A stretch of DNA of 64,000 bases, taken from assembly GCF_004331735.1 (NCBI RefSeq), contig NZ_SJSO01000002.1, positions 62,001-126,000 on the forward strand, written 5' to 3'. Made by a program: the position numbers and the translations under genes. This stretch comes from Pedobacter psychrodurus (GTDB lineage: Bacteria; Bacteroidota; Bacteroidia; Sphingobacteriales; Sphingobacteriaceae). Shown here in pieces: positions 1-64,000 of this stretch; positions within the stretch are counted from its first letter, which is position 1; the number at the start of each line of letters is the position of its first letter. Under the pieces are notes generated by a model. It was given only the letters and a program-made list of their open reading frames with translations. It made no database searches and was not told where the DNA came from.

Positions 1-386
1 GCCCTAACTTTAAAATCATATGCTTCATCAAAATTGGTATTGAAATTTTCGTTGGGTAAATAGCGTGCACTGATTTTAAAAATGGGTTCGTTCTCAGGTA
101 AAATATCCAATGTGGCCAAAAGCATAAAAAATTCGTTTATGCCTTTATTGATAAATTGATACTGTTTAATGTGTATCACCTGAACAGCTTTGCAGGCTGA
201 TTTAATTACATCCAGATTAGCAGAGACAGAATTATCAACCAGGATAATTTGGCTAAAATTAAAGTTTTCAAGCGCCTTTAAGGTCAAAATGGTTTGCCTT
301 TCCCGCTCTTCGTGGGTAAAATGGCTCCGTTTTGATTCCCCTTTTTTTTCCTCTGGATATAAGCATGAGGATACAATTGCTATCAT
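1..386 (-). CDS. Hypothetical protein of the glycan operon, 3' end cut off by the window edge
   Basis: An open frame starts with ATG at 386 and runs off the left edge (128 codons visible). The ATG overlaps the TGA of the upstream glycosyltransferase as ATGA (383-386), which supports translational coupling. The protein begins MIAIVSSCLYPEE and shows a strand followed by an IILVDNS turn near residues 47-53, reminiscent of the nucleotide-binding start of GT-A glycosyltransferases. No DxD motif is visible in the part present. Its place at the end of a polysaccharide operon suggests a sugar-transfer or sugar-modifying role, but I do not recognise a named family. Confidence 0.7.
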   Translation of the reverse strand, partial: MIAIVSSCLYPEEKKGESKRSHFTHEERERQTILTLKALENFNFSQIILVDNSVSANLDVIKSACKAVQVIHIKQYQFINKGINEFFMLLATLDILPENEPIFKISARYLPNENFNTNFDEAYDFKVR

Positions 387-1363
387 GCAAGTTTAGTTTT
401 AAATGCCATTAATTTTCTTGTAACCTTCCAGCCCAATAGGTAGTTAAGAGTTTTGGCGAATTTACTACCTCCTACATCTACGCTAAACTTACGATCGATG
501 GGGGGTAATTCTGCTAATGCTTTGGCCGAAATTGTGGGGTAATTGGGGTAACTTAAAACTGCTACATTGTGCAAAAGCCTGTAAATGGCAAAGTTTGCAT
601 CGTACGAACCTGTTCTACCTAACAATTGTTCCTTTTTAGATAATGCAGACTCAAGTAGGCTTTGATAGGCGGATTTAGTTTGACTGGCAGAAAGGTTTTT
701 AGCACCTGCAGATTTTCTATAATAATTATATCCTTCAGTTTTTACTATTCCTTTTGATTGGAGAATAACTCTTGAGAAAAATTCCCCATCGTCATCCAGT
801 GTTAGGTTTTCGTTCCAAAAACCAGCTTTATCAATAATCTTTTTTGGGGTAAGCCAGGCATTGGGCTGTACCATAGCCCCTTTATTATCTAAACCGCCCC
901 ATAGCCGGGTTAAAAAATAAACAGGATCATCCGTACTTTTGATAAACCTTTCTTCATACGCTGAAGGCAACAATATAGAAAGCTGATCTTCTTTTTGAAA
1001 ATGAATGGTGCTGCAAACCATTAGTTTATCAGGGTTTTGAGCGGCAACTAGCATCTGTTGCTCAATTTTATCTGCTGAAATAAAATCATCTGCATCCAAG
1101 AACTGAATATAGCTGCCCTTTGCTTCCAACACACCTTTATTTCTTGCCCTTGCTGCTCCACCTTTTTTTAACGAAAACAGCCTGATGTTTTCTGCGCTGT
1201 AGGCACTGGCCAACGCTAAAGAACCATCTGTAGATCCATCATCTACTAAAATAATTTCGATTTCTGGCCAGCTTTGTGTAATAACAGATTCAATGCATTT
1301 ATTTAAGTAAATAGATGCATTATAAAATGGAATAACTACAGTAACCAGATCTTGTTTAATCAT
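383..1363 (-). CDS. Family 2 glycosyltransferase
   Basis: A 326-residue cytoplasmic or membrane-associated GT-A enzyme expected to move a sugar from a nucleotide donor onto the growing repeat unit. It has the N-terminal strand VVIPFYN (residues 9-15), the nucleotide-binding DDGSTD (41-46) and the metal-binding DADD (90-93). A TLDDDGEFF segment near residue 190 is placed like the catalytic-base region of GT2 enzymes. There is no membrane segment. It overlaps both neighbours by 4 bp (ATGA). Donor and acceptor cannot be read from the sequence. Confidence 0.9.
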   Translation of the reverse strand: MIKQDLVTVVIPFYNASIYLNKCIESVITQSWPEIEIILVDDGSTDGSLALASAYSAENIRLFSLKKGGAARARNKGVLEAKGSYIQFLDADDFISADKIEQQMLVAAQNPDKLMVCSTIHFQKEDQLSILLPSAYEERFIKSTDDPVYFLTRLWGGLDNKGAMVQPNAWLTPKKIIDKAGFWNENLTLDDDGEFFSRVILQSKGIVKTEGYNYYRKSAGAKNLSASQTKSAYQSLLESALSKKEQLLGRTGSYDANFAIYRLLHNVAVLSYPNYPTISAKALAELPPIDRKFSVDVGGSKFAKTLNYLLGWKVTRKLMAFKTKLA

Positions 1364-2325
1364 TTAGCTTTTAAACTTTTCCAGGCCGAAATGAAATACG
1401 GTTTTTTAGATAAATCCACGTAGTGATGAAGCGTTCCTTCTTGTTTTTCGGTCTGTTGGTTGCTCGGGTTTACAATATATTCTTCTTTTGGCAAACGTTT
1501 TTCGTTCCCTTCAGATGAAACAAGCATGGCTGTTAAAGCCTGTTCTAAAAAATAAGAGGTTCCTTCTTCATTTTCTAATGCGTGTATCCAATGTTCTATT
1601 TTATCCCAATCGATTATTGAAGAATTAAACCCGATAAGGCCAACATTGAGTTTTTTGGTGATTGGCGAAGCACACAGTTGCTCCATTAATGAAATAGAAT
1701 AACCATAAGATTGCGTACTATCTTCAATATTGATGATATTTTTCGGCTTTTTAAGCCAATCTATTACGGCTAAGGGTTCTTTCCAGAATAACATATCCGA
1801 ATCCAGTACCAATTTGTAACTGTTAGGATGATAGGTGTGGATATCGGTTAGTTTTTTTAAATGGTTGTAAATTTTTCTTTTCTGTCTAATTATGGGATAC
1901 TTATTTAGCGGAAGAATGGCATTGAGGTTTTGGTTAATTTGCTGTAGGGTAACTAATTCTGCCCCAGGCAAAAGTTTTGCAGCTATTTCATTAAGTTCTG
2001 CATCAAAAGTACCATCATCCATCAAAACAAACTTAAATTTTTCGTTGGTGTGCTGAGTTAAGGACCTGATACAGAAAAGGGTTTGAAATAAGAACTGCTT
2101 TCCGGTAAGGAAATAAACAGGAAGGCCATCGGGGTAAGAGTAAACAGGGGCTAATCTGTACGCTTCGGCTTTCATCTGTTTGGATCCATTAATCATTTTC
2201 CTGTATTGCATATGGCCACCAAATCGCTTCACTAACCGTAAATACGATTTCGGCTTTCTGTACAGCCCATCAATAATCAGCTGTATTTGCTTTTGCTTCA
2301 GGAAATTAAAATATTTTTGATACAC
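1360..2325 (-). CDS. Putative GT-A type glycosyltransferase (GT8-like layout)
   Basis: A 321-residue protein with a basic N-terminus, then a GT-A-like core: strand VYFLTG near residue 70, LMDDGTF at 101-107 and a clear DSDM metal-binding motif at 175-178 within KLVLDSDMLFW. This layout (late DxD preceded by LVLDSD) resembles GT8-like or capsular transferases rather than GT2. It starts inside the 3' end of the upstream GT2 (28-bp overlap) and its stop overlaps the next start by 4 bp, so it is part of the same operon. The substrate is unknown. Confidence 0.7.
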   Translation of the reverse strand: MYQKYFNFLKQKQIQLIIDGLYRKPKSYLRLVKRFGGHMQYRKMINGSKQMKAEAYRLAPVYSYPDGLPVYFLTGKQFLFQTLFCIRSLTQHTNEKFKFVLMDDGTFDAELNEIAAKLLPGAELVTLQQINQNLNAILPLNKYPIIRQKRKIYNHLKKLTDIHTYHPNSYKLVLDSDMLFWKEPLAVIDWLKKPKNIINIEDSTQSYGYSISLMEQLCASPITKKLNVGLIGFNSSIIDWDKIEHWIHALENEEGTSYFLEQALTAMLVSSEGNEKRLPKEEYIVNPSNQQTEKQEGTLHHYVDLSKKPYFISAWKSLKAK

Positions 2326-3314
2326 CCTAAACTAAATCTGTTAAGTCTTTTTGTTGGCTTTTCCCAAATTCCCTTAAGTATTAAGCCAAGTTTTTGCTGT
2401 TTTGGATACAAACTTGAGGCAATGGTATTTATATGGGACATCCATCTCATTCGGTCAAGGCCAGTTTTTGCCAACCGCGAAATTTTTAAATTTCCATGTT
2501 CAATATAGTACTGATAAATCTTATAGATTTCTTCTACAAATTTATCCTGATCTTTTAAAGTCTTAGACAACTCATGTAGCCTAAAATTAACTAAGGTATT
2601 GGCGGTATAATTAACTGTTGGGTAATTTTCCAGTATGGTTAAGATGAATTTAGTATCAAATCCAAAATGTAAATTTTCATCTATCGTTTGGTTTTGGATC
2701 AGTGCTGTTCCTAGCCATACCCCAGGCTGATGAAAGTTAAAACTTCCGTTCTGTGCAAAATAATTATCTATATTCAGTCCCGTGTTTTTGATCAAGCCAT
2801 AGTAACTATCGTCAACATTCTTACTATCCTCATCTTCCTTAAAATTATTTACCGACCCTGCAATAATCTGATCAGTGCCCCTAAAGCACATTCCCAGCTC
2901 AAATAATGCTCCATGTTCAAGAAAATCATCGCTATTTATCCAGTTAAATAAATCGCCGCTAACCAAATGCAAACCCTTGTTAATGGCGTTTGCCTGCCCA
3001 TTATCTTTTTCTGATACCCAATAGTTGATAAACTGACTGTATTTTTCAATAATTTCTTTACTATTATCAGTGCTTCCTCCATCTATAATGATGTATTCGA
3101 GGTTAGGATAGTTTTGAAGGAGAATTGATCTGATGGTCTGCTCCAAATATACACCCTGATTATAGCTTGGTGTAACAATCGATATTTTTGGCCAGTTTTT
3201 TTTAATGCAGTAAATTTTAGGATCTACCTCTATATCCCATGGCCAAGCCTTCAAATTTTTATTTTGTGGTAATTTGCTTAACAACCCATTATTTTCGGTA
3301 ATAAGATTTTCCAT
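2298..3314 (-). CDS. Family 2 glycosyltransferase (WcaA-like)
   Basis: 338 residues. After a 40-residue N-terminal extension come SIVTPSYNQG (45-54), IIDGGSTD (76-83), a conserved SEKDNGQANAINKG stretch (101-114) and the NSDD metal motif (127-130). This DGGSTD/SEKDxGxxxAINKG pattern is the same subtype as the plus-strand transferase at 25.1 kb, so the two are probably distant paralogs. No transmembrane segment. The next gene upstream in the operon ends directly against this start with no spacer. Sugar specificity is not evident. Confidence 0.88.
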   Translation of the reverse strand: MENLITENNGLLSKLPQNKNLKAWPWDIEVDPKIYCIKKNWPKISIVTPSYNQGVYLEQTIRSILLQNYPNLEYIIIDGGSTDNSKEIIEKYSQFINYWVSEKDNGQANAINKGLHLVSGDLFNWINSDDFLEHGALFELGMCFRGTDQIIAGSVNNFKEDEDSKNVDDSYYGLIKNTGLNIDNYFAQNGSFNFHQPGVWLGTALIQNQTIDENLHFGFDTKFILTILENYPTVNYTANTLVNFRLHELSKTLKDQDKFVEEIYKIYQYYIEHGNLKISRLAKTGLDRMRWMSHINTIASSLYPKQQKLGLILKGIWEKPTKRLNRFSLGCIKNILIS

Positions 3315-4478
3315 CTAATGGTTTAACAGTTGAGATAAAAATTGATCAACAATATGGCTTGCCATTAGGCGCTCCTCGAAAAACTTAGTGCAGTTAGCAG
3401 CATCAATCTTTTTTAGGCTTCCGTTTAAAATATGAAAGGCCAGGTTTTTTTCTGGCGTAATTAATTCGCCAATTTTGTAATCCGCTAATATAGATAGATA
3501 ACTGCGGCATGGGGATAATAAAACAGGCATGTTTTGAGATAAGAAAGCGGAGAATTTGCCCGATGATAAACCTATTTCTTTAATGTTCATCCCTGTGAAA
3601 ATACCAGTATCCGGAACATACATTACAATTCCATAATCAAAGCAGCTTAAAAAGCTTAAATAATCGTTATAATCTTCGAAAACATCATCATGTACAATTA
3701 CGTTTTTCCCTTGGACTTTAAGCGCATTTAATTTGATAAAAACTGGGTTTTCGGGATGGAATTTAGCTTTACTGTGAATAAGTATATATTGATTTGGGGG
3801 CAGCCCGTTTTCAATGGTATCAATAATCTGATTAATGCCCGACCACTCTGCCACACTACCAGTGTGTACATAAACAGTATCGCTCTGCTGAAGGCCAAAG
3901 TCGGTTTTTTTATACTTTTTGCCTTGATAATTTTTATTGATGATGGGATATACGGGAATAAGGAACCAATTGTTAAAGTGTTTAATTCCGTTTTCTTTTA
4001 TTAAAAACTCTTTCCTGATTTCATCTTGTATGATAATTGAAGAGATTATTTTACTGTATTTCGATTCTTCCTTTTTTAATTTAACCAAGGCTGCATCTGC
4101 TGCAATTTCACTTTGAAAAAAGATTTCAAAAGAGCAGTAGTGGATATTTAAATTTTTATTGAACATCTTAATCCGGCCGGTGAGTACCAAACCAGCAGGA
4201 TCAACTGCGATTAGATGTTTGATTTTGTTTTTTTTGATAACAAAGAACATGCTCCAAAAAACCCTGAGGTAATGCAAAAGTTTGTTGGGCCTTCTGGGAA
4301 AGATTAGGCCATTGGGCACATCAGCATAAAAGACATGCTTAAATTCAGCAGGGATTTTACTGTCTCTATTGTTGTTGAACAACATTACCTGTACACCTTT
4401 TTTACCGAGTGCTTCAATTATCCCATACAAAGTGGGATTAGTAAAAGTATCGCGATTAAAGGTTACGATCCCAATCAT
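3315..4478 (-). CDS. GT-B fold glycosyltransferase (GT4-like)
   Basis: 387 residues with two Rossmann-like halves. The N-terminal half begins IGIVTFNRDTFTNPTLYGIIEAL with a glycine-poor acceptor loop. The C-terminal half has VYVHTGSVAEWSG near residue 207, a typical beta-alpha start of a GT-B donor domain, then ENGLPPNQYILI and a late MNIKEIGLSSGKFSAFLSQNMPVLLS that takes the place of the usual E-x7-E donor motif. The first catalytic glutamate is hard to assign, so activity is inferred. It overlaps the SGNH-like gene upstream by 23 bp. Confidence 0.72.
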   Translation of the reverse strand: MIGIVTFNRDTFTNPTLYGIIEALGKKGVQVMLFNNNRDSKIPAEFKHVFYADVPNGLIFPRRPNKLLHYLRVFWSMFFVIKKNKIKHLIAVDPAGLVLTGRIKMFNKNLNIHYCSFEIFFQSEIAADAALVKLKKEESKYSKIISSIIIQDEIRKEFLIKENGIKHFNNWFLIPVYPIINKNYQGKKYKKTDFGLQQSDTVYVHTGSVAEWSGINQIIDTIENGLPPNQYILIHSKAKFHPENPVFIKLNALKVQGKNVIVHDDVFEDYNDYLSFLSCFDYGIVMYVPDTGIFTGMNIKEIGLSSGKFSAFLSQNMPVLLSPCRSYLSILADYKIGELITPEKNLAFHILNGSLKKIDAANCTKFFEERLMASHIVDQFLSQLLNH

Positions 4479-5310
4479 TTTTATTCTTTATTAAAAAATT
4501 GGCCAAAAAGGTACTGTATTTTTCTCGGCTGCTTTCTACTAGGTGGTTCCCATCGTAAGTTTGCAGTGCATTTAAATTTGGGTAAGGAGGAATTCTTGAT
4601 GCCTTTTTAAAATACAGCTCAACAAAACGTTTGGTTTCGATATTACGTTTGGTACTCCACATTTTGGGATGAGCAGGCAATTCCATCATATAGATTTTAA
4701 CCCCATGTTGTTCAAAATAATCAACATACTTTTTAATTTTTTCAGCCGATTCTTTAATCTGTAAAGTATCTACATATTTGTTTTCAAACTCCATGTTCCT
4801 GCCCATGTTGTATGAAACATACTGCATGGCCTCGTTAAAATTAATTGCATGTGTTGTTGATGATACTTGCCCTGTTAACACATTTATTGGATGATTTTTT
4901 TCCTGTAAAAAGGGTAAATAGTTTAAAAAAATGCTGTAAAGTGGGCTTAATGCTGGCCTAATCAGGTTTTCGTCAAGGGGCCGTTCTAACCAGTTTGTTT
5001 CTAGTATAATGGCTTTCGGCAGTTTTTTTTTCTGCTTTATCAAAGCTAAGCCGGTAAGGCTTCCACCACCAATAAAATTTAAAGTAGTGCTACGTTTATT
5101 TAAGCCCGGAAGGGTTAAACCCTCAGACATTGAACTGCCGACTATTATTACATCATAATCTTGGTTACCGAAGTGAAAATCTTCAGCGCGGATCTGGTTT
5201 TCCTGTAAATAGCTGTAATAACTGGCTTTAACTGGATACACCTTTAAAAATAGGGTATAGGCCAAAACAATGATAATAAACAAGAAAGTAACCTTTAAAA
5301 TAAAGCGCAT
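4456..5310 (-). CDS. SGNH-hydrolase-like accessory protein of an MBOAT acylation pair
   Basis: 284 residues with one N-terminal membrane anchor (about 4-24), so the rest is probably periplasmic. Block I is VIIVGSSMSEG with the candidate nucleophile serine in GSS (58-60). A C-terminal D-G-N-H (D253, H256) matches the Asp-x-x-His of SGNH/DltD/AlgJ-type esterases. It follows the MBOAT gene with a 1-bp overlap. By analogy with DltB/DltD, PatA/PatB and AlgI/AlgJ, the pair would move an acyl group (for example acetyl) across the membrane onto the exported polysaccharide. The acceptor is unknown. Confidence 0.7.
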   Translation of the reverse strand: MRFILKVTFLFIIIVLAYTLFLKVYPVKASYYSYLQENQIRAEDFHFGNQDYDVIIVGSSMSEGLTLPGLNKRSTTLNFIGGGSLTGLALIKQKKKLPKAIILETNWLERPLDENLIRPALSPLYSIFLNYLPFLQEKNHPINVLTGQVSSTTHAINFNEAMQYVSYNMGRNMEFENKYVDTLQIKESAEKIKKYVDYFEQHGVKIYMMELPAHPKMWSTKRNIETKRFVELYFKKASRIPPYPNLNALQTYDGNHLVESSREKYSTFLANFLIKNKNDWDRNL

Positions 5311-6719
5311 TAAAACCTGAAATAGATAAAGTTACCACTAAAGCCTGCATTTGATAGGATCAAAAATAACAATACGGCGTATAAAAATGGCTCTAACTTA
5401 TTGATTGTTAATGTGTACCTGTTCCTTAATAAGTAAAGAATGTAATAAAATAAAACAGGCAAACAATAAAAGAAAACGTACCACTCTCTATTGCTCAGTG
5501 TAAAACCATGCCAATAAGCAGGGGCCAATGCTTTATAAAAATTAACGACTTCATGAATGGTTAAGAGTTTAAAAAACAGCCAGGCAAACGATACAACCGT
5601 AAAAACCAAAATTACCTTTAAAGCCTTATACCAAGTGGTATTATTGGGTTTAAAATAGTTACTGATGAGCCTTTCTATGGCAATCGCTAATCCATGAACT
5701 GTGCCCCATAAAGCAAAATTCCACGTTGCACCATGCCACAGGCCGCCTAAAAACATGACAATAAATAAGTTGAAATAGGTTCTGAGTACACCTTTTCTAT
5801 TGCCTCCCAGTGGAATATATAAATATTCTTTTAACCATCTGGAAAGAGAAATATGCCATCTTGTCCAAAATTCAGAAAAACTTTTCGAAATATAGGGGAA
5901 GTTAAAATTGTTAATGAGATCGTAACCCAGTAGGCTGGCCAAACCCAGGGCTATTAACGAATAGCCAGCAAAATCGGCAAAGATTTGAATCGAATAACCA
6001 AATAGCAGGGTAATTAAAGTTATGGGATGATAAATTTCGAAAGGATAGATCAGGTCTGCTGTAATATCCTTTAAATTATCGGCAACAACCATTTTTAGAA
6101 AATACCCAAGTATAAGCTGCTTAAATACTTTCTCCCAGTTAATATTTTTAAAGTATTTAATCCCGATTTGCGGAATAAACTGATCCGCCTTTAAGATAGG
6201 GCCGGCTATTAAATGTGGAAAAAAAGAAATAAATAAGCTGGAGCGTATAAAATGGCTATAAAAGCTTTGGTTCTTGATGATGCCTTGCACTTCTTTTTGC
6301 TTATAAGAATCGACCAATAAGCTAATCCCCTCAAAGGTGAAGAATGAAACACCGATTGGCAGTGGGACTAATATTAAAAAATGGAAAAAAGGTTGTGCGT
6401 GTAAGCTACTATCAATAAAAGTTAAGGTAAATAGCTTGATATATTTGAAAAAGAATAGAGTAGCTAAATTAAAAGCAATACCCAAAAAAAGCCAGGCCTT
6501 TACATTTTGCTTTTTATCGGTACTTACTTTATAACTGATAATGGTATTGACCAAAATAGAAATTAACAGTATTGCGGTAGCTTTCCAATAAGCTGTTCCA
6601 TAGAAATATGTACTTACAATAACCAGGAATGGCAATTGCCATTTTTTAACAAATGGCAAGTAATAGATTGCAAATACCGCAACAAAGAAAAAAACAAAAG
6701 AGAGCGAGTTGAACAGCAA
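5310..6719 (-). CDS. MBOAT family membrane O-acyltransferase
   Basis: 469 residues with about ten hydrophobic segments. The MBOAT signature is clear: FSEFWTRWHISLSRWLKEYLYIPLGGN (281-307) with His289, then GGLWHGATWNFALWG (325-339) with the invariant His329. Length and order match AlgI/DltB/PatA. It should carry an acyl group from a cytoplasmic donor through the inner membrane for modification of a surface polysaccharide. The SGNH-like partner begins on its last base. An 8-bp gap separates it from the aminotransferase upstream in the operon. Confidence 0.93.
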   Translation of the reverse strand: MLFNSLSFVFFFVAVFAIYYLPFVKKWQLPFLVIVSTYFYGTAYWKATAILLISILVNTIISYKVSTDKKQNVKAWLFLGIAFNLATLFFFKYIKLFTLTFIDSSLHAQPFFHFLILVPLPIGVSFFTFEGISLLVDSYKQKEVQGIIKNQSFYSHFIRSSLFISFFPHLIAGPILKADQFIPQIGIKYFKNINWEKVFKQLILGYFLKMVVADNLKDITADLIYPFEIYHPITLITLLFGYSIQIFADFAGYSLIALGLASLLGYDLINNFNFPYISKSFSEFWTRWHISLSRWLKEYLYIPLGGNRKGVLRTYFNLFIVMFLGGLWHGATWNFALWGTVHGLAIAIERLISNYFKPNNTTWYKALKVILVFTVVSFAWLFFKLLTIHEVVNFYKALAPAYWHGFTLSNREWYVFFYCLPVLFYYILYLLRNRYTLTINKLEPFLYAVLLFLILSNAGFSGNFIYFRF

Positions 6720-6726
6720 AACTAGT

Positions 6727-7845
6727 TTATGAAATTATTGCTTTTAATACTTCTGTTACCCTAACTAATTCTTCTTGCTTCAGGCCAAGTCCACTTGGTA
6801 AATAAAACCCGTTATTGGCCAATTCTTCGGCAACGGGGTACGATTCATTTTTAAATAAACCCATGTTCTGAAAAACAGGTTGTTGGTGCATGCACCAAAA
6901 GAATGGCCTGGTACCAATTTTTTCTTTGGCCAGCCCTTCAACAATTTTTTCTTTAATTTTAATACCTGGAGCCACAATACCGAAAACCCAATTAATGTTG
7001 TGTGCAAATGCTGTGCTGGGTTTTGGTAGGCGAAAACCCAACTCGGTTAAAAAAGAAAGCTGTGTTTGATAGGTATTGCCAATATCTTTTTTTATTGTTA
7101 AAAAGTGGTCAATCTGTTCTAACTGTGCTAAACCAAGTGCGGCCTGTAAGTTGGTCATCCTGTAGTTCCATCCCAGTTCGTGATGAACAAATCTAGGTCC
7201 GTTGGGTTCAAAGCAAAGATTCCTTAGTTTTCTGCATCTTTCAGCCAGTGCTAAATCGTTGGTTAAAATCATGCCTCCCTCTCCGGTGGTAATGTGTTTA
7301 TTCGGATAAAAACTAAAAATACTCAGATCGCCAAAACTGCCACATTTTTGCCCGTTGTAGGTTTGGCCATGCATTTCTGCGGCATCCTCAATAATTTTTA
7401 GCTGATATTTTTTAGCCAGTTGGAGTATGGGGTCCATATCAACCGGTAGCCCATAAATGTGTACAACTAAAATGGCTTTTGTTCTCGGCGTAATTTTAGC
7501 TTCAACCTGCAATACATCCATATTCCAGGTAATGGGATCGCTATCCACCAAAACAGGTACTGCACCGGCAGTAACAACTGATTGAGCTGGCGAAATGATT
7601 GTAAAAGTTGGCATAATTACTTCATCTCCAGTACAAATGTTTAAAGCCTTTACAGCAATATCCAATGCAGCAGATCCATTGCTCACAGCTACACCATATT
7701 TTGGCCCAATATACTGGCTAAATTCCTTTTCAAACTTAGCGATGAATGGTCCTTCACTACTAATCCATCCGGTCTCGATACATTCAGTCAAATATTTTAA
7801 CTCGTTGCCATTAAATAGGGGAGTGTTAACGGGAATTGGATTCAT
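6727..7845 (-). CDS. DegT/DnrJ/EryC1/StrS family sugar aminotransferase (perosamine-synthase-like)
   Basis: 372 residues, a PLP-dependent fold type I enzyme. SNGSAALDIAVKAL (55-68) binds the cofactor phosphate, IIEDAAE (151-157) holds the pyridine-N aspartate, and SFYPNKHITTGEGG (178-191) carries the Schiff-base lysine K183. The family makes amino sugars from nucleotide 4-keto (or 3-keto) sugars with glutamate as amino donor. The GPFIAKFEKEF start and EDAAEMHG motif are most like GDP-perosamine or related C4 transaminases. Next to it are a methyltransferase and a cupin, which may further modify the same sugar. Confidence 0.9.
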   Translation of the reverse strand: MNPIPVNTPLFNGNELKYLTECIETGWISSEGPFIAKFEKEFSQYIGPKYGVAVSNGSAALDIAVKALNICTGDEVIMPTFTIISPAQSVVTAGAVPVLVDSDPITWNMDVLQVEAKITPRTKAILVVHIYGLPVDMDPILQLAKKYQLKIIEDAAEMHGQTYNGQKCGSFGDLSIFSFYPNKHITTGEGGMILTNDLALAERCRKLRNLCFEPNGPRFVHHELGWNYRMTNLQAALGLAQLEQIDHFLTIKKDIGNTYQTQLSFLTELGFRLPKPSTAFAHNINWVFGIVAPGIKIKEKIVEGLAKEKIGTRPFFWCMHQQPVFQNMGLFKNESYPVAEELANNGFYLPSGLGLKQEELVRVTEVLKAIIS

Positions 7846-7848
7846 GTA

Positions 7849-8601
7849 TTAAATTTTTTTAAAAATGTAGCACACGCCCCAAGTATCTACTGAAGGAGCC
7901 GCTTGGGTTAAAAATTCTTCCGAATGTAAAATTTCGAACTGTGTAGCGAAAGCCAAAAGTTCTATTTCTGGTTTGCTAAAATGGCGCATGGGGTGTTTTT
8001 CGGAAAAGACGGTTCTGGTTCCTGATTCTATGTCAGTAACTTCTATATCGTAGTTTACCTCTACAACATTCTGCTCTGGATAAATTATTGGCTTTGCATT
8101 TCTAATTACACTGATCTTCTCATTGCTAAGCTGTTTTGTCCGTTTTTCAGGAACTAAAGCGTGCACAGCGGCACTGTGCCAAACATCAAAAATAAATAAT
8201 CCGCCTTGTTTTAAGTGTCTATGCACATTTTGAAAGGTATGAATTAGATCTTGGTTACGATTTAAATAACTGATTACATGAAATAATGACAATGCAATAT
8301 CGAATTGCTTATCCACTTCAAAAGTGCTGATGTCTGCAACCTGAAATTCAATATTTTCGCGCTTATTTTGATTGGCAATATTAACCATTTCGGCACTGCG
8401 TTCGATTCCGTAAATGTGATACCCTTTTTGGGAAAAGAGATTAGCATGCTTTCCGGTTCCGGAGCCCAATTCAATTACATTTTTGCTTTGTGGCTTATAT
8501 TGTTTGATGAGCTGATCTATGTAATCGGTTTCAAGAGCATAATCTTTATCTTGATACAAAAGATCGTAGTACTGACTGTAGAGCTTAAAATTTTGCAGCA
8601 T
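7849..8601 (-). CDS. Class I SAM-dependent methyltransferase
   Basis: I place the start at the ATG at 8601 (250 residues, MLQNFKLYSQYYDLLY). The longer frame from 8643 would overlap the cupin gene, whereas this start sits 4 bp after its stop. SAM-binding motif I is VIELGSGTGKHA. FDIALSLFHVISYL supplies motif IV. The protein ends in a beta-rich segment common to small-molecule methyltransferases. Its place between the aminotransferase and the cupin suggests N- or O-methylation of a nucleotide amino sugar. This is inference only. Confidence 0.85.
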   Translation of the reverse strand: MLQNFKLYSQYYDLLYQDKDYALETDYIDQLIKQYKPQSKNVIELGSGTGKHANLFSQKGYHIYGIERSAEMVNIANQNKRENIEFQVADISTFEVDKQFDIALSLFHVISYLNRNQDLIHTFQNVHRHLKQGGLFIFDVWHSAAVHALVPEKRTKQLSNEKISVIRNAKPIIYPEQNVVEVNYDIEVTDIESGTRTVFSEKHPMRHFSKPEIELLAFATQFEILHSEEFLTQAAPSVDTWGVCYIFKKI

Positions 8602-8605
8602 TATT

Positions 8606-9034
8606 TTAAGGGGTAATATTAATGTTATTGGGTTTATGGTCAAATCTTACCTTGTCTTCATCGCCACAATATGGCCCCTGTTTAATTTCGATCATTTCTG
8701 AGCTTTCCAGCATTTCAAAACCATGTCCGCCAGCAGCCAATAAAATTACATCTCCGGTGCTCACAATTCTGCTTTCCAGATAATTACGTTCATCATCATA
8801 AAAATCAACACGGACTTTACCCGATTTGATATAGAGTACCTCTTGGGTTAAGGTAACTTTCCTTTCTACCAAATTATGAACATGTGGGTCTATAATATAT
8901 CCTTTGGGCCTATTCATGTAACCTAATTGCTGGGAGAAATCTCCAGGGGTGAAAAATTCGATACCGTCTTTTTTAAACTGCGCCCTCACAATGACAGCTA
9001 GTAGTTTAGATTGGTGGTATACTTGGTCTATCAT
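8606..9034 (-). CDS. Small cupin-fold protein of the sugar-modification block
   Basis: 142 residues with one cupin barrel. Motif 1 is visible as IIDPHVHNLVERKVTLTQEVLYIKSGKVRV (47-76; two His and a Glu as potential metal ligands), followed by GDVILLAAGGHGFEML (motif 2, His near residue 104). Cupins in O-antigen clusters include FdtA-type nucleotide-sugar isomerases and WbuC-like proteins. This one lacks the usual FdtA N-terminus, so the reaction is open. It is separated by 2 bp from the methyltransferase gene upstream in the operon. Confidence 0.75.
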   Translation of the reverse strand: MIDQVYHQSKLLAVIVRAQFKKDGIEFFTPGDFSQQLGYMNRPKGYIIDPHVHNLVERKVTLTQEVLYIKSGKVRVDFYDDERNYLESRIVSTGDVILLAAGGHGFEMLESSEMIEIKQGPYCGDEDKVRFDHKPNNINITP

Positions 9035-9036
9035 TT

Positions 9037-9711
9037 CTAATTTTTTCTTTTTATATATACAATAAACTGATTTTCGTTCAATACGTGTACATTGTATTGA
9101 CCAGATGAAATAATTGTTTCATAAACGGTTTTTACACCTGGATAGCTAAAATCATCAAAAGCAACTATGAGTTTTGGGTTAGCCGCGAACAAGGTTTCGC
9201 AGTTTTTCCAATCTTCTTTTACAACTATATAATCGTGGCAGCCATCAACATAAATCAAGTCTATTTTTTTTGAATTTGTTTTAATATAAGCAGGAAGTGT
9301 AATGGTAGTATCACCTTTAACAAGCTCATAGGTTTGTTGTGGAATAACCTGGCTTATTTTCTCATTTACCTTGGCAAAGGTATGTCCACCTGATTCAAAT
9401 TCCCAGTAAGGAAAATCAGACAGATTGTATGCTTTATAATCTTCAGGATAGTGTTCTTCCAAGTATGTTATTTCGTCAAATAGATCAAAACCTACATAAT
9501 TTATGTTCAGGTCAAAATAGGTTTTAAGCCAGCTAATTAGTGCAATGGCATTATCTCCTTTAAATACGCCTATCTCTAAAAAGCTGAAGCTATCTATTTT
9601 GTATTTGTTAACAAGATAAAAAGCTACATCATTTAAGTTCTTGCACTGTGTTAAACGAGGTAATGCCCTAACTTTTTTGAATCTTTTTAATACTTTTTTT
9701 ATACCGAACAT
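9037..9711 (-). CDS. Class I methyltransferase (Methyltransf_24-like)
   Basis: 224 residues. FSFLEIGVFKGDNAIALISWL (42-62) is motif I of the SAM fold. KIDLIYVDGCHDYIVVKEDW carries the DG-H-Y motif typical of Methyltransf_24 and of cephalosporin-hydroxylase-like enzymes in sugar clusters. A basic N-terminus (MFGIKKVLKRFKKVRALPR) may attach it to the membrane. A likely role is O-methylation of a sugar in the repeat unit or at its end. It sits between a glycosyltransferase and the cupin gene with gaps of 9 and 2 bp. Confidence 0.75.
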   Translation of the reverse strand: MFGIKKVLKRFKKVRALPRLTQCKNLNDVAFYLVNKYKIDSFSFLEIGVFKGDNAIALISWLKTYFDLNINYVGFDLFDEITYLEEHYPEDYKAYNLSDFPYWEFESGGHTFAKVNEKISQVIPQQTYELVKGDTTITLPAYIKTNSKKIDLIYVDGCHDYIVVKEDWKNCETLFAANPKLIVAFDDFSYPGVKTVYETIISSGQYNVHVLNENQFIVYIKRKN

Positions 9712-9720
9712 GGGCTGTTT

Positions 9721-10671
9721 TTAAGCTGTAATGTAAGTACTTCTTTCGTAATTTTTCCTATTCAGATAGTTTTTGAAAAAAGGGTTTGCTATCGTTCTGA
9801 CCAACTTGTTTATCGCTTTCGAAAATAAAGCGTTTTTCCCCCTGAGTATGCCCCTGGAAGTTAAGAGAAATGCATTTCTATAATAACTTATATTAGTTCT
9901 ATTAAGCGTTTTGTTCTTCGATGCCGCCCCATAATGTACATATGAGTTGTAATATGATATAGGGCAGTGGATAAAAATGAAGCCCTTTTGTCGTAAGTGT
10001 TGCTGAAAATAGGATGCAGAATCGTATGCTACTATTTGATTACTGCTGTTTATTTCTTCATAATAATAGTGAGAAATGTTACAGCGTTTAAATGCTTCCC
10101 GTTTGTAAATACAGAACCAAGTATGATTTCGTTCTTGTAATATTATATTTCTGTTACTGTAGCTATCATAAATAGGATGTGGGCTTGTTGCACTGAAGCA
10201 AGTGCTAGCTCCAATTAATGATGGACTTTTAGATAATTCACTTATAAGATAGAAGTAAAAGTCTGCATTCAATATTTCAAAATCAGCATCTACAGTGGCA
10301 ATATATGGCGTGTCTATTTTTTTTAGTTCTGTGGTCCAAAGTTCATCACAAAGCTCGTTATAACCTTCAACCTGCCGGCTAACACCCTCTGGAGAAGTAA
10401 CGATCTGTCCGGGATAAGGTTTTTCAGCCAAACTATTCAGCTTTTCTGTGTTATCGTATAAGGTTGTGTAAGGATAACTTGCCCATTTTTCTAAATAATA
10501 GCCTTTATTTTCTTCAGAGAGGTTATTCAAATAAATGTATAAAACGAAATCTTCTCCTCCAAAAGCTTGGTTCCGATTGTAAATTTTGTTGTAACTTTTG
10601 ATCGCAAAATCTGCAATGATACAGTCTCTGTCGGTAACAAGCATAAAAAAAGTTATCTGTGGCGATTTCAT
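9721..10671 (-). CDS. Putative GT-A glycosyltransferase
   Basis: I place the start at ATG 10671 (316 residues, MKSPQITFFMLVTDRD). This ATG shares one base with the TAA of the upstream glycosyltransferase, while the longer frame from 10698 would read into it. The core has a GT-A-like strand ITFFMLVTDRD, GEDFVLYIYLNN, and a DAD motif in YIATVDADFEIL near residue 128. A later WFCIYKREAF resembles the acceptor strand of GT2 enzymes. A basic, amphipathic C-terminus (KAINKLVRTIANPFFKNYL) may bind the membrane. Family assignment is tentative. Confidence 0.7.
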   Translation of the reverse strand: MKSPQITFFMLVTDRDCIIADFAIKSYNKIYNRNQAFGGEDFVLYIYLNNLSEENKGYYLEKWASYPYTTLYDNTEKLNSLAEKPYPGQIVTSPEGVSRQVEGYNELCDELWTTELKKIDTPYIATVDADFEILNADFYFYLISELSKSPSLIGASTCFSATSPHPIYDSYSNRNIILQERNHTWFCIYKREAFKRCNISHYYYEEINSSNQIVAYDSASYFQQHLRQKGFIFIHCPISYYNSYVHYGAASKNKTLNRTNISYYRNAFLLTSRGILRGKNALFSKAINKLVRTIANPFFKNYLNRKNYERSTYITA

Positions 10672-11693
10672 TATGTAGATGGCAGTTGATAATCCCAATA
10701 ATCATTTTTTAATACCCATTTTCTTACTTCAGCTTCCCGGCTAAAATGAGTCTGATGAAAATGATAGCCTGATTTTTCTGCTGTTGCTAGATTATCTATA
10801 ATTGCTTTTATTTCTGGAGAAATATTTTTGTTCGTAGGCTGGGCAACAAATAAACGCTTTATCCATCGGTAGTATGGACGAATACGGTTTCTAAAACTTG
10901 CTGGTTTTGTTGATGTTTTTAAAGGATGCTTTCTTAAATCGGTATAAGAATTACAAACACCTTGGTAAAAGGCTCTTTTTTTTAAATATTCGATAGTTAA
11001 CCTTTGCTTAGAAACATGGTGGTAAAGCATTAGGCCAGGGATGTATTTCGCTTTTAGTCCTTTTTCAATGGCCTTTAAGGTTAGCCCAGTTTCTCCATCA
11101 CCTTGATATTGCTGAAGCCGATCGGGAATACAATCTGGATGAAAGCCACCTAAATCGATAAGGGTCTTTTTACGGATACAGAAATTAAGCCCCCAAACAA
11201 AGTTGGGATCTACCTCTATTTCACTATGACCAAAATCGAGCAGGCTTAGCCAACCGCAATATTGCCCTGTATGGCTATGCTGCCAAAAATGAGCAAGCCA
11301 TTGTGGCGGGTCAACTTCGTAATTTGGTAAGCAAGGGCCAGTTGCCAGATGCAGATTCTTGTCGTTCAAAAAAGTTTCGGCAAGATTTTTTAGGTATTCC
11401 TGATTGAGTATTACATCATCGTCTAAAAAACATAATATTTCGCCTCTTGCTATAGCGGCTCCGTGGTGCCGGCCTGTAAGTAAACCAGGCATTGCGTCGT
11501 ATCGATAAATCAGGTTTGGAATTTGCGTCTCGAATTGTTCAACAACTGCTTTAGTATTATCGGTCGAACCATTGTCTACAACAATTACTTCAGCGGGTAT
11601 ATGCCAGTCTTGTTTAGCCAAACTGGCCAGTGTTACTGTTAATTGGTTTGCCCGGTTAAATGTAGGAATAATGATGGAGATGATCAATTTCAC
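10671..11693 (-). CDS. Family 2 glycosyltransferase
   Basis: The first ATG (11798) lies deep in the ABC ATPase gene. A GTG at 11693, four bases after the ATPase stop, gives KLIISIIIPTFNR right at the N-terminus and is the better start (340 residues). GT2 features: SIIIPTFNRANQL, VIVVDNGSTDNT and LCFLDDDVILN (DDD metal site). The segment QYQGDGETGLTLKA matches the acceptor/catalytic ED-type loop. Aromatic residues and a basic C-terminus follow. It probably adds one sugar of the repeat unit. Confidence 0.88.
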   Translation of the reverse strand: MKLIISIIIPTFNRANQLTVTLASLAKQDWHIPAEVIVVDNGSTDNTKAVVEQFETQIPNLIYRYDAMPGLLTGRHHGAAIARGEILCFLDDDVILNQEYLKNLAETFLNDKNLHLATGPCLPNYEVDPPQWLAHFWQHSHTGQYCGWLSLLDFGHSEIEVDPNFVWGLNFCIRKKTLIDLGGFHPDCIPDRLQQYQGDGETGLTLKAIEKGLKAKYIPGLMLYHHVSKQRLTIEYLKKRAFYQGVCNSYTDLRKHPLKTSTKPASFRNRIRPYYRWIKRLFVAQPTNKNISPEIKAIIDNLATAEKSGYHFHQTHFSREAEVRKWVLKNDYWDYQLPST

Positions 11694-11697
11694 TGAT

Positions 11698-12951
11698 TTA
11701 GCTATAGCTGATCTGGAAAGAAGTGGGCGCCGAAATAAAACCATCACTTTTGTGGTACGGGAAAACACGGTTTTTAGTTGGGTTTTGCGCGATTTCAAAC
11801 ACTAAAATATCCTCTTGTCTGTTATATGTAACGGTATTTTGTGGGCCTATCCAAGGACTTATACTGTAAAAGCCCGGAACAAGGCCAGTGAGTTCAATTT
11901 TTAGGTCGAGATTAGCAGTGCCTTGGTTTATTTGTATAAAAGGAGCGGCAGATGGCATCGATTGAATAATGGTTTTGCCACGGTCGTCTTTAATGTCGAA
12001 AGTAATAAATGCAGGGGCATATTTTTGATCTGAAACAAGGCGGGCATTAATATTAAGCGTTAAATATGGTTGATTTCCGGTAATATCAATAGCAACGGAT
12101 TCAAATCTTGGCGAAAGGTTTTCGTTGGTGTTTTTCCAAAGCAAAACTTCATTTTGGCTAAATTCTTGATAAATATTAATGGCTTCTTCTACACCTGAAC
12201 TGATTTGTTTTCTGCCATTTTGCAATACAATTCCTTTTTGGCAGAGTGCGGAAACTGCATCCATATTGTGGCTAACAAAAAATACTGTTCGTCCTTCTCC
12301 CTTACTCACTTCCCCCATCTTGCCCAAACATTTTTTCTGAAATTCTGCGTCACCTACGGCCAATACTTCATCAATAATTAAGATTTCACTTTCTAAATGG
12401 GCGGCAACAGCGAAAGCTAATCTAACATACATGCCAGAACTATAGCGTTTTACTGGCGTGTCTAAATATCGTTCAATTCCGGCGAAGTCAACAATTTCTT
12501 CGAGTTTACGTTGGATTTCTTTTTTACGCATACCCAAAATGGCACCGTTTAAAAAAATATTTTCACGGCCGCTAAGCTCCGGATGGAACCCAGTACCTAC
12601 TTCTAATAAACTTGCAATCCTTCCTTTTCCTGATATTTTTCCCGTTGTTGGGGCTGTAACTTTGCTTAGGATTTTAAGTAATGTGCTCTTACCTGCACCG
12701 TTCCGACCAATAATACCAACTGCATCGCCCTGCTCAATTTCGAAGTTAATGTCTTTTAAACTCCATACCACATCACTTTCACTTTTGGTATTTTGATTGT
12801 TACTTTCCCCAATCCACAAAAATGGATCTTCTTTACCGCGGATGCGCGCATACCAACGTTCCAGATCACGGCTGATTGTTCCAGTGCCAATCTGTCCTAA
12901 CTGATAAGCTTTGCTTAGATTTTCTACTTTTATAGCAATGTTTTTTGACAA
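11698..12951 (-). CDS. ABC transporter ATPase for polysaccharide export (Wzt-like)
   Basis: 417 residues. The ATPase domain has Walker A GRNGAGKST (82-90), the signature YSSGMYVRLAFAV near 168-180 and Walker B LIIDEVLAVGD. SHNMDAV supplies the H-loop. About 170 further residues form a C-terminal beta-sandwich (from FESVAIDITG to the end), as in Wzt proteins that bind the modified end of an O-antigen or capsule chain. It pairs with the permease at 13.5-14.3 kb. The two genes are separated by a four-helix-bundle gene, which is unusual. Confidence 0.93.
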   Translation of the reverse strand: MSKNIAIKVENLSKAYQLGQIGTGTISRDLERWYARIRGKEDPFLWIGESNNQNTKSESDVVWSLKDINFEIEQGDAVGIIGRNGAGKSTLLKILSKVTAPTTGKISGKGRIASLLEVGTGFHPELSGRENIFLNGAILGMRKKEIQRKLEEIVDFAGIERYLDTPVKRYSSGMYVRLAFAVAAHLESEILIIDEVLAVGDAEFQKKCLGKMGEVSKGEGRTVFFVSHNMDAVSALCQKGIVLQNGRKQISSGVEEAINIYQEFSQNEVLLWKNTNENLSPRFESVAIDITGNQPYLTLNINARLVSDQKYAPAFITFDIKDDRGKTIIQSMPSAAPFIQINQGTANLDLKIELTGLVPGFYSISPWIGPQNTVTYNRQEDILVFEIAQNPTKNRVFPYHKSDGFISAPTSFQISYS

Positions 12952-12952
12952 T

Positions 12953-13015
12953 GTTTAGAGGTTAGGGTTTAGCGGTTATAGGAAAAAGGTTAGGGCTTAG
13001 GTGGTTAGGGGTTAG
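12953..13015. repeat. Telomere-like simple repeat tract beside the four-helix-bundle gene
   Basis: The spacer reads as degenerate repeats of GGTTAGGG / GGTTTAG units. On the other side of the inserted gene (13445-13480) the complementary CCCTAAC / CCCTAAA form appears. The same words recur at 18285-18320 before wzc. These are slipped simple repeats, not a known insertion sequence. Confidence 0.6.
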
Positions 13016-13376
13016 AGGCATTAATTTGTGAATTTCTGAGCCCACTCAACTTAATCGTTATGTTTTCAATTTTCGATCGGTACGTTAAATATTCTTCGTT
13101 GGTTATATAATCAAGGTCCATGGCTGCGATTAAATGATTTAGGGTTTCGAGCGTAGTAGTATAAGCCATATTTGTATAATGCGCTTTGTCTTTCATTGTG
13201 ATTTTTCCTGATCCTTCAGCTAAACAGGCACCAATGCTGCTTACTGATCTTTTAATTTGGCTAATCAATCCAAATGTTTCTTCTTTAGGGAACTTTGCTG
13301 TTAGCAAATAAATAGATTTTCTAAAAGTTCTTGCAAGTTGCCAGACTTCTAATTTTTCAAATGAGTAGGTGTGCAT
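13005..13376 (-). CDS. Four-helix bundle protein (23S rRNA intervening-sequence / Avd-like family)
   Basis: The likely start is ATG 13376 (123 residues, MHTYSFEKLEVWQLARTF). The longer frame from 13421 adds a low-complexity leader. The order FEKLEVWQLAR, KFPKEETFGLISQIKRSVSSI, ACLAEGSGK, HYTNMAYTTTLE and LNHLI is the standard signature of the S23/IVP four-helix-bundle family, which is found in rRNA intervening sequences and scattered through Bacteroidota genomes. Function is unknown; the related Avd binds nucleic acid. It is flanked on both sides by telomere-like repeats and splits the two halves of an ABC exporter, so it looks like an insertion. Confidence 0.88.
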   Translation of the reverse strand: MHTYSFEKLEVWQLARTFRKSIYLLTAKFPKEETFGLISQIKRSVSSIGACLAEGSGKITMKDKAHYTNMAYTTTLETLNHLIAAMDLDYITNEEYLTYRSKIENITIKLSGLRNSQINASNP

Positions 13377-13480
13377 ATTCCTTATTTTTTTTTGATGAAA
13401 TAAATAAGGGATGATTGCCATGGATATATGAAAGTTTCGTTAAAACTCAACTAACCAATAAACCCTAACCCCTAAACTCA

Positions 13481-14335
13481 CTATACTGTATCAACAAAAT
13501 TTCGTTCCACTTTATTAAAAACTACAGTACCAATCAACAATAAAATGATAGTCACAACTGTAGCATAACCCAAGCTAAACCAGCTAAAACTTCCCTGCCC
13601 CAGAAAGCCATACCTAAAGGTTTCAATAATAGGAGTCATTGGATTATACTCAATGATCCAGGCATAAGCAGGATATTTTTTTATGGCCTCGGATAGGGGA
13701 TAGATTACTGTTGTTGCGTACATTAATAGCTGCACACCAAAACTAATCAGGAAAGCTAAATCCCTATATTTTGTGGTCATGGCAGATATAATCATGCCTG
13801 CACCCAAACCCAATAAAGCCATTAGTATTACAATTACCGGGAAAAGGCAAATGGCCCAACTGATATTAAAATGTGCGCCAGAAAAATAATAATAGGCCAT
13901 TAAGATGAGAAATAATAGCATCTGTACACCAAAGCGGACAAGGTTGCTCACTACAATGCTTAAGGGCATAATTAACCTGGGGAAGTATACTTTGCCGAAA
14001 ATACTGGCATTGTCTTTAAAAACAGAGGAGGTTTTGGTTAAACAATCTGCAAAATAATTCCAGGCGGTAATGCCGGCCATATAAAATAAGGGTTTCGGTA
14101 GGCTATCGGTTGAGATACCTGCAAGATTGCCAAAAATAAAGGTAAAGATAATGGTGGTAAACAGGGGTTGAATAAAGAACCAAAGCGGGCCTAAAATGGT
14201 CTGCTTGTAGAAAGACACAAAATCTCTTCTGACCAATAACACCAGCAAATCACGATAGGCCCAAACCTCATGCAGTTTTAAGTCAAACAAGGATGATTTT
14301 GCCTCAATGGTCCATTGCTGTTCTTCTTTAACCAT
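13481..14335 (-). CDS. ABC-2 type polysaccharide export permease (Wzm/TagG-like)
   Basis: 284 residues with six predicted membrane helices. The amphipathic N-terminal region HEVWAYRDLLVLLVRRDFVSFYKQTILGPLW (about 22-52) is the interface helix and first conserved block of Wzm/TagG/KpsM permeases. PMTPIIETFRYGFLGQ near the end is another conserved block. With the Wzt-like ATPase it should carry undecaprenyl-linked glycan through the inner membrane. It overlaps the upstream GT4 by 8 bp. Telomere-like repeats follow its stop. Confidence 0.93.
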   Translation of the reverse strand: MVKEEQQWTIEAKSSLFDLKLHEVWAYRDLLVLLVRRDFVSFYKQTILGPLWFFIQPLFTTIIFTFIFGNLAGISTDSLPKPLFYMAGITAWNYFADCLTKTSSVFKDNASIFGKVYFPRLIMPLSIVVSNLVRFGVQMLLFLILMAYYYFSGAHFNISWAICLFPVIVILMALLGLGAGMIISAMTTKYRDLAFLISFGVQLLMYATTVIYPLSEAIKKYPAYAWIIEYNPMTPIIETFRYGFLGQGSFSWFSLGYATVVTIILLLIGTVVFNKVERNFVDTV

Positions 14336-15521
14336 AGCTATTCGGTTTATTTATCTGTATGTTTTTTTGTGGATACTGATTAGATGCTGTAGGATTAATT
14401 GAGCCTTTTAAAATCAAGTTTTTGACTGATTGAAGATATTGAGTGTATCCGAATGCCTCCATACATTTCTCCTGAAGATTTTTTTTCTCATTTTCAGTTT
14501 GGCTATGCTGTAGCAGTATAGATATGCTGTTTAAAATGCCTTGTTGATCGTCAGGATCAACCAATAGACCAAGCGCCCCGTTTTGAAGTGCATCTACACT
14601 ACCATCTTTATTGCCGGCAATTACCCGAAGGCCACTGGCAAGGGCTTCGATAAATACAATTCCGAAACCTTCTTTTTTACTGGGTAAAATAAAAATATCA
14701 GATAGTAAAAAGTGTTCGGTAAGTTCGGCTTCATCAATAAAACCGATCATTCTGATATGCGCTTGAAGTTGGTTCTTTACAATTAAATCTTCTAATCGTT
14801 TCTTTTCTACAGCATCCCATTTGCCGCCCAATAGGTAAACCAGGTTTGGGTATTCCGCTAATAGTTGCGGCAGCAGCTCAATGGTATGGTCGTATCCCTT
14901 GTACTTCTCTGAAGAAGACAGTCGTGATAACGAAAACAGAATTAAGTTTTCACGATTTAAATGGTAGCGATCCAATAAACGCTGTGGTTTTTCGAACTGC
15001 TTAGGTAGATAATAAAAAGGATCAAGACAATTGTTTAGTACTTCAATGCGATCTGCAGGAATGTGGTGCATTTCCATAATTTTATCTGCAGTAAAATGGC
15101 TTACACAAACAATCTTATCTAGCTGGTTTAACATGTTGAGTTTGGAATCGGATAGCTTTTTCCAAATTTCTATGCCATGCGCCAATAAATAAATCTTTTT
15201 ATGAGGATGTATTTTCTTGATGAAATAAACAATGTTGATTAAGTGGATATGGCTTAACAAAATCACATCTGCTTTTAAACCACTTAAAAAAGATCGCACC
15301 ACGAATCGCTCCTTGTTTCCATTAAAACCATGAAACTGGTATTTGCTTAGGTACCTGGAATCGCGGTCGGCATTTTTATCATACATGGAATATACCGTCG
15401 ATTGAACAAGCTCTTCCTCGCTTAAATCGTATAGTACACGAGATAAACTTCTGCAAACTTTTTCAATGCCGCCAGTAAAACTAAATGTTTTAAGGGTTAA
15501 AAATAAAACCTTAACTGGCAT
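14328..15521 (-). CDS. Family 4 glycosyltransferase
   Basis: 397 residues, GT-B fold. The N-terminus VLFLTLKTFSFTGGIEKVCRSL has the GG-IEK acceptor loop of GT4 enzymes. The donor domain holds LILFSLSRLSSSEKYKGYD, a variant of the sugar-nucleotide strand, and KEGFGIVFIEALASG supplies the E-x7-E catalytic motif. GSVDALQNGALGLLVDPDD follows as the usual end of the family. It overlaps asnB by 11 bp and the permease gene by 8 bp, so all three are probably co-translated. Confidence 0.92.
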   Translation of the reverse strand: MPVKVLFLTLKTFSFTGGIEKVCRSLSRVLYDLSEEELVQSTVYSMYDKNADRDSRYLSKYQFHGFNGNKERFVVRSFLSGLKADVILLSHIHLINIVYFIKKIHPHKKIYLLAHGIEIWKKLSDSKLNMLNQLDKIVCVSHFTADKIMEMHHIPADRIEVLNNCLDPFYYLPKQFEKPQRLLDRYHLNRENLILFSLSRLSSSEKYKGYDHTIELLPQLLAEYPNLVYLLGGKWDAVEKKRLEDLIVKNQLQAHIRMIGFIDEAELTEHFLLSDIFILPSKKEGFGIVFIEALASGLRVIAGNKDGSVDALQNGALGLLVDPDDQQGILNSISILLQHSQTENEKKNLQEKCMEAFGYTQYLQSVKNLILKGSINPTASNQYPQKNIQINKPNSYG

Positions 15522-17298
15522 GGTATATTCTATATAAGGCTAGGGCCGAACTCCAGTGCAATTTATTTTCTCTAAAGTTTTTTATGAGCGATTTTGCACG
15601 CTTATTTGTATACCGGGATGGATCGGCAATGTCGCAGCTTTTTCTCATCCATTCCTGGAATGGGAAAGTAAAGCCCATTTTCGTTCTTTTCCAGGTTTCT
15701 ACAGGTAAATCTTCTTTGTAAGCCTCTACCAGGAGTTTTTTTTTCTGTTCGTAACTAAACTTGATTTCTGTTGAGATGGAGAGAACCAGGTCAACAAAAT
15801 TACGGTCTAGAAAGGGAACCCTCACTTCAACACCATGGCTCATGCTCATAAAATCGGTATCCTTTAACAACTGATTTTGCATATACATGTTCAATTCAAA
15901 CCAACTCGCCCTTGTTTCGTTACTGGTTTTCTTTATTCCAGGGTGAAGTGGGATCTCTTCAAGACAATCGATAACCGTTTTCATATCGATGTCTAACAAT
16001 TCGGCGATCACATCAGGCGAATAAACACCGCGTAAGCACAGGTATTCGCCAATAGGGGAATTTAAGCTGAGGTAATATAGCCGTTTAAACTTGGTGTTGT
16101 TGGAGAAACGCATGCTGCGCAAAACGCTTTTACTCAGCCAATTTAGATTTTGTATTTTATGGATCCGATCAAAGGATGGGTATCCCCCAAAAAGCTCATC
16201 CGCCCCTAAACCTGATAGTACCACTTTTATCCCATGTTCTTTTGCCGTTTTACAGACAAACCAGGTATTAATCCCATCATTGGTGGGTTGATCCATATCT
16301 GCTAAAACAGTTTCGAAATTCTGTACGAAATCGCGATAGGTAATAAGCTGTTCAATTTTTTGAATATTTATTTTTTGAAGTAGACTATTCCGCTGTTTTT
16401 TTTCGGAAAAGTCTATTTCATTAAAATTGGCAGAAATACTGGATAACTGTTTGTTATTATATTGATTAGCCAGTATAGTAATGATGCTCGAATCGAGACC
16501 GCCGCTAAACAGTACACCTATATCAACATCAGAAATCAGCTGCTGCTTGATAGAATTACCCAGCTGTTCGCGGATCCTTTCTATTGCATAGGCTTCGTTA
16601 TGTATATAAGAAGTGTTTTCAAATTCATGGTATGATTGAATAAAATGTTCGGCACTTCTAATGTTGTACTTCAAAAAACAGCCTTTGCCCAGGCTACATA
16701 CATTTTTGAGTGTAGTATAAGGTTCGGGGATATGACCAAAAGCAAGGTAGTAGATTCGCCAATTATCATTTTCCTGGTAGATATTAGCGTGTTTGAATGC
16801 CTTTACTTCTGATGCAAAGGTTAAAGTTTCGTTAGCGAAATGATAATACAGTGGTTTTATTCCGTTTTGATCTCGAACCAGGTACACACATTGTTCCCGT
16901 TTATCAAAAATACAGAAAGCAAAAATACCATCTAGTTTTTCGAAAGCTTTGTCTCCCCAATGCTGATAGGCATAAAGGATTACCTCTGTATCTGTTTGTG
17001 TTTTAAAAATATAACCTAAATTAATTAATTCAGTTCTAATCTGCCGATAATTATAAATTTCACCATTGTAGGTAATCACCAAATCTTCTTTATGGCTTAC
17101 CATCGGTTGATGTCCGCCAGAACTAAGATCTAAAATGGCCAACCTACGGTTACCTAAACATAGGGGTGTTTTTTCAGCGGCATAAATGCCATGATCATCG
17201 GGCCCACCATGTTGCATACTATCGCACATGGCTTTCACCTGTTGATTAATTTTTTCGAAAGGATTTTTGCTATTGATGATGCCTGCTATGCGACACAT
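15511..17298 (-). CDS. asnB: Glutamine-hydrolysing asparagine synthase
   Basis: 595 residues. Processing of the Met exposes Cys2 as the glutaminase nucleophile. NRRLAILDLS, ITYNGEIYN and DTEVIL are glutaminase-pocket motifs. The synthase half has the PP-loop LFSGGLDSSI and LSGLGADELFGGY. The start reads MCRIAGI instead of the common MCGIAGI, so residue 3 is substituted. AsnB-type enzymes are frequent in Bacteroidota capsule clusters, where they may amidate sugar acids (inference) instead of making asparagine. Between this gene and the antiterminator lies a 373-bp spacer with C/T repeats. Confidence 0.93.
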   Translation of the reverse strand: MCRIAGIINSKNPFEKINQQVKAMCDSMQHGGPDDHGIYAAEKTPLCLGNRRLAILDLSSGGHQPMVSHKEDLVITYNGEIYNYRQIRTELINLGYIFKTQTDTEVILYAYQHWGDKAFEKLDGIFAFCIFDKREQCVYLVRDQNGIKPLYYHFANETLTFASEVKAFKHANIYQENDNWRIYYLAFGHIPEPYTTLKNVCSLGKGCFLKYNIRSAEHFIQSYHEFENTSYIHNEAYAIERIREQLGNSIKQQLISDVDIGVLFSGGLDSSIITILANQYNNKQLSSISANFNEIDFSEKKQRNSLLQKINIQKIEQLITYRDFVQNFETVLADMDQPTNDGINTWFVCKTAKEHGIKVVLSGLGADELFGGYPSFDRIHKIQNLNWLSKSVLRSMRFSNNTKFKRLYYLSLNSPIGEYLCLRGVYSPDVIAELLDIDMKTVIDCLEEIPLHPGIKKTSNETRASWFELNMYMQNQLLKDTDFMSMSHGVEVRVPFLDRNFVDLVLSISTEIKFSYEQKKKLLVEAYKEDLPVETWKRTKMGFTFPFQEWMRKSCDIADPSRYTNKRAKSLIKNFRENKLHWSSALALYRIYHAS

Positions 17299-17425
17299 TG
17301 TTTTTGTTATTGAAAAATTTTGACTATTTATTCTGCACCGGATACAGCTTCGCCCCCTCAGTTACATTTTATTTTCAAAATGAACTGATTATTTGTTATT
17401 TATCTTGTTAAGCCCCATCCCACAT

Positions 17426-17642
17426 CTCACCTTTCACATCATCCCTCTTCCGTCTTACATCTCACATCTTTTTCTGCTCCTTGATATCGGCATGATGTCT
17501 TCCGACCTCTGACCTCGGACTTTCTCACCTCTCACATCATCCCTCTTCCGTCTCCCATCTCGAACCTCATCTCTCACATCTCAAACCTTTTTCTGCACCT
17601 TGCTATCGGCACTATATCTTCCGACCTCTGACCCCGGACTTT
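17426..17642. repeat. C/T-rich tandem repeat in the asnB-antiterminator spacer
   Basis: The 373-bp spacer has no gene. Its middle is two copies (17426-17523 and 17524-17642) of a roughly 98-119 bp unit built from CTCACATC/CTCACCTC words. Both copies share ATCCCTCTTCCGTC and TTCCGACCTCTGACC. On the transcribed minus strand it is almost pure G/A. It could slip, and it could also slow polymerase just downstream of the antiterminator gene. No open frame or tRNA is visible. Confidence 0.75.
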
Positions 17643-17671
17643 CTCACCTCTCAAATCTCACATCTCACTTC

Positions 17672-18175
17672 TCATAACGGTTCTACAAAAGCTATCGATG
17701 TATTAATATTTATCGAATAACCCATGTTTTGTAAACGTAAAATAATACGTTGCTTATTGTGTACCGATACCAATTCGGCAATTACACCTTTAAAAGGTCC
17801 GGCTTTAATCAATACCCTTTCACCTGGTTTAATATCATAATCAATGATTTCCAGATCAGCATCTGTAGCGAGCAAGAGTTTAAGATCATGAATTTGTTGG
17901 TCAGGGATAGAAGCGACTTGGTTAGAGAAATAAATAAATCTGGCAACACCATTGGTCATCAAAACTTCTGCATATTCTCTTGCCGAAATATACGCAAATA
18001 GATAAGATTTAATCAAGGGCTCCTCAACGATTTTTTTACGGTCGCTCCATTGCTTAACTGCCTTTTTAAGAGGTAAATAAGTTTGGATTCCCTTTCTGTT
18101 CAATTCCTCATTCGCTTTTTTTTCTGCTCTCGAACGTGTATAAACCGGATACCACCTGTAATTTTGATCTATCAT
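17672..18175 (-). CDS. UpxY/NusG-like transcription antiterminator
   Basis: 167 residues, a specialised NusG paralog. The NGN domain begins RWYPVYTRSRAEKKANEELNRKGI and includes KSYLFAYISAREYAEVLMTNGVARFIYF. The C-terminal KOW module is PGERVLIKAGPFKGVIAELV (117-136). In Bacteroides, UpxY proteins let polymerase read through each capsule operon. Its position as the third gene (after wza and wzc), before 17 kb of glycan genes in the same direction, fits operon-specific antitermination. It is smaller than housekeeping NusG proteins with inserts and larger than a bare NGN. Confidence 0.92.
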   Translation of the reverse strand: MIDQNYRWYPVYTRSRAEKKANEELNRKGIQTYLPLKKAVKQWSDRKKIVEEPLIKSYLFAYISAREYAEVLMTNGVARFIYFSNQVASIPDQQIHDLKLLLATDADLEIIDYDIKPGERVLIKAGPFKGVIAELVSVHNKQRIILRLQNMGYSININTSIAFVEPL

Positions 18176-18314
18176 GAGCTATACTATATCAACAATTAAT
18201 CTCCATTTGCATCTTGTCCCTTAACCAATTAACGTTTCCATCATCCATCTTACTGCTTCCATTCCAAACCATCCTCCATCACTACTAACCCCTAAACTCT
18301 AACCCCTAAACCAA
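18176..18314. repeat. Low-complexity spacer between wzc and the antiterminator gene
   Basis: 139 bp without a gene. It is C/T-rich (CATCCATCTTACTGCTTCC, CATCCTCCATCACTACTAACC) and ends in CCCTAAACTCTAACCCCTAAACC, cut here only by its repeats. This is the same telomere-like word set found around 13 kb. On the transcript it is purine-rich and would be unstructured. No terminator is seen. Confidence 0.5.
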
Positions 18315-20723
18315 TTAACCCTTTCTCTTCCAAAATTCCCACCAGCTCTTCTCATCATCGTAATAGCCACTTTTTCCATAGCCTGTATAATTAGAATAGT
18401 AGTACGTTCCGGTATTACTATGTGCATAATTGGTGGTATAAATGTTAGCATGTAACTTCTCGTTACCAAATGAATTTAGGATAATAGCAATGTTGTTAAG
18501 TCCATATTCTTTTGATAAACGATCAGGAATAGTGGCGGCTCTGAATTTGGAAACGCCTGAACGGATAATAAAGAGATTAATATCTGCCTTTCTGATGAGC
18601 GGAACAGAATCTGAAACCAAGCCTACAGGAGCAGTATCAATAATAATATATTCATAACTTTCCCTGAGCTTTTCAATAAGGGTTCCCATCGACTTGTGAT
18701 GCAACAATTCTGAAGGGTTAGGCGGCACTGGGCCAGAGGTAATATAGTCGATATTATGCCGTTCATCGGTAAAGATGATATCGGCTAAATCGGCCTGTTT
18801 TGACAAATAACTACTTAAACCAATGTGGTTGTCGGAGCCAAAGGCATAGTGGAGTTTAGATTTTCGTAAATCTGCGGCAATCAGGATCACCTTTTTATCA
18901 ATAATGGATAAGGTACCTGCAAGATTTAAACTCACGAACGATTTCCCTTCTCCTGAAACTTCAGAGGTAATACAAATTACCTTGGTCTCCTGATCGCTGG
19001 CCATAAAACTCAGGTTCGTTCTCACCGACCTAACCGATTCGGCAAATATAGATTTTGGTCGTTCTATCGATAAAACGCTTTCACCAAGGCCAACTTTTTT
19101 ATGGTATTTTAAAATCACCCCAATAATAGGGGTTGCTGTTAAACCTTCAATCGTTTCAATATCATATAAATAAGGATTTAATATCCTGACCAATAAAATT
19201 AGGCCCAAACCCGTAAACAGACCCATAAATAAATAAGAAGAATAAATTTTCTTAGGCACGGGAGAAATCGGGAAAAAAGAAGGTTGTGCTGCGCTGATAA
19301 TGGTAGCGCCCGAAATTACGGCTGCTGAGCTGATCTGCGCAGAGAGTTTTCGCTCAAACAACATCGAAAACATGCGTTGGTTAATGTCGAAGTTACTCTG
19401 CAATTTCGCAAAATCATTTTGTTTGGCGGGTATACTGCCCAGTGCCTGATTCGCCTGACCAATTTGCCCGTTAATGTAACTGATTGTTTTTTGGTTACGC
19501 TCATGCAATAGGCGAATGTTGGTTACAATAGCCTGTTTTACTTCATTAATCTGCCGATTAATATCCTGGATGGGCTGAGCATCGGCATTGAAATTCTGTA
19601 ATTTGTTTTCTCTGTTAATGATAAGCCCATTAAGTTGCGTAATTAAACCCGTTAAGAGTGTGCTGTTGGTTCCTTCTAAGTTAAGGTTAAACTGGATCCG
19701 ATCCCTATTGTTTTTTACCTGTGTTTCTAACTGTTGGATACCCAATTCTTGCAATTGTAATTCGGCAATCTGGTTTTGCAGATTGCTCAGTTTCGAGCTG
19801 CCCAGTTGTCGATCGCTAGTGGGATCGATGAGTTTATTGTCACTTTGAAAACTAGAAAGTTTGTTGCCCGATTTATTCACCTGTGCATCTAAAAACGCAA
19901 TCTGGCTATCCAGGTAATCTATAGTTTGTTTGGCCGATCTTTTTTTAAGCGTTGCATCATTCTTTACATATTGTTTGATGATTTCATTGAGCACATTGGC
20001 AGAAAAAACAGGATTACTATCGGTATGGGTAACCCCCATAATATTGGTGTTTTTCTCCTGCTCAAATACATTTAGCCCACCAGCGGCCCGGCCATACAAA
20101 TCTCTGGTTCCATTAAATTTGAAGCTATAATTACCAATAGCAGGGATTTCTGTTTTAACAGTGAAAACCATATTTCCCATACTGATGGCTTGCCCATAAC
20201 GATATTTTTTCAAACGCTGATTGTTATCGTCGCTGGTAGACATTTCAAAGGTTCGGTTATCAACGGGTTTGACGGTATAAGTAGCCCTGCTGAAATTAAC
20301 CGAATCTTGTGTTAAAATATCTACCTGAAAGGGCTGCTTAGGATAAAGTTCGGTTACCCTTACCCTTCCTTCTAAATAGTAGCTAATTTTATAATCAAGG
20401 TTCTTTAAGGCGTTTAAAATTACATCTTCCGAACGCATAATAATGCCTTCGGTTTGAATCTGATTCTGATTAAAAGGACGATAGTTTACAGGAGAGCCAG
20501 GCAGTGAAGCCATTTGTTGCTGCTGGTCGCCATCTAGTTTTAGCGAAGCAGAAGTAATGTAAATAGGGGTAATGCTCCGTACATAAATCCAGGCCATCAC
20601 AAAACTAATCAATACCGTTGCGGCAACCCAATACCACCTGCTTAGAAAAATCAATAGGATTTTCCAATAGTTAATGGTCTGACTGGCTAACTTTCTATTT
20701 TCGGTTGGTGTAGTATTATCCAT
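18315..20723 (-). CDS. Polysaccharide copolymerase fused to tyrosine autokinase (Wzc-like)
   Basis: 802 residues. The N-terminal Wzz domain has a membrane helix near 28-48 (WYWVAATVLISFVMAWIYV). A long periplasmic coiled coil follows, then a second helix near 500 (IYSSYLFMGLFTGLGLILLV). The cytoplasmic BY-kinase carries Walker A in SEVSGEGKSFVSLNLAG (about 590), Walker A' VILIAADLRKS and Walker B YIIIDTAPVG. The tail is a tyrosine cluster (YYYSNYTGYGKSGYYDDE) for autophosphorylation. It would control chain length and export with Wza. Its start overlaps the wza stop. Confidence 0.95.
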   Translation of the reverse strand: MDNTTPTENRKLASQTINYWKILLIFLSRWYWVAATVLISFVMAWIYVRSITPIYITSASLKLDGDQQQQMASLPGSPVNYRPFNQNQIQTEGIIMRSEDVILNALKNLDYKISYYLEGRVRVTELYPKQPFQVDILTQDSVNFSRATYTVKPVDNRTFEMSTSDDNNQRLKKYRYGQAISMGNMVFTVKTEIPAIGNYSFKFNGTRDLYGRAAGGLNVFEQEKNTNIMGVTHTDSNPVFSANVLNEIIKQYVKNDATLKKRSAKQTIDYLDSQIAFLDAQVNKSGNKLSSFQSDNKLIDPTSDRQLGSSKLSNLQNQIAELQLQELGIQQLETQVKNNRDRIQFNLNLEGTNSTLLTGLITQLNGLIINRENKLQNFNADAQPIQDINRQINEVKQAIVTNIRLLHERNQKTISYINGQIGQANQALGSIPAKQNDFAKLQSNFDINQRMFSMLFERKLSAQISSAAVISGATIISAAQPSFFPISPVPKKIYSSYLFMGLFTGLGLILLVRILNPYLYDIETIEGLTATPIIGVILKYHKKVGLGESVLSIERPKSIFAESVRSVRTNLSFMASDQETKVICITSEVSGEGKSFVSLNLAGTLSIIDKKVILIAADLRKSKLHYAFGSDNHIGLSSYLSKQADLADIIFTDERHNIDYITSGPVPPNPSELLHHKSMGTLIEKLRESYEYIIIDTAPVGLVSDSVPLIRKADINLFIIRSGVSKFRAATIPDRLSKEYGLNNIAIILNSFGNEKLHANIYTTNYAHSNTGTYYYSNYTGYGKSGYYDDEKSWWEFWKRKG

Positions 20724-21529
20724 TAGCGGGTTAAGGTAAAGATTAATACGGCCAGATTGACCACTACAAGCAGAGGTTGTACGATATTATTAACACTTGT
20801 TAACTTTTCGCTTAATGCAGCGCTCTTGGTTTGTTGCAGTACAATAATATCATTATTCTGAAGAATCAGTTTTTTGCTGGCTAAGCTGTTGATATCGTTT
20901 AGGTTGACGTAGATGATTTCCGGGTGGCTTCTGTCGCCGCGGATAATTTTAAGGGTCTTAGGGTCTGCGGTTTTGTTAATACCTCCTGCTTCACCAATAA
21001 TGTCAATGAGTGTCGTGTTTTCTCGCTCCAGTAAAAAATTCCCTTGTCTGCCAAATTCTCCCAGTAAGGTTACTTTTAAGTTCACAACACTTAGTTCGAT
21101 AATGGGGTCGCGAAGGAGTTGTTTAGCATATAAATCCTGAATTTTAATGGCTGCGTCTCTTCTGCTTAAACCCATCACATCTACCTTCCCTATGGCCGGC
21201 AGGTTAACTTTACCATCAATATCTACCGGGTAGGAGAGTGTGTTGTTGATGCTACCTCCTGTTGTATTTGAACCAGTGCCAGCCGATGCAATAGCCCCAA
21301 ATTCTTTGTTTTGTACGTTTCGGATGGCCAATTGATCGTTAACCTTTATTTTATAATAGGCATCACTAATACCTTGATCGTTTACCACATACACTTGTTT
21401 AATGGTATCAGTTACCACATCACTTGGGGCGTTAAATAGACTATGCTCTTTTCTGGCAGCACAGCTGGCAAGAGCGATGCTGATAGATAAAATACAAAGA
21501 AATTTTAAAATTGCTTTTCTCGGGATCAT
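20723..21529 (-). CDS. Outer-membrane polysaccharide export lipoprotein (Wza-like)
   Basis: The start is set at ATG 21529 (268 residues) because it opens directly into the lipoprotein signal MIPRKAILKFLCILSISIALASC. LASC is the lipobox. The polysaccharide export (PES) domain is SDAYYKIKVNDQLAIRNVQ. SLBB-like repeats follow (VDIDGKVNLPAIGKVDVMGLSRRDA, then VTLLGEFGRQGNFLLE). A C-terminal hydrophobic segment (VQPLLVVVNLAVLIFTL) may be the membrane-spanning helix. It should form the outer-membrane channel for the Wzc-driven exporter. It is the first gene of the minus-strand operon. Confidence 0.93.
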   Translation of the reverse strand: MIPRKAILKFLCILSISIALASCAARKEHSLFNAPSDVVTDTIKQVYVVNDQGISDAYYKIKVNDQLAIRNVQNKEFGAIASAGTGSNTTGGSINNTLSYPVDIDGKVNLPAIGKVDVMGLSRRDAAIKIQDLYAKQLLRDPIIELSVVNLKVTLLGEFGRQGNFLLERENTTLIDIIGEAGGINKTADPKTLKIIRGDRSHPEIIYVNLNDINSLASKKLILQNNDIIVLQQTKSAALSEKLTSVNNIVQPLLVVVNLAVLIFTLTR

Positions 21530-21571
21530 AATCTTAAATCGGGATGTAGGATTAAGCTTAGCGCTTACACA

Positions 21572-21579
21572 CAAAAATA
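21572..21579 (-). promoter_or_regulatory. Candidate -7 element for the polysaccharide operon
   Basis: On the minus strand TATTTTTG matches TAnnTTTG of Bacteroidota promoters, 43 bp before the chosen wza start. No TTG is present at the expected -33 spacing (a T-run is there instead), so the call is weak. The region 21530-22036 otherwise holds the divergent regulatory sites listed separately. Confidence 0.35.
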
Positions 21580-21773
21580 TGGGTTAAAGATGCTTAAAAA
21601 AAATTAAATAAGAATTAAGGCTTCTTGATTGTCTTTTATGGTAGTAATGAGCACACTTGATTTTTTTACTCAATTGATTCTGGATATGTCTTATAAACAA
21701 CACTTTTCGATTTTTAATTGTTTTATTTTCAGCTCATGATGAAGTATGTGCGAGCCCAACGCCGTTTTTTATG

Positions 21774-21787
21774 TTGATATAAATCAA
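21774..21787. promoter_or_regulatory. FNR/CRP-type dyad TTGAT-N4-ATCAA upstream of the small secreted-protein genes
   Basis: TTGATATAAATCAA is an exact match to the TTGATnnnnATCAA form bound by FNR-like members of the CRP/FNR family, and it is flanked by G and C that extend the arms to six bases. Its centre lies about 50 bp before the -7 element at 21831, a class-I-activator-like position. A second site with the same spacing precedes the WecA-like gene. Confidence 0.6.
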
Positions 21788-21810
21788 CGTAAAAGTTCGT
21801 TTATGTAGTT

Positions 21811-21838
21811 TTGATACTACAGTTTTGCGGTATATTTG
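21811..21838 (+). promoter_or_regulatory. Bacteroidota-type promoter for the small secreted-protein cluster
   Basis: TTG at 21811-21813, 17-bp spacer, then TATATTTG at 21831-21838, a full match to TAnnTTTG. Transcription should start near 21845, leaving a leader of about 190 nt before the first small gene. Confidence 0.6.
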
Positions 21839-21927
21839 TTATTATTTTATTTAAACTATAAAGTCGATCTACTGATTTTTACGGTTATTGAATAAAAAGT
21901 CTCTATCCCTATAATCTAATTCAAGCT

Positions 21928-21961
21928 GCATAACGCACCTGTTCAGGTGTTTTGTTTATGC
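21928..21961 (+). other. Leader hairpin before the first small secreted-protein gene
   Basis: CACCTG-TT-CAGGTG (21936-21949) is a perfect inner stem followed by TTTTGTTT. An outer GCATAA...TTATGC pairing extends it. In the predicted 190-nt leader it could act as an attenuator or a partial terminator. Confidence 0.4.
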
Positions 21962-22036
21962 GGATTTGCTATTGTTTTAGGGTTATTAGGGGCTGTTATT
22001 AACCAAAATGAATAACAACTAAGAGATAATTGGTGT

Positions 22037-22405
22037 ATGAGGTGTTTGAGATTTTTTCTACTGGCTGTATTTACTTGTTTTATAGGTAATGTTCAAGCTC
22101 AATCTGGTTGCGTTGTTGGTGGGATGTATATTTATAACGTGCCAGATGGTACATTTGGAGGGGTGCCAGCCTTTAGGGTCGAAAATCCAGTCACTAGTTA
22201 TGGTGTATTAACTTCGCTTTATTGTGTTGCCTATGGTGCACCTAGTACCTGTTATGTAAATAGTTCTAGTTATATGCCATCATATGGGACATTGGTAACT
22301 TATTCAGCGCTGCCTTGCCCGGTGGATGATTATATTCTTCCTATTATGGGGATTATGGGACTTCTCGCTTTTTACCAGATCAGAAATATCCCTAACTTAA
22401 TTTAA
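22037..22405 (+). CDS. Small Cys-rich secreted protein with C-terminal sorting-like tail (paralog 1)
   Basis: 122 residues. A signal peptide (about 1-21, ends NVQAQ) is followed immediately by S-G-C. Four cysteines lie in the mature part: GC, YC, TC and PC. The tail is C94-P-V-D97-D98, then a hydrophobic stretch (about 99-116) and a short end with Arg. This C..DD - transmembrane - basic layout is shared by the next four genes and resembles PEP-CTERM/PID-type tails cut by exosortases. The fold and function are unknown. No exosortase gene lies in the window. Confidence 0.8.
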   Translation: MRCLRFFLLAVFTCFIGNVQAQSGCVVGGMYIYNVPDGTFGGVPAFRVENPVTSYGVLTSLYCVAYGAPSTCYVNSSSYMPSYGTLVTYSALPCPVDDYILPIMGIMGLLAFYQIRNIPNLI

Positions 22406-22645
22406 TTCTTTGATTGAAGATTTTATTAATTTTTATTAGTTTGATTAACAATGTGTTGGACTTTAAATAAATTAGATTATTACATTAGTATTGCAAAATG
22501 TGGCTCTAATTTCTGTCGAAAATTGTTTTAAAAGTCTAAAGTACTTATTAATTGGTATCAAAAACAACTTTTTTGTATTATTTTATTTACATTTCGGTAT
22601 TCTTACGGTGCTTTTTTTAATCTTTGCGGTATATTGCTCCCGAAG

Positions 22646-23044
22646 ATGCTCAAGATCCTATTTTTCCTTTTAATTACACTTGCCATTTCTCTAACCGCAT
22701 CTGCCCAAACAGGTTGTTTAGTAATGAACTTTGATGCCTATAACAAGGTTTTTAACAATCATGAAACCGCAACGCAATTCTATACAGGCGATGGCAACAA
22801 TTTTGTTTGGTGGGAGGGAGTGTGTGGACCACATACTTACTTAGCAACATCTGGTTCTTCGCAAGGTCCTTGTACTTTAAACGGTTCCTCAAAAACTGGG
22901 CAGATTTATACGATTTCTACAACATTTCAAGCTCCTTGTGGCTTACCCCTCGATGATTATGATGTTTTCTTGTTGGTTTTTGCAGGGATTTTAGGATTTT
23001 TGGTGATAAGAAATAAATCCTTGTTTATGAATAAGCTTTATTGA
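22646..23044 (+). CDS. Small Cys-rich secreted protein with C-terminal sorting-like tail (paralog 2)
   Basis: 132 residues from ATG 22646 (an in-frame TTG at 22634 is less likely). Signal peptide MLKILFFLLITLAISLTASAQ, then T-G-C. The four mature cysteines are GC, VC, PC and PC. The tail is C-G-L-P-L-D-D followed by DVFLLVFAGILGFLVI and RNK. The 240-bp spacer before it is AT-rich with no clear terminator, and a one-mismatch -7 element (AATCTTTG) lies at 22619-22626. It aligns with its neighbours only at the GC start, the cysteine spacing and the tail, so the copies are old. Confidence 0.8.
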   Translation: MLKILFFLLITLAISLTASAQTGCLVMNFDAYNKVFNNHETATQFYTGDGNNFVWWEGVCGPHTYLATSGSSQGPCTLNGSSKTGQIYTISTTFQAPCGLPLDDYDVFLLVFAGILGFLVIRNKSLFMNKLY

Positions 23045-23246
23045 GATTTTATACTTTAAACCTCGCCTCTAAATATTCCTGCTTATTCTTCCTCATTAAA
23101 TTACACGGCTTGGCTTTGACCTTGTTATTTTGAGACCTTTATTTATCTTTCAATTATATCTGATTAAATTCCCAGTTTAAACAGATACCTTCTTTCTTAA
23201 TAGGTCGTTTTGTTTTCTGAATCGTTGTAATAATATAATTTTATTG

Positions 23247-23260
23247 TTGATAAAAATCAA
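23247..23260. promoter_or_regulatory. Second FNR/CRP-type dyad
   Basis: TTGATAAAAATCAA with one more matching base pair on each side gives 7-base arms. It lies in the middle of the spacer before paralog 3, about 150 bp before that gene's -7 element. It is therefore not in the same activating position as the sites at 21.77 and 26.15 kb. Confidence 0.5.
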
Positions 23261-23385
23261 CACACTCTACTTGCTTAAAATCTCTATTTCCAGCTATACT
23301 ACTGTATAAAGCACTTTTTAAATATCTCCAATAATTTTTTAATAAATGCTTTGTCATTTCAATCTTATTTTACAATCTATTCATT

Positions 23386-23414
23386 TTGTTCATGCTCATT
23401 TAATAGTATTTTTG
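23386..23414 (+). promoter_or_regulatory. Promoter for paralog 3
   Basis: TTG at 23386-23388, 18-bp spacer, TATTTTTG at 23407-23414 (a full TAnnTTTG match). The start of transcription would be about 80 nt before the TTG start codon. Confidence 0.5.
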
Positions 23415-23498
23415 TAGCTGTAATAATACGATTTTGATTGCTTTTTGTTTCGTTTTGATGAGGCTAATGCAGCAATCTGCTTTTAGTCCCTATCCCAA

Positions 23499-23957
23499 TT
23501 GAATAAGATTATTTTTCACATTTTATTTTTATTGCTATCAATAATATCAATAAAAAGCACGGCCTCCGACCCTGGGCCTTCATATAGTTGTTTAATACCA
23601 AATGAGGCCGTATATACTAAATGGTTAAAAACAGATTTCGCACCAGGAAATCCTTCGTGGGGGCCTTGGCAATATTACGATACGACAGGTATTAATTATA
23701 CTGTCGATTATAATCAAGGAGATTATCCTCCATGTGGCTATATAAATCCTAATTTTCAATTTTCGCAAAGTGGTACATGTTTCGTGCAAAAAGCTCCCGG
23801 AGTATTTGTTCAGGGTCTTTATGGAGAAATGCACGATTTAACGAGCTGTAATGTGCCTCTTGACGACTCTATTTATCTATTATTTGGTACATCATTATTT
23901 GCCATATACTTTATCCGCTCAAAATCATTAGGATATCAAAAAACTGTGGATAGTTAA
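23499..23957 (+). CDS. Small Cys-rich secreted protein with C-terminal sorting-like tail (paralog 3)
   Basis: 152 residues. The start codon is TTG at 23499: an in-frame stop lies 15 bp upstream and no ATG precedes the signal peptide MNKIIFHILFLLLSIISI. Mature cysteines: SC, PC, TC and SC. The tail is C-N-V-P-L-D-D, then SIYLLFGTSLFAIYFI and RSK. The middle is rich in Tyr, Trp, Pro and Gly (for example GNPSWGPWQYYD), as in extracellular beta proteins. It is the largest of the five. Confidence 0.75.
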   Translation: MNKIIFHILFLLLSIISIKSTASDPGPSYSCLIPNEAVYTKWLKTDFAPGNPSWGPWQYYDTTGINYTVDYNQGDYPPCGYINPNFQFSQSGTCFVQKAPGVFVQGLYGEMHDLTSCNVPLDDSIYLLFGTSLFAIYFIRSKSLGYQKTVDS

Positions 23958-24030
23958 TAATTAGGTTAAGGCTTAAAAACCACGCTCCAGTTATAATCGT
24001 ATATGGCTGCATTAAACCAAACCTTTAGTG

Positions 24031-24450
24031 ATGAAGTCTATCTCGATTACCTTAATAGCTGTATTAATTATGGCATGTTCTAGCTATGCCCAAGTAGGTT
24101 GCCGCACTGGTGATTACATTTATACAACCGCAAACGGCACATATTTTGATGGTGGTTCTACCATTACAAAGTTTAATGCGACAGACAGAATTATAAAACG
24201 AAATTTTGCGGCAGATCCAAATTGCGGTATTGACCGAAATACGGCAGATTCTTATCCCGTTGCTCCAGGAACGCCAGCTAACCCCGATTCTAAATGTGTT
24301 TCTGATATAAATCTTCTTGACGAAGGTAAATTGGTAATCTATAATAATGCAGATAAAGTAAATTGCCCAATAGATGATAATCTAATTTATTTAATCTGTT
24401 CAGCCAGCTTTCTTGGATTTGCACTTGTTCGTAAAAGGCTAAGCCTATAA
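24031..24450 (+). CDS. Small Cys-rich secreted protein with C-terminal sorting-like tail (paralog 4)
   Basis: 139 residues from ATG 24031 (GTG 24028 is also in frame). The signal peptide ends near SSYAQ and is followed by V-G-C. Because ACSS occurs in the signal region, a lipobox was considered, but the AQVGC junction matches the paralogs better. Cysteines: GC, NC, KC and NC. The tail is C-P-I-D-D, then NLIYLICSASFLGFAL and VRKR. This copy has the clearest PIDD motif. It begins 73 bp after paralog 3 and may share its transcript. Confidence 0.78.
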   Translation: MKSISITLIAVLIMACSSYAQVGCRTGDYIYTTANGTYFDGGSTITKFNATDRIIKRNFAADPNCGIDRNTADSYPVAPGTPANPDSKCVSDINLLDEGKLVIYNNADKVNCPIDDNLIYLICSASFLGFALVRKRLSL

Positions 24451-24596
24451 TAAGGGCGAAGAATTTATCTAAACTATATCTCTCTATAGAAACTGTGGTC
24501 TTGGGGCATTTTTTCTTAGCTAATAGTATTGAACAAAAGGAACGGACTTTTTAGTTTATAACCGCAGTAACTTAGTGTATCACTATCAAAAGATAC

Positions 24597-25004
24597 ATGA
24601 GAGGCTTTTGTTTTTTAGTAATACTGATCCTGATTTCTTTTTGCACCTATGGTCAAGGCTCAGCAACGGGGTGCTTGGTGCCATATTATAATAGGGTTTA
24701 TACCTCTAATGCGCTTGAAATATTAGGCTCTTCCCAATTATATAACAATTCTCCTTCAACACCTTTGTCTATTAATTACTGTAGTTGGACTCCAAGTAGT
24801 ACAGCATCTTCATGTGTTATTTGCGACGGAACTCTTGGCGTAGATTTATTCGGTATCAAGATATGTTTGTTAGGTTCGTTCAGATATGGTTCAGAAGGCA
24901 CATTCACAATGGTCGAATGCAACCTCGACGACCATTCATGGCTTTTAGGTGCTGCATTCGGCTTATTTGGTCTGCTAATCATTAAGAGAAGAAGTAAAAT
25001 ATAA
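24597..25004 (+). CDS. Small Cys-rich secreted protein with C-terminal sorting-like tail (paralog 5)
   Basis: 135 residues. Signal peptide MRGFCFLVILILISFCTYG, then T-G-C at the mature end. This copy has two extra cysteines (CVIC and KIC) in addition to the shared four. The tail is C-N-L-D-D, then HSWLLGAAFGLFGLLII and KRRSK, the most basic end of the set. A 146-bp spacer separates it from paralog 4. A glycosyltransferase follows after 111 bp. Confidence 0.78.
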   Translation: MRGFCFLVILILISFCTYGQGSATGCLVPYYNRVYTSNALEILGSSQLYNNSPSTPLSINYCSWTPSSTASSCVICDGTLGVDLFGIKICLLGSFRYGSEGTFTMVECNLDDHSWLLGAAFGLFGLLIIKRRSKI

Positions 25005-25115
25005 AACATTTTTATAGCCTCGAATAGGAAACCATGCGGCATATGTAAAGCTATTCTTTATCTTTACCATAGTTTTCAGCTTTAAAAAAAAGCCGAAAAT
25101 CCCTGTTTGGTAAAC

Positions 25116-25856
25116 ATGAAAATATCCCTAATCACAGTTGTTTATAATGCCGAAGCATTTTTACAAGAATGTTTTGATTCTGTAATGGCGCAAACTTATC
25201 CAGATGTAGAATACCTGTTGATTGATGGGGGATCGACAGATAAAACGTTGAATATTATTCAGGAAAACCGATCAGCCATTGATTATTTTATTTCAGAAAA
25301 AGATAAGGGTTTATACGATGCAATTAATAAAGGGATTCAGCGTGCAACAGGAGAGGTGATTGGGATTTTAAATGCTGATGATCTATTTGCGCATACTGAT
25401 GTATTGGCATCAGTAGCCAAAACCTTCATCGATCAGCCGAAAATAGATGGACTTTATGGTGATCTTAATTATATCCATCCCACAACACATAAAATTATCA
25501 GGACCTGGAAATCACAGCAAAACACCTACGAAGATCTTAAAAAAGGCTGGATGCCCGCACACCCCACGCTGTATTTGAAAAGATCGTTATTTGAAAAAAA
25601 TGGAGATTATGTCTTAGATTTAGGCACCGCTGCCGATTATGAATTAATATTACGTTACTTTTATACCCATAAAATCGAGGCGGTTTATCTGCCCATCTTA
25701 ATGGTGAATATGCGTACAGGCGGCCTAAGTAACCAATCTTTTAGGAGCAGGATCTCTGCCTTTGTTAATGATTATAAAGCCCTGAAAAGAAACCAGGTAC
25801 CATACCCACTTTTTGTAGTGATCAGGAAAAAGCTGCGTAAACTCAGCCAATTTTAA
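25116..25856 (+). CDS. Family 2 glycosyltransferase (WcaA-like)
   Basis: The start is the ATG at 25116 (246 residues, MKISLITVVYNAEAFL). The in-frame TTG nine bases upstream is less likely. Motifs: LITVVYNAE, LIDGGSTDKT, SEKDKGLYDAINKG and the LNADD metal site. It belongs to the same subtype as the minus-strand transferase at 2.3-3.3 kb. It lies between the small secreted-protein genes and the WecA-like gene on the opposite strand from the main glycan operon, so it may build a separate or early part of the glycan. Confidence 0.92.
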   Translation: MKISLITVVYNAEAFLQECFDSVMAQTYPDVEYLLIDGGSTDKTLNIIQENRSAIDYFISEKDKGLYDAINKGIQRATGEVIGILNADDLFAHTDVLASVAKTFIDQPKIDGLYGDLNYIHPTTHKIIRTWKSQQNTYEDLKKGWMPAHPTLYLKRSLFEKNGDYVLDLGTAADYELILRYFYTHKIEAVYLPILMVNMRTGGLSNQSFRSRISAFVNDYKALKRNQVPYPLFVVIRKKLRKLSQF

Positions 25857-25970
25857 TCCTTTCTCGGGGCTGTACCATAAATATAGATTATCATCCAGAG
25901 GGATAATTTATTGCATAAAAATTAATATAAATAACAGTTGATTTTAAGGACATAAAAGGTCTCGAAGTAC

Positions 25971-26051
25971 CGTCATCTCGACCGTAGTGGAGAGATCTTT
26001 TATTATAGTCCAAAGATCTCTCCACTACGCGTTGCTTCGGTCGAGATGACG
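25971..26051. repeat. Long imperfect palindrome (REP-like) downstream of the glycosyltransferase
   Basis: Left arm CGTCATCTCGACCG + TAGTGGAGAGATCTTT and right arm, read in reverse, CGTCATCTCGACCG + AAGCAACGCG + TAGTGGAGAGATCTTT. The arms match except for a 10-base piece missing from the left arm. Elements with these words are common between genes in Bacteroidota. It can form a very strong hairpin in either transcript and may serve as a terminator or mRNA stabiliser. Confidence 0.8.
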
Positions 26052-26146
26052 CTGATTTTTAGAGTCTGTCATTAATAGCAACTCCAATCTTTCTGAGGTA
26101 ATTTGATGTCCGATCAGCAAAACACCATTGTAAATCCACATCTCAT

Positions 26147-26160
26147 TTGATTTATATCAT
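26147..26160. promoter_or_regulatory. FNR/CRP-type dyad before the WecA-like gene
   Basis: TTGATTTATATCAT matches TTGATnnnnATCAA with one mismatch. Its centre lies about 50 bp before the -7 element at 26203, the same distance as the 21.77-kb site has from its promoter. The shared geometry suggests joint control of the two transcription units. Confidence 0.5.
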
Positions 26161-26183
26161 GTTAAACAATTATGATCGCCAAT

Positions 26184-26210
26184 TTGTTAAGGGTACATTA
26201 CTTATATTTG
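26184..26210 (+). promoter_or_regulatory. Promoter for the WecA-like gene
   Basis: TTG at 26184-26186, 16-bp spacer, TATATTTG at 26203-26210. The predicted transcript starts near 26217, only about 13 nt before the TTG start codon. Confidence 0.55.
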
Positions 26211-26229
26211 TGTACCAAGTCATCCCGCT

Positions 26230-27309
26230 TTGCTTAAAGATATCCTGAATACCAACCCAAATTATTTCTGTATAGCCATATTTATTTTGGCCTTTTCAAT
26301 CGTAATTATTAGTATTCCAAGTATAATCTATACTTCTTTAAAGTATGGCCTTTTTGATAAGAACGACCTGTACCGTAAAAACCATAAACGCAATATTTCA
26401 CGTTTAGGTGGCTTGGCCATTGTAGGTAGTTTTACTGTATGTATTTTGCTGTTTTCTGCCATTATTAATTTTAAAGAAGCTAATTTTTTAATTGCATCAT
26501 GCATCATCCTTGCGGCACTTGGCCTAAAAGACGATGTTTATGGCACCAATACCAGTACAAAATTTATTTTGCAGATTGTGGTGGCCTTTATCCTCGTGTT
26601 TTTTGGTGCCTTCCGTTTAACAAGTTTATACGGTGTACTGGGCATAGCAGATATGGCGCCTTTATGGGGAAGCCTTTTTTCGATTGCATTGATTATTTTC
26701 CTAAATAATGCATTCAATTTAATAGATGGTATTGACGGCTTGGCAGGTGGAATCGGCATTTTAACGAGCCTGGTTTTCGGTATTTTGTTTTCTTCGATGG
26801 GGCAGGTACCTTATGCATTTATCGCCTTTGCCCTGGCAGGTGCCATAGCTGGCTTTTTAAAGTACAATTGGTTTCCTGCTAAAATATTTATGGGCGATAC
26901 AGGAGCACTAATTATTGGACTTATTTCTGCTGCACTAGCCATTAAATTTATAGAACTCAATAAGTTTACCGGAGCAAGCAAGCCAGCCTTTTATTCTGCA
27001 CCAGCAATAGCAGTCGCCATACTGATCGTACCCGTGTTCGACTCTTTAAGGGTGTTCACCATCCGTATTTTAAAAGGACGCTCTCCGTTTAAGGGAGACC
27101 GTAACCATATCCACCACCGTTTAGAGCAGTTAGGGCTTAAGTCTAACTGGATCGTAATTTCTACTGCTGGCTTTAATCTGGCTACAATAGCGGCTACCAT
27201 TATCCTTCAGCATCTTGGAAATTTTGTGCTGATTATGCTCATTATTGGTCTCTGCATCATGTTTAATACCCTGTTAACCTTAAGCCTGCTTAAAAAGAAA
27301 GGAAGGTAA
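26230..27309 (+). CDS. WecA/MraY-family polyprenyl-phosphate sugar-1-phosphate transferase
   Basis: 359 residues with about ten or eleven membrane helices. The start is a TTG (26230); no ATG precedes the first helix. Catalytic motifs: LGLKDDVYG (Asp-Asp), NNAFNLIDGIDGLAGG, IFMGDTGAL and the cytoplasmic GDRNHIHHRLEQLG loop. The HIHHRL form is typical of WecA-like enzymes that attach GlcNAc-1-P or a relative to undecaprenyl phosphate. It probably starts assembly of the surface glycan, although it lies outside the main operon. MraY itself is present at 58.4 kb. Confidence 0.92.
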   Translation: MLKDILNTNPNYFCIAIFILAFSIVIISIPSIIYTSLKYGLFDKNDLYRKNHKRNISRLGGLAIVGSFTVCILLFSAIINFKEANFLIASCIILAALGLKDDVYGTNTSTKFILQIVVAFILVFFGAFRLTSLYGVLGIADMAPLWGSLFSIALIIFLNNAFNLIDGIDGLAGGIGILTSLVFGILFSSMGQVPYAFIAFALAGAIAGFLKYNWFPAKIFMGDTGALIIGLISAALAIKFIELNKFTGASKPAFYSAPAIAVAILIVPVFDSLRVFTIRILKGRSPFKGDRNHIHHRLEQLGLKSNWIVISTAGFNLATIAATIILQHLGNFVLIMLIIGLCIMFNTLLTLSLLKKKGR

Positions 27310-27317
27310 ACTTTAAT

Positions 27318-28145
27318 AGTAGCATATGTTCCTGCGTTTCAGAAATTAATTTTACTTTTTTGTAAAGCAGGTATTGTGCCTGTTGGTTACTGTCGTCCTT
27401 CTTTCCGCTCCTATCTTTTTGTGATGGTTAGCAGGATACTGTGGGTTGGTGGAGCAAAAAGGATAGCCGCTCCAATAAGGTTTATTTAACCTGGGCTTGT
27501 GTAAGAAAACCACGGTCAGATATAACTGTAAAATTAAAGGCGGCTTTGCATCGGTTTTCGTGCATTATGTGGCTGTTTAGCCCCGGGCGCAGTGGCATCC
27601 CTGAAGCGCAGCGGAGGGATATAGCGAAGAACGGGAGCAAACATTAATAGTAGCTCAGCCATTGCGCTTCAGAAAAAGATTAAACAAATGGATAATGTAT
27701 CATTTTTTGTAAAGCAAGTGTAGTGCCTGTTGGTTGCTGTCGTCCTTCTTTTCGCTCCTATCTTTTTGTGATGGTTAGCAGGATGTTGTTGGTTGTGCAA
27801 CAAAAAGGATAACCGCTACAATAAGGTTTATTTAACCTGGGCTTGTGTAAGGAAAACCACGGTCAGATATAACTATAAAATTAAAGGCGAATTGTATCTT
27901 TCCGTGCAGATAAGAAGTACCCAGCCCCGGGCGCAGCGGCATCCCCGAAGCGCAGCGTAGGGATATAGCGAAGAACGGGAACCAACATTAATGATTGCAC
28001 AGGCCCTGCGCTCCTAAAAAAAACTTATTTTTTTAAAGCAGGTGGCTTTGCGTTCCAGAAACTAATTTCACCTCTTTTTGCAAAGCAGTTTTAGTGTCTG
28101 CTGGTTGTGCAACAAAAAGCATAGCCGCTACAATAAGGTTTAATC
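27318..28145 (+). repeat. Array of about 330-bp intergenic repeats, two and a half copies
   Basis: This 889-bp gap (27310-28198) has no credible gene. Copies start near 27318 and 27650, and a partial one runs from about 28020 to 28145. Shared words: TCCTATCTTTTTGTGATGG, ATAAGGTTTATTTAACCTGG, GGTCAGATATAACT and GGATATAGCGAAGAACGGGA. A GC-rich hairpin region (CCCCGGGCGCAG...GCGAAGAACGGG) ends each unit. The same repeat occurs in the opposite orientation at 34.4-35.6 kb. No transposase or terminal target duplication was seen. Confidence 0.8.
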
Positions 28146-28150
28146 ATCCC

Positions 28151-28179
28151 TTTGCTTTGATAAATAAATACTAATTTTG
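28151..28179 (+). promoter_or_regulatory. gap promoter
   Basis: TTTG at 28151-28154, 17-bp spacer, TAATTTTG at 28172-28179, matching both elements of the Bacteroidota consensus. Transcription would begin about 13 nt before the gap start codon. Confidence 0.65.
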
Positions 28180-28198
28180 CGCTCTAATTTTTATAATA

Positions 28199-29194
28199 AT
28201 GAGGCTGGCAATAAATGGTTTTGGTAGAATAGGAAGAACATTTTTACGCTTAGCATTGGCTGAGGGATTTGAAGTAGTGGCCATTAATGACCTTGCAGAT
28301 GCCAAGACGATAGCTCACTTATTTAAGTACGATACTGTTCATGGTGTTTTCGCAGGGAGTGTTTCTTCAAAACCCGATGCATTGGTAATCAATCAGCTTT
28401 CTATTCCGGTTTTCGCGATCAATAATGCCGATGAATTGCCTTGGTCGGCACTTAGAGTAGATCTGGTTATCGATTGTACAGGTAAAAATCTAACCAAATC
28501 ATTAGCAGAAAAACACATTACATCGGGTGCAAAACAGGTGCTGATCTCGGCTCCAGCTGCTGATGATATTCCGATGGTGGTATTAGGTGTAAACGACGAC
28601 CAGATTGATTTAAGTAGTCCTGTACTATCAAATGCCAGTTGTACAACTAACAATATTGCCCCAATGATTAAGATTTTGAACGATAACTGGGGTGTTGAAG
28701 AAGGTTATATCACCACAATCCACTCGATGACAGGCGATCAGAATCTGCATGATGCAAACCATAAAGATCTGCGCAGGGCAAGGGCAGCCTCATCTTCCAT
28801 TATTCCAACTACAACAGGGGCAGCAAAAGCCATCACCCATATTTTCCCAGAACTCGACGGCCGTTTAGGCGGAGCAGGGATTAGGGTTCCGGTTTTAAAC
28901 GGATCCTTAACCGATTTTACCTGTCTGTTAAAGAAGAAAACAACGATCGAAGAAATTAATGCAGCTTTTAAACACGCCGCAGAAAATGAATTAAAAGGTC
29001 TCATTGAGTATACTGAAGATCCAATTGTATCGGTCGATATTATCGACAACCCACATTCCTGCATTTTCGATTCGCTATTAACTTCTATCGTTGGCGATCT
29101 GGTTAAAGTGGTGGGCTGGTACGATAACGAATTTGGTTACAGCAGCCGTTTGATCGATGTGGTGAAAAAAATTGATCAGCTTGGTAAAGGCTAA
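28199..29194 (+). CDS. gap: Glyceraldehyde-3-phosphate dehydrogenase, type I
   Basis: 331 residues. It converts glyceraldehyde-3-phosphate to 1,3-bisphosphoglycerate in the cytosol. NAD-binding INGFGRIGR is at the N-terminus, the catalytic Cys in NASCTTNNIAP (near 150), the catalytic His in TTIHSMTGDQ, and RVPVLNGSLTDF and WYDNEFGYSSR complete the family signature. Asp in the AINDLAD region favours NAD over NADP. It has its own promoter directly after a repeat array and no operon partner. pgk, the next enzyme in glycolysis, lies 7 kb further on. Confidence 0.97.
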   Translation: MRLAINGFGRIGRTFLRLALAEGFEVVAINDLADAKTIAHLFKYDTVHGVFAGSVSSKPDALVINQLSIPVFAINNADELPWSALRVDLVIDCTGKNLTKSLAEKHITSGAKQVLISAPAADDIPMVVLGVNDDQIDLSSPVLSNASCTTNNIAPMIKILNDNWGVEEGYITTIHSMTGDQNLHDANHKDLRRARAASSSIIPTTTGAAKAITHIFPELDGRLGGAGIRVPVLNGSLTDFTCLLKKKTTIEEINAAFKHAAENELKGLIEYTEDPIVSVDIIDNPHSCIFDSLLTSIVGDLVKVVGWYDNEFGYSSRLIDVVKKIDQLGKG

Positions 29195-29420
29195 AACGTA
29201 GGGCTGGTTTATTGCTTCTTTAACCAATAGTTCATGGTTAATTGCCTAGTGTAATCGGTTAATTCATTCCTAACCACCTTTCAAAAGTCTCAACTCAAAA
29301 GGTTAATTGTTTAAATCGGTTAACTGATGCCAAATGCATAGCTCCAAACGCAGCATGATATAGTATACCAGATGATGGCCTGGAAAAAAGCTGGCTAGTT
29401 ATTTTTTGAAACCATTAAAC

Positions 29421-29819
29421 TTACCGTAACTGCTTAGGCTGTGTCGCTTTTAATGCCCAGTACACGAGTACGGGCTGAAAGAATAAACGCAAGAATCGCT
29501 TTCCATCAGTATTAAGCCCAAAAGCGCTTCGTTTTTGGGCAAACTGAGCGATATTTCCAGGGAATACACTTACAAATAATCCAGCTGCAATTTTGCCAAT
29601 AGTACCTTCATATTTTTTTGGTGTAAGTATTAAGGCGCTTCCCAAAGCAATTTCAACCAAACCAGAATATACCACGGTATCATCTTTTTTCAAAGGCATC
29701 CAATCGGGTACCTGAGCCTGAAAAGGCTTACGCGCAAAAGTTAAATGGCCAATTCCTGCTGTAATTAAACCTGCGCCCAACGATATCCTGGCGACTTTTT
29801 TTATGTTTTCCTCTTTCAT
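29421..29819 (-). CDS. DoxX-family membrane protein
   Basis: The likely start is ATG 29819 (132 residues, MKEENIKKVARISLGAG). The frame back to 29936 adds a non-hydrophobic leader. It has four hydrophobic segments: ISLGAGLITAGIGHL, VYSGLVEIALGSALIL, IAAGLFVSVFPGNIAQF and LFFQPVLVYWAL. The GIGHLTFARKPF and VEIALG motifs are those of DoxX/DoxD-like quinone-related or unknown-function membrane proteins. It stands alone between gap and the sulfatase, transcribed against both. Confidence 0.82.
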   Translation of the reverse strand: MKEENIKKVARISLGAGLITAGIGHLTFARKPFQAQVPDWMPLKKDDTVVYSGLVEIALGSALILTPKKYEGTIGKIAAGLFVSVFPGNIAQFAQKRSAFGLNTDGKRFLRLFFQPVLVYWALKATQPKQLR

Positions 29820-30039
29820 AATATTGCGGATCAGATCAAAATGGGATATATCATTCAACACCAGATAAGGAAATCTGTTTGATTTAATTAAATAATGGAA
29901 TTTACCCGCGTTAGGCTGATGGTTGAATAATTCCAATTAATTATATTTTTATCTGTATTAAATCTATAGATTTGGTAGTATCATTTTTGATTTCTAAATT
30001 TTTCGTTCAATAGGTTTCCGGAATAAATGATAAAGATAT

Positions 30040-31431
30040 ATGAGTAGATTTATTACCTGTAGTGCGATATTGGCCATTGGACTTTTAACAGTGGGCTTAA
30101 GCGCTGCTGCGCAAAGCACAAGGAACCATGCATCCAGGCAACCCAACGTCATTGTCATCTTGACCGATGATATGGGTTTTAGTGATGTGGGTAGCTTTGG
30201 TGGTAAATTTGTGCCCACCCCAAATATCGACCGCATTGCAGAAAACGGCTTAAAGCTAAATCAATACTATAGTGCAGCGCCGATATGCTCGCCATCAAGG
30301 GTGGGTATGCTTACCGGGATGTATCCGGGCAGGTGGAATTTTAGTACCTATCTGGACAATAAAAAACATAACAGGGAAGCCGAACAGGCTGATTTCCTTG
30401 ACCCAGGGGCACCCACCATTGCGAAGTTTTTTAAAAATGCAGGCTATGCCACAGGGCACTTTGGCAAGTGGCACATGGGGGGCGGAAGGGATGTTAAAAA
30501 TGCGCCCGGGTTTGAACGGTACGGTTTCGATGTCCACGCCAGCACCTATGAAAGTCCTGATCCCGATTCCGCCATTACCGCGACAGATTGGATCTGGTCT
30601 GACAAGGACAGTATCAAGCGCTGGGACCGGACAAAATATTTTGTAGACAAAACACTCGATTTTCTTTCAAAACATAAAGATCAGCCCTGTTTTATAAACC
30701 TATGGCCTGATGATGTGCATACGCCCTGGGTACCGCGGAACGAAAGCGAATACACTGGCCAATTTCCGATGAACCCGCAGGAAGAGGCAGCCTTTAAACT
30801 GGTATTGAAAGAATATGACATTCAGATCGGAAGGCTTTTAGACGGTCTGAAGCAATCAGGCGCAGATAAAAACACCATCGTCATCTTCACCAGCGATAAC
30901 GGCCCTTTGCCCAGTTTTCGCGGGAGCAGGGCAGAAGGATTGAGAGGATCAAAACTCTCGCTTTATGAAGGTGGCACCAGAATGCCCTTTATCATTAGCT
31001 GGCCGGGGCACATCAGTAAGGGTAAAATAGACGAAAATTCTGTTGTAAACTCATTGGATCTTTTGCCTTCTCTTGCTAAAATGACTGGGATTTCACTGCC
31101 GGGCAGTTATAAAGGAGACGGTATGGATCGAAGTCAGGTTTTTAATGGAAAACCATCAGCCAGGGGAAAAGAAATATTCTGGGAATATGGGCGCAACGAT
31201 ATTGCCTTTAAATATCCCAGACCAATTGATAAAAGCCCTAATCTGGCTGTCAGGCTGGACCAATGGAAACTGCTGATGAACAGCAACGGAAGTGATATCC
31301 AGTTGTACAATATCTTTGAGGACAAAAAAGAAAGCCTAAATCTGGCAGAACAGGAACCAAAGATCACCACTGAACTAAAAGAAAAATTACTGGCCTGGTG
31401 GAAATCCCTCCCGAAACTTACATCCCAATAA
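30040..31431 (+). CDS. Secreted type I sulfatase
   Basis: 463 residues with a signal peptide (about 1-24, cleaved near SAAAQ). VIVILTDDMGFSDVGSFGG supplies the two metal-binding Asp (43-44). The active-site ICSPSRVGMLTG (82-93) holds Cys83, which must be converted to formylglycine by an anaerobic-type or FGE maturase. FGKWHMGG and FTSDNGP are further calcium- and substrate-site motifs. It would remove sulfate from a sulfated glycan outside the cytoplasm. No maturase or polysaccharide-utilisation genes adjoin it. Confidence 0.93.
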   Translation: MSRFITCSAILAIGLLTVGLSAAAQSTRNHASRQPNVIVILTDDMGFSDVGSFGGKFVPTPNIDRIAENGLKLNQYYSAAPICSPSRVGMLTGMYPGRWNFSTYLDNKKHNREAEQADFLDPGAPTIAKFFKNAGYATGHFGKWHMGGGRDVKNAPGFERYGFDVHASTYESPDPDSAITATDWIWSDKDSIKRWDRTKYFVDKTLDFLSKHKDQPCFINLWPDDVHTPWVPRNESEYTGQFPMNPQEEAAFKLVLKEYDIQIGRLLDGLKQSGADKNTIVIFTSDNGPLPSFRGSRAEGLRGSKLSLYEGGTRMPFIISWPGHISKGKIDENSVVNSLDLLPSLAKMTGISLPGSYKGDGMDRSQVFNGKPSARGKEIFWEYGRNDIAFKYPRPIDKSPNLAVRLDQWKLLMNSNGSDIQLYNIFEDKKESLNLAEQEPKITTELKEKLLAWWKSLPKLTSQ

Positions 31432-31647
31432 TTACTGAAAGATGATTGATCAGTTTTACAGAATCGGCTGTCATCTATAGCCATAAAGGGACTATTTTTT
31501 TTCGCTTTCAAAACCTTTTTAGGTCTTGTGGGTTGTATTTGCCAATACCTGACCAAATAATGCCATTGGTAAAATGCCTTTGAAAATTTACCGATGTTTA
31601 AACAGGGAAGAAAATAGAACAGAGGTAAGCATGTAAACTGAATCGGC

Positions 31648-32973
31648 TTGGAAACACAACACACACACATTACAGAAAGGAAGTCTTTTCTTCCCAAATT
31701 CTTGCTTGTCCTCTCGCTTGCTGCACTGCTTGTTGCAGAAGGGTATTTTGGACTTAGGCTGCATCAACTTTCCGATCAACAGGAACGCATAAAGGAAGAT
31801 TATTCCAATATCAATAACATTACCTACGGATTGTTCTCTGTGCAGCAATGGAAAAATAATGTTTCAAGCATTGTGCATCATCAGGTGCGGAACCTGAAAA
31901 TGACCAAAAAACAAAAGAAAATATTACAAACAGAAGTACAAAACTTATTACTCGCACTTATAGATAAAGCCGAAGCACTGGTTAATAAACCAAAAAAAAC
32001 AATTAGTGGTAAGATTCAGAAATTTGCGATACGCAATTTTGTAAATTCCGATAGCATCAGGGCGCAGGTACCAGCTTTTGCCAAAAAGATTATTGCCGAG
32101 GTAGATAACCCTAAAAACAAGCGGCAACTGAGCAAAATGGCCATGGGCGAGTTTAACGAACTGGCCAATGAAGAAAAGCTCGATAGTGCATTTGTTTCTA
32201 ACAGTGCTGCTATAAGGACGATGTACAAAAAATACAAGGTAACCTCTACCGATGCGCTGAATAAAAACCTGGTTCAAACGCTATCAAATATTCGTGGTAA
32301 AACTTATGGTTATTCATTTGGTATGCTCGCTTGTGTGATTGTGGTGTTGGGTTTTTGGTGGGGGCTCCGCAAACGCCGCGAACTGCATATTACACTATTT
32401 GTAATGTCGTTGCTTTTTGCATTTATCCTCCTGGCTGTTGGCCTCACCGCATCAATGATAGAAGTAGATGCCCGTATCCGCTCGCTCGATTTTGTGCTGC
32501 TTGGCGAGCATGTGGTTTTTAAAGATCAGGTACTATTTTTTCAGAGCAAAAGTATAATGGATGTGGTAAAGGTACTCATCAGCCAGCCAGGCATCGATTC
32601 TATTCTGGTCGGCGTGCTGATATTGGTATTTAGCATCCTTTTTCCGGTAGTAAAGCTGAGCTCGACAGGGGTACACCTCTTGGGCAATAAAAAGCTGGCC
32701 GAAAATAGAGTGATTAAATACTTCGCTTTCCAGTCGGGCAAGTGGAGTATGGCCGATGTAATTGTAATCGCCATCCTGATGGCTTATATCGGGCTAAATG
32801 GCTTACTCGAAGGACAGCTTCAGGCGCTGAATATCAAAAACGATTCTTTAACCATTCTAACAACCAATAATACAGCATTGCAGCCCGGATTTATCATATT
32901 CATCAGCTTTGTGTTATACGGCCTCATTCTCTCTACGATATTGAAGTTCATCACACCGCATGATGCCCATTAA
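31648..32973 (+). CDS. PqiA-like membrane protein with large N-terminal extracytoplasmic domain (copy 1)
   Basis: 441 residues. The start codon is uncertain; TTG at 31648 is the first possible one and no ATG fits. One N-terminal helix (about 15-33, ending VAEGYFGLRLHQLS) precedes a 180-residue charged domain, then five membrane segments. The second half has PqiA-type motifs: FFQSKSIMDVVKVLI, FPVVKLSS and GKWSMADVIVIAILMAYIGLNG. PqiA proteins act with MCE proteins in envelope lipid transport, but no mce gene is near. A paralog follows after 35 bp. Confidence 0.72.
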   Translation: METQHTHITERKSFLPKFLLVLSLAALLVAEGYFGLRLHQLSDQQERIKEDYSNINNITYGLFSVQQWKNNVSSIVHHQVRNLKMTKKQKKILQTEVQNLLLALIDKAEALVNKPKKTISGKIQKFAIRNFVNSDSIRAQVPAFAKKIIAEVDNPKNKRQLSKMAMGEFNELANEEKLDSAFVSNSAAIRTMYKKYKVTSTDALNKNLVQTLSNIRGKTYGYSFGMLACVIVVLGFWWGLRKRRELHITLFVMSLLFAFILLAVGLTASMIEVDARIRSLDFVLLGEHVVFKDQVLFFQSKSIMDVVKVLISQPGIDSILVGVLILVFSILFPVVKLSSTGVHLLGNKKLAENRVIKYFAFQSGKWSMADVIVIAILMAYIGLNGLLEGQLQALNIKNDSLTILTTNNTALQPGFIIFISFVLYGLILSTILKFITPHDAH

Positions 32974-33008
32974 TCCAATTTTATTACAGCTGTTAGATTA
33001 AATTTTTT

Positions 33009-34349
33009 ATGACAACAACAACACATAACCCTAAAAATAACCCGGTAAAAAAGAACTGGTTAGCACCTTTTGCGCTAATTACAGCACTTAGCCTGCTTTT
33101 GATGGGCGAAGCCTATTTTGGTTACCGCTTCCATCAGCTTTCTTACGAACAGAAACGGATTAAGGAAGATTACAGCTTATCGAACAACATTACTTTTGGT
33201 ATTTTCTCGGTAGATAGATGGGGAGAGAAGATTTCGGCTGTGGTAGACCGACGCGTAAAAGGCTTCAGGTTAACCGCGAAACAGAAAATAGAGATGCGGA
33301 AGGGGATTGAGAAGGAGCTGCACGGATTGGTTAACAAAGCAGTTTCAGAAGTAACCAAGCCACAAAAAACCCTTGGTGGTAAACTCAAAAAGCTAGCTTT
33401 TAACAGTTTTGTAGATGTTGATGAGCTCCATGCACAAGTACCATCTTTTGCAAAAACAATCGTAACAAAAATCACCAGTCAAGCCAGTTTAAATCGGCTT
33501 AAAAATGTTGCTGCGAGCAAAGTAGACGAGCTTGAAGAGCAAACCTACGATAGCACTGATACCACCATTACCACTGTAGAACATAATATATACCAAAAGT
33601 ACCATGTTGCCGGAGCTACAGCTTACAATCGCCTGGTAGAAGCTAAACTTGCGCAAATTAAACAAGATACTTTTCAGTGTGCATTGGGCATGCTGGGTTG
33701 CGTAGCCATTGCATTAATGCTTTGGCTCTTTTTACGAAAACGGGTGCAATTGCATGTTCCATTGTTCATCATGTCGTTGCTCTTTGCTGTTGTTTTGCTT
33801 ACAGTAGGCGTTACCTCCCCAATTATTGAGGTTGATGCACGTATAAAAACATTGGAGTTTGCATTGTTGGGCGATAAAATTGCCTTTACCAATCAAGTGC
33901 TTTTTTTCCAGAGCAAAAGCATACTGGGAATTATAGGAACATTAATCGAACAGCCCAAACCCGATGCTGTACTCGTTGGTGCTTTGTTACTCTTATTTGT
34001 TGTGGTATTGCCACTACTCCGTATTGTGGCAAGAGGTGTGCATGTATCCTGCGGACATCTTTTCGGTAGCCAGAAAATGCTGCGGTTTCTGGCATTCGAT
34101 CTCGGCAAATGGGATATGGCTGATGTAATGGTGGTGGGCATCGCAATGACCTATATCGGCTTAAACGGAATACTTAAAAGCCAGCTTTCAGGATTGAACG
34201 TAGAAACCGGAGCATTAAAAACGGTTACCGTCAATAACTCTGCACTGCAACTCGGATTTTTTATATTTGTAGCTTATGTGGCCTATGCAAAGGTACTTTC
34301 CTTTATAGTTAAGCGTATTGATGAGCGAAATGGTTCATGTGAGCAATAG
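33009..34349 (+). CDS. PqiA-like membrane protein with large N-terminal extracytoplasmic domain (copy 2)
   Basis: 446 residues, ATG start. It aligns with copy 1 over its whole length: GEAYFGYRFHQLSYEQKRIKEDYS, FFQSKSILGIIGTLI, LGKWDMADVMVVGIAMTYIGLNGIL, and NNSALQLGFFIF at the end. The extracytoplasmic domains have drifted more than the membrane halves. The tandem pair probably arose by duplication and may form a hetero-oligomer. The inverted repeat array begins 20 bp after the stop. Confidence 0.75.
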   Translation: MTTTTHNPKNNPVKKNWLAPFALITALSLLLMGEAYFGYRFHQLSYEQKRIKEDYSLSNNITFGIFSVDRWGEKISAVVDRRVKGFRLTAKQKIEMRKGIEKELHGLVNKAVSEVTKPQKTLGGKLKKLAFNSFVDVDELHAQVPSFAKTIVTKITSQASLNRLKNVAASKVDELEEQTYDSTDTTITTVEHNIYQKYHVAGATAYNRLVEAKLAQIKQDTFQCALGMLGCVAIALMLWLFLRKRVQLHVPLFIMSLLFAVVLLTVGVTSPIIEVDARIKTLEFALLGDKIAFTNQVLFFQSKSILGIIGTLIEQPKPDAVLVGALLLLFVVVLPLLRIVARGVHVSCGHLFGSQKMLRFLAFDLGKWDMADVMVVGIAMTYIGLNGILKSQLSGLNVETGALKTVTVNNSALQLGFFIFVAYVAYAKVLSFIVKRIDERNGSCEQ

Positions 34350-34369
34350 CACAAAGCCGCTTGCTAAAA

Positions 34370-35625
34370 AAAAATAATTTCTTTTTTAGGAGCGCGGGGC
34401 CTGTGCAATTATTAATGTTGGTTCCCGTTCTTCGCTATATCCCTACGCTGCGATTCGGGGATGCGCCGCTGCGTCGCCTGCTGCAATTACCATTAAGACC
34501 CATCTTATTTGCGTTTATTTTTATGCGTTTTGCTAACCTACTTTAATAAACCACAGGTTTTACCGAAGAACACCGTCAATTCCAAGGGCCGAGGAAATCA
34601 AAAAAACAGGTGCAGAGTAGTAAAGTAGCACTAACAAGCCTTAAACGCAGTGGTTTTGTGTTCGTAAGAATTAATTCAAACCTTTTACGGATATTGAACA
34701 CAAACCCCGCAGGGCTCAATCAGACCAAAGAAAACACACCCAATACCTGATTAAACGAAGTGCCGCTGTTTTTTTGATGTGTGGCGGGTTGTGTAAAAGG
34801 CCCCTGGCTGGATTGACAAAGCGCTTTGGGTACTTTGGCGCTCCAAAATGCGCCAGCATTCTTGAGCACAAATAAAACAACATGATCTGCGAAAAACTAC
34901 CATGCCTCCGCGGCAAAGAGCGGAAAAAATCAATATTATGTTCAAATATTAGTTTTTTCTGAGTCTCGGTTACATAAACCTTATTGTAGCGGCTATCCTT
35001 TTTGTTGCACCAACCAACAACATTATGCACTTCCCATCACAAAAAGATAGTAACGGAAAGAAGGACCACAGCAACCGATGTGCAATAGACCCTGCTTTAC
35101 AAAAAAAAACTAAAATTAATTTCTGGAGCGCAAAGCCACCTGCTTAAAAAATAAGTTCTTTTTTAGGAGCGCAGCGCCTGTACAGTTATTAAAGTTGGCT
35201 CCCGTTCTTCGCTATATCCTTCCGCTGTGCTTCAGGGATGCCGCTGCGCCCGGGGCTAGGTACTTCTAATCTGCAAGGAAACCGATACAAAGCCGCCCAT
35301 TATTTTTACAGTTAATACCCTGCCATGGTTTTGACCCACAAGCCTTGGTTAAATAAACCTTATTGTAGCGGCTATCCTTTTTGCTCCACCAACCAACAAC
35401 ATTATGCACTTCCCATCACAAAAAGATAGGAGCGGAAAGAAGGACCGCAGCAACCGATGGACAATAGACCCTGCTTTACAAAAAAAACTAAAATTAATTT
35501 CCGGAGCACAAAGCCGCCTCCTTAAAAAATAAGTTCTTTATTAGGAGCGCAGCGCCTTTATAGTTATTAATTTTGTTCCCGTTCTCCTCCATATCCCTAA
35601 CGCTGCGCTACCTAACCGTAGCTAA
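34370..35625 (-). repeat. Inverted counterpart of the 27.3-28.1 kb repeat array
   Basis: The gap 34350-35743 has no gene I accept. A partial copy (about 34370-34470) and two fuller copies (about 34970-35290 and 35340-35625) carry the reverse complement of the 27-kb unit, for example AAATAAACCTTATTGTAGCG, CATCACAAAAAGATAGGAGC and TCCCGTTCTTCGCTATATCC. The stretch 34555-34970 between them is unrelated sequence with no clear coding signal. The two arrays bracket gap, doxX, the sulfatase and both pqiA-like genes. Confidence 0.78.
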
Positions 35626-35654
35626 AATGTTGAAAATTGTGGCCGATATTATTA

Positions 35655-35682
35655 TTGGGTTTCAATTGCTTTATTAACTTTG
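35655..35682 (+). promoter_or_regulatory. Promoter for the GNAT-pgk pair
   Basis: TTG at 35655-35657, 17-bp spacer, TAACTTTG at 35675-35682. The start site would be near 35689, about 55 nt before the GNAT gene. Confidence 0.55.
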
Positions 35683-35743
35683 CAAGCGTTTGCGGTGCAT
35701 CCTATAGCAATGTCTTCAGATATAAGCTAATGATAAAAAAAAT

Positions 35744-36181
35744 ATGGTCAAATTTATTCTTCCAGAAGAAGTACTGCCTTTAAGAAGCCTGGTTTTGCGC
35801 AATGGCAAACCATTTGAAGCATGTGTTTTTGAAGGCGATCTTGCCTACGATACTTTTCACCTTGGTTTTTTAAAAGATGGAGAAATAAAATCCATTGCTA
35901 CTTTTGTGCGGAACGATTTTTTCCCGGAAGAGGGAGAGGGCTATCAGCTAAGGGGCATGGCTACACATCCTGATGCAGTTGGAAATGGTTATGGCGCAGC
36001 ATTGGTTACTTTTGCCATCGAATACTTAAAAGAATATAAAACCGATTATTTATGGTGTAATGCCCGTTCAACGGCGGCAGCTTTTTACAAGAAGATCGGC
36101 TTCACTACCGAATCGCCAGAATTTGATATCCCTGGAATTGGTTTCCATTACGAAATGAAATTAAACTTAAATCAAAAATAA
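35744..36181 (+). CDS. GNAT family N-acetyltransferase
   Basis: 145 residues. The acetyl-CoA site is [20 protein letters not shown] (motif A, about 69-88; V/I-x-x-x-x-x-G-x-G form), followed by [18 protein letters not shown] (motif B). It would acetylate a small molecule or a protein amine. The substrate is not evident. Only 5 bp separate it from pgk, so the two are probably co-transcribed from the promoter at 35.66 kb. Confidence 0.88.
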
Positions 36182-36186
36182 TTAAC

Positions 36187-37380
36187 ATGAATACAATTGA
36201 CCAGTTTGACTTTAAAGATAAAAAAGCATTAATCAGGGTAGATTTTAATGTGCCTTTAGATGACGAATTTAAAATTACAGACGATAAAAGAATCAGGGCG
36301 GCTTTGCCAACCATTTCTAAAATCTTAAAAGATGGTGGTGCGGTTATTTTAATGTCTCACTTAGGTCGCCCGAAAGATGGCCCTACCGATAAATATTCTT
36401 TAAAACACATCTTATCTGATTTATCTGCTCTTGTTGGTGTTGAAGTTAAGTTTGCTGATGATTGTATTGGCGAAAGTGCCTTAAAACAGGCAGCTGATTT
36501 AAAATCAGGTGAAGTGTTATTGTTAGAAAACCTTCGTTTTTACAAAGAAGAAGAAAAAGGTGATGTTGCGTTTGCAGAGAAATTATCAAAATTAGGCGAT
36601 GTTTATGTAAATGATGCTTTTGGTACTGCCCACCGCGCACATGCTTCTACTTCGATTATTGCCCAATTTTTCCCAAATGCAAAATACTTCGGTTATTTAA
36701 TGGCCTCAGAAGTGGAAAATGCAGAGAAAATATTAAACCATGCAGAAAGACCATTTACTGCAATTATGGGTGGTGCTAAAGTATCTGATAAAATTCTTTT
36801 GATCGAGAAATTGTTAGATAAGGTAGATAACCTGATTATTGGTGGCGGTATGGCTTATACTTTTGCTAAAGCACAAGGTGGAGAAATCGGTACTTCATTA
36901 TTAGAGGCAGATAAACAAGCACTTTCTTTAGAACTAATCGAAAAAGCAAAAGCAAAAGGCGTAAACCTGATTTTACCTGTTGATACGGTAATTGCTGATA
37001 AATTTGCAAACGATGCCGATAAAAAAGATGTAGACTCTGGCCAGATTCCTGCAGATTGGATGGGATTGGATATCGGTCCGAAATCAGTGGCATTATTTCA
37101 GGATGTAATTAAAAATTCTAAAACCTTATTGTGGAATGGTCCGATGGGCGTTTTCGAAATGGAAAGTTTCCAGGTAGGTACCAAAGCTGTTGCAGAAGCA
37201 GTTGTGGCCGCAACTAAAGATAATGGTGCATTCTCATTAATCGGTGGCGGCGATTCGGCTGCAGCGATTGCAAAATTCGGTATGGAAAATGAAGTAAGTT
37301 ATGTTTCTACCGGTGGTGGTGCTTTACTCGAATATATGGAAGGTAAAGAATTGCCAGGTGTTAAAGCCATTAACGGATAA
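36187..37380 (+). CDS. pgk: Phosphoglycerate kinase
   Basis: 397 residues, normal length. It moves phosphate from 1,3-bisphosphoglycerate to ADP in glycolysis. [13 protein letters not shown] is the N-terminal signature with the substrate-binding Arg and Asp. MSHLGRPK and [16 protein letters not shown] continue the 3-PG site. [20 protein letters not shown] and the C-terminal [12 protein letters not shown] / [18 protein letters not shown] form the nucleotide half. It is followed within 22 bp by a strong terminator. Confidence 0.98.
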
Positions 37381-37401
37381 ACGATAGGTATTGAGATAAA
37401 C

Positions 37402-37434
37402 AAGGCCCTTGCAAATCAATTTTGCAAGGGCCTT
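37402..37434. terminator. Bidirectional terminator between pgk and susD
   Basis: A perfect 14-bp stem (AAGGCCCTTGCAAA with its complement) around a 5-base loop, followed by a T-rich run on the plus strand (ATTGTTTATTATT) and preceded by TTTATC-like bases for the minus strand. It ends both convergent transcripts. Confidence 0.9.
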
Positions 37435-37455
37435 ATTGTTTATTATTATAAAATG

Positions 37456-39036
37456 TTAAAAATTACTGGTAGTGGTTGTATCCCACCATAAGCGCGATGC
37501 AATATCATCTTTACCTGAGCTTAAAAATGTCGAAGCTTCTGCAACAGCTGTAGCATTTCCGGTTCTTTCAGCAGGTACAAATACCAAGCGTTTTATCCAT
37601 TGATCGGATGTGATAATACCCCAATCTGGGCTACTGTCATTTTTAGCAACATGTGGAATTTTTGGATAACCTGTTCTTCTAAAATCAACCCAAGCCTCTA
37701 AAGTATTGGTAAAAGTGGCTAAGTATTTTTGCGTAATAATTTTTTCCAGTTTCAATTCATTTGAATCGCCTGCATTCCAGGCTACTGTAATGGTAGAGAG
37801 TGCTGTGAAATTATTTCTGCTGTCTTTTGGGTCGATATAGTTTATCGGTTTGCTTGTAGCATCAGCCAGGTAAGCATCAACACCGGCTGCTCCCCAGTCT
37901 GCAAAAGAGAGGCGCACCCCATTTTCATAATTTGTTTTAGCGTCACCTGCATTTGCCCAACCCCTTAATGCCGCTTCTGCCTTTAAGAAAGCTATTTCAG
38001 ATGCGGTGAAACCCCTTCGCTTTTGAACTGATTTGAAATCTGTACTAACAGTTGAATATGGAACTCTATCATCTTTGGCATTTATAAATGCTCCGCTGCG
38101 GATACCTTTGTATTTATATGAGGGGTGATCAGAAACCAATGATGCATCGCTCACTTCATTAAAATATTTAGCAACGCGGCCATCTTTTAAACCAACCATG
38201 AAAGATTCCATTGTTGCGCCCATACGCGTATCGTTCCAATCAAAACTAATCATTGAAACTGGCATAACATTACCATTTAAAGGCACAAGAAAATTTTCTG
38301 CATTAGTGCTAATCAATCCAGCTGCATCTGCTAAAGCTTTTTCACCCTGTGTTTTGGCGAGTGTAGGACTAACCTTAACCAAACGCATGGCCAATCGAAA
38401 ACGTACTGAATTAAGCAATTTTAACCATGAAGCAATGTCGCCTTTATAGCTAGGATCGAATTTGGTAAAGCCAATGTAAGTGGTGTTGGCTTTGAAGTTG
38501 GCTTCAATCTGATCTAACTGCGTAAACAGATTATTATATAAATCAGACTCTTTATCGTATTTAATTGCACCCAAACCTGAAGTTCCATAGTTAGAATAAA
38601 TTACTGGCCCATGTATAGCTGTTAATTTAGATATCGCCAGTATCCTCACCAATTTAGCCCAATCGCCAAACAATGGTAGTTTTTTTTCTACAGCAAGCTC
38701 TATCACCTGTTTTGATGGAGACATTACGCTACCGTATATCCGGTTCCAGTAGGCATCAATCCAACGCAGGTAATAGGTAGTATTGTTTACATTCCCAACA
38801 TAAGGAGTTGGCGCCCCCATATAACCCATCCAGTTATCATAACATAAATCTTCTTCAATTTGATGCCCCATTAGGTTAAATAACATTACGGAGAAAGAAG
38901 AACCCACTAAATTAAAATCCTGCTCTAATAATTTATCTGTTATCTGATTGGGATTTGTATTTATCTCTTCGAAATTCTTGGTGCAGGAGTTGAATAAAAT
39001 CAAGGCAAGCACCATTAAACATAATTTTTTCATCAC
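37456..39036 (-). CDS. SusD/RagB-like nutrient-binding outer-membrane lipoprotein
   Basis: 526 residues. Signal peptide with lipobox FNSC (MMKKLCLMVLALILFNSC), then FEEINTNPNQI, the usual start of the SusD-like_2 group. Later LKLLNSVRFRLAMRL and FLKAEAALRGW are TPR-type helices of the fold. It caps its SusC partner and binds the ligand at the cell surface. It lies 9 bp after susC and ends at the shared terminator. No hydrolase or sensor is in this transcript, so the ligand cannot be deduced. Confidence 0.95.
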   Translation of the reverse strand: MMKKLCLMVLALILFNSCTKNFEEINTNPNQITDKLLEQDFNLVGSSFSVMLFNLMGHQIEEDLCYDNWMGYMGAPTPYVGNVNNTTYYLRWIDAYWNRIYGSVMSPSKQVIELAVEKKLPLFGDWAKLVRILAISKLTAIHGPVIYSNYGTSGLGAIKYDKESDLYNNLFTQLDQIEANFKANTTYIGFTKFDPSYKGDIASWLKLLNSVRFRLAMRLVKVSPTLAKTQGEKALADAAGLISTNAENFLVPLNGNVMPVSMISFDWNDTRMGATMESFMVGLKDGRVAKYFNEVSDASLVSDHPSYKYKGIRSGAFINAKDDRVPYSTVSTDFKSVQKRRGFTASEIAFLKAEAALRGWANAGDAKTNYENGVRLSFADWGAAGVDAYLADATSKPINYIDPKDSRNNFTALSTITVAWNAGDSNELKLEKIITQKYLATFTNTLEAWVDFRRTGYPKIPHVAKNDSSPDWGIITSDQWIKRLVFVPAERTGNATAVAEASTFLSSGKDDIASRLWWDTTTTSNF

Positions 39037-39045
39037 TTTAATATA

Positions 39046-42000
39046 TTAAAAGTTCAACTTAAGATTAAAACCGTAAGAACGTGTAGCAGGAACTGCAAAC
39101 ACGTCATTTGCCTGATTACTATTGCTGGTACTCATTGCTTGTTCAGGATCAAATGGAGCTTTTTTGTAGAAGAAGAACAAGTTACGGCCAATTAACGAAA
39201 CAGATGCCGATTTAATAGCCGAGCCTTTAATAGGTATATTGTAGGCTAATGATACCTGGGCTAAACGAACATTAGTACGCGAGAATACGTATGGTTCCAT
39301 AATTCCATTTCTGTCACCTATTACATTATAGTACACTTCTGGATCAATTGATGTAACTGGCGTATTATCTTTAATGGCATTAATTGGCATAGTTGCACCA
39401 GCATCTCGAATATCACCTGTTCTTTTACTTACACCGTACGAATCTAAGAAAGCCTCGGTTTTAGAAAAGGCAACACCACCAAACTTAGCCGATACCAGCG
39501 CACTTAAACTCAGGTTTTTATATGTAAAGGTGTTATTCCAACCAGTTATCAAATCCGGGTTTAAATTTCCTACATATTCTTGCTTAGCTGTTCTAGTAGG
39601 CTTTCCATCAGCATCCAATATGATTTGGCCAGCTGCATTACGCGCAAGCTTAAAAATATACAAATCGTTAAAAGAACCTCCGGATTTAATTATTGAATTA
39701 AATCCTTCGTCGTTGCTACCTACTTGGTATTCAGGGTTTTCGGCGATAAGCTCTACAATTTTATTTCTGTTCTGCGATAAATTAAGTGTTGAGTTCCATT
39801 TAAAATCATCATTTTTTATAGGGTCTCCACCAAATGTTAACTCAAAACCTTGGTTCGTTACTTTACCCGCATTTACATAATAAAAAGTATAACCAGAGCC
39901 CGAAGGAGCTGTTAGCGATAAAAATTGATTCGTACTTGTATTTTTATAATAAGTAAAATCAAGGCTTAACCTATCGTTTAAAAAACGACCTTCTAAACCA
40001 ATCTCATTACTAATTATCTTTTCGGGCACTAATGTTGCAAATGGTGTTTGTGTATTTCTGTTAATACCACCTATGCCATCTGGACCACCTGCACCACCTA
40101 TGGTGTTACCAGGATTTACAATATTATAAGGCACCTCGTTACCTACCTGCGATGTAGATGCTCTTAATTTTAAGAAATTGATTTCCTTGGGCAAGCTTAC
40201 CATTTGGCTAATTATTGCCGATAAACCGGCTGAATAGTAAAAATAGGAATCATTGCCAGTAGTAGCTAGTGTAGATGCATAATCGTTACGGCCAGCCAAA
40301 TCTAGATAGAGCATGTCTTTAAACCCTAAAGAGGCATTGGCAAATAAACCTTGTTTCTGAACTCTACTGTAGGTTTGGTTAATAACCAAATTATATGGCA
40401 GGTTTGCAAAGCTGAAAAAGTTTGGGTACTGAAGCGGCACTGTTCCATTTCCAAAAATCATCCCATCATTAAAGGTGTAATCCTGAATACTTGTTCCCAA
40501 TACACTGTTCAAACTGAATTTACCAAAAGTGTTATCATAGCTTAAAATGGCATCACCATATAAGGCCTTGTCATTATATTTGGCGTAATTCCAAGTCCCA
40601 TTGGAGCTTACGCTTACCGAGTTTCCACCTGCAGCATAACGATAATCTAATAGTCTGTCATTATAATCAATGTTCCCACGTACATCAAACTTAAAATGCG
40701 GTAAAAATGCATAAGATGCTTTTGCCGTAGCAATTACCCTATTACTGGTCGAAAGTTTTGGGTCGTTATACAATTCCCAATAAGGGTTGTTTTGTTTTTC
40801 TTCGCTAGAATACCAGTTTTGTTTAAACAGGTTTCGAGTGGCATCAAAAATTTGATAATTGTTTTTGTAATCATCAAAATTTCTTTCCCGAGCAAATAGA
40901 TATAATCCTGTAATTGGGTTATTATAATATCCAGCCCCAGGGCGGTTCTTAGACTTTTCGTAAGAAAATCTTACATTTCCACTTAGTGTAAGTTTGTCAT
41001 CAAATAATTTTGTTTCCTGACTTAGCGTAACATTATGTTTGTTGTAAGTGCTGGTTGGTACAATGCCTGATGCATAATTGTTACCATATGAAAAGTAAGT
41101 GGTTGTTCTTTCATTCCCACCAGATACTGATACTGAATTAATGGTATTTACGCCGGTCTGAAAAAAATCATCGATGTAATTGCTCTGGTAATTTCCTTTC
41201 GTTTTAGACCAACTTCTATCATTTCCGCCCACTGCACCATAATTGAACTGAAATTCTGGTAACGTAGCAGCACTGCTGAAATTGGTTATAGAATTTAAAG
41301 CGATAGCAATCTTGCCTGCCTGACCTTTCTTGGTGTTAATTAAAATTACACCATTTGCACCCTGGCTACCATATAAAATAGCGCCGTTTGCACCCCTTAA
41401 GATCGTAACTGATTCAAAATCATCTTGGTTTAATGCAGAAAGACCATCACCACCATCTGTGCCTCCATAAGACCCCGGCTGCCCACCTTTGTTATTTACT
41501 ACCGGAACCCCGTCAATTACGAAAAGTGCTTCGCTATTTCCTGTAATTGATTTTGAGCCCCTTAATACCGTTTTTGTTGAACCACCAACACCTGAATTAC
41601 TGATTCCCACATCAACACCGGCAACCTTACCGCTCATAGCCTCCATGAAATTGGGGCTACCAGCCTTTGTAAGTTCTGTGCCTGCGAGCTGCTGTGCAGC
41701 AAAGGTTAGTGCCCTTTTTTCTCGTTTTACACCTAAAGCGGTAACAACTACTTCTGATAGATTTGCATTACTGGAAGGCATTAGCTTTATGGTTACGTTG
41801 GTTAGGTTGCTAATATTTACTTCCTGAGCATCCATGCCGATATAAGAGACCACCAATATTGTGGCGTTATCAGGAACGTTTAACACAAACTTTCCATCAC
41901 TTCCGGTAACTGTTTTAGCGCTCGTTCCCTTAGCAACAACAGTTGCGCCGGGAAGTGGAAGTCCGGTTTCATCGGTCACTAGTCCATTGATGGTTTTGGC

Positions 42001-42207
42001 CAGTCGCTCGTTGACAATGTTTGAATGGTTTACCGTCATGGACGAAGCTGAGATAGTACTTTTGTTTTCAATACTTTCTGCCCTGGCGGTAGTTTGTAGC
42101 CCGAGCCCGGCAACAGCTAGGAGTACCATGTTCCGCAGGCCTTTGGTTGTGCCAGAAAATTTTAATTCTAGGGCACTAATGGCGGAATAAATTTTCCTCA
42201 TTTTCAT
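39046..42207 (-). CDS. SusC/RagA-like TonB-dependent outer-membrane transporter
   Basis: 1053 residues. A long signal region is followed by a carboxypeptidase-regulatory-like domain (INGLVTDETGLPLPGATV, about 74-150). A plug with the SusC signature (GSKSITGNSEALFVIDGVPV, SVTILRGANGAILYGSQGANGVILI) and a C-terminal beta barrel ending in NFLKLNF-type aromatic residues come next. There is no STN domain, so no sigma/anti-sigma signalling is expected. With SusD it imports an oligosaccharide or similar nutrient. A LacI-type palindrome lies 105 bp before its start. Confidence 0.96.
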   Translation of the reverse strand: MKMRKIYSAISALELKFSGTTKGLRNMVLLAVAGLGLQTTARAESIENKSTISASSMTVNHSNIVNERLAKTINGLVTDETGLPLPGATVVAKGTSAKTVTGSDGKFVLNVPDNATILVVSYIGMDAQEVNISNLTNVTIKLMPSSNANLSEVVVTALGVKREKRALTFAAQQLAGTELTKAGSPNFMEAMSGKVAGVDVGISNSGVGGSTKTVLRGSKSITGNSEALFVIDGVPVVNNKGGQPGSYGGTDGGDGLSALNQDDFESVTILRGANGAILYGSQGANGVILINTKKGQAGKIAIALNSITNFSSAATLPEFQFNYGAVGGNDRSWSKTKGNYQSNYIDDFFQTGVNTINSVSVSGGNERTTTYFSYGNNYASGIVPTSTYNKHNVTLSQETKLFDDKLTLSGNVRFSYEKSKNRPGAGYYNNPITGLYLFARERNFDDYKNNYQIFDATRNLFKQNWYSSEEKQNNPYWELYNDPKLSTSNRVIATAKASYAFLPHFKFDVRGNIDYNDRLLDYRYAAGGNSVSVSSNGTWNYAKYNDKALYGDAILSYDNTFGKFSLNSVLGTSIQDYTFNDGMIFGNGTVPLQYPNFFSFANLPYNLVINQTYSRVQKQGLFANASLGFKDMLYLDLAGRNDYASTLATTGNDSYFYYSAGLSAIISQMVSLPKEINFLKLRASTSQVGNEVPYNIVNPGNTIGGAGGPDGIGGINRNTQTPFATLVPEKIISNEIGLEGRFLNDRLSLDFTYYKNTSTNQFLSLTAPSGSGYTFYYVNAGKVTNQGFELTFGGDPIKNDDFKWNSTLNLSQNRNKIVELIAENPEYQVGSNDEGFNSIIKSGGSFNDLYIFKLARNAAGQIILDADGKPTRTAKQEYVGNLNPDLITGWNNTFTYKNLSLSALVSAKFGGVAFSKTEAFLDSYGVSKRTGDIRDAGATMPINAIKDNTPVTSIDPEVYYNVIGDRNGIMEPYVFSRTNVRLAQVSLAYNIPIKGSAIKSASVSLIGRNLFFFYKKAPFDPEQAMSTSNSNQANDVFAVPATRSYGFNLKLNF

Positions 42208-42311
42208 ACATTTTGTTGGTTTAGTTTAGTATAATAATATCCCCATCAAATATTGGTGCTTGCCAGACAGGCATTTAACTAAATGACTCTTTTACACTTC
42301 ACGAAAAAGAC

Positions 42312-42325
42312 GTAAAACGTTTTAC
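42312..42325. promoter_or_regulatory. LacI-family-type operator between susC and the DUF1080 gene
   Basis: GTAAAACGTTTTAC is a perfect 14-bp palindrome with the central CG typical of LacI/GalR operators. It lies in the 488-bp divergent spacer (42208-42695), about 105 bp before susC and 370 bp before the DUF1080 gene. No regulator gene lies nearby. The rest of the spacer shows no gene and no clear TAnnTTTG element. Confidence 0.6.
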
Positions 42326-42695
42326 ACATCCATTAAAGAAATAATGATGATCGTATGATGGGTAAGTTTAGTTTTAGTCTTTAATTAAGGGTGCTCAAGG
42401 GTTAAAGTTTATAGTTGTTTGCTGTTTGGTGCTTACATCGATATTTAATTTGGCAGGTGTAATTTAGTAAAAATCTTGATACATTAAAATATGTCAGAAA
42501 AAATAATTTAAAAACTCAGCCTGTCTCAATTTATCAAGCACCGTTTAAATTATATAGTGATGCACTGAATACCCCTGCATAACGGATATTTGCGGGTAAA
42601 AGAAATAAATTTTACCTTACTAAAATTATCTTAATGCCGAACTGATAGCAGTGTTACATACAAAACAAGAACTGCTTAATAAATGAATTACACTT

Positions 42696-43670
42696 ATGAG
42701 AAAAAAAATCTGTTTGCTTGGTTTAGGTTGTCTGTTAATTGCAGGTTCACCTGGAACAACATTTGCTTCAAAACCAACTATTGCTGATCACATTAAATTT
42801 GCTGTCGAGCCTGCAGCACTAATCGGCCGATGGGACATTACAGTTGATGTAAATGGAAAACCGGCACCTGCCTGGCTGGAAGTAAAACTATCAGGTTATA
42901 AAACTTTAGTGGGTTATTTTGTATCTACAGCTGGTAGTGCGCGTCCGGTATCGGAAGTGAAGTTTGACAATGGAAAGTTTAGGTTCGAAATGCCACCACA
43001 ATGGGAAAGCGGTACAGCAAATTTGATTATCGATGGCACTGTAACCGATGGTGAAATCCAAGGGACAATGACTGATTGCAATGGTAAACAATATAGCTGG
43101 AAAGGTGTAAAAGCACCTTATCTGAAAAGAACTGTTGCACCAGCATGGGGTAAACCGATCAATTTGTTCAATGGCAAAGATCTGTCAGGCTGGAAAGCCA
43201 GTGGACAAAACCAATGGATCGTGAAAAATGGTATTTTAACCAGTCCAAAAGCAGGTTCAAATCTCTTTACCGAACAAAAGTATAATGATTTTAAACTCCA
43301 TGTAGAATTCAAATACGCCAAAGGAGGAAACAGTGGGGTATACTTAAGAGGCCGTTACGAGGTACAGATTGAAGATAGCAAAAAAGATGCGCATCCTAAC
43401 AGCGTACTCTTCGGCGGTATTTATGGGTTTTTAACTGCCAATGAAATGGTTACGCTCGGCCCCGATGAATGGCAGCGTTACGATATTACCCTTGTTGGCC
43501 GTTTGGTAACGGTGGTAGCTAATGGCAAAACCATCATCAGTAACCAGGAAATCCCAGGCATTACCGGAGGCGCATTGGATAGTAATGAGGGGGAGCCTGG
43601 GCCTATTTACCTTCAGGGAGACCACGAACCGATTGAATACCGGAAAATTGTAATTACACCAGCAAAATAA
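42696..43670 (+). CDS. Secreted DUF1080 protein (3-keto-disaccharide hydrolase-like)
   Basis: 324 residues with a signal peptide (about 1-24). Residues 37-140 form a small beta domain (LIGRWDITVDVNGKPAPAWLEV). The DUF1080 lectin-like jelly roll starts at NLFNGKDLSGWKASG and contains FKYAKGGNSGVYLRGRYEVQIED and EWQRYDITLVG. Members of this family cleave 3-keto-disaccharides in the periplasm. Divergence from susCD across a LacI-type site suggests joint use of a sugar. The last 90 bases reappear, nearly unchanged, at 50.65 kb. Confidence 0.88.
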   Translation: MRKKICLLGLGCLLIAGSPGTTFASKPTIADHIKFAVEPAALIGRWDITVDVNGKPAPAWLEVKLSGYKTLVGYFVSTAGSARPVSEVKFDNGKFRFEMPPQWESGTANLIIDGTVTDGEIQGTMTDCNGKQYSWKGVKAPYLKRTVAPAWGKPINLFNGKDLSGWKASGQNQWIVKNGILTSPKAGSNLFTEQKYNDFKLHVEFKYAKGGNSGVYLRGRYEVQIEDSKKDAHPNSVLFGGIYGFLTANEMVTLGPDEWQRYDITLVGRLVTVVANGKTIISNQEIPGITGGALDSNEGEPGPIYLQGDHEPIEYRKIVITPAK

Positions 43671-43686
43671 TGATCAAAATTTCGTA

Positions 43687-43710
43687 ATGTCAGATGATAT
43701 CATCTGACAT
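43687..43710. other. 24-bp perfect palindrome after the DUF1080 gene
   Basis: Both halves read ATGTCAGATGAT. The core CAGATGATATCATCTG forms a stem with no T-run after it, so it may be a hairpin terminator or a protein-binding site. A related inverted repeat with the same TCAGATG/CATCTGA arms lies at 50.84 kb after the second DUF1080 3' end. The 200-bp gap to the next gene holds nothing else I recognise. Confidence 0.6.
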
Positions 43711-43870
43711 CATTAACATTCAATTACTGCGTAATAAATTACTTGATCAAGTTTTATTGTTAAATCCAAATAATAAAAGTATCAATACACGCAAACGCGC
43801 ATTTTGTGCATTATCATGTGTATTTTTCAACTGAAAATAACCTTATCTATAGTGCTAAACCCTTAGCAAA

Positions 43871-44395
43871 ATGTATAAAAAGAAAATTTTATTGATTATA
43901 GCTGTTCTTGTTCTAATCACTTCTCTTCTCAATATAAAAGATTTTTATACGAAAATAACCATTCCTGTAGAAGGCACTAAACCCATAATAAACTGGGATG
44001 AGAAAAGTTTTTGGTATTACCCTTGGGGCGAATCAGATATCCACAGGGGCATAGATATTTTCGGGGATTTAGACGCACCAATTTTAAGCCCTGTTAAAGG
44101 TATTGTTATAAAAAGTGGGACTAGCGCCAATGGTGGTAATTACATTTATATTCTTTCATCTGATCTTAAAACCTACTATTTTGCTCATTTAAATAAACGA
44201 ATGGTTAAAACCTTTTCTTTAGTTGATACAAAAGATATAATTGGTTTAATGGGCGACACTGGGAATGCAAAGTTTAGCCAGTTTCATTTACATTTTTCTA
44301 TTTTTTCGATCGTACCGATCATTCGTTTTTATGATTGCAAATCAATAAAAGGATGGCAAAAGATGTTCTATCTTAATCCAGAAAGTTATTTTTAA
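43871..44395 (+). CDS. M23 family metallopeptidase, membrane-anchored
   Basis: 174 residues. One N-terminal membrane segment (about 5-22) places the domain outside the cytoplasm. DIHRGIDIFG (His and Asp zinc ligands, about 56-65) and QFHLHFSI (HxH) are the LytM/M23 zinc site; LGDTGNA-like MGDTGNAK precedes it. Active members cut peptidoglycan cross-links. This one is short and lacks LysM or coiled-coil parts. It opens the accessory island, 24 bp before the O-antigen-ligase-like gene. Confidence 0.88.
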   Translation: MYKKKILLIIAVLVLITSLLNIKDFYTKITIPVEGTKPIINWDEKSFWYYPWGESDIHRGIDIFGDLDAPILSPVKGIVIKSGTSANGGNYIYILSSDLKTYYFAHLNKRMVKTFSLVDTKDIIGLMGDTGNAKFSQFHLHFSIFSIVPIIRFYDCKSIKGWQKMFYLNPESYF

Positions 44396-44419
44396 TAGAT
44401 AAAAATTATAAATATTGAG

Positions 44420-45682
44420 ATGATGCGCCGAAAAGCTAAAGATGTATTCATAAATCTTTCAAAATATACTGTTTTCTTTTTCGGAATCATTATTTCAGTT
44501 TACTTTGAGAGCAGAGCATTTGCAGTAGGCTTCATATTATCGTTTATCGTTACATTGTTTTTGTATGGAAAAATTAAAGCTAAAAAATGGAACCTAATAC
44601 TGGTTGCACTTGCAGGAAGCTTTGTATTGCTGTGTGCTATATTTTTCGTTAAAACAGATTCGTCCTTGGGCAGAATCTTTATTTATAAAATTTCATCCCA
44701 GATCTATAAGCATAACTGGCTTAAGGGTATAGGCATCGGTAAATTTAAAACAGTTTACATGCATTACCAGGCAGATTACTTTAAAAAGGGAAAGTTTACA
44801 GAGACCGAATTACTGCTGGCTGATAATACTTATTTCGCTTTTAACGATTATTATCAGTTTATTATTGAAACAGGCATTGTGGGAATATTTCTGCTGAGCA
44901 TTTTTTTTCTGCTAATTTTCTTGTTGATAAGAAGAGCTATTTTCAGCGACAGAGAATCAGTCATTTTACTTAATGCCATTGGTATATTCATCGCCATATG
45001 CTTTGCTGCATGTTTTACCTATGTATTTAATAAATTGGAATTTCAATTTGTTTTTGTACTTTGCATTACAATATTAAGCAGAAGCTTTTTTAAACGAGCG
45101 AATGCTTTCTTTGTAAAAGCCATCCCACTTATTGGTACTATTGTAATTTTCATTTTGGCAGCCAATACTTACAATTTTGATTTACGGAATTATTATGCCT
45201 TACTAAGCTTAAAAAAAGTAAGACAATTAGAGCAGGCAGGCTATCGATATGAAGCACGCAAATTATTATTAGATAATGAAAAGCATTTTTACAACGATGA
45301 CGAATACCTGGAATTAAAATCTTATTTATTAGCCAACAATATGGAACTTGATAAAGCGGAGGTGGCGACCAAACTGTTGATAAAGCATAAGCCGAGCAGC
45401 ATGGCGTATGCGCGTTTGGCTTATATATATAAACAGATGAATAAAAATGATTTAGCAGAACAATTTTATTTAAAAGCGATAAATATGGTTCCAAACCGAT
45501 TTGGAGTCCGTTATTCATTATTCCTGTTTTACAGAAGTATCGGCAAAGAAGATAAATCTCTAAAGTGCGCCAATGAAATATTAAAACTGCCAGTTAAAAT
45601 ACCTTCATTAACAATAGATCAGATTAAATTAAACTTAATTAAATATAAAAACGAAGAAGATAAAATAAAGACAATTAACTAA
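44420..45682 (+). CDS. O-antigen ligase/Wzy-like C-terminal half with TPR domain; N-terminus missing
   Basis: 420 residues. It begins almost directly with the membrane strand that carries ESRAFAVGFIL, the SRA motif normally found about halfway through O-antigen-ligase family proteins. SSLGRIFIYKISSQIYKHNWLKGIGIGKF and the NTYFAFNDYYQFIIETGIVG loop (with the conserved aromatic and Glu) follow. The last 140 residues are TPR-like. Usual members have five or six more helices in front. I infer a truncated or minimal ligase; activity is doubtful. Confidence 0.7.
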   Translation: MMRRKAKDVFINLSKYTVFFFGIIISVYFESRAFAVGFILSFIVTLFLYGKIKAKKWNLILVALAGSFVLLCAIFFVKTDSSLGRIFIYKISSQIYKHNWLKGIGIGKFKTVYMHYQADYFKKGKFTETELLLADNTYFAFNDYYQFIIETGIVGIFLLSIFFLLIFLLIRRAIFSDRESVILLNAIGIFIAICFAACFTYVFNKLEFQFVFVLCITILSRSFFKRANAFFVKAIPLIGTIVIFILAANTYNFDLRNYYALLSLKKVRQLEQAGYRYEARKLLLDNEKHFYNDDEYLELKSYLLANNMELDKAEVATKLLIKHKPSSMAYARLAYIYKQMNKNDLAEQFYLKAINMVPNRFGVRYSLFLFYRSIGKEDKSLKCANEILKLPVKIPSLTIDQIKLNLIKYKNEEDKIKTIN

Positions 45683-45693
45683 ACTAACCTCCT

Positions 45694-46656
45694 ATGAAAA
45701 GAAAATTATTATGTATTGCGCTAATAAGCGCTGTTGCAATTTTTGCGTGCCGGAAAGATTTTTCACCAGATGATGGCGAGGCAGTATCAAATCCTTTTCT
45801 TACCGAAGCCAAAAGCTATTATTACAAAGAAGCACAGAAAAATGGAATTTTATCGGTAAGTAAGTTAGCAGCTGCAAAAGGATTAGTAAAAAGCCAGCAA
45901 AGAAGCGTTACCCCTTTATGGGCTAAAAATTTTACAGCAAAAACAGGGGGAAATGTATTTACAGAAGTGCCAATAATTACCAATAAAAAAATAATTGCCC
46001 TATATAACTTTGCTGGAAAAAAAACGGATACCAGAATAAACCTGAGCCGCGTAAACGCTTCATTTCAAAGGTTGTTGATTTATAAAACAGCAAAAGGCAA
46101 TTTTCATCAGGTAGTGTTAACCTATATCCCTGATTACGATTATTTAGAAAAAAATCACTTTGATGCCAGCATAAACCAGATTAATAAAACCGATTCGTAT
46201 ACTGGTTATATTGAATTTAGCACGGTAGGTGACGAAAAAATGTTTGTTGTGCAGTTTAAAGATGGTAAGGCAAAAAACAAAATTACACTGAGCAATATTA
46301 GCCTTCAGTCTAAGTTATTGCTGAGCAAAAAAATGGGTACGACAAATTCACCTGCTGTAAAAGATAAGATGATGAGTGCTGGCGAGAATTGTACAGAATC
46401 TTGTACGCTGCAATTTCAAACCATTTGTGTTGAAATGGGTGACCCCCTTATGGAGTTTTGTGGCGAACCAGAGTATATTGGTGATAAATGTATAGAAGTT
46501 TGTGTACCCGGTGATCCTGAACATCCTGAAGACCCTGATCCGTCCGATCCATGTTTAAATCCACAGAATTTTTTTATGTGTAATCCTGAGGGAACTCCTG
46601 ATCCAAGTGAAGCAGCTACAGTAGCGAAGGTAAAAATAGACTTCCCTGTAGATTGA
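45694..46656 (+). CDS. Lipoprotein, probable delivery part of a toxin-like protein
   Basis: 320 residues with lipobox FAC (MKRKLLCIALISAVAIFAC). The first 230 residues are a beta-rich region without a family I can name. Then come a cysteine-rich piece with CTESC, ICVEM, FCGEPEYIGDKCIEVC and an acidic, Pro-rich linker (DPEHPEDPDPSDPC). The frame stops at 46656. The next frame, shifted by -1, opens on the last bases (TTGA) and carries a metallopeptidase domain. Similar lipoproteins in Bacteroidota end in such domains (recollection, not searched), so this may be a broken or coupled single protein. Confidence 0.75.
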   Translation: MKRKLLCIALISAVAIFACRKDFSPDDGEAVSNPFLTEAKSYYYKEAQKNGILSVSKLAAAKGLVKSQQRSVTPLWAKNFTAKTGGNVFTEVPIITNKKIIALYNFAGKKTDTRINLSRVNASFQRLLIYKTAKGNFHQVVLTYIPDYDYLEKNHFDASINQINKTDSYTGYIEFSTVGDEKMFVVQFKDGKAKNKITLSNISLQSKLLLSKKMGTTNSPAVKDKMMSAGENCTESCTLQFQTICVEMGDPLMEFCGEPEYIGDKCIEVCVPGDPEHPEDPDPSDPCLNPQNFFMCNPEGTPDPSEAATVAKVKIDFPVD

Positions 46657-47117
46657 AGTATCCTACACTTTCAAAAATTGTTGATGCTTTATATGATAAG
46701 GTTAAAAATAATCCTAAATTGTTAGCAGCACTAGTCAAATACTCTAAGCTTTCCGAAGCAAAGGTTTTAGAAAATTTAAAATCGGGTAAAGGGCCTCTAC
46801 TACTAGTTAAAACTGATATGCCTAATGATAGATATGCTCAATTTGACCCAAATACAGGTCATATAGAATTATCTGGTGAATATGCTTCAAAGCTAAATCA
46901 ATTTGAATTTGATCCTAAAGTAAGTACTATGCTAGAATTCTTTATAACTTCTACTATTCTTCATGAATTTGTACATTTTGGGAATGATTTAACAAATATA
47001 ACACCTGCCACAATTGGCTTTTTTGATGCAGGAAAGCAGTTTGAAAACTATTATTACGGGGGGGATGTTAATTACAATCCAACAACAAAAAATATATATT
47101 TAGTAAAAATGCCTTAA
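46653..47117 (+). CDS. HExxH metallopeptidase domain, toxin-like, in -1 frame to the preceding lipoprotein
   Basis: 154 residues. There is no ATG before it; the frame opens with TTG inside the upstream stop (TTGA, 46653-46656). No signal peptide. SKIVDALYDKVKNNPKLLAALVKYS is followed by a beta region and ILHEFVHFGND, an HExxH-x-G-x-D zinc motif near residues 113-123, as in toxin metallopeptidases. Either translation is coupled through TTGA, or a frameshift has split one lipoprotein-toxin gene. The lack of secretion signal in this half favours the second view. Confidence 0.65.
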   Translation: MKYPTLSKIVDALYDKVKNNPKLLAALVKYSKLSEAKVLENLKSGKGPLLLVKTDMPNDRYAQFDPNTGHIELSGEYASKLNQFEFDPKVSTMLEFFITSTILHEFVHFGNDLTNITPATIGFFDAGKQFENYYYGGDVNYNPTTKNIYLVKMP

Positions 47118-47138
47118 AGCTAATTTAATTTATAAGCA

Positions 47139-47618
47139 ATGAAAATAAAAAACATGTTTAAATATTCTCTTTTTTTTGGCTTAGTTATAATAGGTAATCT
47201 TTTTTCTTCATGTACAGAAAAAAATAATACTAGATATCAAACTTCTTTTAAAAAATTCTCGAAAGATGATTTCAAAAAATCTGTTCGAATTTGTTTTAAA
47301 AAAGAAGAGTTCAGAAATATTTTAAATTCTGAAAATGCCAAAATGAACTTTAGTTTATCTACAAACTATCCTGTTTACGATGATACTATGCATATAAATA
47401 ACAAAATTGTTGGTATTAATCCCTCACATGCAAAACAAAATATCGATTTTAAAATTGTTTTTCAGCAGCCCATCAACGAACTTGTTTTGCTTTCAATAAG
47501 TAACATTGTTAGAGGCAATTCTATTAACACTAAATTTGAATCTAAATTAAGGATTGTTTATAAAAACAAGAAATGGTTAATCGTAAACAATAATGATAAA
47601 GCAATAATAATTGATTAA
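47139..47618 (+). CDS. Small lipoprotein, immunity-like (paralog of 50.2-kb gene)
   Basis: 159 residues with lipobox SSC (MFKYSLFFGLVIIGNLFSSC). It contains FSKDDFKKSVRICFKKEEF and ends KKWLIVNNNDKAIIID. These match the order FNKNDFKQALNICFQDKGF and DHWKLIDQNSVVADG in the lipoprotein at 50.16-50.61 kb, so the two are paralogs. A decayed third copy lies at 49.36 kb. Its place straight after the metallopeptidase frame and its periplasm-facing lipid anchor fit an immunity protein, but that is inference. Confidence 0.7.
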   Translation: MKIKNMFKYSLFFGLVIIGNLFSSCTEKNNTRYQTSFKKFSKDDFKKSVRICFKKEEFRNILNSENAKMNFSLSTNYPVYDDTMHINNKIVGINPSHAKQNIDFKIVFQQPINELVLLSISNIVRGNSINTKFESKLRIVYKNKKWLIVNNNDKAIIID

Positions 47619-47748
47619 TTCTGCTTTAATAAGTGTGTTTGTAGAAAACCTAAATTGGGTAAAAGATCAATATTAATTATTATGAGTTTAAATGGAGACC
47701 CAAAAAATGCAAAAGGTTCCCCATCAGGATGTAAATAATAATTTAAAA

Positions 47749-48132
47749 ATGATGAAAAATAAATTAATTTTTGTAGTAAATATTGTTTTTTTGTGTTTTT
47801 TTAGTAATTGCGCCATAAACAGAAATGATTATTCAATAAGTAAATTCAAAACAACTTCTAATAAGATTATAATTACTGGATTAATTTTAGATGCAAAAAG
47901 CAAAATAGGCCTTGGTGGCTCTGGAATTCAATCAACAAACTATGAATTGTTAGGTGAAAGTGACTATCTGAGTGGGAAATATAAAATTGAAATATTGAAA
48001 GGGACTCATACTTTTCATGCAGTCGCAATTGGGTATAATCGATTATCAACTAAAAAAATTACTGTTATAGAAGGAGATTCTTTAATAATAAATTTTAGGT
48101 TAAAGGAAGCACTTCAACAAACTGTAAATTAA
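47749..48132 (+). CDS. Small lipoprotein with carboxypeptidase-regulatory-like beta domain
   Basis: Starts at ATG 47749 or 47752 (about 127 residues). The frame from 47692 adds a polar leader before the signal peptide. Lipobox SNC follows MMKNKLIFVVNIVFLCFF. The mature part reads ITGLILDAKSKIGLGGSGIQ...GKYKIEILKGTHTFHAVAIGYNRLSTKKI...LIINFRL, cut here for length, which is a prealbumin-like beta sandwich as in CarboxypepD_reg domains. The function in the island is unknown; it could be an orphan immunity or accessory lipoprotein. Confidence 0.65.
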   Translation: MMKNKLIFVVNIVFLCFFSNCAINRNDYSISKFKTTSNKIIITGLILDAKSKIGLGGSGIQSTNYELLGESDYLSGKYKIEILKGTHTFHAVAIGYNRLSTKKITVIEGDSLIINFRLKEALQQTVN

Positions 48133-48242
48133 ATTCTCTCTCTAGTAGTTGGAAAGCTATTCGAAAGTAATATTGCAAGTTATAATAATGAGATTGGAAA
48201 TTTATGCCTAAAGGAGATCACGAGCATATTACTAAAACCATC

Positions 48243-48859
48243 ATGAAAATCAATATAAGACCAGCAGCCGTTATTTTACTTCTTTTAATCAGTTTTTCTC
48301 TTACTAAAGCACAAAATGCAGCAAGAACTGACGACCCAAAATATCTGAAAAAAAAGATAGATTCTATTTTTATTAAAACTTTTAACGATCATATTCTCAA
48401 AGATAGCATCGCCATTTATGCGATCAATTTTAAATTAGAAATTGTAAAAAATGAGAAAGGCAAAGCTATTTTAGCTAATGTTACTGCAAATGAAGTTTAG
48501 GTTTTAAGCTTTTTTCTGCACATAAAAGGCTTTATAGTTAAAATTTTAATACATGGTTAAAAAGTAAGAAAAAAATCTATGTAATTATTCCTGTTTTACT
48601 ATATAATATTTCGAAAAAAGCTACGAGCCAATATTCACGGCAAAATGGCCAGCCTTTAGTTGATGTAGAATCAGTTTCCAATATGTATGTTAAGGCCTTA
48701 TCTGCGTTGGTATCTAATAATAATAGGTGGCTTAATGACGTAGTTCTATTAGAGCCTTATACCGTTAAAATAGTTAATATTGAATATTATTTTGCTTTAT
48801 TTGGATATCAGGAAGTATTAGGTGTAAATCAGTATTATATTGGGGCTCAGTATTGTTAA
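48243..48859 (+). pseudogene. Decayed secreted-protein gene split into two frames
   Basis: From ATG 48243 the frame encodes a signal peptide (MKINIRPAAVILLLLISFSLTKAQ) and KKIDSIFIKTFNDHILKDSIAIYAINFKLEIVKN, cut only as motif text, and stops at 48500. A second open segment in another frame (48542-48859, no ATG) gives KKKIYVIIPVLLYNIS, QNGQPLVDVESVSNM and ends YYIGAQYC. The two halves together have the size and beta/alpha look of one secreted protein. I read this as a frameshifted gene; the intact family is not recognised. The 384-bp gap before the next gene is otherwise empty. Confidence 0.5.
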
Positions 48860-48884
48860 ATTTAAATTTTTGGATTTATAAAAA

Positions 48885-49346
48885 ATGAAGAATATAACAT
48901 TAGCTGGAAGATTATTGTTTTATACAATATCTCTAACTTTATTATCATGTAATCATTCTGAAAATAATTATTTAGATCAAAAAGATTCGATCTCCATAAT
49001 TAAAGAATCATTACATCATATTTTAGATCAAAAAGTTTTACCGAAGGAGTACTATACTCAACCTTTACAAATTATAGTACCTAAAAATTTACAGCAGGCT
49101 GAAATCCTCATAAGTGGAAAGATGTGTATTCTTTTGCCCATAAACACAGATGTGAAGCAGCTCATGAAAGGGATGTATATTTATAAACCTATTACTTTGA
49201 TAGAAGTAGGGGATTTTAAATTGCATAAGAAAATCATTTTTATTGAATTTATTTTCAGAGCCACTGGTCATAATTTTTTATTAGAACTTAAAAAAGATAA
49301 AAGTGGAAGGTTCAAAATTATGAATGTACGTGAAAGGACAATATAA
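48885..49346 (+). CDS. Small lipoprotein of unknown function
   Basis: 153 residues with lipobox LSC after MKNITLAGRLLFYTISLTLL. The mature part has an early helix (SISIIKESLHHILDQKV) and a beta-rich second half (IVPKNLQQAEILISG, ITLIEVGDFKLHKKIIFIEF). It resembles none of its neighbours in sequence. It is AT-rich like the rest of the island and has no TAnnTTTG element directly upstream, so it may rely on a transcript from the left. Confidence 0.65.
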   Translation: MKNITLAGRLLFYTISLTLLSCNHSENNYLDQKDSISIIKESLHHILDQKVLPKEYYTQPLQIIVPKNLQQAEILISGKMCILLPINTDVKQLMKGMYIYKPITLIEVGDFKLHKKIIFIEFIFRATGHNFLLELKKDKSGRFKIMNVRERTI

Positions 49347-49361
49347 GATATAATTATCTAA

Positions 49362-49505
49362 AACGATTTTAAACAAACTTTGAATATTTGTTTTCATGAT
49401 AAGGGCTTTATGGTTATGGGTGATTAAACCAAAAAATAAGTATCTAGTTTCTTTAAACTACAGAATAGCTGATTCATTGTCAATAAAAAGGTATTCATTT
49501 TACTC
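49362..49505 (+). pseudogene. Remnant of a third copy of the immunity-like lipoprotein gene
   Basis: The bases match 50258-50400 at high identity (for example GATAGCTGATTC-like words, TTATGGTTATGGGTG against TTGTGGTTATGGGTG, and CCAAAAAATAAGTAT in both). The reading frame is broken after NDFKQTLNICFHDKGFMVMGD by a stop and a missing segment, and similarity ends near 49505. There is no signal peptide left. It shows that the lipoprotein gene has been duplicated and lost within the island. Confidence 0.75.
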
Positions 49506-49547
49506 CACCAAGTAAGAGCTTAAAATGTAAACAACGATATAAATACC

Positions 49548-50162
49548 ATGAAAGATAAAATCATATTTATTTTGATGCTTACGCTATGTAGTGCAATCAC
49601 TTTTGCTCAAAAAAAACATAGTGCTACTCCTTTATTTAAATTTTTAAAAGCAAATGCAGATAGTACAATCGTTATGAGTTATGAAAGTAGTTGGGGGATT
49701 AATCCAGTATATTTTATGTTAAGTAAAAAGGGCGATACAATAAATGCTTATACCTATAAAATTGCAGTTGTCCTTGATCAGAGAAATGTGGTTCCTCATA
49801 ATATTCAATACAGGCTTTATCAAAATACTCAAGCTCTGGCTGATGTAAATTCTAATTTTTACATTAACTATTTATCCTCTGATAGCCTCAAAAATTTTTG
49901 GAAAGAAATTGTTGCTTTAAAACCTTGGAATATTAATGATGATCAAACAGATGGAGCTGGGTGTCCTGTGGAAAAAGACAGTTTGCAAAGGCAAATCCGT
50001 GATGGTTCAACTATAAAGTTGCATTTGATCACTAAAAAAGAAATAAAAGAACTGAGTTTTTATGCTCCTGAGTATTATGAGAAACAAATTTGTCCAGGTA
50101 GAGTGGGGAGGCAGACAATACTTAGAATTGAAAAACTATTCGAAACTTATGTTCAAAAATGA
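49548..50162 (+). CDS. Secreted protein of unknown function
   Basis: 204 residues with a signal peptide (MKDKIIFILMLTLCSAITFA, cleaved before QKK). The mature part contains SYESSWGINPVYFMLSKKGD, KPWNINDDQTDGAGCPVEKD and EYYEKQICPGRVGRQ, with two cysteines that could pair. No membrane anchor or known motif. It overlaps the next lipoprotein gene by 4 bp (ATGA), so the two are translated together and may act as a pair in the periplasm. Confidence 0.7.
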   Translation: MKDKIIFILMLTLCSAITFAQKKHSATPLFKFLKANADSTIVMSYESSWGINPVYFMLSKKGDTINAYTYKIAVVLDQRNVVPHNIQYRLYQNTQALADVNSNFYINYLSSDSLKNFWKEIVALKPWNINDDQTDGAGCPVEKDSLQRQIRDGSTIKLHLITKKEIKELSFYAPEYYEKQICPGRVGRQTILRIEKLFETYVQK

Positions 50163-50611
50163 AAATAGGTATACTGCGATATGCTTATCTAACATTAATC
50201 CTTTCGGTTGCTTTTATGCTAATCGGTTGCGAGCAGAAACGTCACTATTTCAATAAAAATGATTTTAAACAAGCTTTAAATATTTGTTTTCAGGATAAAG
50301 GGTTTGTGGTTATGGGTGGCTTTAAACCAAAAAATAAGTATGTAGTTTCTACAAATTACAAAATAGCTGATTCGATGTCTGTAAAAGGTATTAACTTTTA
50401 TATTAATCCTGATACGATTAATCGGGTTAAGAAAGGCAAGCTCATAATGGTCAAAATAAGCTATCCGGATTTAAATAATATAAAATTTAATCTTGAATAT
50501 ACCCCTGGCGATCTTTATCAGTTGAGAAAAGAATTACGCTTTTTATATGAAAAAGACCATTGGAAATTGATCGATCAAAATAGTGTTGTTGCGGATGGTG
50601 AGTTCAAATAG
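50159..50611 (+). CDS. Small lipoprotein, immunity-like (paralog of 47.1-kb gene)
   Basis: 150 residues with lipobox IGC (MKIGILRYAYLTLILSVAFMLIGC, limited to the relevant part). FNKNDFKQALNICFQDKGFVV, a central YVVSTNYKIADSM and the C-terminal LYEKDHWKLIDQN align with the lipoprotein at 47.14 kb. It is the intact version of the broken copy at 49.36 kb. It is coupled to the secreted protein before it. The island ends here; the DUF1080 remnant begins 38 bp later. Confidence 0.7.
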   Translation: MKIGILRYAYLTLILSVAFMLIGCEQKRHYFNKNDFKQALNICFQDKGFVVMGGFKPKNKYVVSTNYKIADSMSVKGINFYINPDTINRVKKGKLIMVKISYPDLNNIKFNLEYTPGDLYQLRKELRFLYEKDHWKLIDQNSVVADGEFK

Positions 50612-50649
50612 GTTTTTCAATTGCAAGAATTTACTATCAGTAGTGTCAT

Positions 50650-50739
50650 GTTAACGAAAGTGAGCCAAGTCCTATTTACCTTCAGGGAGACCACAAACCG
50701 ATTGAATACCGGAAAATTGTAATTACACCGGCAAAATAA
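50650..50739 (+). pseudogene. 3'-end remnant of a DUF1080 gene (second copy)
   Basis: Thirty codons reading VNESEPSPIYLQGDHKPIEY then RKIVITPAK and a stop. They match the last codons of the DUF1080 gene (43581-43670). From CCTATTTACC to the stop plus one base, about 70 bp, only two bases differ. There is no start or upstream coding sequence. The gap 50612-50930 also holds a hairpin (50834-50857) and no gene. Confidence 0.85.
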
Positions 50740-50833
50740 TTGTTTTTTATGGACAGGCTGTATTATATTTGTAATTCCATTCGAATTTGCTGCGTTAAGC
50801 TCGTGGAAATGCCTTTCGAGATATTTATCAATG

Positions 50834-50857
50834 GTATCAGATGTTACCATCTGACAC
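50834..50857. terminator. Hairpin between the island and the PepSY gene
   Basis: TCAGATG-TTAC-CATCTGA with two further outer pairs after one mismatch. The arms are the same as those in the palindrome at 43687-43710. It lies between convergent transcripts, about 75 bp from the end of the PepSY gene. The T-run is weak, so terminator function is only probable. Confidence 0.45.
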
Positions 50858-50930
50858 GATAAGAATTTCTGAATTTTGAGTTATCAATCAGACGGTAACA
50901 TCAAACTGCAGGAAAGGTGCCAGTGTTAAG

Positions 50931-52502
50931 TTAGAAGACTTCCAGCCCTGTATTCAGCAATACCATATAAACAGCTAAATAACACACCAGAAATGCAGTT
51001 GACAACGCAAAATAGCGGGTTACCCTATGACTTCCTCTTTTAAAAGGAAGTAGAAAAAGGATATTGAATAGCTCAGACAACAATGCGCATATAAAATTCA
51101 AACAGACCATTACGCAACTAAAGGCAACAACAAAAATGGCTGGTTGGATAATTATTCCCGAAGGAAGGCCGTAGAGTGCGCCCATCATAAAGCTAATCGG
51201 AAGGATAATTAAAGCATATTTTAATCCCGATTTAAACTGTAAGAGAAAATATCTGCCCAGTTTGGGTAATGGTGTTTTGATTTTTGCTGGTTTTAATTCT
51301 TTTTCAACTGTCTGAGTTTCCAATGCCTCATCCAAAACTGTTTCATTTGTTTTTAGTTTTTTGCCTTTCTTTTGTTTCTTATAACGTGGCCACCAGATCA
51401 TAAAACCTGTAATAAAGAGGGCAAGTGGCATTAATCCGGCAATAATGGCGATAATCTGTGTAGGCCTGCCCCCAAAACTTCCATAGTGGATCGGCGTTAA
51501 CCAGCTGAGGTAAGCATTACCAACATTGGGGAAATCCTTGCGACTGTTTAGCAGTACTTTGCCTGTATATTGATCAACAATAAGCATTTCTCTTTTTCCA
51601 ACTTTAGGTAGGTTCCCACTCACTACATCCAAACGGTAAGTCCCCATTTTATCGGCCGGAAAGGCGATCCCGCCGATATAACCATTGGGCATTTTTTCTT
51701 TGGCTGCGGCAACAACCTGTTTAAGGGGAAGTGGTACTGCCTTTGCATGCCAGGCCGATTTAGCCCCTAACAATTTGGCAACTCCTTGCGGCGATTTCCC
51801 ACTAAGTACAAATAACAGTGGAATAACAAGTGTAGAAAAAGTAATGGAAAAACCGGTAAGACTCAATATGGCCACAATGGGAGAGGAGTAAAAACCGAGT
51901 GAATTGTGCCAGTCGTAATTCTGGCGCTTAAATGATCCGCTAAACCTTACTGTAAGTGCCGATTTTAGCTGTTTCCATTTCTTTGGGATCCATAAACGTA
52001 AACCTGAAATGGTTAAAATTAAAAGACAGAGTGAAGCCAAACCACAGATATAACGCCCGGCAACCGGGATCAGTAATGTCCGGTGCAGTTCGGTAACCAC
52101 ATGAATAAAAGAACTGGTATGTATTCTTTTGCCACTTGTTTTTCCGGTATATGGATTAATAAATGTTTCTCCGCCACTCTTTAAATCCAGAACGCTGTAA
52201 GCTTCATTGGGATTTTTGAAGTTATTCAGCATCAGGTAATCGATTTTTAGCTTGGGGTAGTTTTTTTTAATTAAGGGTACAATATCCTCAACGGGCATTT
52301 TTTGTTTCTTTGCAATTACCTCGAACAGGGTAGGATTCAGTGCACGGTCTATCTCATCCTGAAAAACCAGGATGCTGCCTGTAACCCCCACAAAAGCAAC
52401 AATTGCCCCGGCAATAATACCAATATAAAGATGCCATTTACCAAACCATCTTTTTTGATGTTTTGCCCAGTCGAGTCTTTGAGGATTATGTTCTGATTTC
52501 AT
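50931..52502 (-). CDS. PepSY-associated transmembrane protein
   Basis: 523 residues. The N-terminal helix GIIAGAIVAFVGVTGSILVFQDEIDR (about 27-52) with LHRTLL, then W-rich NYDWHNSLGFYSSPIVAILSLTGFSI and a late SWLTPIHYGSFGG are the conserved pieces of PepSY_TM proteins. Three or four C-terminal helices follow a charged linker. Such proteins act in iron reduction or siderophore handling in the inner membrane in many Bacteroidota. It stands alone. No TonB receptor is adjacent. Confidence 0.88.
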   Translation of the reverse strand: MKSEHNPQRLDWAKHQKRWFGKWHLYIGIIAGAIVAFVGVTGSILVFQDEIDRALNPTLFEVIAKKQKMPVEDIVPLIKKNYPKLKIDYLMLNNFKNPNEAYSVLDLKSGGETFINPYTGKTSGKRIHTSSFIHVVTELHRTLLIPVAGRYICGLASLCLLILTISGLRLWIPKKWKQLKSALTVRFSGSFKRQNYDWHNSLGFYSSPIVAILSLTGFSITFSTLVIPLLFVLSGKSPQGVAKLLGAKSAWHAKAVPLPLKQVVAAAKEKMPNGYIGGIAFPADKMGTYRLDVVSGNLPKVGKREMLIVDQYTGKVLLNSRKDFPNVGNAYLSWLTPIHYGSFGGRPTQIIAIIAGLMPLALFITGFMIWWPRYKKQKKGKKLKTNETVLDEALETQTVEKELKPAKIKTPLPKLGRYFLLQFKSGLKYALIILPISFMMGALYGLPSGIIIQPAIFVVAFSCVMVCLNFICALLSELFNILFLLPFKRGSHRVTRYFALSTAFLVCYLAVYMVLLNTGLEVF

Positions 52503-52730
52503 TTTTGAGCGTAGTTATAACTTGCGCAATGGTTATTAATGGTTTACACCTACAAAGAAATTGTTTTAATTGCTTTCATCCAAATTATATTTAATAAGTC
52601 TAAATAAGTAAATAACTGCATGTAGATTTAACCTTTCTTTTACCTATCAGTAAAATAATAGCCAATGCTTTTATGGTAATATTAGCCATACAGGTTTTAT
52701 GTAGTTTTGCAGCAGAGCAAGCACATAAAG

Positions 52731-52955
52731 ATGTATGTTTTTAGACCCGTAAATTATTTATTAAGATGCTCATTTTTAGTAGAATTGTACTTTTATGGGG
52801 AAAATTGGGCGAACGTGACACTTTTTATTATTATGTTTTTAATCTGCTTATTATCAGTTGGTAATGGTTTTTTGATTGTACTGGTAGCCTTATTCTACCT
52901 ATATTGTACAATCCTAATTGTAACAAAAAAGATGTGGAAAACTTTTTTGTGGTAA
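52731..52955 (+). CDS. Possible small two-helix membrane protein upstream of mraZ (uncertain)
   Basis: A 74-codon frame from ATG 52731 (MYVFRPVNYLLRCSFLVEL) with two hydrophobic stretches, ending MWKTFLW. A TAnnTTTG match (TAGTTTTG, 52702-52709) lies just before it, but without a good TTG at -33. Its last codons run into the MraZ boxes, so the frame could be chance in an AT-rich leader. The 515-bp gap 52503-53017 shows no other gene. Confidence 0.25.
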   Translation: MYVFRPVNYLLRCSFLVELYFYGENWANVTLFIIMFLICLLSVGNGFLIVLVALFYLYCTILIVTKKMWKTFLW

Positions 52956-52972
52956 AAAGTGGTAAAAAGTGG
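52946..52972 (+). promoter_or_regulatory. Triple MraZ-box operator
   Basis: Three direct repeats at exact 10-bp spacing: TTTGTGG, TAA, AAAGTGG, TAA, AAAGTGG. This fits the AAAGTGK-N3 triple repeat described for MraZ in Mollicutes (recalled). A further single AAAGTGT lies at 53001-53007, just before the mraZ start. MraZ should bind here and control its own operon. Confidence 0.75.
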
Positions 52973-53017
52973 TAGAACTATTTACTTTTACACTAGATAA
53001 AAAGTGTAGATACCACT

Positions 53018-53485
53018 ATGACCCAACTTTTAGGAGAATTCGATTGTAAACTTGACGCAAAGGGCCGCCTTATGGTACCTGCTGCGCTTAAGAAACAATT
53101 GCCTGAATCTGAGAAAGAAGGCTTGATTATTAACCGTGGTTTTGAGAAAAACCTGGTGATCTATCCAAAAAAAGTTTGGGATGCTATCGTTACCGATTTA
53201 AGCAAACTGAATATCTACGAAAAAAATAACAGAGAGTTTATCAGGTCGTTTACCCGTGGTGCAACCGAGCTTTCGCTTGATGCGGCTGGTCGTGTGCTTT
53301 TGCCAAAATCACTGGTTGATTATGCTGGTATTGGAAGTGATCTTGTTCTCGCCTGTCAGTTAGATCGTATCGAAGTTTGGGACAAAAAATCTTACGAAGA
53401 TATTTTTGATGATGTTCCGGAGAATTTTGCAAACCTTGCCGAACAGGTAATGGGTGGAAAGAAAGGAGGTGCTGATGGCGAATAA
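53018..53485 (+). CDS. mraZ: Transcriptional regulator MraZ
   Basis: 155 residues with two AbrB-like SpoVT modules: GEFDCKLDAKGRLMVPAALKKQL (6-28) and FTRGATELSLDAAGRVLLPKSL (about 78-99). Both have the D-x-x-G-R DNA-contact motif. It forms a ring that binds repeats before its own gene, here the triple box at 52.95 kb, and regulates the dcw cluster. It is the first gene of the cluster and overlaps rsmH by 11 bp. Confidence 0.96.
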   Translation: MTQLLGEFDCKLDAKGRLMVPAALKKQLPESEKEGLIINRGFEKNLVIYPKKVWDAIVTDLSKLNIYEKNNREFIRSFTRGATELSLDAAGRVLLPKSLVDYAGIGSDLVLACQLDRIEVWDKKSYEDIFDDVPENFANLAEQVMGGKKGGADGE

Positions 53486-54380
53486 TTATCATGTGCCCGT
53501 AATGTTGCAGCCTTGCATTGATGGCTTGAATATTAAGCCTGATGGTGTTTATGTTGATGTAACCTTTGGTGGTGGGGGTCATTCAAAAGAGATTTTGAAA
53601 CACCTTGGGCCAAAAGGGAGATTGATTGCTTTTGATCAGGATCCTGATGCGCAGGCGAATATTCCTGTCGATGATCGTTTTATTTTTATCGACCAGAACT
53701 TTGGTTTCCTGAAGAATAATCTCCGTTTAAAAGGTTTTAAACAAGTTGATGGTATTCTGGCTGATCTTGGTGTTTCCTCGCATCAGTTTGATGTGCCGCA
53801 ACGTGGTTTTTCTATCCGTCATAATGCCGACCTGGATATGCGTATGGATCAGCACCGCGATTTAACCGCTGCTGAAATATTGAATACCTATACTGAAGAT
53901 AAGCTGCATAAAATTTTTGGGATTTATGGTGAGGTGAAAAATGCGAAATCTTTAGCGCGTGCTATTGTTACTTCGCGTTTAGAGCAGCCTTTTACCGATA
54001 TCGACAGTTTAAAGTCAGCTATTACCGGCTACATCCCGAAAGGAAAAGAGAATAAATATTTGGCGCAGGTTTTTCAGGCACTGCGTATAGAGGTGAATGC
54101 TGAAATTCAGGTGCTTGAAGATTTTTTACTACAAGCTGCTGATGTGTTAAAGCCCGGCGGTCATTTAGTGGTAATGTCTTATCATTCATTAGAAGACAGG
54201 CCAGTTAAAAACTTTATGGCTAAAGGTAAATTTCAGGGTGAGGTTGAAAAGGATTTCTTCGGAAATCAGCAGAAGCCATTTAATGTAATTACTCGTAAAG
54301 CGATAATTGCCACTGATGAGGAGATTGCTCAAAACAATAGGGCCCGCAGTGCGAAACTAAGAATTGCAGAAAAGATATGA
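53475..54380 (+). CDS. rsmH: 16S rRNA (cytosine(1402)-N(4))-methyltransferase
   Basis: 301 residues from ATG 53475. A rare strong Shine-Dalgarno site (AAAGGAGGTG, 53462-53471) decides this start over the in-frame ATG at 53454. YHVPVMLQPC and VYVDVTFGGGGHSKEIL are the N-terminal signature. ILADLGVSSHQFDVPQRGFS and HLVVMSYHSLEDRPVKNF complete the RsmH pattern. It methylates C1402 of 16S rRNA. It overlaps mraZ at the front and ftsL by 4 bp (ATGA). Confidence 0.97.
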   Translation: MANNYHVPVMLQPCIDGLNIKPDGVYVDVTFGGGGHSKEILKHLGPKGRLIAFDQDPDAQANIPVDDRFIFIDQNFGFLKNNLRLKGFKQVDGILADLGVSSHQFDVPQRGFSIRHNADLDMRMDQHRDLTAAEILNTYTEDKLHKIFGIYGEVKNAKSLARAIVTSRLEQPFTDIDSLKSAITGYIPKGKENKYLAQVFQALRIEVNAEIQVLEDFLLQAADVLKPGGHLVVMSYHSLEDRPVKNFMAKGKFQGEVEKDFFGNQQKPFNVITRKAIIATDEEIAQNNRARSAKLRIAEKI

Positions 54381-54799
54381 ACAGGTTTAGGGAAGAGATA
54401 GAAGAAGAAGAGGTAGGGCCCGAACCAGAGCTAAAAGCCGCACCCAAAAGGCCGAAAACTGCTGAAGAAAAAATGGATAGTAATTCATTTATCAGCAAGC
54501 TTTTTAATGATGGCTTAGTGAGTAAAGAGGCGGCAACTGACGCTTTACCTTATTTGTGTTTTCTGGCCCTTTTGGGGATGATTTATATTGCCAATAGCCA
54601 TTTTGCGGTAAACAATGTTCGCCGCATTGATAAATTAAATAAAGAAGTAAAAGAATTAAGATGGGAGTATAAATCGCTTAAGGCCGACCTGATGTTTAAA
54701 AGTAAATTGACAGAGGTTGCCAAAAAGGTAGATACCCTTGGAATAAAAGAACTGATTGAACCACCAAAAAAAATAATTGTTAAAAGCGATGAATATTAG
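54377..54799 (+). CDS. ftsL: FtsL-like division protein
   Basis: 140 residues. A long acidic, Pro-containing cytoplasmic N-terminus (about 1-50) is followed by one membrane helix (LPYLCFLALLGMIYIANSHF, 58-77) and a periplasmic coiled coil (RIDKLNKEVKELRWEYKSLKADL). Size, topology and position between rsmH and ftsI identify it; sequence is poorly conserved in this family. It links FtsQ/FtsB-type partners to the FtsI-FtsW synthase. Overlaps: 4 bp with rsmH, 11 bp with ftsI. Confidence 0.85.
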   Translation: MNRFREEIEEEEVGPEPELKAAPKRPKTAEEKMDSNSFISKLFNDGLVSKEAATDALPYLCFLALLGMIYIANSHFAVNNVRRIDKLNKEVKELRWEYKSLKADLMFKSKLTEVAKKVDTLGIKELIEPPKKIIVKSDEY

Positions 54800-56891
54800 A
54801 GCAAACATCTTGCTTCGTGTATACCTGGCATTTGGCTTAATTGTGCTTTTTGCTTTCGCGGTGTTTTTGCGCCTCGGTCAGGTACAGTATGTGCAAGGGA
54901 AAAAATGGAAAGCTATGGCAGATAGTCTTTCTACGCGATATGTAAATGTTGAGGCTACCCGTGGGAATATTTATTCAAACGATGGTAGTTTGCTGGCTAC
55001 TTCGATACCGGAATACGAACTGCGTATGGATATGTTTGCTGGCGGTATTGCCGAAGATAAAGTATTTAACGAGAAGGTAGATTCGCTGGGTTATAAATTA
55101 TCGCAGCTCTTTCAGGATAAAACCGCTAAAGAATATGCGCGTTATCTGCGTAAAGGACGTCAGGATAGCGCACGTTATTTGCTAATCCACCGTAAAGTAG
55201 GTTATGCTGACCTTAAAACCATCAGAACTTTTCCATTATACAACATTGGTAAGTTTAGCGGGGGCTTAATTGCTGTTCAGCAGAACAAACGTATTCTTCC
55301 TTTTCAGGCTTTGGCTGCCCGTACCATCGGTTATAAAAACGAAAATGTTAAAAACGGTGTAGGTTTAGAGGGCGCATATAAGGAATATATCAACGGCGAA
55401 ACCGGAAAAAGATTAATGCAGCGCATTGCTGGAGGGGTTTATATCCCGGTAAATGAGGAAGCTGAGGTGGCGCCGAAAGATGGTGCTGATATTATTTCAA
55501 CCATTGATGTAAATATGCAGGATCTGGCGCAGAGCGCGTTAGAAAAACAGTTGATCAAATCGCAGGCTGATCACGGTACGGTAATTTTAATGGAAGTGGC
55601 AACTGGCGAGATCCGTGCTGTAGCCAATTTCTCGAAGGTAGAAGAAGGGGTGTACAAAGAAAAATTTAACTATGCTATCGCGGGTAATCAAGATCCGGGA
55701 TCGACTTTTAAGCTGGCTTCGTACATGGCACTTTTGGAAGATAAGTTGATCGATACCAATACCATGATCGGTACAGGGTATTATCAGATTCCAGGTAAGC
55801 TGATTACGGATTCACATCCAAAAATTGAAACAGTTACAGCAAAAAAAGCCTTTGAAACGTCCTCCAATGCTGCAATCGCAAAGCTGATCAACATGCATTA
55901 TGGCAGCGATCCGATGAAATTTACAGATCACCTGTATGATTGGCAGCTGAACAAAAAAATGGACTTGCAGATTCCGGGTGAGGCAATGCCTGTAGTTAAA
56001 AATCCTAAAACGAACAAAAGCTGGAACAAAAACATGACCCTTCCTCAAATGGCTTATGGATACGAAATGATGTTGACACCGTTAAAGATGCTCTCATTGT
56101 ATAATGCGGTAGCCAACAACGGTAAAATGGTAGCGCCGATTTTTGTGAAAGAGATCAGAAGGCTGGGTAATCCGATCGAACAGTTTAAAGCCAGGGTAAT
56201 CAATGATAAGATATGTTCGGATGTTACCCTGAGCAAGATCAAGAAAATGCTTGAAGGTGTGGTTACGGAAGGTAGTGGAAAGCAGATCGTTTATAATCCG
56301 CTATATGCGATCGCGGGTAAAACCGGTACTGCCCAGGTGGCTGATGCAAATAAAGGATATAAAGGGAAAAAACAATATCAAGCTTCTTTTGTAGGGTATT
56401 TTCCCGCCGATAAACCCAAGTATTCTTTAATCGTGGTAATCAACGATCCAAAAGGTGCTTATTATGGTGCTACGGTTTCGGGCCCGGTATTTCGGGAAAT
56501 TGCCGATCGTATTTATGCCAGCGATATGCAGATGTACAACGATGTTCCTACGCGTTTGGTTGGGAATACCGGTACGCCACCTACAAAAGCCGGACAGAGT
56601 AAAGCTACTCAGAAAGTGTATAAAGCATTTGGTTTTAAACCGCTTTTTGCTTCAAAATCTGAGTATTACAATATTATAGATACCAGTGCAGGAACAATTT
56701 TCCAGGAAAATAACGAGCGTAAAGGGGTAATGCCAAACGTAGCAGGTATGGGACTGAAAGATGCGCTCTACCTTTTGGGAAATGCGGGTTTGAAAACAAA
56801 AGTTAATGGCTCGGGAAAAGTAGTCAGTCAATCCATTATCGCCGGAACAAAGGTGGGTAAAGGATTGGGTGTACAGATAGAATTGAATTAA
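54789..56891 (+). CDS. ftsI: Penicillin-binding protein / FtsI transpeptidase with PASTA domain
   Basis: 700 residues from ATG 54789. One N-terminal helix (LRVYLAFGLIVLFAFAVFL), dimerisation region RGNIYSNDGSLLATS, then the transpeptidase: DPGSTFKLAS (S-x-x-K), SSNAAI (S-x-N) and AGKTGTAQV (KTG). The last 60 residues are a PASTA domain (VMPNVAGMGLKDALYLLGNAGL). PASTA ends are common in Bacteroidota FtsI, unlike E. coli. It cross-links septal peptidoglycan with FtsW. A 75-bp spacer with GGTATAGGGTTTAAGG-like simple repeats precedes murE. Confidence 0.96.
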   Translation: MNIRANILLRVYLAFGLIVLFAFAVFLRLGQVQYVQGKKWKAMADSLSTRYVNVEATRGNIYSNDGSLLATSIPEYELRMDMFAGGIAEDKVFNEKVDSLGYKLSQLFQDKTAKEYARYLRKGRQDSARYLLIHRKVGYADLKTIRTFPLYNIGKFSGGLIAVQQNKRILPFQALAARTIGYKNENVKNGVGLEGAYKEYINGETGKRLMQRIAGGVYIPVNEEAEVAPKDGADIISTIDVNMQDLAQSALEKQLIKSQADHGTVILMEVATGEIRAVANFSKVEEGVYKEKFNYAIAGNQDPGSTFKLASYMALLEDKLIDTNTMIGTGYYQIPGKLITDSHPKIETVTAKKAFETSSNAAIAKLINMHYGSDPMKFTDHLYDWQLNKKMDLQIPGEAMPVVKNPKTNKSWNKNMTLPQMAYGYEMMLTPLKMLSLYNAVANNGKMVAPIFVKEIRRLGNPIEQFKARVINDKICSDVTLSKIKKMLEGVVTEGSGKQIVYNPLYAIAGKTGTAQVADANKGYKGKKQYQASFVGYFPADKPKYSLIVVINDPKGAYYGATVSGPVFREIADRIYASDMQMYNDVPTRLVGNTGTPPTKAGQSKATQKVYKAFGFKPLFASKSEYYNIIDTSAGTIFQENNERKGVMPNVAGMGLKDALYLLGNAGLKTKVNGSGKVVSQSIIAGTKVGKGLGVQIELN

Positions 56892-56966
56892 GGTGTAAGG
56901 TAAAAGGTATAGGGTTTAAGGTCTTGTTACTCGATACTCACTACTTAATACTAAAAAAATAAAAAA

Positions 56967-58424
56967 ATGCAATTACAAGATTTACTTTACGGCGTAACGA
57001 TTAAAGAATTGGTTGGTAAAACCGATAGGGAAATCAATGCGCTGAATTTCGATTCGCGTAAGGTATGTAAGGATGATGTTTTCTTTGCAATAGTTGGTAC
57101 AGCAGCAGATGGACACCAGTTTATTGAGCAAACCATTCAACAAGGCGCAGCAGTGATTATCTGTGAGAATTTACCGGAAATTCATGATTTTACGGTTACT
57201 TATATTAAAGTAGAAAATACATCGGTTGCTTTAGCGATTATTGCCGGTAATTATTTTGGAAATCCATCAGCAGATTTAAAACTGATCGGTATTACGGGAA
57301 CCAACGGAAAAACTACCATTGCCACCATTCTTTTTAAATTATTTAAAGATTTAGGTTATAAAACCGGGCTTTTATCAACGGTAGAAAATTATATCAATGA
57401 TACTGTTGTGGCGGCAACCCATACTACACCGAATCCAATTGCCTTAAATCAGCTTTTAAGGGATATGGTTGATGCAGGCTGCGATTATTGCTTCATGGAA
57501 GTGAGTTCGCATGCGGTATCGCAACACCGGATCGAAGGATTAACTTTTTCTGGCGGGGTGTTTTCAAATTTAACACATGATCATTTAGATTTTCATAAAA
57601 CTTTTGATAGTTACCTGAAGGCTAAAAAAGCATTTTTTGATGTTTTGCCTAAATCGGCATTTGCATTGACCAATATCGACGATAAAAACGGCGTGGTGAT
57701 GCTGCAGAATACCAAAGCGCATAAAAAGACCTATGCACTTAAACAACTGGCCGATTTCAAAGCAAAAATTATCGAGAACCAGTTCAGTGGGCTGCATTTA
57801 GATATCGATAACGAAGACGTCTACTTCAAACTTGTAGGCTCTTTTAATGCGTATAACCTACTGGCCGTTTACGGAACGGCAATCTTGTTAGAACAGGATA
57901 AATTAAAGGTATTGACTTTGTTGAGCCGTTTATCAGGTGCTGAAGGAAGATTTGATTATATCACTTCTGCCGATAAGATCATTGGTATTGTTGATTATGC
58001 GCATACACCCGATGCTGTTCAGAATGTGTTGAGCACCATTGCCAATATCCGCAAAGGAACCGAGCAGGTAATTACGGTAATTGGATGCGGAGGAGATCGT
58101 GATAAAACCAAACGCCCAATTATGGCCCAAGTGGCTTGCGATTGGAGCGACAAGGTAATCCTGACCTCTGATAATCCACGTACAGAAGATGCCCAGACAA
58201 TAATCAACGATATGGAAGCTGGGGTTTCGCCAACAAATAAGCGTAAAACCTTATCCATTTTAGATAGAAGAGAAGCAATAAAAACGGCTTGTCATTTAGC
58301 ACAGCCGGGAGATATTATTCTCGTTGCCGGTAAAGGACACGAGAAATACCAGGAAATTAATGGCGTAAGGAACCATTTTGATGATAAAGAAATTTTACTT
58401 GAACAATTAAAACCTATCAGCTAA
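56967..58424 (+). CDS. murE: UDP-MurNAc-tripeptide synthetase (meso-DAP type)
   Basis: 485 residues. N-terminal UMP-binding [17 protein letters not shown]-loop [31 protein letters not shown] and [10 protein letters not shown] are Mur-ligase motifs. The C-terminal DNPRTEDAQ holds the DNPR motif that marks meso-diaminopimelate use. It adds the third residue to UDP-MurNAc-Ala-Glu. The stop shares one base with the mraY start (TAATG). murF does not follow, which is usual in this phylum. Confidence 0.97.
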
Positions 58425-59671
58425 TGTTATATTTATTATTCGAATACCTGCATAAGCATTATGATATACCTGGGTTAAGGTTGTTTCAGTACATCACTTT
58501 CCGTGCATCTATCTCTATTATTTTATCATTAGTAATCACCACCGTTTACGGACGTAGGTTGATTGATTATCTGCATAAAAAACAGGTTGGAGAAACGGTA
58601 AGAAATTTAGGTTTAGAAGGACAGATGCAAAAACAAGGTACACCAACAATGGGAGGTATCATTATTTTGCTGGGTATTCTTATTCCGACCTTGTTATTTG
58701 CCAATATTTCCAATATCTATGTAATCCTAATGATTATCACCACCATTTGGATGGGGGCAATTGGGTTTCTGGATGATTATATCAAGGTTTTCAAGAAAAA
58801 CAAAGAAGGTTTAGCTGGTCGGTTTAAGGTTGTTGGTCAAGTGGGTTTAGGCCTAATTGTAGGGACTACGATGTATTTTCATCCCAATATTGTGGTAAGA
58901 GAAACCGTTCAGGACAATGTTAAAAGCACTTCTACGGTTCCAATGGTGTTGCGCCAAAAAGGAGAAACCTTCTATTATACTCAAGATGTAAAATCGACCA
59001 AAACCAATATGCCTTTTTATAAGAACAATGAGTTCGATTATGCCAAGGTATTGAAGTTTTTAGGAGGCGATTATCAGAAATATGCATTTGTCATATTCCT
59101 CATCTTTACCGTATTTATCATAACAGCAGTTTCAAATGGGGCCAATATTACCGATGGTATCGATGGCTTAGCCACCGGAACGTCAGCTGTAATCGGGATT
59201 ACCCTTGGTATTTTGGCCTATATATCTGGTAATACCATTATGGCCGATTACCTCAATATCATGTATATACCCAACTCTGGGGAGCTGATGATTTTTGCAG
59301 GAGCCTTTGTTGGGGCATGCGTTGGTTTTCTTTGGTACAACTCTTATCCTGCTCAGATTTTTATGGGCGATACCGGAAGTTTGGCCATTGGTGGTATTAT
59401 TGCCGCATTTGCGCTCATGATCCGTAAAGAACTTTTGATTCCGATTTTATGTGGAATATTCCTGGTAGAACTGGTGTCGGTAATTATGCAGGTATCTTAT
59501 TTTAAATATACCAAGAAGAAATTTGGCGAAGGACGCAGGATTTTCCTGATGTCGCCTTTGCATCACCATTACCAGAAAAAGGGATATCACGAAGCCAAAA
59601 TTGTAACCCGCTTCTGGATTATCGGAATTATGCTGGCGATTATGACCATTGTAACATTGAAATTAAGATAG
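58424..59671 (+). CDS. mraY: Phospho-MurNAc-pentapeptide transferase
   Basis: 415 residues with ten membrane helices. [28 protein letters not shown] (catalytic Asp-Asp), [28 protein letters not shown] and [12 protein letters not shown] (HHH loop) are all present. A periplasmic insert of about 60 residues ([18 protein letters not shown] to KNNEFDYAK) is typical of Bacteroidota MraY and absent from E. coli. It makes lipid I. A 110-bp spacer with GAAAGACCAAAGCTGAAAG repeats follows. Confidence 0.97.
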
Positions 59672-59781
59672 GTAAGCCTAAAGTTGAAAGACCAAAGCTG
59701 AAAGCTTGAATAACTGGAATAGAAAAATACTAAGATGCCCTTAGGTGTCTTAGATGATGAAAAAAATAAAGTAGTAAAATA

Positions 59782-61170
59782 ATGAGCACGAATAACATCA
59801 CATCAAGCAATACTAAGTCAGCGATGACTGGGCAGGGCCGTGTGGTTATTCTTGGTGCCGGAGAAAGTGGAGTTGGCGCTGCAAAATTGGCTCAGGCAAA
59901 AGGTTTTGATGTTTTTGTTTCCGATTATGGTATAATTACCGATAAATATAAAGCTGCTTTAGAAAAACTTTCCATTCCGTTCGAGTCCGAAAAACATACC
60001 GAGGAGCTGATCTTAAACGCTAACGAAGTAATTAAAAGTCCAGGTATCCCGCCTACAGCACCAATTATTAAAAAACTGGTAGAAAGCGGGATTTCAGTGG
60101 TTTCGGAAATTGAGTTTGCCAAAAGATACACCAACGCAAAAACCATCTGCATTACGGGTTCCAATGGTAAATCAACCACCAGTTTATTAACCTATCACAT
60201 CTTAAAAAATGCCGGGTTAAACGTAGGCTTGGCGGGTAACATCGGGCAGAGCTTTGCAGCACAGGTGGCTACAGAAGATTACGAATATTATGTACTGGAA
60301 ATCTCGAGCTTCATGCTTGATGATATGTTCGAATTTAGAGCCGATATCGCAGTTTTGCTCAACATCACCCCAGATCATTTAGATCGTTACGATTATAAAT
60401 TGGAGAATTATGCCGCATCTAAAATGCGCATTATCCAAAATCAGACTGCAGAAGATGTTTTTATCTATTGTGCAGATGATGAAGAAAGCTTAAAAGCCAT
60501 TGAGCTAAATGAGCCTTTGGCCAAAACCTATCCTTTTTCAATTACTAAAAAGGTTGAGCCGGGTGCTTATTTAGAAGAAACTACTATACATATCCTTACA
60601 GAACCAAATAACCTACTAACCATGACGATTTCAGATTTAGCCTTGCAGGGCAAGCACAATATTTACAATTCTATGGCCTCAGGCATTGTGTGTAAAGTTT
60701 TGGAATTAAGAAATGAAACCATCCGCGAAAGCATGGGCAATTTCAAAAATATTGAGCACAGGTTAGAGCATGTGGCCAAAATTTCTGGCATCGATTTCAT
60801 CAACGATAGTAAAGCTACTAATGTAAACTCTACCTGGTATGCTTTAGAAAGTATGACCAGTGATGTGGTACTGATTATGGGCGGCGTTGATAAAGGTAAC
60901 GACTACGACATGCTTAAAGATTTGGTTAAAAGTAAGGTTAAGGCGATTGTTTGTTTAGGCAAGGATAACAAGCGTATCCATGATGCTTTTGAGGATGATG
61001 TAGAAGTAATTGTAAATACTTTTTCTGCTGATGAGGCAGCACAGATTGCTTTTCATTTGGCTAAACGTGGTGATGTAGTTTTATTATCACCAGCATGTGC
61101 CAGTTTTGATTTATTTAAAAATTACGAAGACCGCGGTAACCAGTTTAAAGCGGCAGTTAGAGAATTATAA
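59782..61170 (+). CDS. murD: UDP-MurNAc-L-alanine:D-glutamate ligase
   Basis: 462 residues. After a Ser/Thr-rich N-terminus comes a Rossmann-like RVVILGAGESGVGAAKLA for UMP binding. The P-loop is ICITGSNGKSTTSLL. LNITPDHLDRYD and FINDSKATNVNSTWYAL are Mur-ligase motifs, and LSPACASFDLFKNYEDRG is the MurD end signature. It adds D-Glu in the cytosol. A GGAGG site lies 12 bp before ftsW, just after the stop. Confidence 0.97.
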   Translation: MSTNNITSSNTKSAMTGQGRVVILGAGESGVGAAKLAQAKGFDVFVSDYGIITDKYKAALEKLSIPFESEKHTEELILNANEVIKSPGIPPTAPIIKKLVESGISVVSEIEFAKRYTNAKTICITGSNGKSTTSLLTYHILKNAGLNVGLAGNIGQSFAAQVATEDYEYYVLEISSFMLDDMFEFRADIAVLLNITPDHLDRYDYKLENYAASKMRIIQNQTAEDVFIYCADDEESLKAIELNEPLAKTYPFSITKKVEPGAYLEETTIHILTEPNNLLTMTISDLALQGKHNIYNSMASGIVCKVLELRNETIRESMGNFKNIEHRLEHVAKISGIDFINDSKATNVNSTWYALESMTSDVVLIMGGVDKGNDYDMLKDLVKSKVKAIVCLGKDNKRIHDAFEDDVEVIVNTFSADEAAQIAFHLAKRGDVVLLSPACASFDLFKNYEDRGNQFKAAVREL

Positions 61171-61184
61171 TAGGAGGCTTATAT

Positions 61185-62378
61185 ATGTTGCAGGCACTAC
61201 TTAATAAAACAAAAGGCGATAGATGGATCTGGTTGATCATCATCCTGCTTTCGCTTATATCTGTAATGGCAGTGTATAGTGCAACAGGTACCTTGGCATA
61301 TAAAAAAGGAGAGGCAGTAGAAAAGCTTTTGCTCACCAAACACTTAATTTTTGTGCTGATGGGTATTGGGATGATCTATATTGCCCACCTGCTCGATTAC
61401 CGCTATTATGCGGGTATTTCGAAAGTGCTGATGATTGTAACCATTCCTTTGTTGTTGTATACGCTAATATTCGGAACCAGTTTAAACGATGCTTCGAGGT
61501 GGGTTAAAATACCCGTAATTGGATTAACTTTTCAAACTTCCGATTTGGCTAAACTGGCATTGATTACTTTTTTGGCCCGGATGCTGACCAAAAAGCAGGA
61601 AAATATTAAAAACGTTAAAGAGTCATTTATACCAATTATGGGCTCGGTTTGTGTGGTATTTGTTTTAATCGCACTGGCCAACCTATCTACAGCATTAATG
61701 CTGTTTGGTGTAAGTATATTGCTGTTAATTATCGGTAGGATCAGTATTAAACAGATCGCGATTGTTTGTGCAGGTGGTTTCGTACTGCTGCTGTTTGTTT
61801 TCTTTTTGGGCCCAAGAAGAAAAACCTACATGTCGCGTATCAATACGTTTATACATCCTGAAATGCAGCATTCTGATAAAACTTTCCAGGCAGATCAGGC
61901 GAAAATTGCTTTGGCTACTGGTGGTGTTTTTGGTAAAGGACCAGGTAATAGTACACAACGCAATTTCCTACCACACCCGTATTCCGATTTTATTTTCGCC
62001 ATTATTATTGAAGAATGGGGAACCCTGGGAGGAATTGTAATCATGGTGCTTTACCTGCTGCTTTTATATCGATGTATCAAGATCGTAACCCGGGCGCCCA
62101 AGGCCTTCGGTGCGCTCCTGGCAGCCGGACTGAGTTTTAGTCTCACCATTCAGGCTTTTGCGAACATGGCCGTAGCTGTTGGGCTGGGACCCGTAACGGG
62201 AGTTCCGTTGCCACTGGTGAGTATGGGTGGTACATCAATGATCTTCACTAGTGTGGCCTTTGGAATTATACTCAGCGTGAGTAGAGATGTAGAAGAAAAT
62301 GCAAGTGCATTAACAAAAGAAGAAAAAGAGAAAGTAAAAAATAAAATAATAATAGGTGAAATACCTGCAATTGCTTAG
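61185..62378 (+). CDS. ftsW: Septal peptidoglycan polymerase FtsW
   Basis: 397 residues with ten helices (SEDS family). VMAVYSATGTLAYKKG near the first helix, ASRWVKIPVIGLTFQTSDLAKLALITFLA with the essential Arg/Trp/Lys region, PHPYSDFIFAIIIEEWG, and a late NMAVAVGLGPVTGVPLPLVSMGGTSM are the SEDS signature. It polymerises lipid II together with FtsI. ATG 61185 is preceded by TAGGAGG. A 258-bp repeat-filled spacer separates it from murG. Confidence 0.96.
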   Translation: MLQALLNKTKGDRWIWLIIILLSLISVMAVYSATGTLAYKKGEAVEKLLLTKHLIFVLMGIGMIYIAHLLDYRYYAGISKVLMIVTIPLLLYTLIFGTSLNDASRWVKIPVIGLTFQTSDLAKLALITFLARMLTKKQENIKNVKESFIPIMGSVCVVFVLIALANLSTALMLFGVSILLLIIGRISIKQIAIVCAGGFVLLLFVFFLGPRRKTYMSRINTFIHPEMQHSDKTFQADQAKIALATGGVFGKGPGNSTQRNFLPHPYSDFIFAIIIEEWGTLGGIVIMVLYLLLLYRCIKIVTRAPKAFGALLAAGLSFSLTIQAFANMAVAVGLGPVTGVPLPLVSMGGTSMIFTSVAFGIILSVSRDVEENASALTKEEKEKVKNKIIIGEIPAIA

Positions 62379-62389
62379 ATAAGTTGAAT

Positions 62390-62636
62390 CGTCATTGCGA
62401 GGAAGAATGATAAAGCAATCTATTAAAAAAATATAATAAAGTAAAAAGTTTAACCACAGAGAACACAAAGGTAAGGCGCAGAGAAACACAGAGGTATGTT
62501 TAGACAGGCTGCTTAAACCTTTAAATTGAAAAACTTAGTGTTCTTAGTGTCTTTGTGGTTAAAAATAAACATAAAAACTCAGTGCCCTCAGTGAAAACTT
62601 TGTGCACTCGGTGGTTAAAATATAATTAAATTGTAA
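62390..62636. repeat. Repeat-filled spacer between ftsW and murG
   Basis: It opens with GTCATTGCGAGG...AAAGCAATCT (62390-62422), half of a REP-like palindrome that recurs at 63778-63804. Next come TTTAACCACAGAGAACACA (62449 on) and its imperfect inverted form ending TGTCTTTGTGGTTAAA, then AGTGCCCTCAGTG / TGCACTCGGTGG words. These are interspersed simple palindromes found in many genomes. There is no gene. Confidence 0.7.
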
Positions 62637-63749
62637 ATGAATAATTCCCCAAAAATTATCATATCAGGTGGTGGCACCGGCGGGCATATTTTTCCCGCCG
62701 TGGCCATAGCCAATGCGCTGAAACGCATGGTGCCAACCTGTGAAATTTTGTTTGTGGGTGCTATTGGCCGAATGGAAATGGAAAAAGTTCCCGCAGCCGG
62801 ATATAAGATTATAGGATTAAATATTAGTGGAATGCAACGCGGCTCGATTATTAAAAATCTGGCACTCCCATTCAAGGTAATCGGTAGTGTGCGTAAAGCG
62901 ATACAGATTATTAATGATTTTAAACCAGATGCCGTAGTGGGTGTTGGTGGTTATGCCTCTGGGCCGCTGTTATACGCAGCCTCTTTGAAAGGAATTCCTT
63001 ACCTCATCCAGGAACAGAATTCTTATGCGGGGGTAACCAATAAATGGCTGGGTAAAAAAGCTTCAAAAATCTGTGTCGCCTTTGATGATATGGATCAGTT
63101 TTTTCCAGCTGATAGGATTTTGAAAACAGGAAATCCTGTCCGCCAGGAAGTGGTTGATATTAAAGGGAAACATTTTCAGGGTGCCGAACTATTAAAGCTC
63201 GATCCATTGAAAAAGACCATTATGGTTACCGGTGGAAGTTTAGGTGCAGGTACACTGAATAAAGCAATTGAAAAACACTTGCCAGAAATTCTTGCACAAG
63301 ATGTGCAGGTGATTTGGCAAACAGGTAAATATTACTACAAAGGAATTATAGAAAGATTGGGTTTGGAATACCATCCTAATGTTCGGATCCTGGAGTTTTT
63401 AAATAAAATGGATTTGGCTTATGCCGCTGCAGATGTAATTGTCAGCAGGGCTGGTGCGGGAACGATAGCGGAACTTTGTTTAATTAAAAAACCGGTGATA
63501 TTGGTGCCTTCGCCAAATGTAGCAGAAGACCATCAAACTAAAAATGCGATGGCCCTGGTTAAAAATGGAGCAGCAATATTAATTAACGACCGCTCTGCAG
63601 AAGATACATTGGTTAGAGAGGCACTGGCATTATTAAACAATAAAGAACAGAGTGAAAAGCTATCGGAAAACATAGGTAAAATGGCATTGCCAGCGGCAGA
63701 CGGAATTATAGCGAACGAAGTATTGAAACTAATAAGGCTGAAAGACTAA
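62637..63749 (+). CDS. murG: UDP-GlcNAc:lipid I N-acetylglucosaminyltransferase
   Basis: 370 residues, GT28. IIISGGGTGGHIFPAVAIA is the glycine-rich lipid-facing loop. GVGGYASGPLLYAA and YLIQEQNSYAGVTNKWL (Glu-Gln-Asn) follow. The C-domain has MVTGGSLGAGTLNKAI, VIVSRAGAGTIAEL and PVILVPSPNVAEDHQTKNA, which bind UDP-GlcNAc. It makes lipid II on the inner face of the membrane. It stands between two repeat-filled spacers, so close coupling to its neighbours is unlikely. Confidence 0.97.
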   Translation: MNNSPKIIISGGGTGGHIFPAVAIANALKRMVPTCEILFVGAIGRMEMEKVPAAGYKIIGLNISGMQRGSIIKNLALPFKVIGSVRKAIQIINDFKPDAVVGVGGYASGPLLYAASLKGIPYLIQEQNSYAGVTNKWLGKKASKICVAFDDMDQFFPADRILKTGNPVRQEVVDIKGKHFQGAELLKLDPLKKTIMVTGGSLGAGTLNKAIEKHLPEILAQDVQVIWQTGKYYYKGIIERLGLEYHPNVRILEFLNKMDLAYAAADVIVSRAGAGTIAELCLIKKPVILVPSPNVAEDHQTKNAMALVKNGAAILINDRSAEDTLVREALALLNNKEQSEKLSENIGKMALPAADGIIANEVLKLIRLKD

Positions 63750-63868
63750 AGCAGAAAGACCAAAGCAAAGACAGATCGTCATTGCGAGGTACGAAGCAGT
63801 TTTAAAGCAGAAGAAAATAGAAAATAAAACGGTAGAAGGGCAGCTTTAAGCTTTGGTCTTTCTGCTTT
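63748..63868. repeat. Inverted repeat with 19-bp arms between murG and murC
   Basis: AAAGCAGAAAGACCAAAGC (63748-63766) is exactly repeated in reverse at 63850-63868. The left arm overlaps the murG stop. The loop contains the GTCATTGCGAGG half-REP (63778-63804). The right arm sits 12 bp before murC and is followed by TTAGCTT. It could terminate murG transcripts or fold the murC leader. Confidence 0.7.
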
Positions 63869-63880
63869 TAGCTTAAAAAA

Positions 63881-64000
63881 ATGGAATTAAGTAAAATAAA
63901 TAGGGTTTTCTTTGTAGGTATCGGTGGTATCGGCATGAGTGCGCTTGCCCGTTATTTTGCTAAACGCGGACAGGTAGTTTGTGGTTACGATAAAACCAGG
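63881..64000 (+). CDS. murC: UDP-MurNAc:L-alanine ligase, 5' part only
   Basis: Forty codons from ATG 63881 to the window end: MELSKINRVFFVGIGGIGMS followed by ALARYFAKRGQVVCGYDKTR. The GIGGIGMSALA strand-loop is the UDP-binding start of MurC. It follows murG as in other dcw clusters. The catalytic P-loop lies beyond the window. Confidence 0.93.
   Translation, partial: MELSKINRVFFVGIGGIGMSALARYFAKRGQVVCGYDKTR

What the first reader, a model, noticed from the sequence alone, without database searches (positions are those of the whole stretch)
22037..25004. Five paralogous Cys-rich secreted proteins with a C..DD - TM - basic tail: possible exosortase-type sorting substrates
Seen: all five have a signal peptide ending next to a G-C or S-C, four cysteines in the same order, and an end of the form C-x(0-3)-[LIV]-D-D, about 16-20 hydrophobic residues, then R/K residues. 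The middles are unrelated in sequence. Known: PEP-CTERM-like tails have a short motif, a helix and a basic end, are cut by exosortases, and exosortase systems lie beside exopolysaccharide genes. Inference: these are surface proteins processed and perhaps joined to the polysaccharide made by the adjoining operon. The Cys directly before the DD motif is unlike classic PEP-CTERM. No exosortase lies in the window.
Basis: partly seen in the sequence, partly recalled or inferred. Interest (0 to 1): 0.85.

Follow-up and report, generated by a model that had tools for sequence, protein, structure and literature searches.

The report
Exosortase Y substrates in Pedobacter
Five small secreted proteins beside a Pedobacter polysaccharide gene cluster share a C-terminal tail found almost only in genomes that also carry the membrane enzyme exosortase Y, which therefore likely cuts off the tail and would then attach the proteins to the cell surface or its sugars; the searches made here found no published targets for this enzyme.

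Summary
Five proteins at 22037-25004 (+) have an N-terminal signal, a Cys-containing variable middle and a tail C-x(1-3)-[LIV]-D-D, hydrophobic helix, basic end. A profile of the five tails finds only these five in the genome.

In 251 family genomes, 108 of 110 with exosortase Y also have a tail of this kind, against 12 of 141 without; 7 of those 12 carry another exosortase. Exosortase N, also in this genome, does not track the tail. Tail type follows the enzyme's clade rather than the genus: two genomes of another genus with a Pedobacter-type exosortase Y carry C-DD tails at distant sites.

The C-DD tail resembles the PID-CTERM signal, but the five proteins match no Pfam or NCBIfam model. In 20 of 108 genomes exosortase Y is fused to a glycosyltransferase, which suggests, but does not show, a glycan acceptor. 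Cutting and attachment are untested.

The parts
22037..22405 (+). C-DD tail protein 1 (122 aa; tail PCPVDDY..)
   Evidence: no Pfam or NCBIfam family
22634..23044 (+). C-DD tail protein 2 (136 aa, TTG start uncertain; tail PCGLPLDDY..); 48% identical over 106 columns to a protein of G197, a genome of another genus (L338:1774-2178)
23499..23957 (+). C-DD tail protein 3 (152 aa, TTG start uncertain; tail SCNVPLDDS..)
24028..24450 (+). C-DD tail protein 4 (140 aa from GTG 24028, 139 aa from ATG 24031; tail NCPIDDN..)
24597..25004 (+). C-DD tail protein 5 (135 aa; tail ECNLDDH.., the commonest form in relatives: CNLDD in 15 of 73 tails), six mature Cys; predicted beta-rich domain 22-107 and tail helix 111-132
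383..21574 (-). part of the polysaccharide gene run inside the window, diverging from the five genes: export lipoprotein 20723-21574, Wzc-like kinase 18315-20723, UpxY antiterminator 17672-18175, amidotransferase, ABC exporter, glycosyltransferases; the same-strand run goes on past the left edge of the window to exosortase Y at G000:C12:46498-47094 (window = C12:62001-126000)
25107..25856 (+). family 2 glycosyltransferase next to gene 5; a homolog also sits near the tail gene in G157 and in the G148 second cluster
26230..27309 (+). WecA-like sugar-phosphate transferase (TIGR02380 134.7 bits, below its cut-off of 326)

Best explanation
The five proteins share a C-terminal tail (Cys, [LIV]-D-D, hydrophobic helix, basic end) and are likely the substrates of exosortase Y, which is encoded at the far end of the adjoining polysaccharide gene run and is predicted to cut near the DD motif. 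Shown by calls: the tail, the enzyme, their shared cluster, their joint distribution over genomes, and the match between tail type and enzyme clade. Inferred: Sec export puts the Cys-rich domain in the periplasm while the tail helix stays in the inner membrane; the conserved Cys of XrtY (C100, with R141 and H163) attacks the chain near [LIV]-D-D; the protein is passed to an acceptor, most likely a lipid-linked sugar made by the same cluster, and reaches the surface with the polysaccharide. The paralogs' strongly diverged middles would diversify the surface while the tail stays fixed.
For: XrtY in the same gene run with the NCBIfam XrtY-associated Wzy (640.8 bits) and XYAG1 (594.1 bits). Tail profile: five hits in the own genome, all in this cluster. 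Joint distribution: 108 of 110 genomes with XrtY (at least 100 bits) have a C-DD, mini or PID tail; 12 of 141 others do, 7 of those 12 with another exosortase. C-DD profile alone at E<=1e-3: 45 of its 47 genomes have XrtY. In 20 fetched Pedobacter clusters (picked among the best C-DD hits), 73 tail ORFs lie 25-44 kb from XrtY, 71 of 73 on the opposite strand. Within Pedobacter, 40 of 52 XrtY genomes have C-DD only, 11 PID only, 0 both, 1 neither. On a tree of 108 XrtY proteins the C-DD-only label (41 rows) needs one change (support 85) and includes G197 and G248 of another genus, whose C-DD genes lie far from XrtY; one of them is 48% identical to window protein 2. Exosortase N does not track the tail: 0 of 5 genomes with XrtN but no XrtY have one, and 45 of 47 C-DD genomes lack XrtN. 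C100, R141, H163 invariant in 108 of 108. Related tails sit directly beside XrtX-like exosortases (111-124 bits, cut-off 170) in G038, G061, G128, G179. XrtY is fused to a homolog of the adjacent GT2 in 20 of 108 (both parts matched in 20 of 20).
Against: No cleavage, localisation or attachment data exist here. Five genomes have a tail hit but no exosortase by TIGR04178 (G053, G101, G106, G157, G198), and single-contig G178 has one real-looking CPLDD protein (E 0.0022, outside my count) and no exosortase; G157's tail gene ends within 0.5 kb of a contig end, so its enzyme may be unassembled. G080 and G121 have XrtY and no tail found. G160 and G217 have interrupted XrtY frames but keep 7 and 4 tail matches. 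G001 has C-DD tails although its XrtY lies outside the C-DD clade, and one of them reaches the PID-CTERM cut-off (26.1 bits; 23.5), so the two tail types grade into each other. Fisher values ignore shared ancestry. No significant PDB fold match for protein 5 or XrtY. The acceptor is inferred only.
Confidence: 0.78

Rival explanations
1. The tail is only a stop-transfer anchor: the proteins stay uncut in the inner membrane as single-pass proteins.
For: Signal peptide, one hydrophobic helix and a basic end would suffice for this; the AlphaFold model shows an ordinary helix at 111-132; no cleavage data.
Against: The conserved part lies outside the helix core (Cys and [LIV]DD); a plain anchor would not be expected to track one exosortase subfamily or its clades.
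Confidence: 0.12
2. The association is hitch-hiking: tail genes and xrtY travel together in one polysaccharide cluster without acting on each other.
For: In the 20 fetched Pedobacter clusters the tail genes sit 25-44 kb from xrtY in the same cluster.
Against: Tails also lie on other contigs or far away in G108, G154, G163, G199, G197 and G248, and mini-proteins can lie far from XrtY (e.g. G029: XrtY C1:38429, tail C1:2446611), yet the joint distribution holds.
Confidence: 0.06
3. The five proteins are processed by exosortase N, the other exosortase of this genome.
For: XrtN (TIGR04476, 382 bits) is in the genome.
Against: XrtN has its own neighbour target (TIGR04477, 555 bits; tail with VPEPHEWAL). 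Only 15 of 251 genomes have XrtN over cut-off; 0 of the 5 of these without XrtY have a tail, and 45 of 47 C-DD genomes lack XrtN.
Confidence: 0.02
4. Gram-positive-type LPXTG proteins, as one UniRef name for a homolog says.
For: Name given to P0004: 'LPXTG cell wall anchor domain-containin...'.
Against: No Pfam or NCBIfam family matches the five over cut-off, and no LPXTG motif stands before the helix in the alignments.
Confidence: 0.01

Closest known systems
PID-CTERM protein-sorting domain (NCBIfam NF046080)
   Same: Short P-[IL]-D motif, helix, basic end; small secreted Bacteroidota proteins; in the 251 genomes all 34 genomes with it have an exosortase match at E<=1e-3, 27 of them XrtY and 7 weaker matches. 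Profile comparison with C-DD aligns in register. A PLDTW protein of Mucilaginibacter terrenus is already named PID-CTERM by NCBI. One C-DD protein of G001 reaches 26.1 bits, just over the cut-off of 26.
   Different: None of the five proteins matches the model; profile probability only 21.8%, E 0.001; C-DD has a Cys shortly before the motif, DD for GG, a longer Cys-rich domain, several paralogs per cluster, and at the thresholds used does not occur together with PID in any of 52 XrtY-bearing Pedobacter genomes.
PEP-CTERM/EpsH (exosortase A) system
   Same: Tripartite C-terminal signal, joint distribution with an exosortase, and polysaccharide cluster, as described in PMC1569441 (passages seen).
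   Different: No PEP motif; different exosortase subfamily; the cluster is the XrtY type.
XrtF of Flavobacterium johnsoniae
   Same: Bacteroidota exosortase with a biofilm and surface-colonisation role (PMC10936215, passages seen); XrtY matches the XrtF model below its cut-off (48.4 bits, cut-off 90).

Membership tests
Exosortase Y (NF046083) - the enzyme | Score above the curated cut-off of 160 bits | tested here: met
   244.8 bits
Exosortase Y (NF046083) - the enzyme | Conserved Cys, Arg, His | tested here: met
   C100, R141, H163 invariant in 108 of 108; their place in the membrane was not tested
Exosortase Y (NF046083) - the enzyme | XrtY-associated Wzy-like protein and XYAG1 in the cluster | tested here: met
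   640.8 and 594.1 bits, over cut-offs 420 and 400
Exosortase substrate (CTERM-type signal) | Signal peptide plus C-terminal motif, helix, basic end | tested here: met
   sequence and alignments; signal peptides judged by eye and hydropathy, no dedicated predictor run
Exosortase substrate (CTERM-type signal) | Joint distribution with the exosortase | tested here: met
   108 of 110 against 12 of 141
Exosortase substrate (CTERM-type signal) | Cleavage at the motif and transfer to an acceptor | not testable with these tools
   needs protein chemistry
PID-CTERM (NF046080) | Score above the curated cut-off of 26 bits | tested here: not met
   No match for the five proteins; in the own genome only one sub-threshold match elsewhere (12.5 bits). 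Relatives bridge the gap: a mini-protein of G250 reaches 29.0 and a C-DD protein of G001 23.5 or 26.1
XrtN target (TIGR04477) | VIT-domain protein next to xrtN | tested here: not met
   That protein is L001:2244-3557; none of the five matches
Type IX secretion cargo | Por_Secre_tail C-terminal domain | tested here: not met
   No such Pfam match in the five

The most novel reading that the evidence does not exclude
Exosortase Y is a protein-glycan ligase that acts as one unit with its neighbouring GT2 glycosyltransferase (fused in 20 of 108 genomes): the GT2 makes the lipid-linked sugar acceptor and XrtY joins it to the new C terminus of a diversifying set of Cys-rich C-DD proteins. Each XrtY clade reads its own version of a common P-[IL]-D code: C-x-[LI]-D-D in Pedobacter, PLD[TSN]W in Mucilaginibacter, PIDGG elsewhere.
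Probability: 0.35. Interest if true: 0.88.

Novelty: new variant of a known kind. Interest (0 to 1): 0.72.

Why it matters
Exosortase substrates in Bacteroidota have been obscure: a 2025 paper states that XrtF targets are not yet known (PMC12188702, passages seen). This gives XrtY a defined, multi-member set of candidate substrates in named Pedobacter species, an apparent enzyme-clade/tail-type code that can be tested by swapping, and, in the GT2-XrtY fusions, a concrete hint at the unidentified acceptor. The five proteins match no Pfam or NCBIfam model, and the homologs of protein 5 that bear a name are called hypothetical or uncharacterized, apart from one UniRef LPXTG label.

Tried and rejected
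Pfam and NCBIfam scans of the five proteins gave no family over cut-off. The first exosortase found (XrtN) was considered as partner and dropped after its own target and the distribution control. Foldseek against PDB gave nothing significant for protein 5 or XrtY; a sequence search of PDB gave no exosortase. A hydropathy search for tail-anchored candidates near XrtY in fetched stretches of Mucilaginibacter-like genomes gave only the export lipoproteins and unrelated proteins; the candidates there are mini-proteins elsewhere in the genome. Several A2/A3 hits were judged chance because they miss the motif: G015, G068, G080, G096, G083 and G029, G032, G058, G078, G123, G143, G161, G219, G221. For the count I took A3 at E<=1e-3 (47 of its 59 genomes at E<=0.01), all 114 A4 genomes at E<=0.01 and all 34 PID genomes at E<=1e-3; XrtY presence was set at 100 bits (110 genomes; 96 over the curated cut-off; 8 weaker hits counted as without XrtY). 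G160 and G217 (interrupted XrtY) were left out of the tree, unmended (108 of 110 used). The rows of A3 came from the five window proteins and from loci found with A2; A4 was built from 9 mini-proteins of 7 genomes, 6 of them XrtY-positive; neither profile is independent of those genomes. Literature: no listed paper holds 'PID-CTERM', 'exosortase Y' or 'NF046083'; exosortase with Mucilaginibacter gives none; exosortase with Pedobacter gives one paper on aminolipids, where the word stands in the reference list. The held library is open-licence only, and the key 2012 exosortase paper is not held.
Full report
WHAT IS THERE. Five + strand frames at 22037-25004 encode proteins of 122-152 aa. Each has an N-terminal hydrophobic signal, a Cys shortly after it (G-C or S-C), a variable middle, and an end of Cys, 1-3 residues, [LIV]-D-D, a hydrophobic stretch and Arg/Lys. 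Proteins 1-4 have four Cys between signal and helix, protein 5 has six. Middles are nearly unrelated by shuffled alignment scores (9 of 10 pairs below z 2). No Pfam or NCBIfam model matches the five over its cut-off. In the whole genome (6.09 Mb, 58 contigs) a profile of the tails finds these five and then E 0.44.

THE ENZYME. The genome has two exosortases. One, XrtN on contig 29, sits beside its own VIT-domain target. The other lies on the window's contig, about 15 kb left of the window (C12:46498-47094, minus strand), and is exosortase Y by NCBIfam (244.8 bits, cut-off 160). It stands near the 3' end of the same-strand polysaccharide gene run whose first gene (export lipoprotein, 20723-21574) diverges from the five genes; the run also holds the XrtY-associated Wzy (640.8 bits) and the glycosyltransferase XYAG1 (594.1 bits). 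That the run is one operon is inferred. The five genes and XrtY thus stand at the two ends of one cluster, about 37 kb apart.

JOINT DISTRIBUTION. Over 251 genomes of the family (sampled, 95% complete or more), XrtY scores 100 bits or more in 110. The C-DD profile from 49 tails (A3) hits 59 genomes at E<=0.01, 47 at E<=1e-3, of which 45 have XrtY. Looking at weak hits showed a second class: mini-proteins of 74-94 aa with a signal peptide, mostly an acidic Cys-containing stretch, and a P-[LI]-D tail. Their profile (A4) hits 114 of 251 genomes; PID-CTERM hits 34. A4 also picks up C-DD tails, so the classes overlap. Taken together, 108 of 110 XrtY genomes have a tail (all but G080, G121) and 12 of 141 others do (Fisher 3e-54, not corrected for ancestry). 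Of those 12, seven carry another exosortase over the TIGR04178 cut-off and five none. Within Pedobacter (61 genomes) the table is 51 both, 1 tail only, 1 XrtY only, 8 neither (2.7e-8).

CONTROL. XrtN is over cut-off in 15 of 251 genomes; the five of these without XrtY (G017, G048, G134, G151, G230) have no tail of any of the three kinds.

TAIL TYPE FOLLOWS THE ENZYME. Among the 52 Pedobacter genomes with XrtY, 40 have C-DD only, 11 PID only, none both, one neither. On a quick tree of 108 XrtY proteins the 41 C-DD-only rows lie on one side of one branch (SH-aLRT 85; shuffled mean 33 changes). That clade includes G197 and G248 of another genus (inferred to be Mucilaginibacter from the name of P0031). 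Their XrtY, 52-54% identical to ours, lies outside such a cluster (within 10 kb only one weak glycosyltransferase match, in L092), and their C-DD proteins are encoded far away; one, in G197, is 48% identical to window protein 2 (E 2e-34). Other genomes of that genus carry PLD[TSN]W in 19 of the 20 whose tail I read among the best-scoring loci; four more loci (L227, L228, L268, L269) gave no readable tail. Exceptions: G001 has C-DD tails and lies outside the clade; G026 and G111 were labelled by mini-proteins.

NEIGHBOURHOOD. In 20 fetched Pedobacter clusters, picked among the best C-DD hits, there are 73 tail ORFs, 2-5 per cluster, 25-44 kb from XrtY and 71 of 73 on the opposite strand; 67 of 73 have a Cys a few residues before the motif. 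Related tail genes stand immediately before XrtX-like exosortases (below the XrtX cut-off) in G061, G128, G179, and one overlaps such a gene in G038. In 20 of 108 genomes XrtY is fused to a homolog of the glycosyltransferase that precedes it here (464-493 aa; both parts matched in 20 of 20; six changes on the tree).

HOW IT LIKELY WORKS. From PMC1569441 (passages) and PMC7468200 (passages): exosortases are proposed to cut near the motif, with a conserved sortase-like Cys, Arg, His set, and to join the new C terminus to an unidentified compound. XrtY keeps C100, R141 and H163 in 108 of 108 sequences. I infer the same for XrtY on C-DD tails, with a glycan-bearing acceptor as the most likely partner because of the cluster and the fusions. 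No call shows cutting or attachment.

KNOWN OR NEW. The tail resembles PID-CTERM in form (hhalign 21.8% probability, E 0.001, in register) and the PLDTW variant more closely (96.5%, E 9.5e-10); one C-DD protein of G001 just reaches the PID-CTERM cut-off (26.1 bits), but the five window proteins do not match that model. I file it as a new variant of the exosortase sorting-signal kind. A structure prediction of protein 5 (pLDDT 78.7) gives a beta-rich domain between signal and tail helix with no significant PDB match.

GENUS.

Noticed in passing
L076:9963-11399, L078:9925-11376 and 18 more: Glycosyltransferase family 2 fused to exosortase Y in one frame (20 of 108 XrtY sequences).
   Followed up: partly
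L078:9041-9334 and upstream: In G148 a mini-protein frame (97 aa, start uncertain) with a PLDD tail lies between XrtY and two large proteins; the nearer has Laminin_G_3 and a weak Por_Secre_tail match (25.0 bits, cut-off 27).
   Followed up: no
L001:910-3557 (G000 contig 29): A separate exosortase N system with its VIT-domain target.
   Followed up: partly
L184 (G178), L181 (G106): Tail proteins in genomes without any exosortase found by TIGR04178.
   Followed up: partly
G160:C29:155509-156025 and G217:C30:19591-20102: XrtY frames interrupted by stops although 7 and 4 tail matches remain.
   Followed up: no
window 21810-21838 and 23385-23414; repeat at 21824 and 22623: Bacteroidota-type promoter-like sites (consensus recalled) before genes 1 and 3, and an exact 13-base repeat before genes 1 and 2.
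   Followed up: no
window 15511-17298: Asparagine-synthase-like amidotransferase in the cluster, also similar to the XrtA/PEP-CTERM amidotransferase model (349.8 bits, cut-off 816.9).
   Followed up: no
window 43871-45682: A peptidase-like protein (weak match to endopeptidase ShyC) followed by an O-antigen-ligase-like membrane protein with TPR repeats.
   Followed up: no
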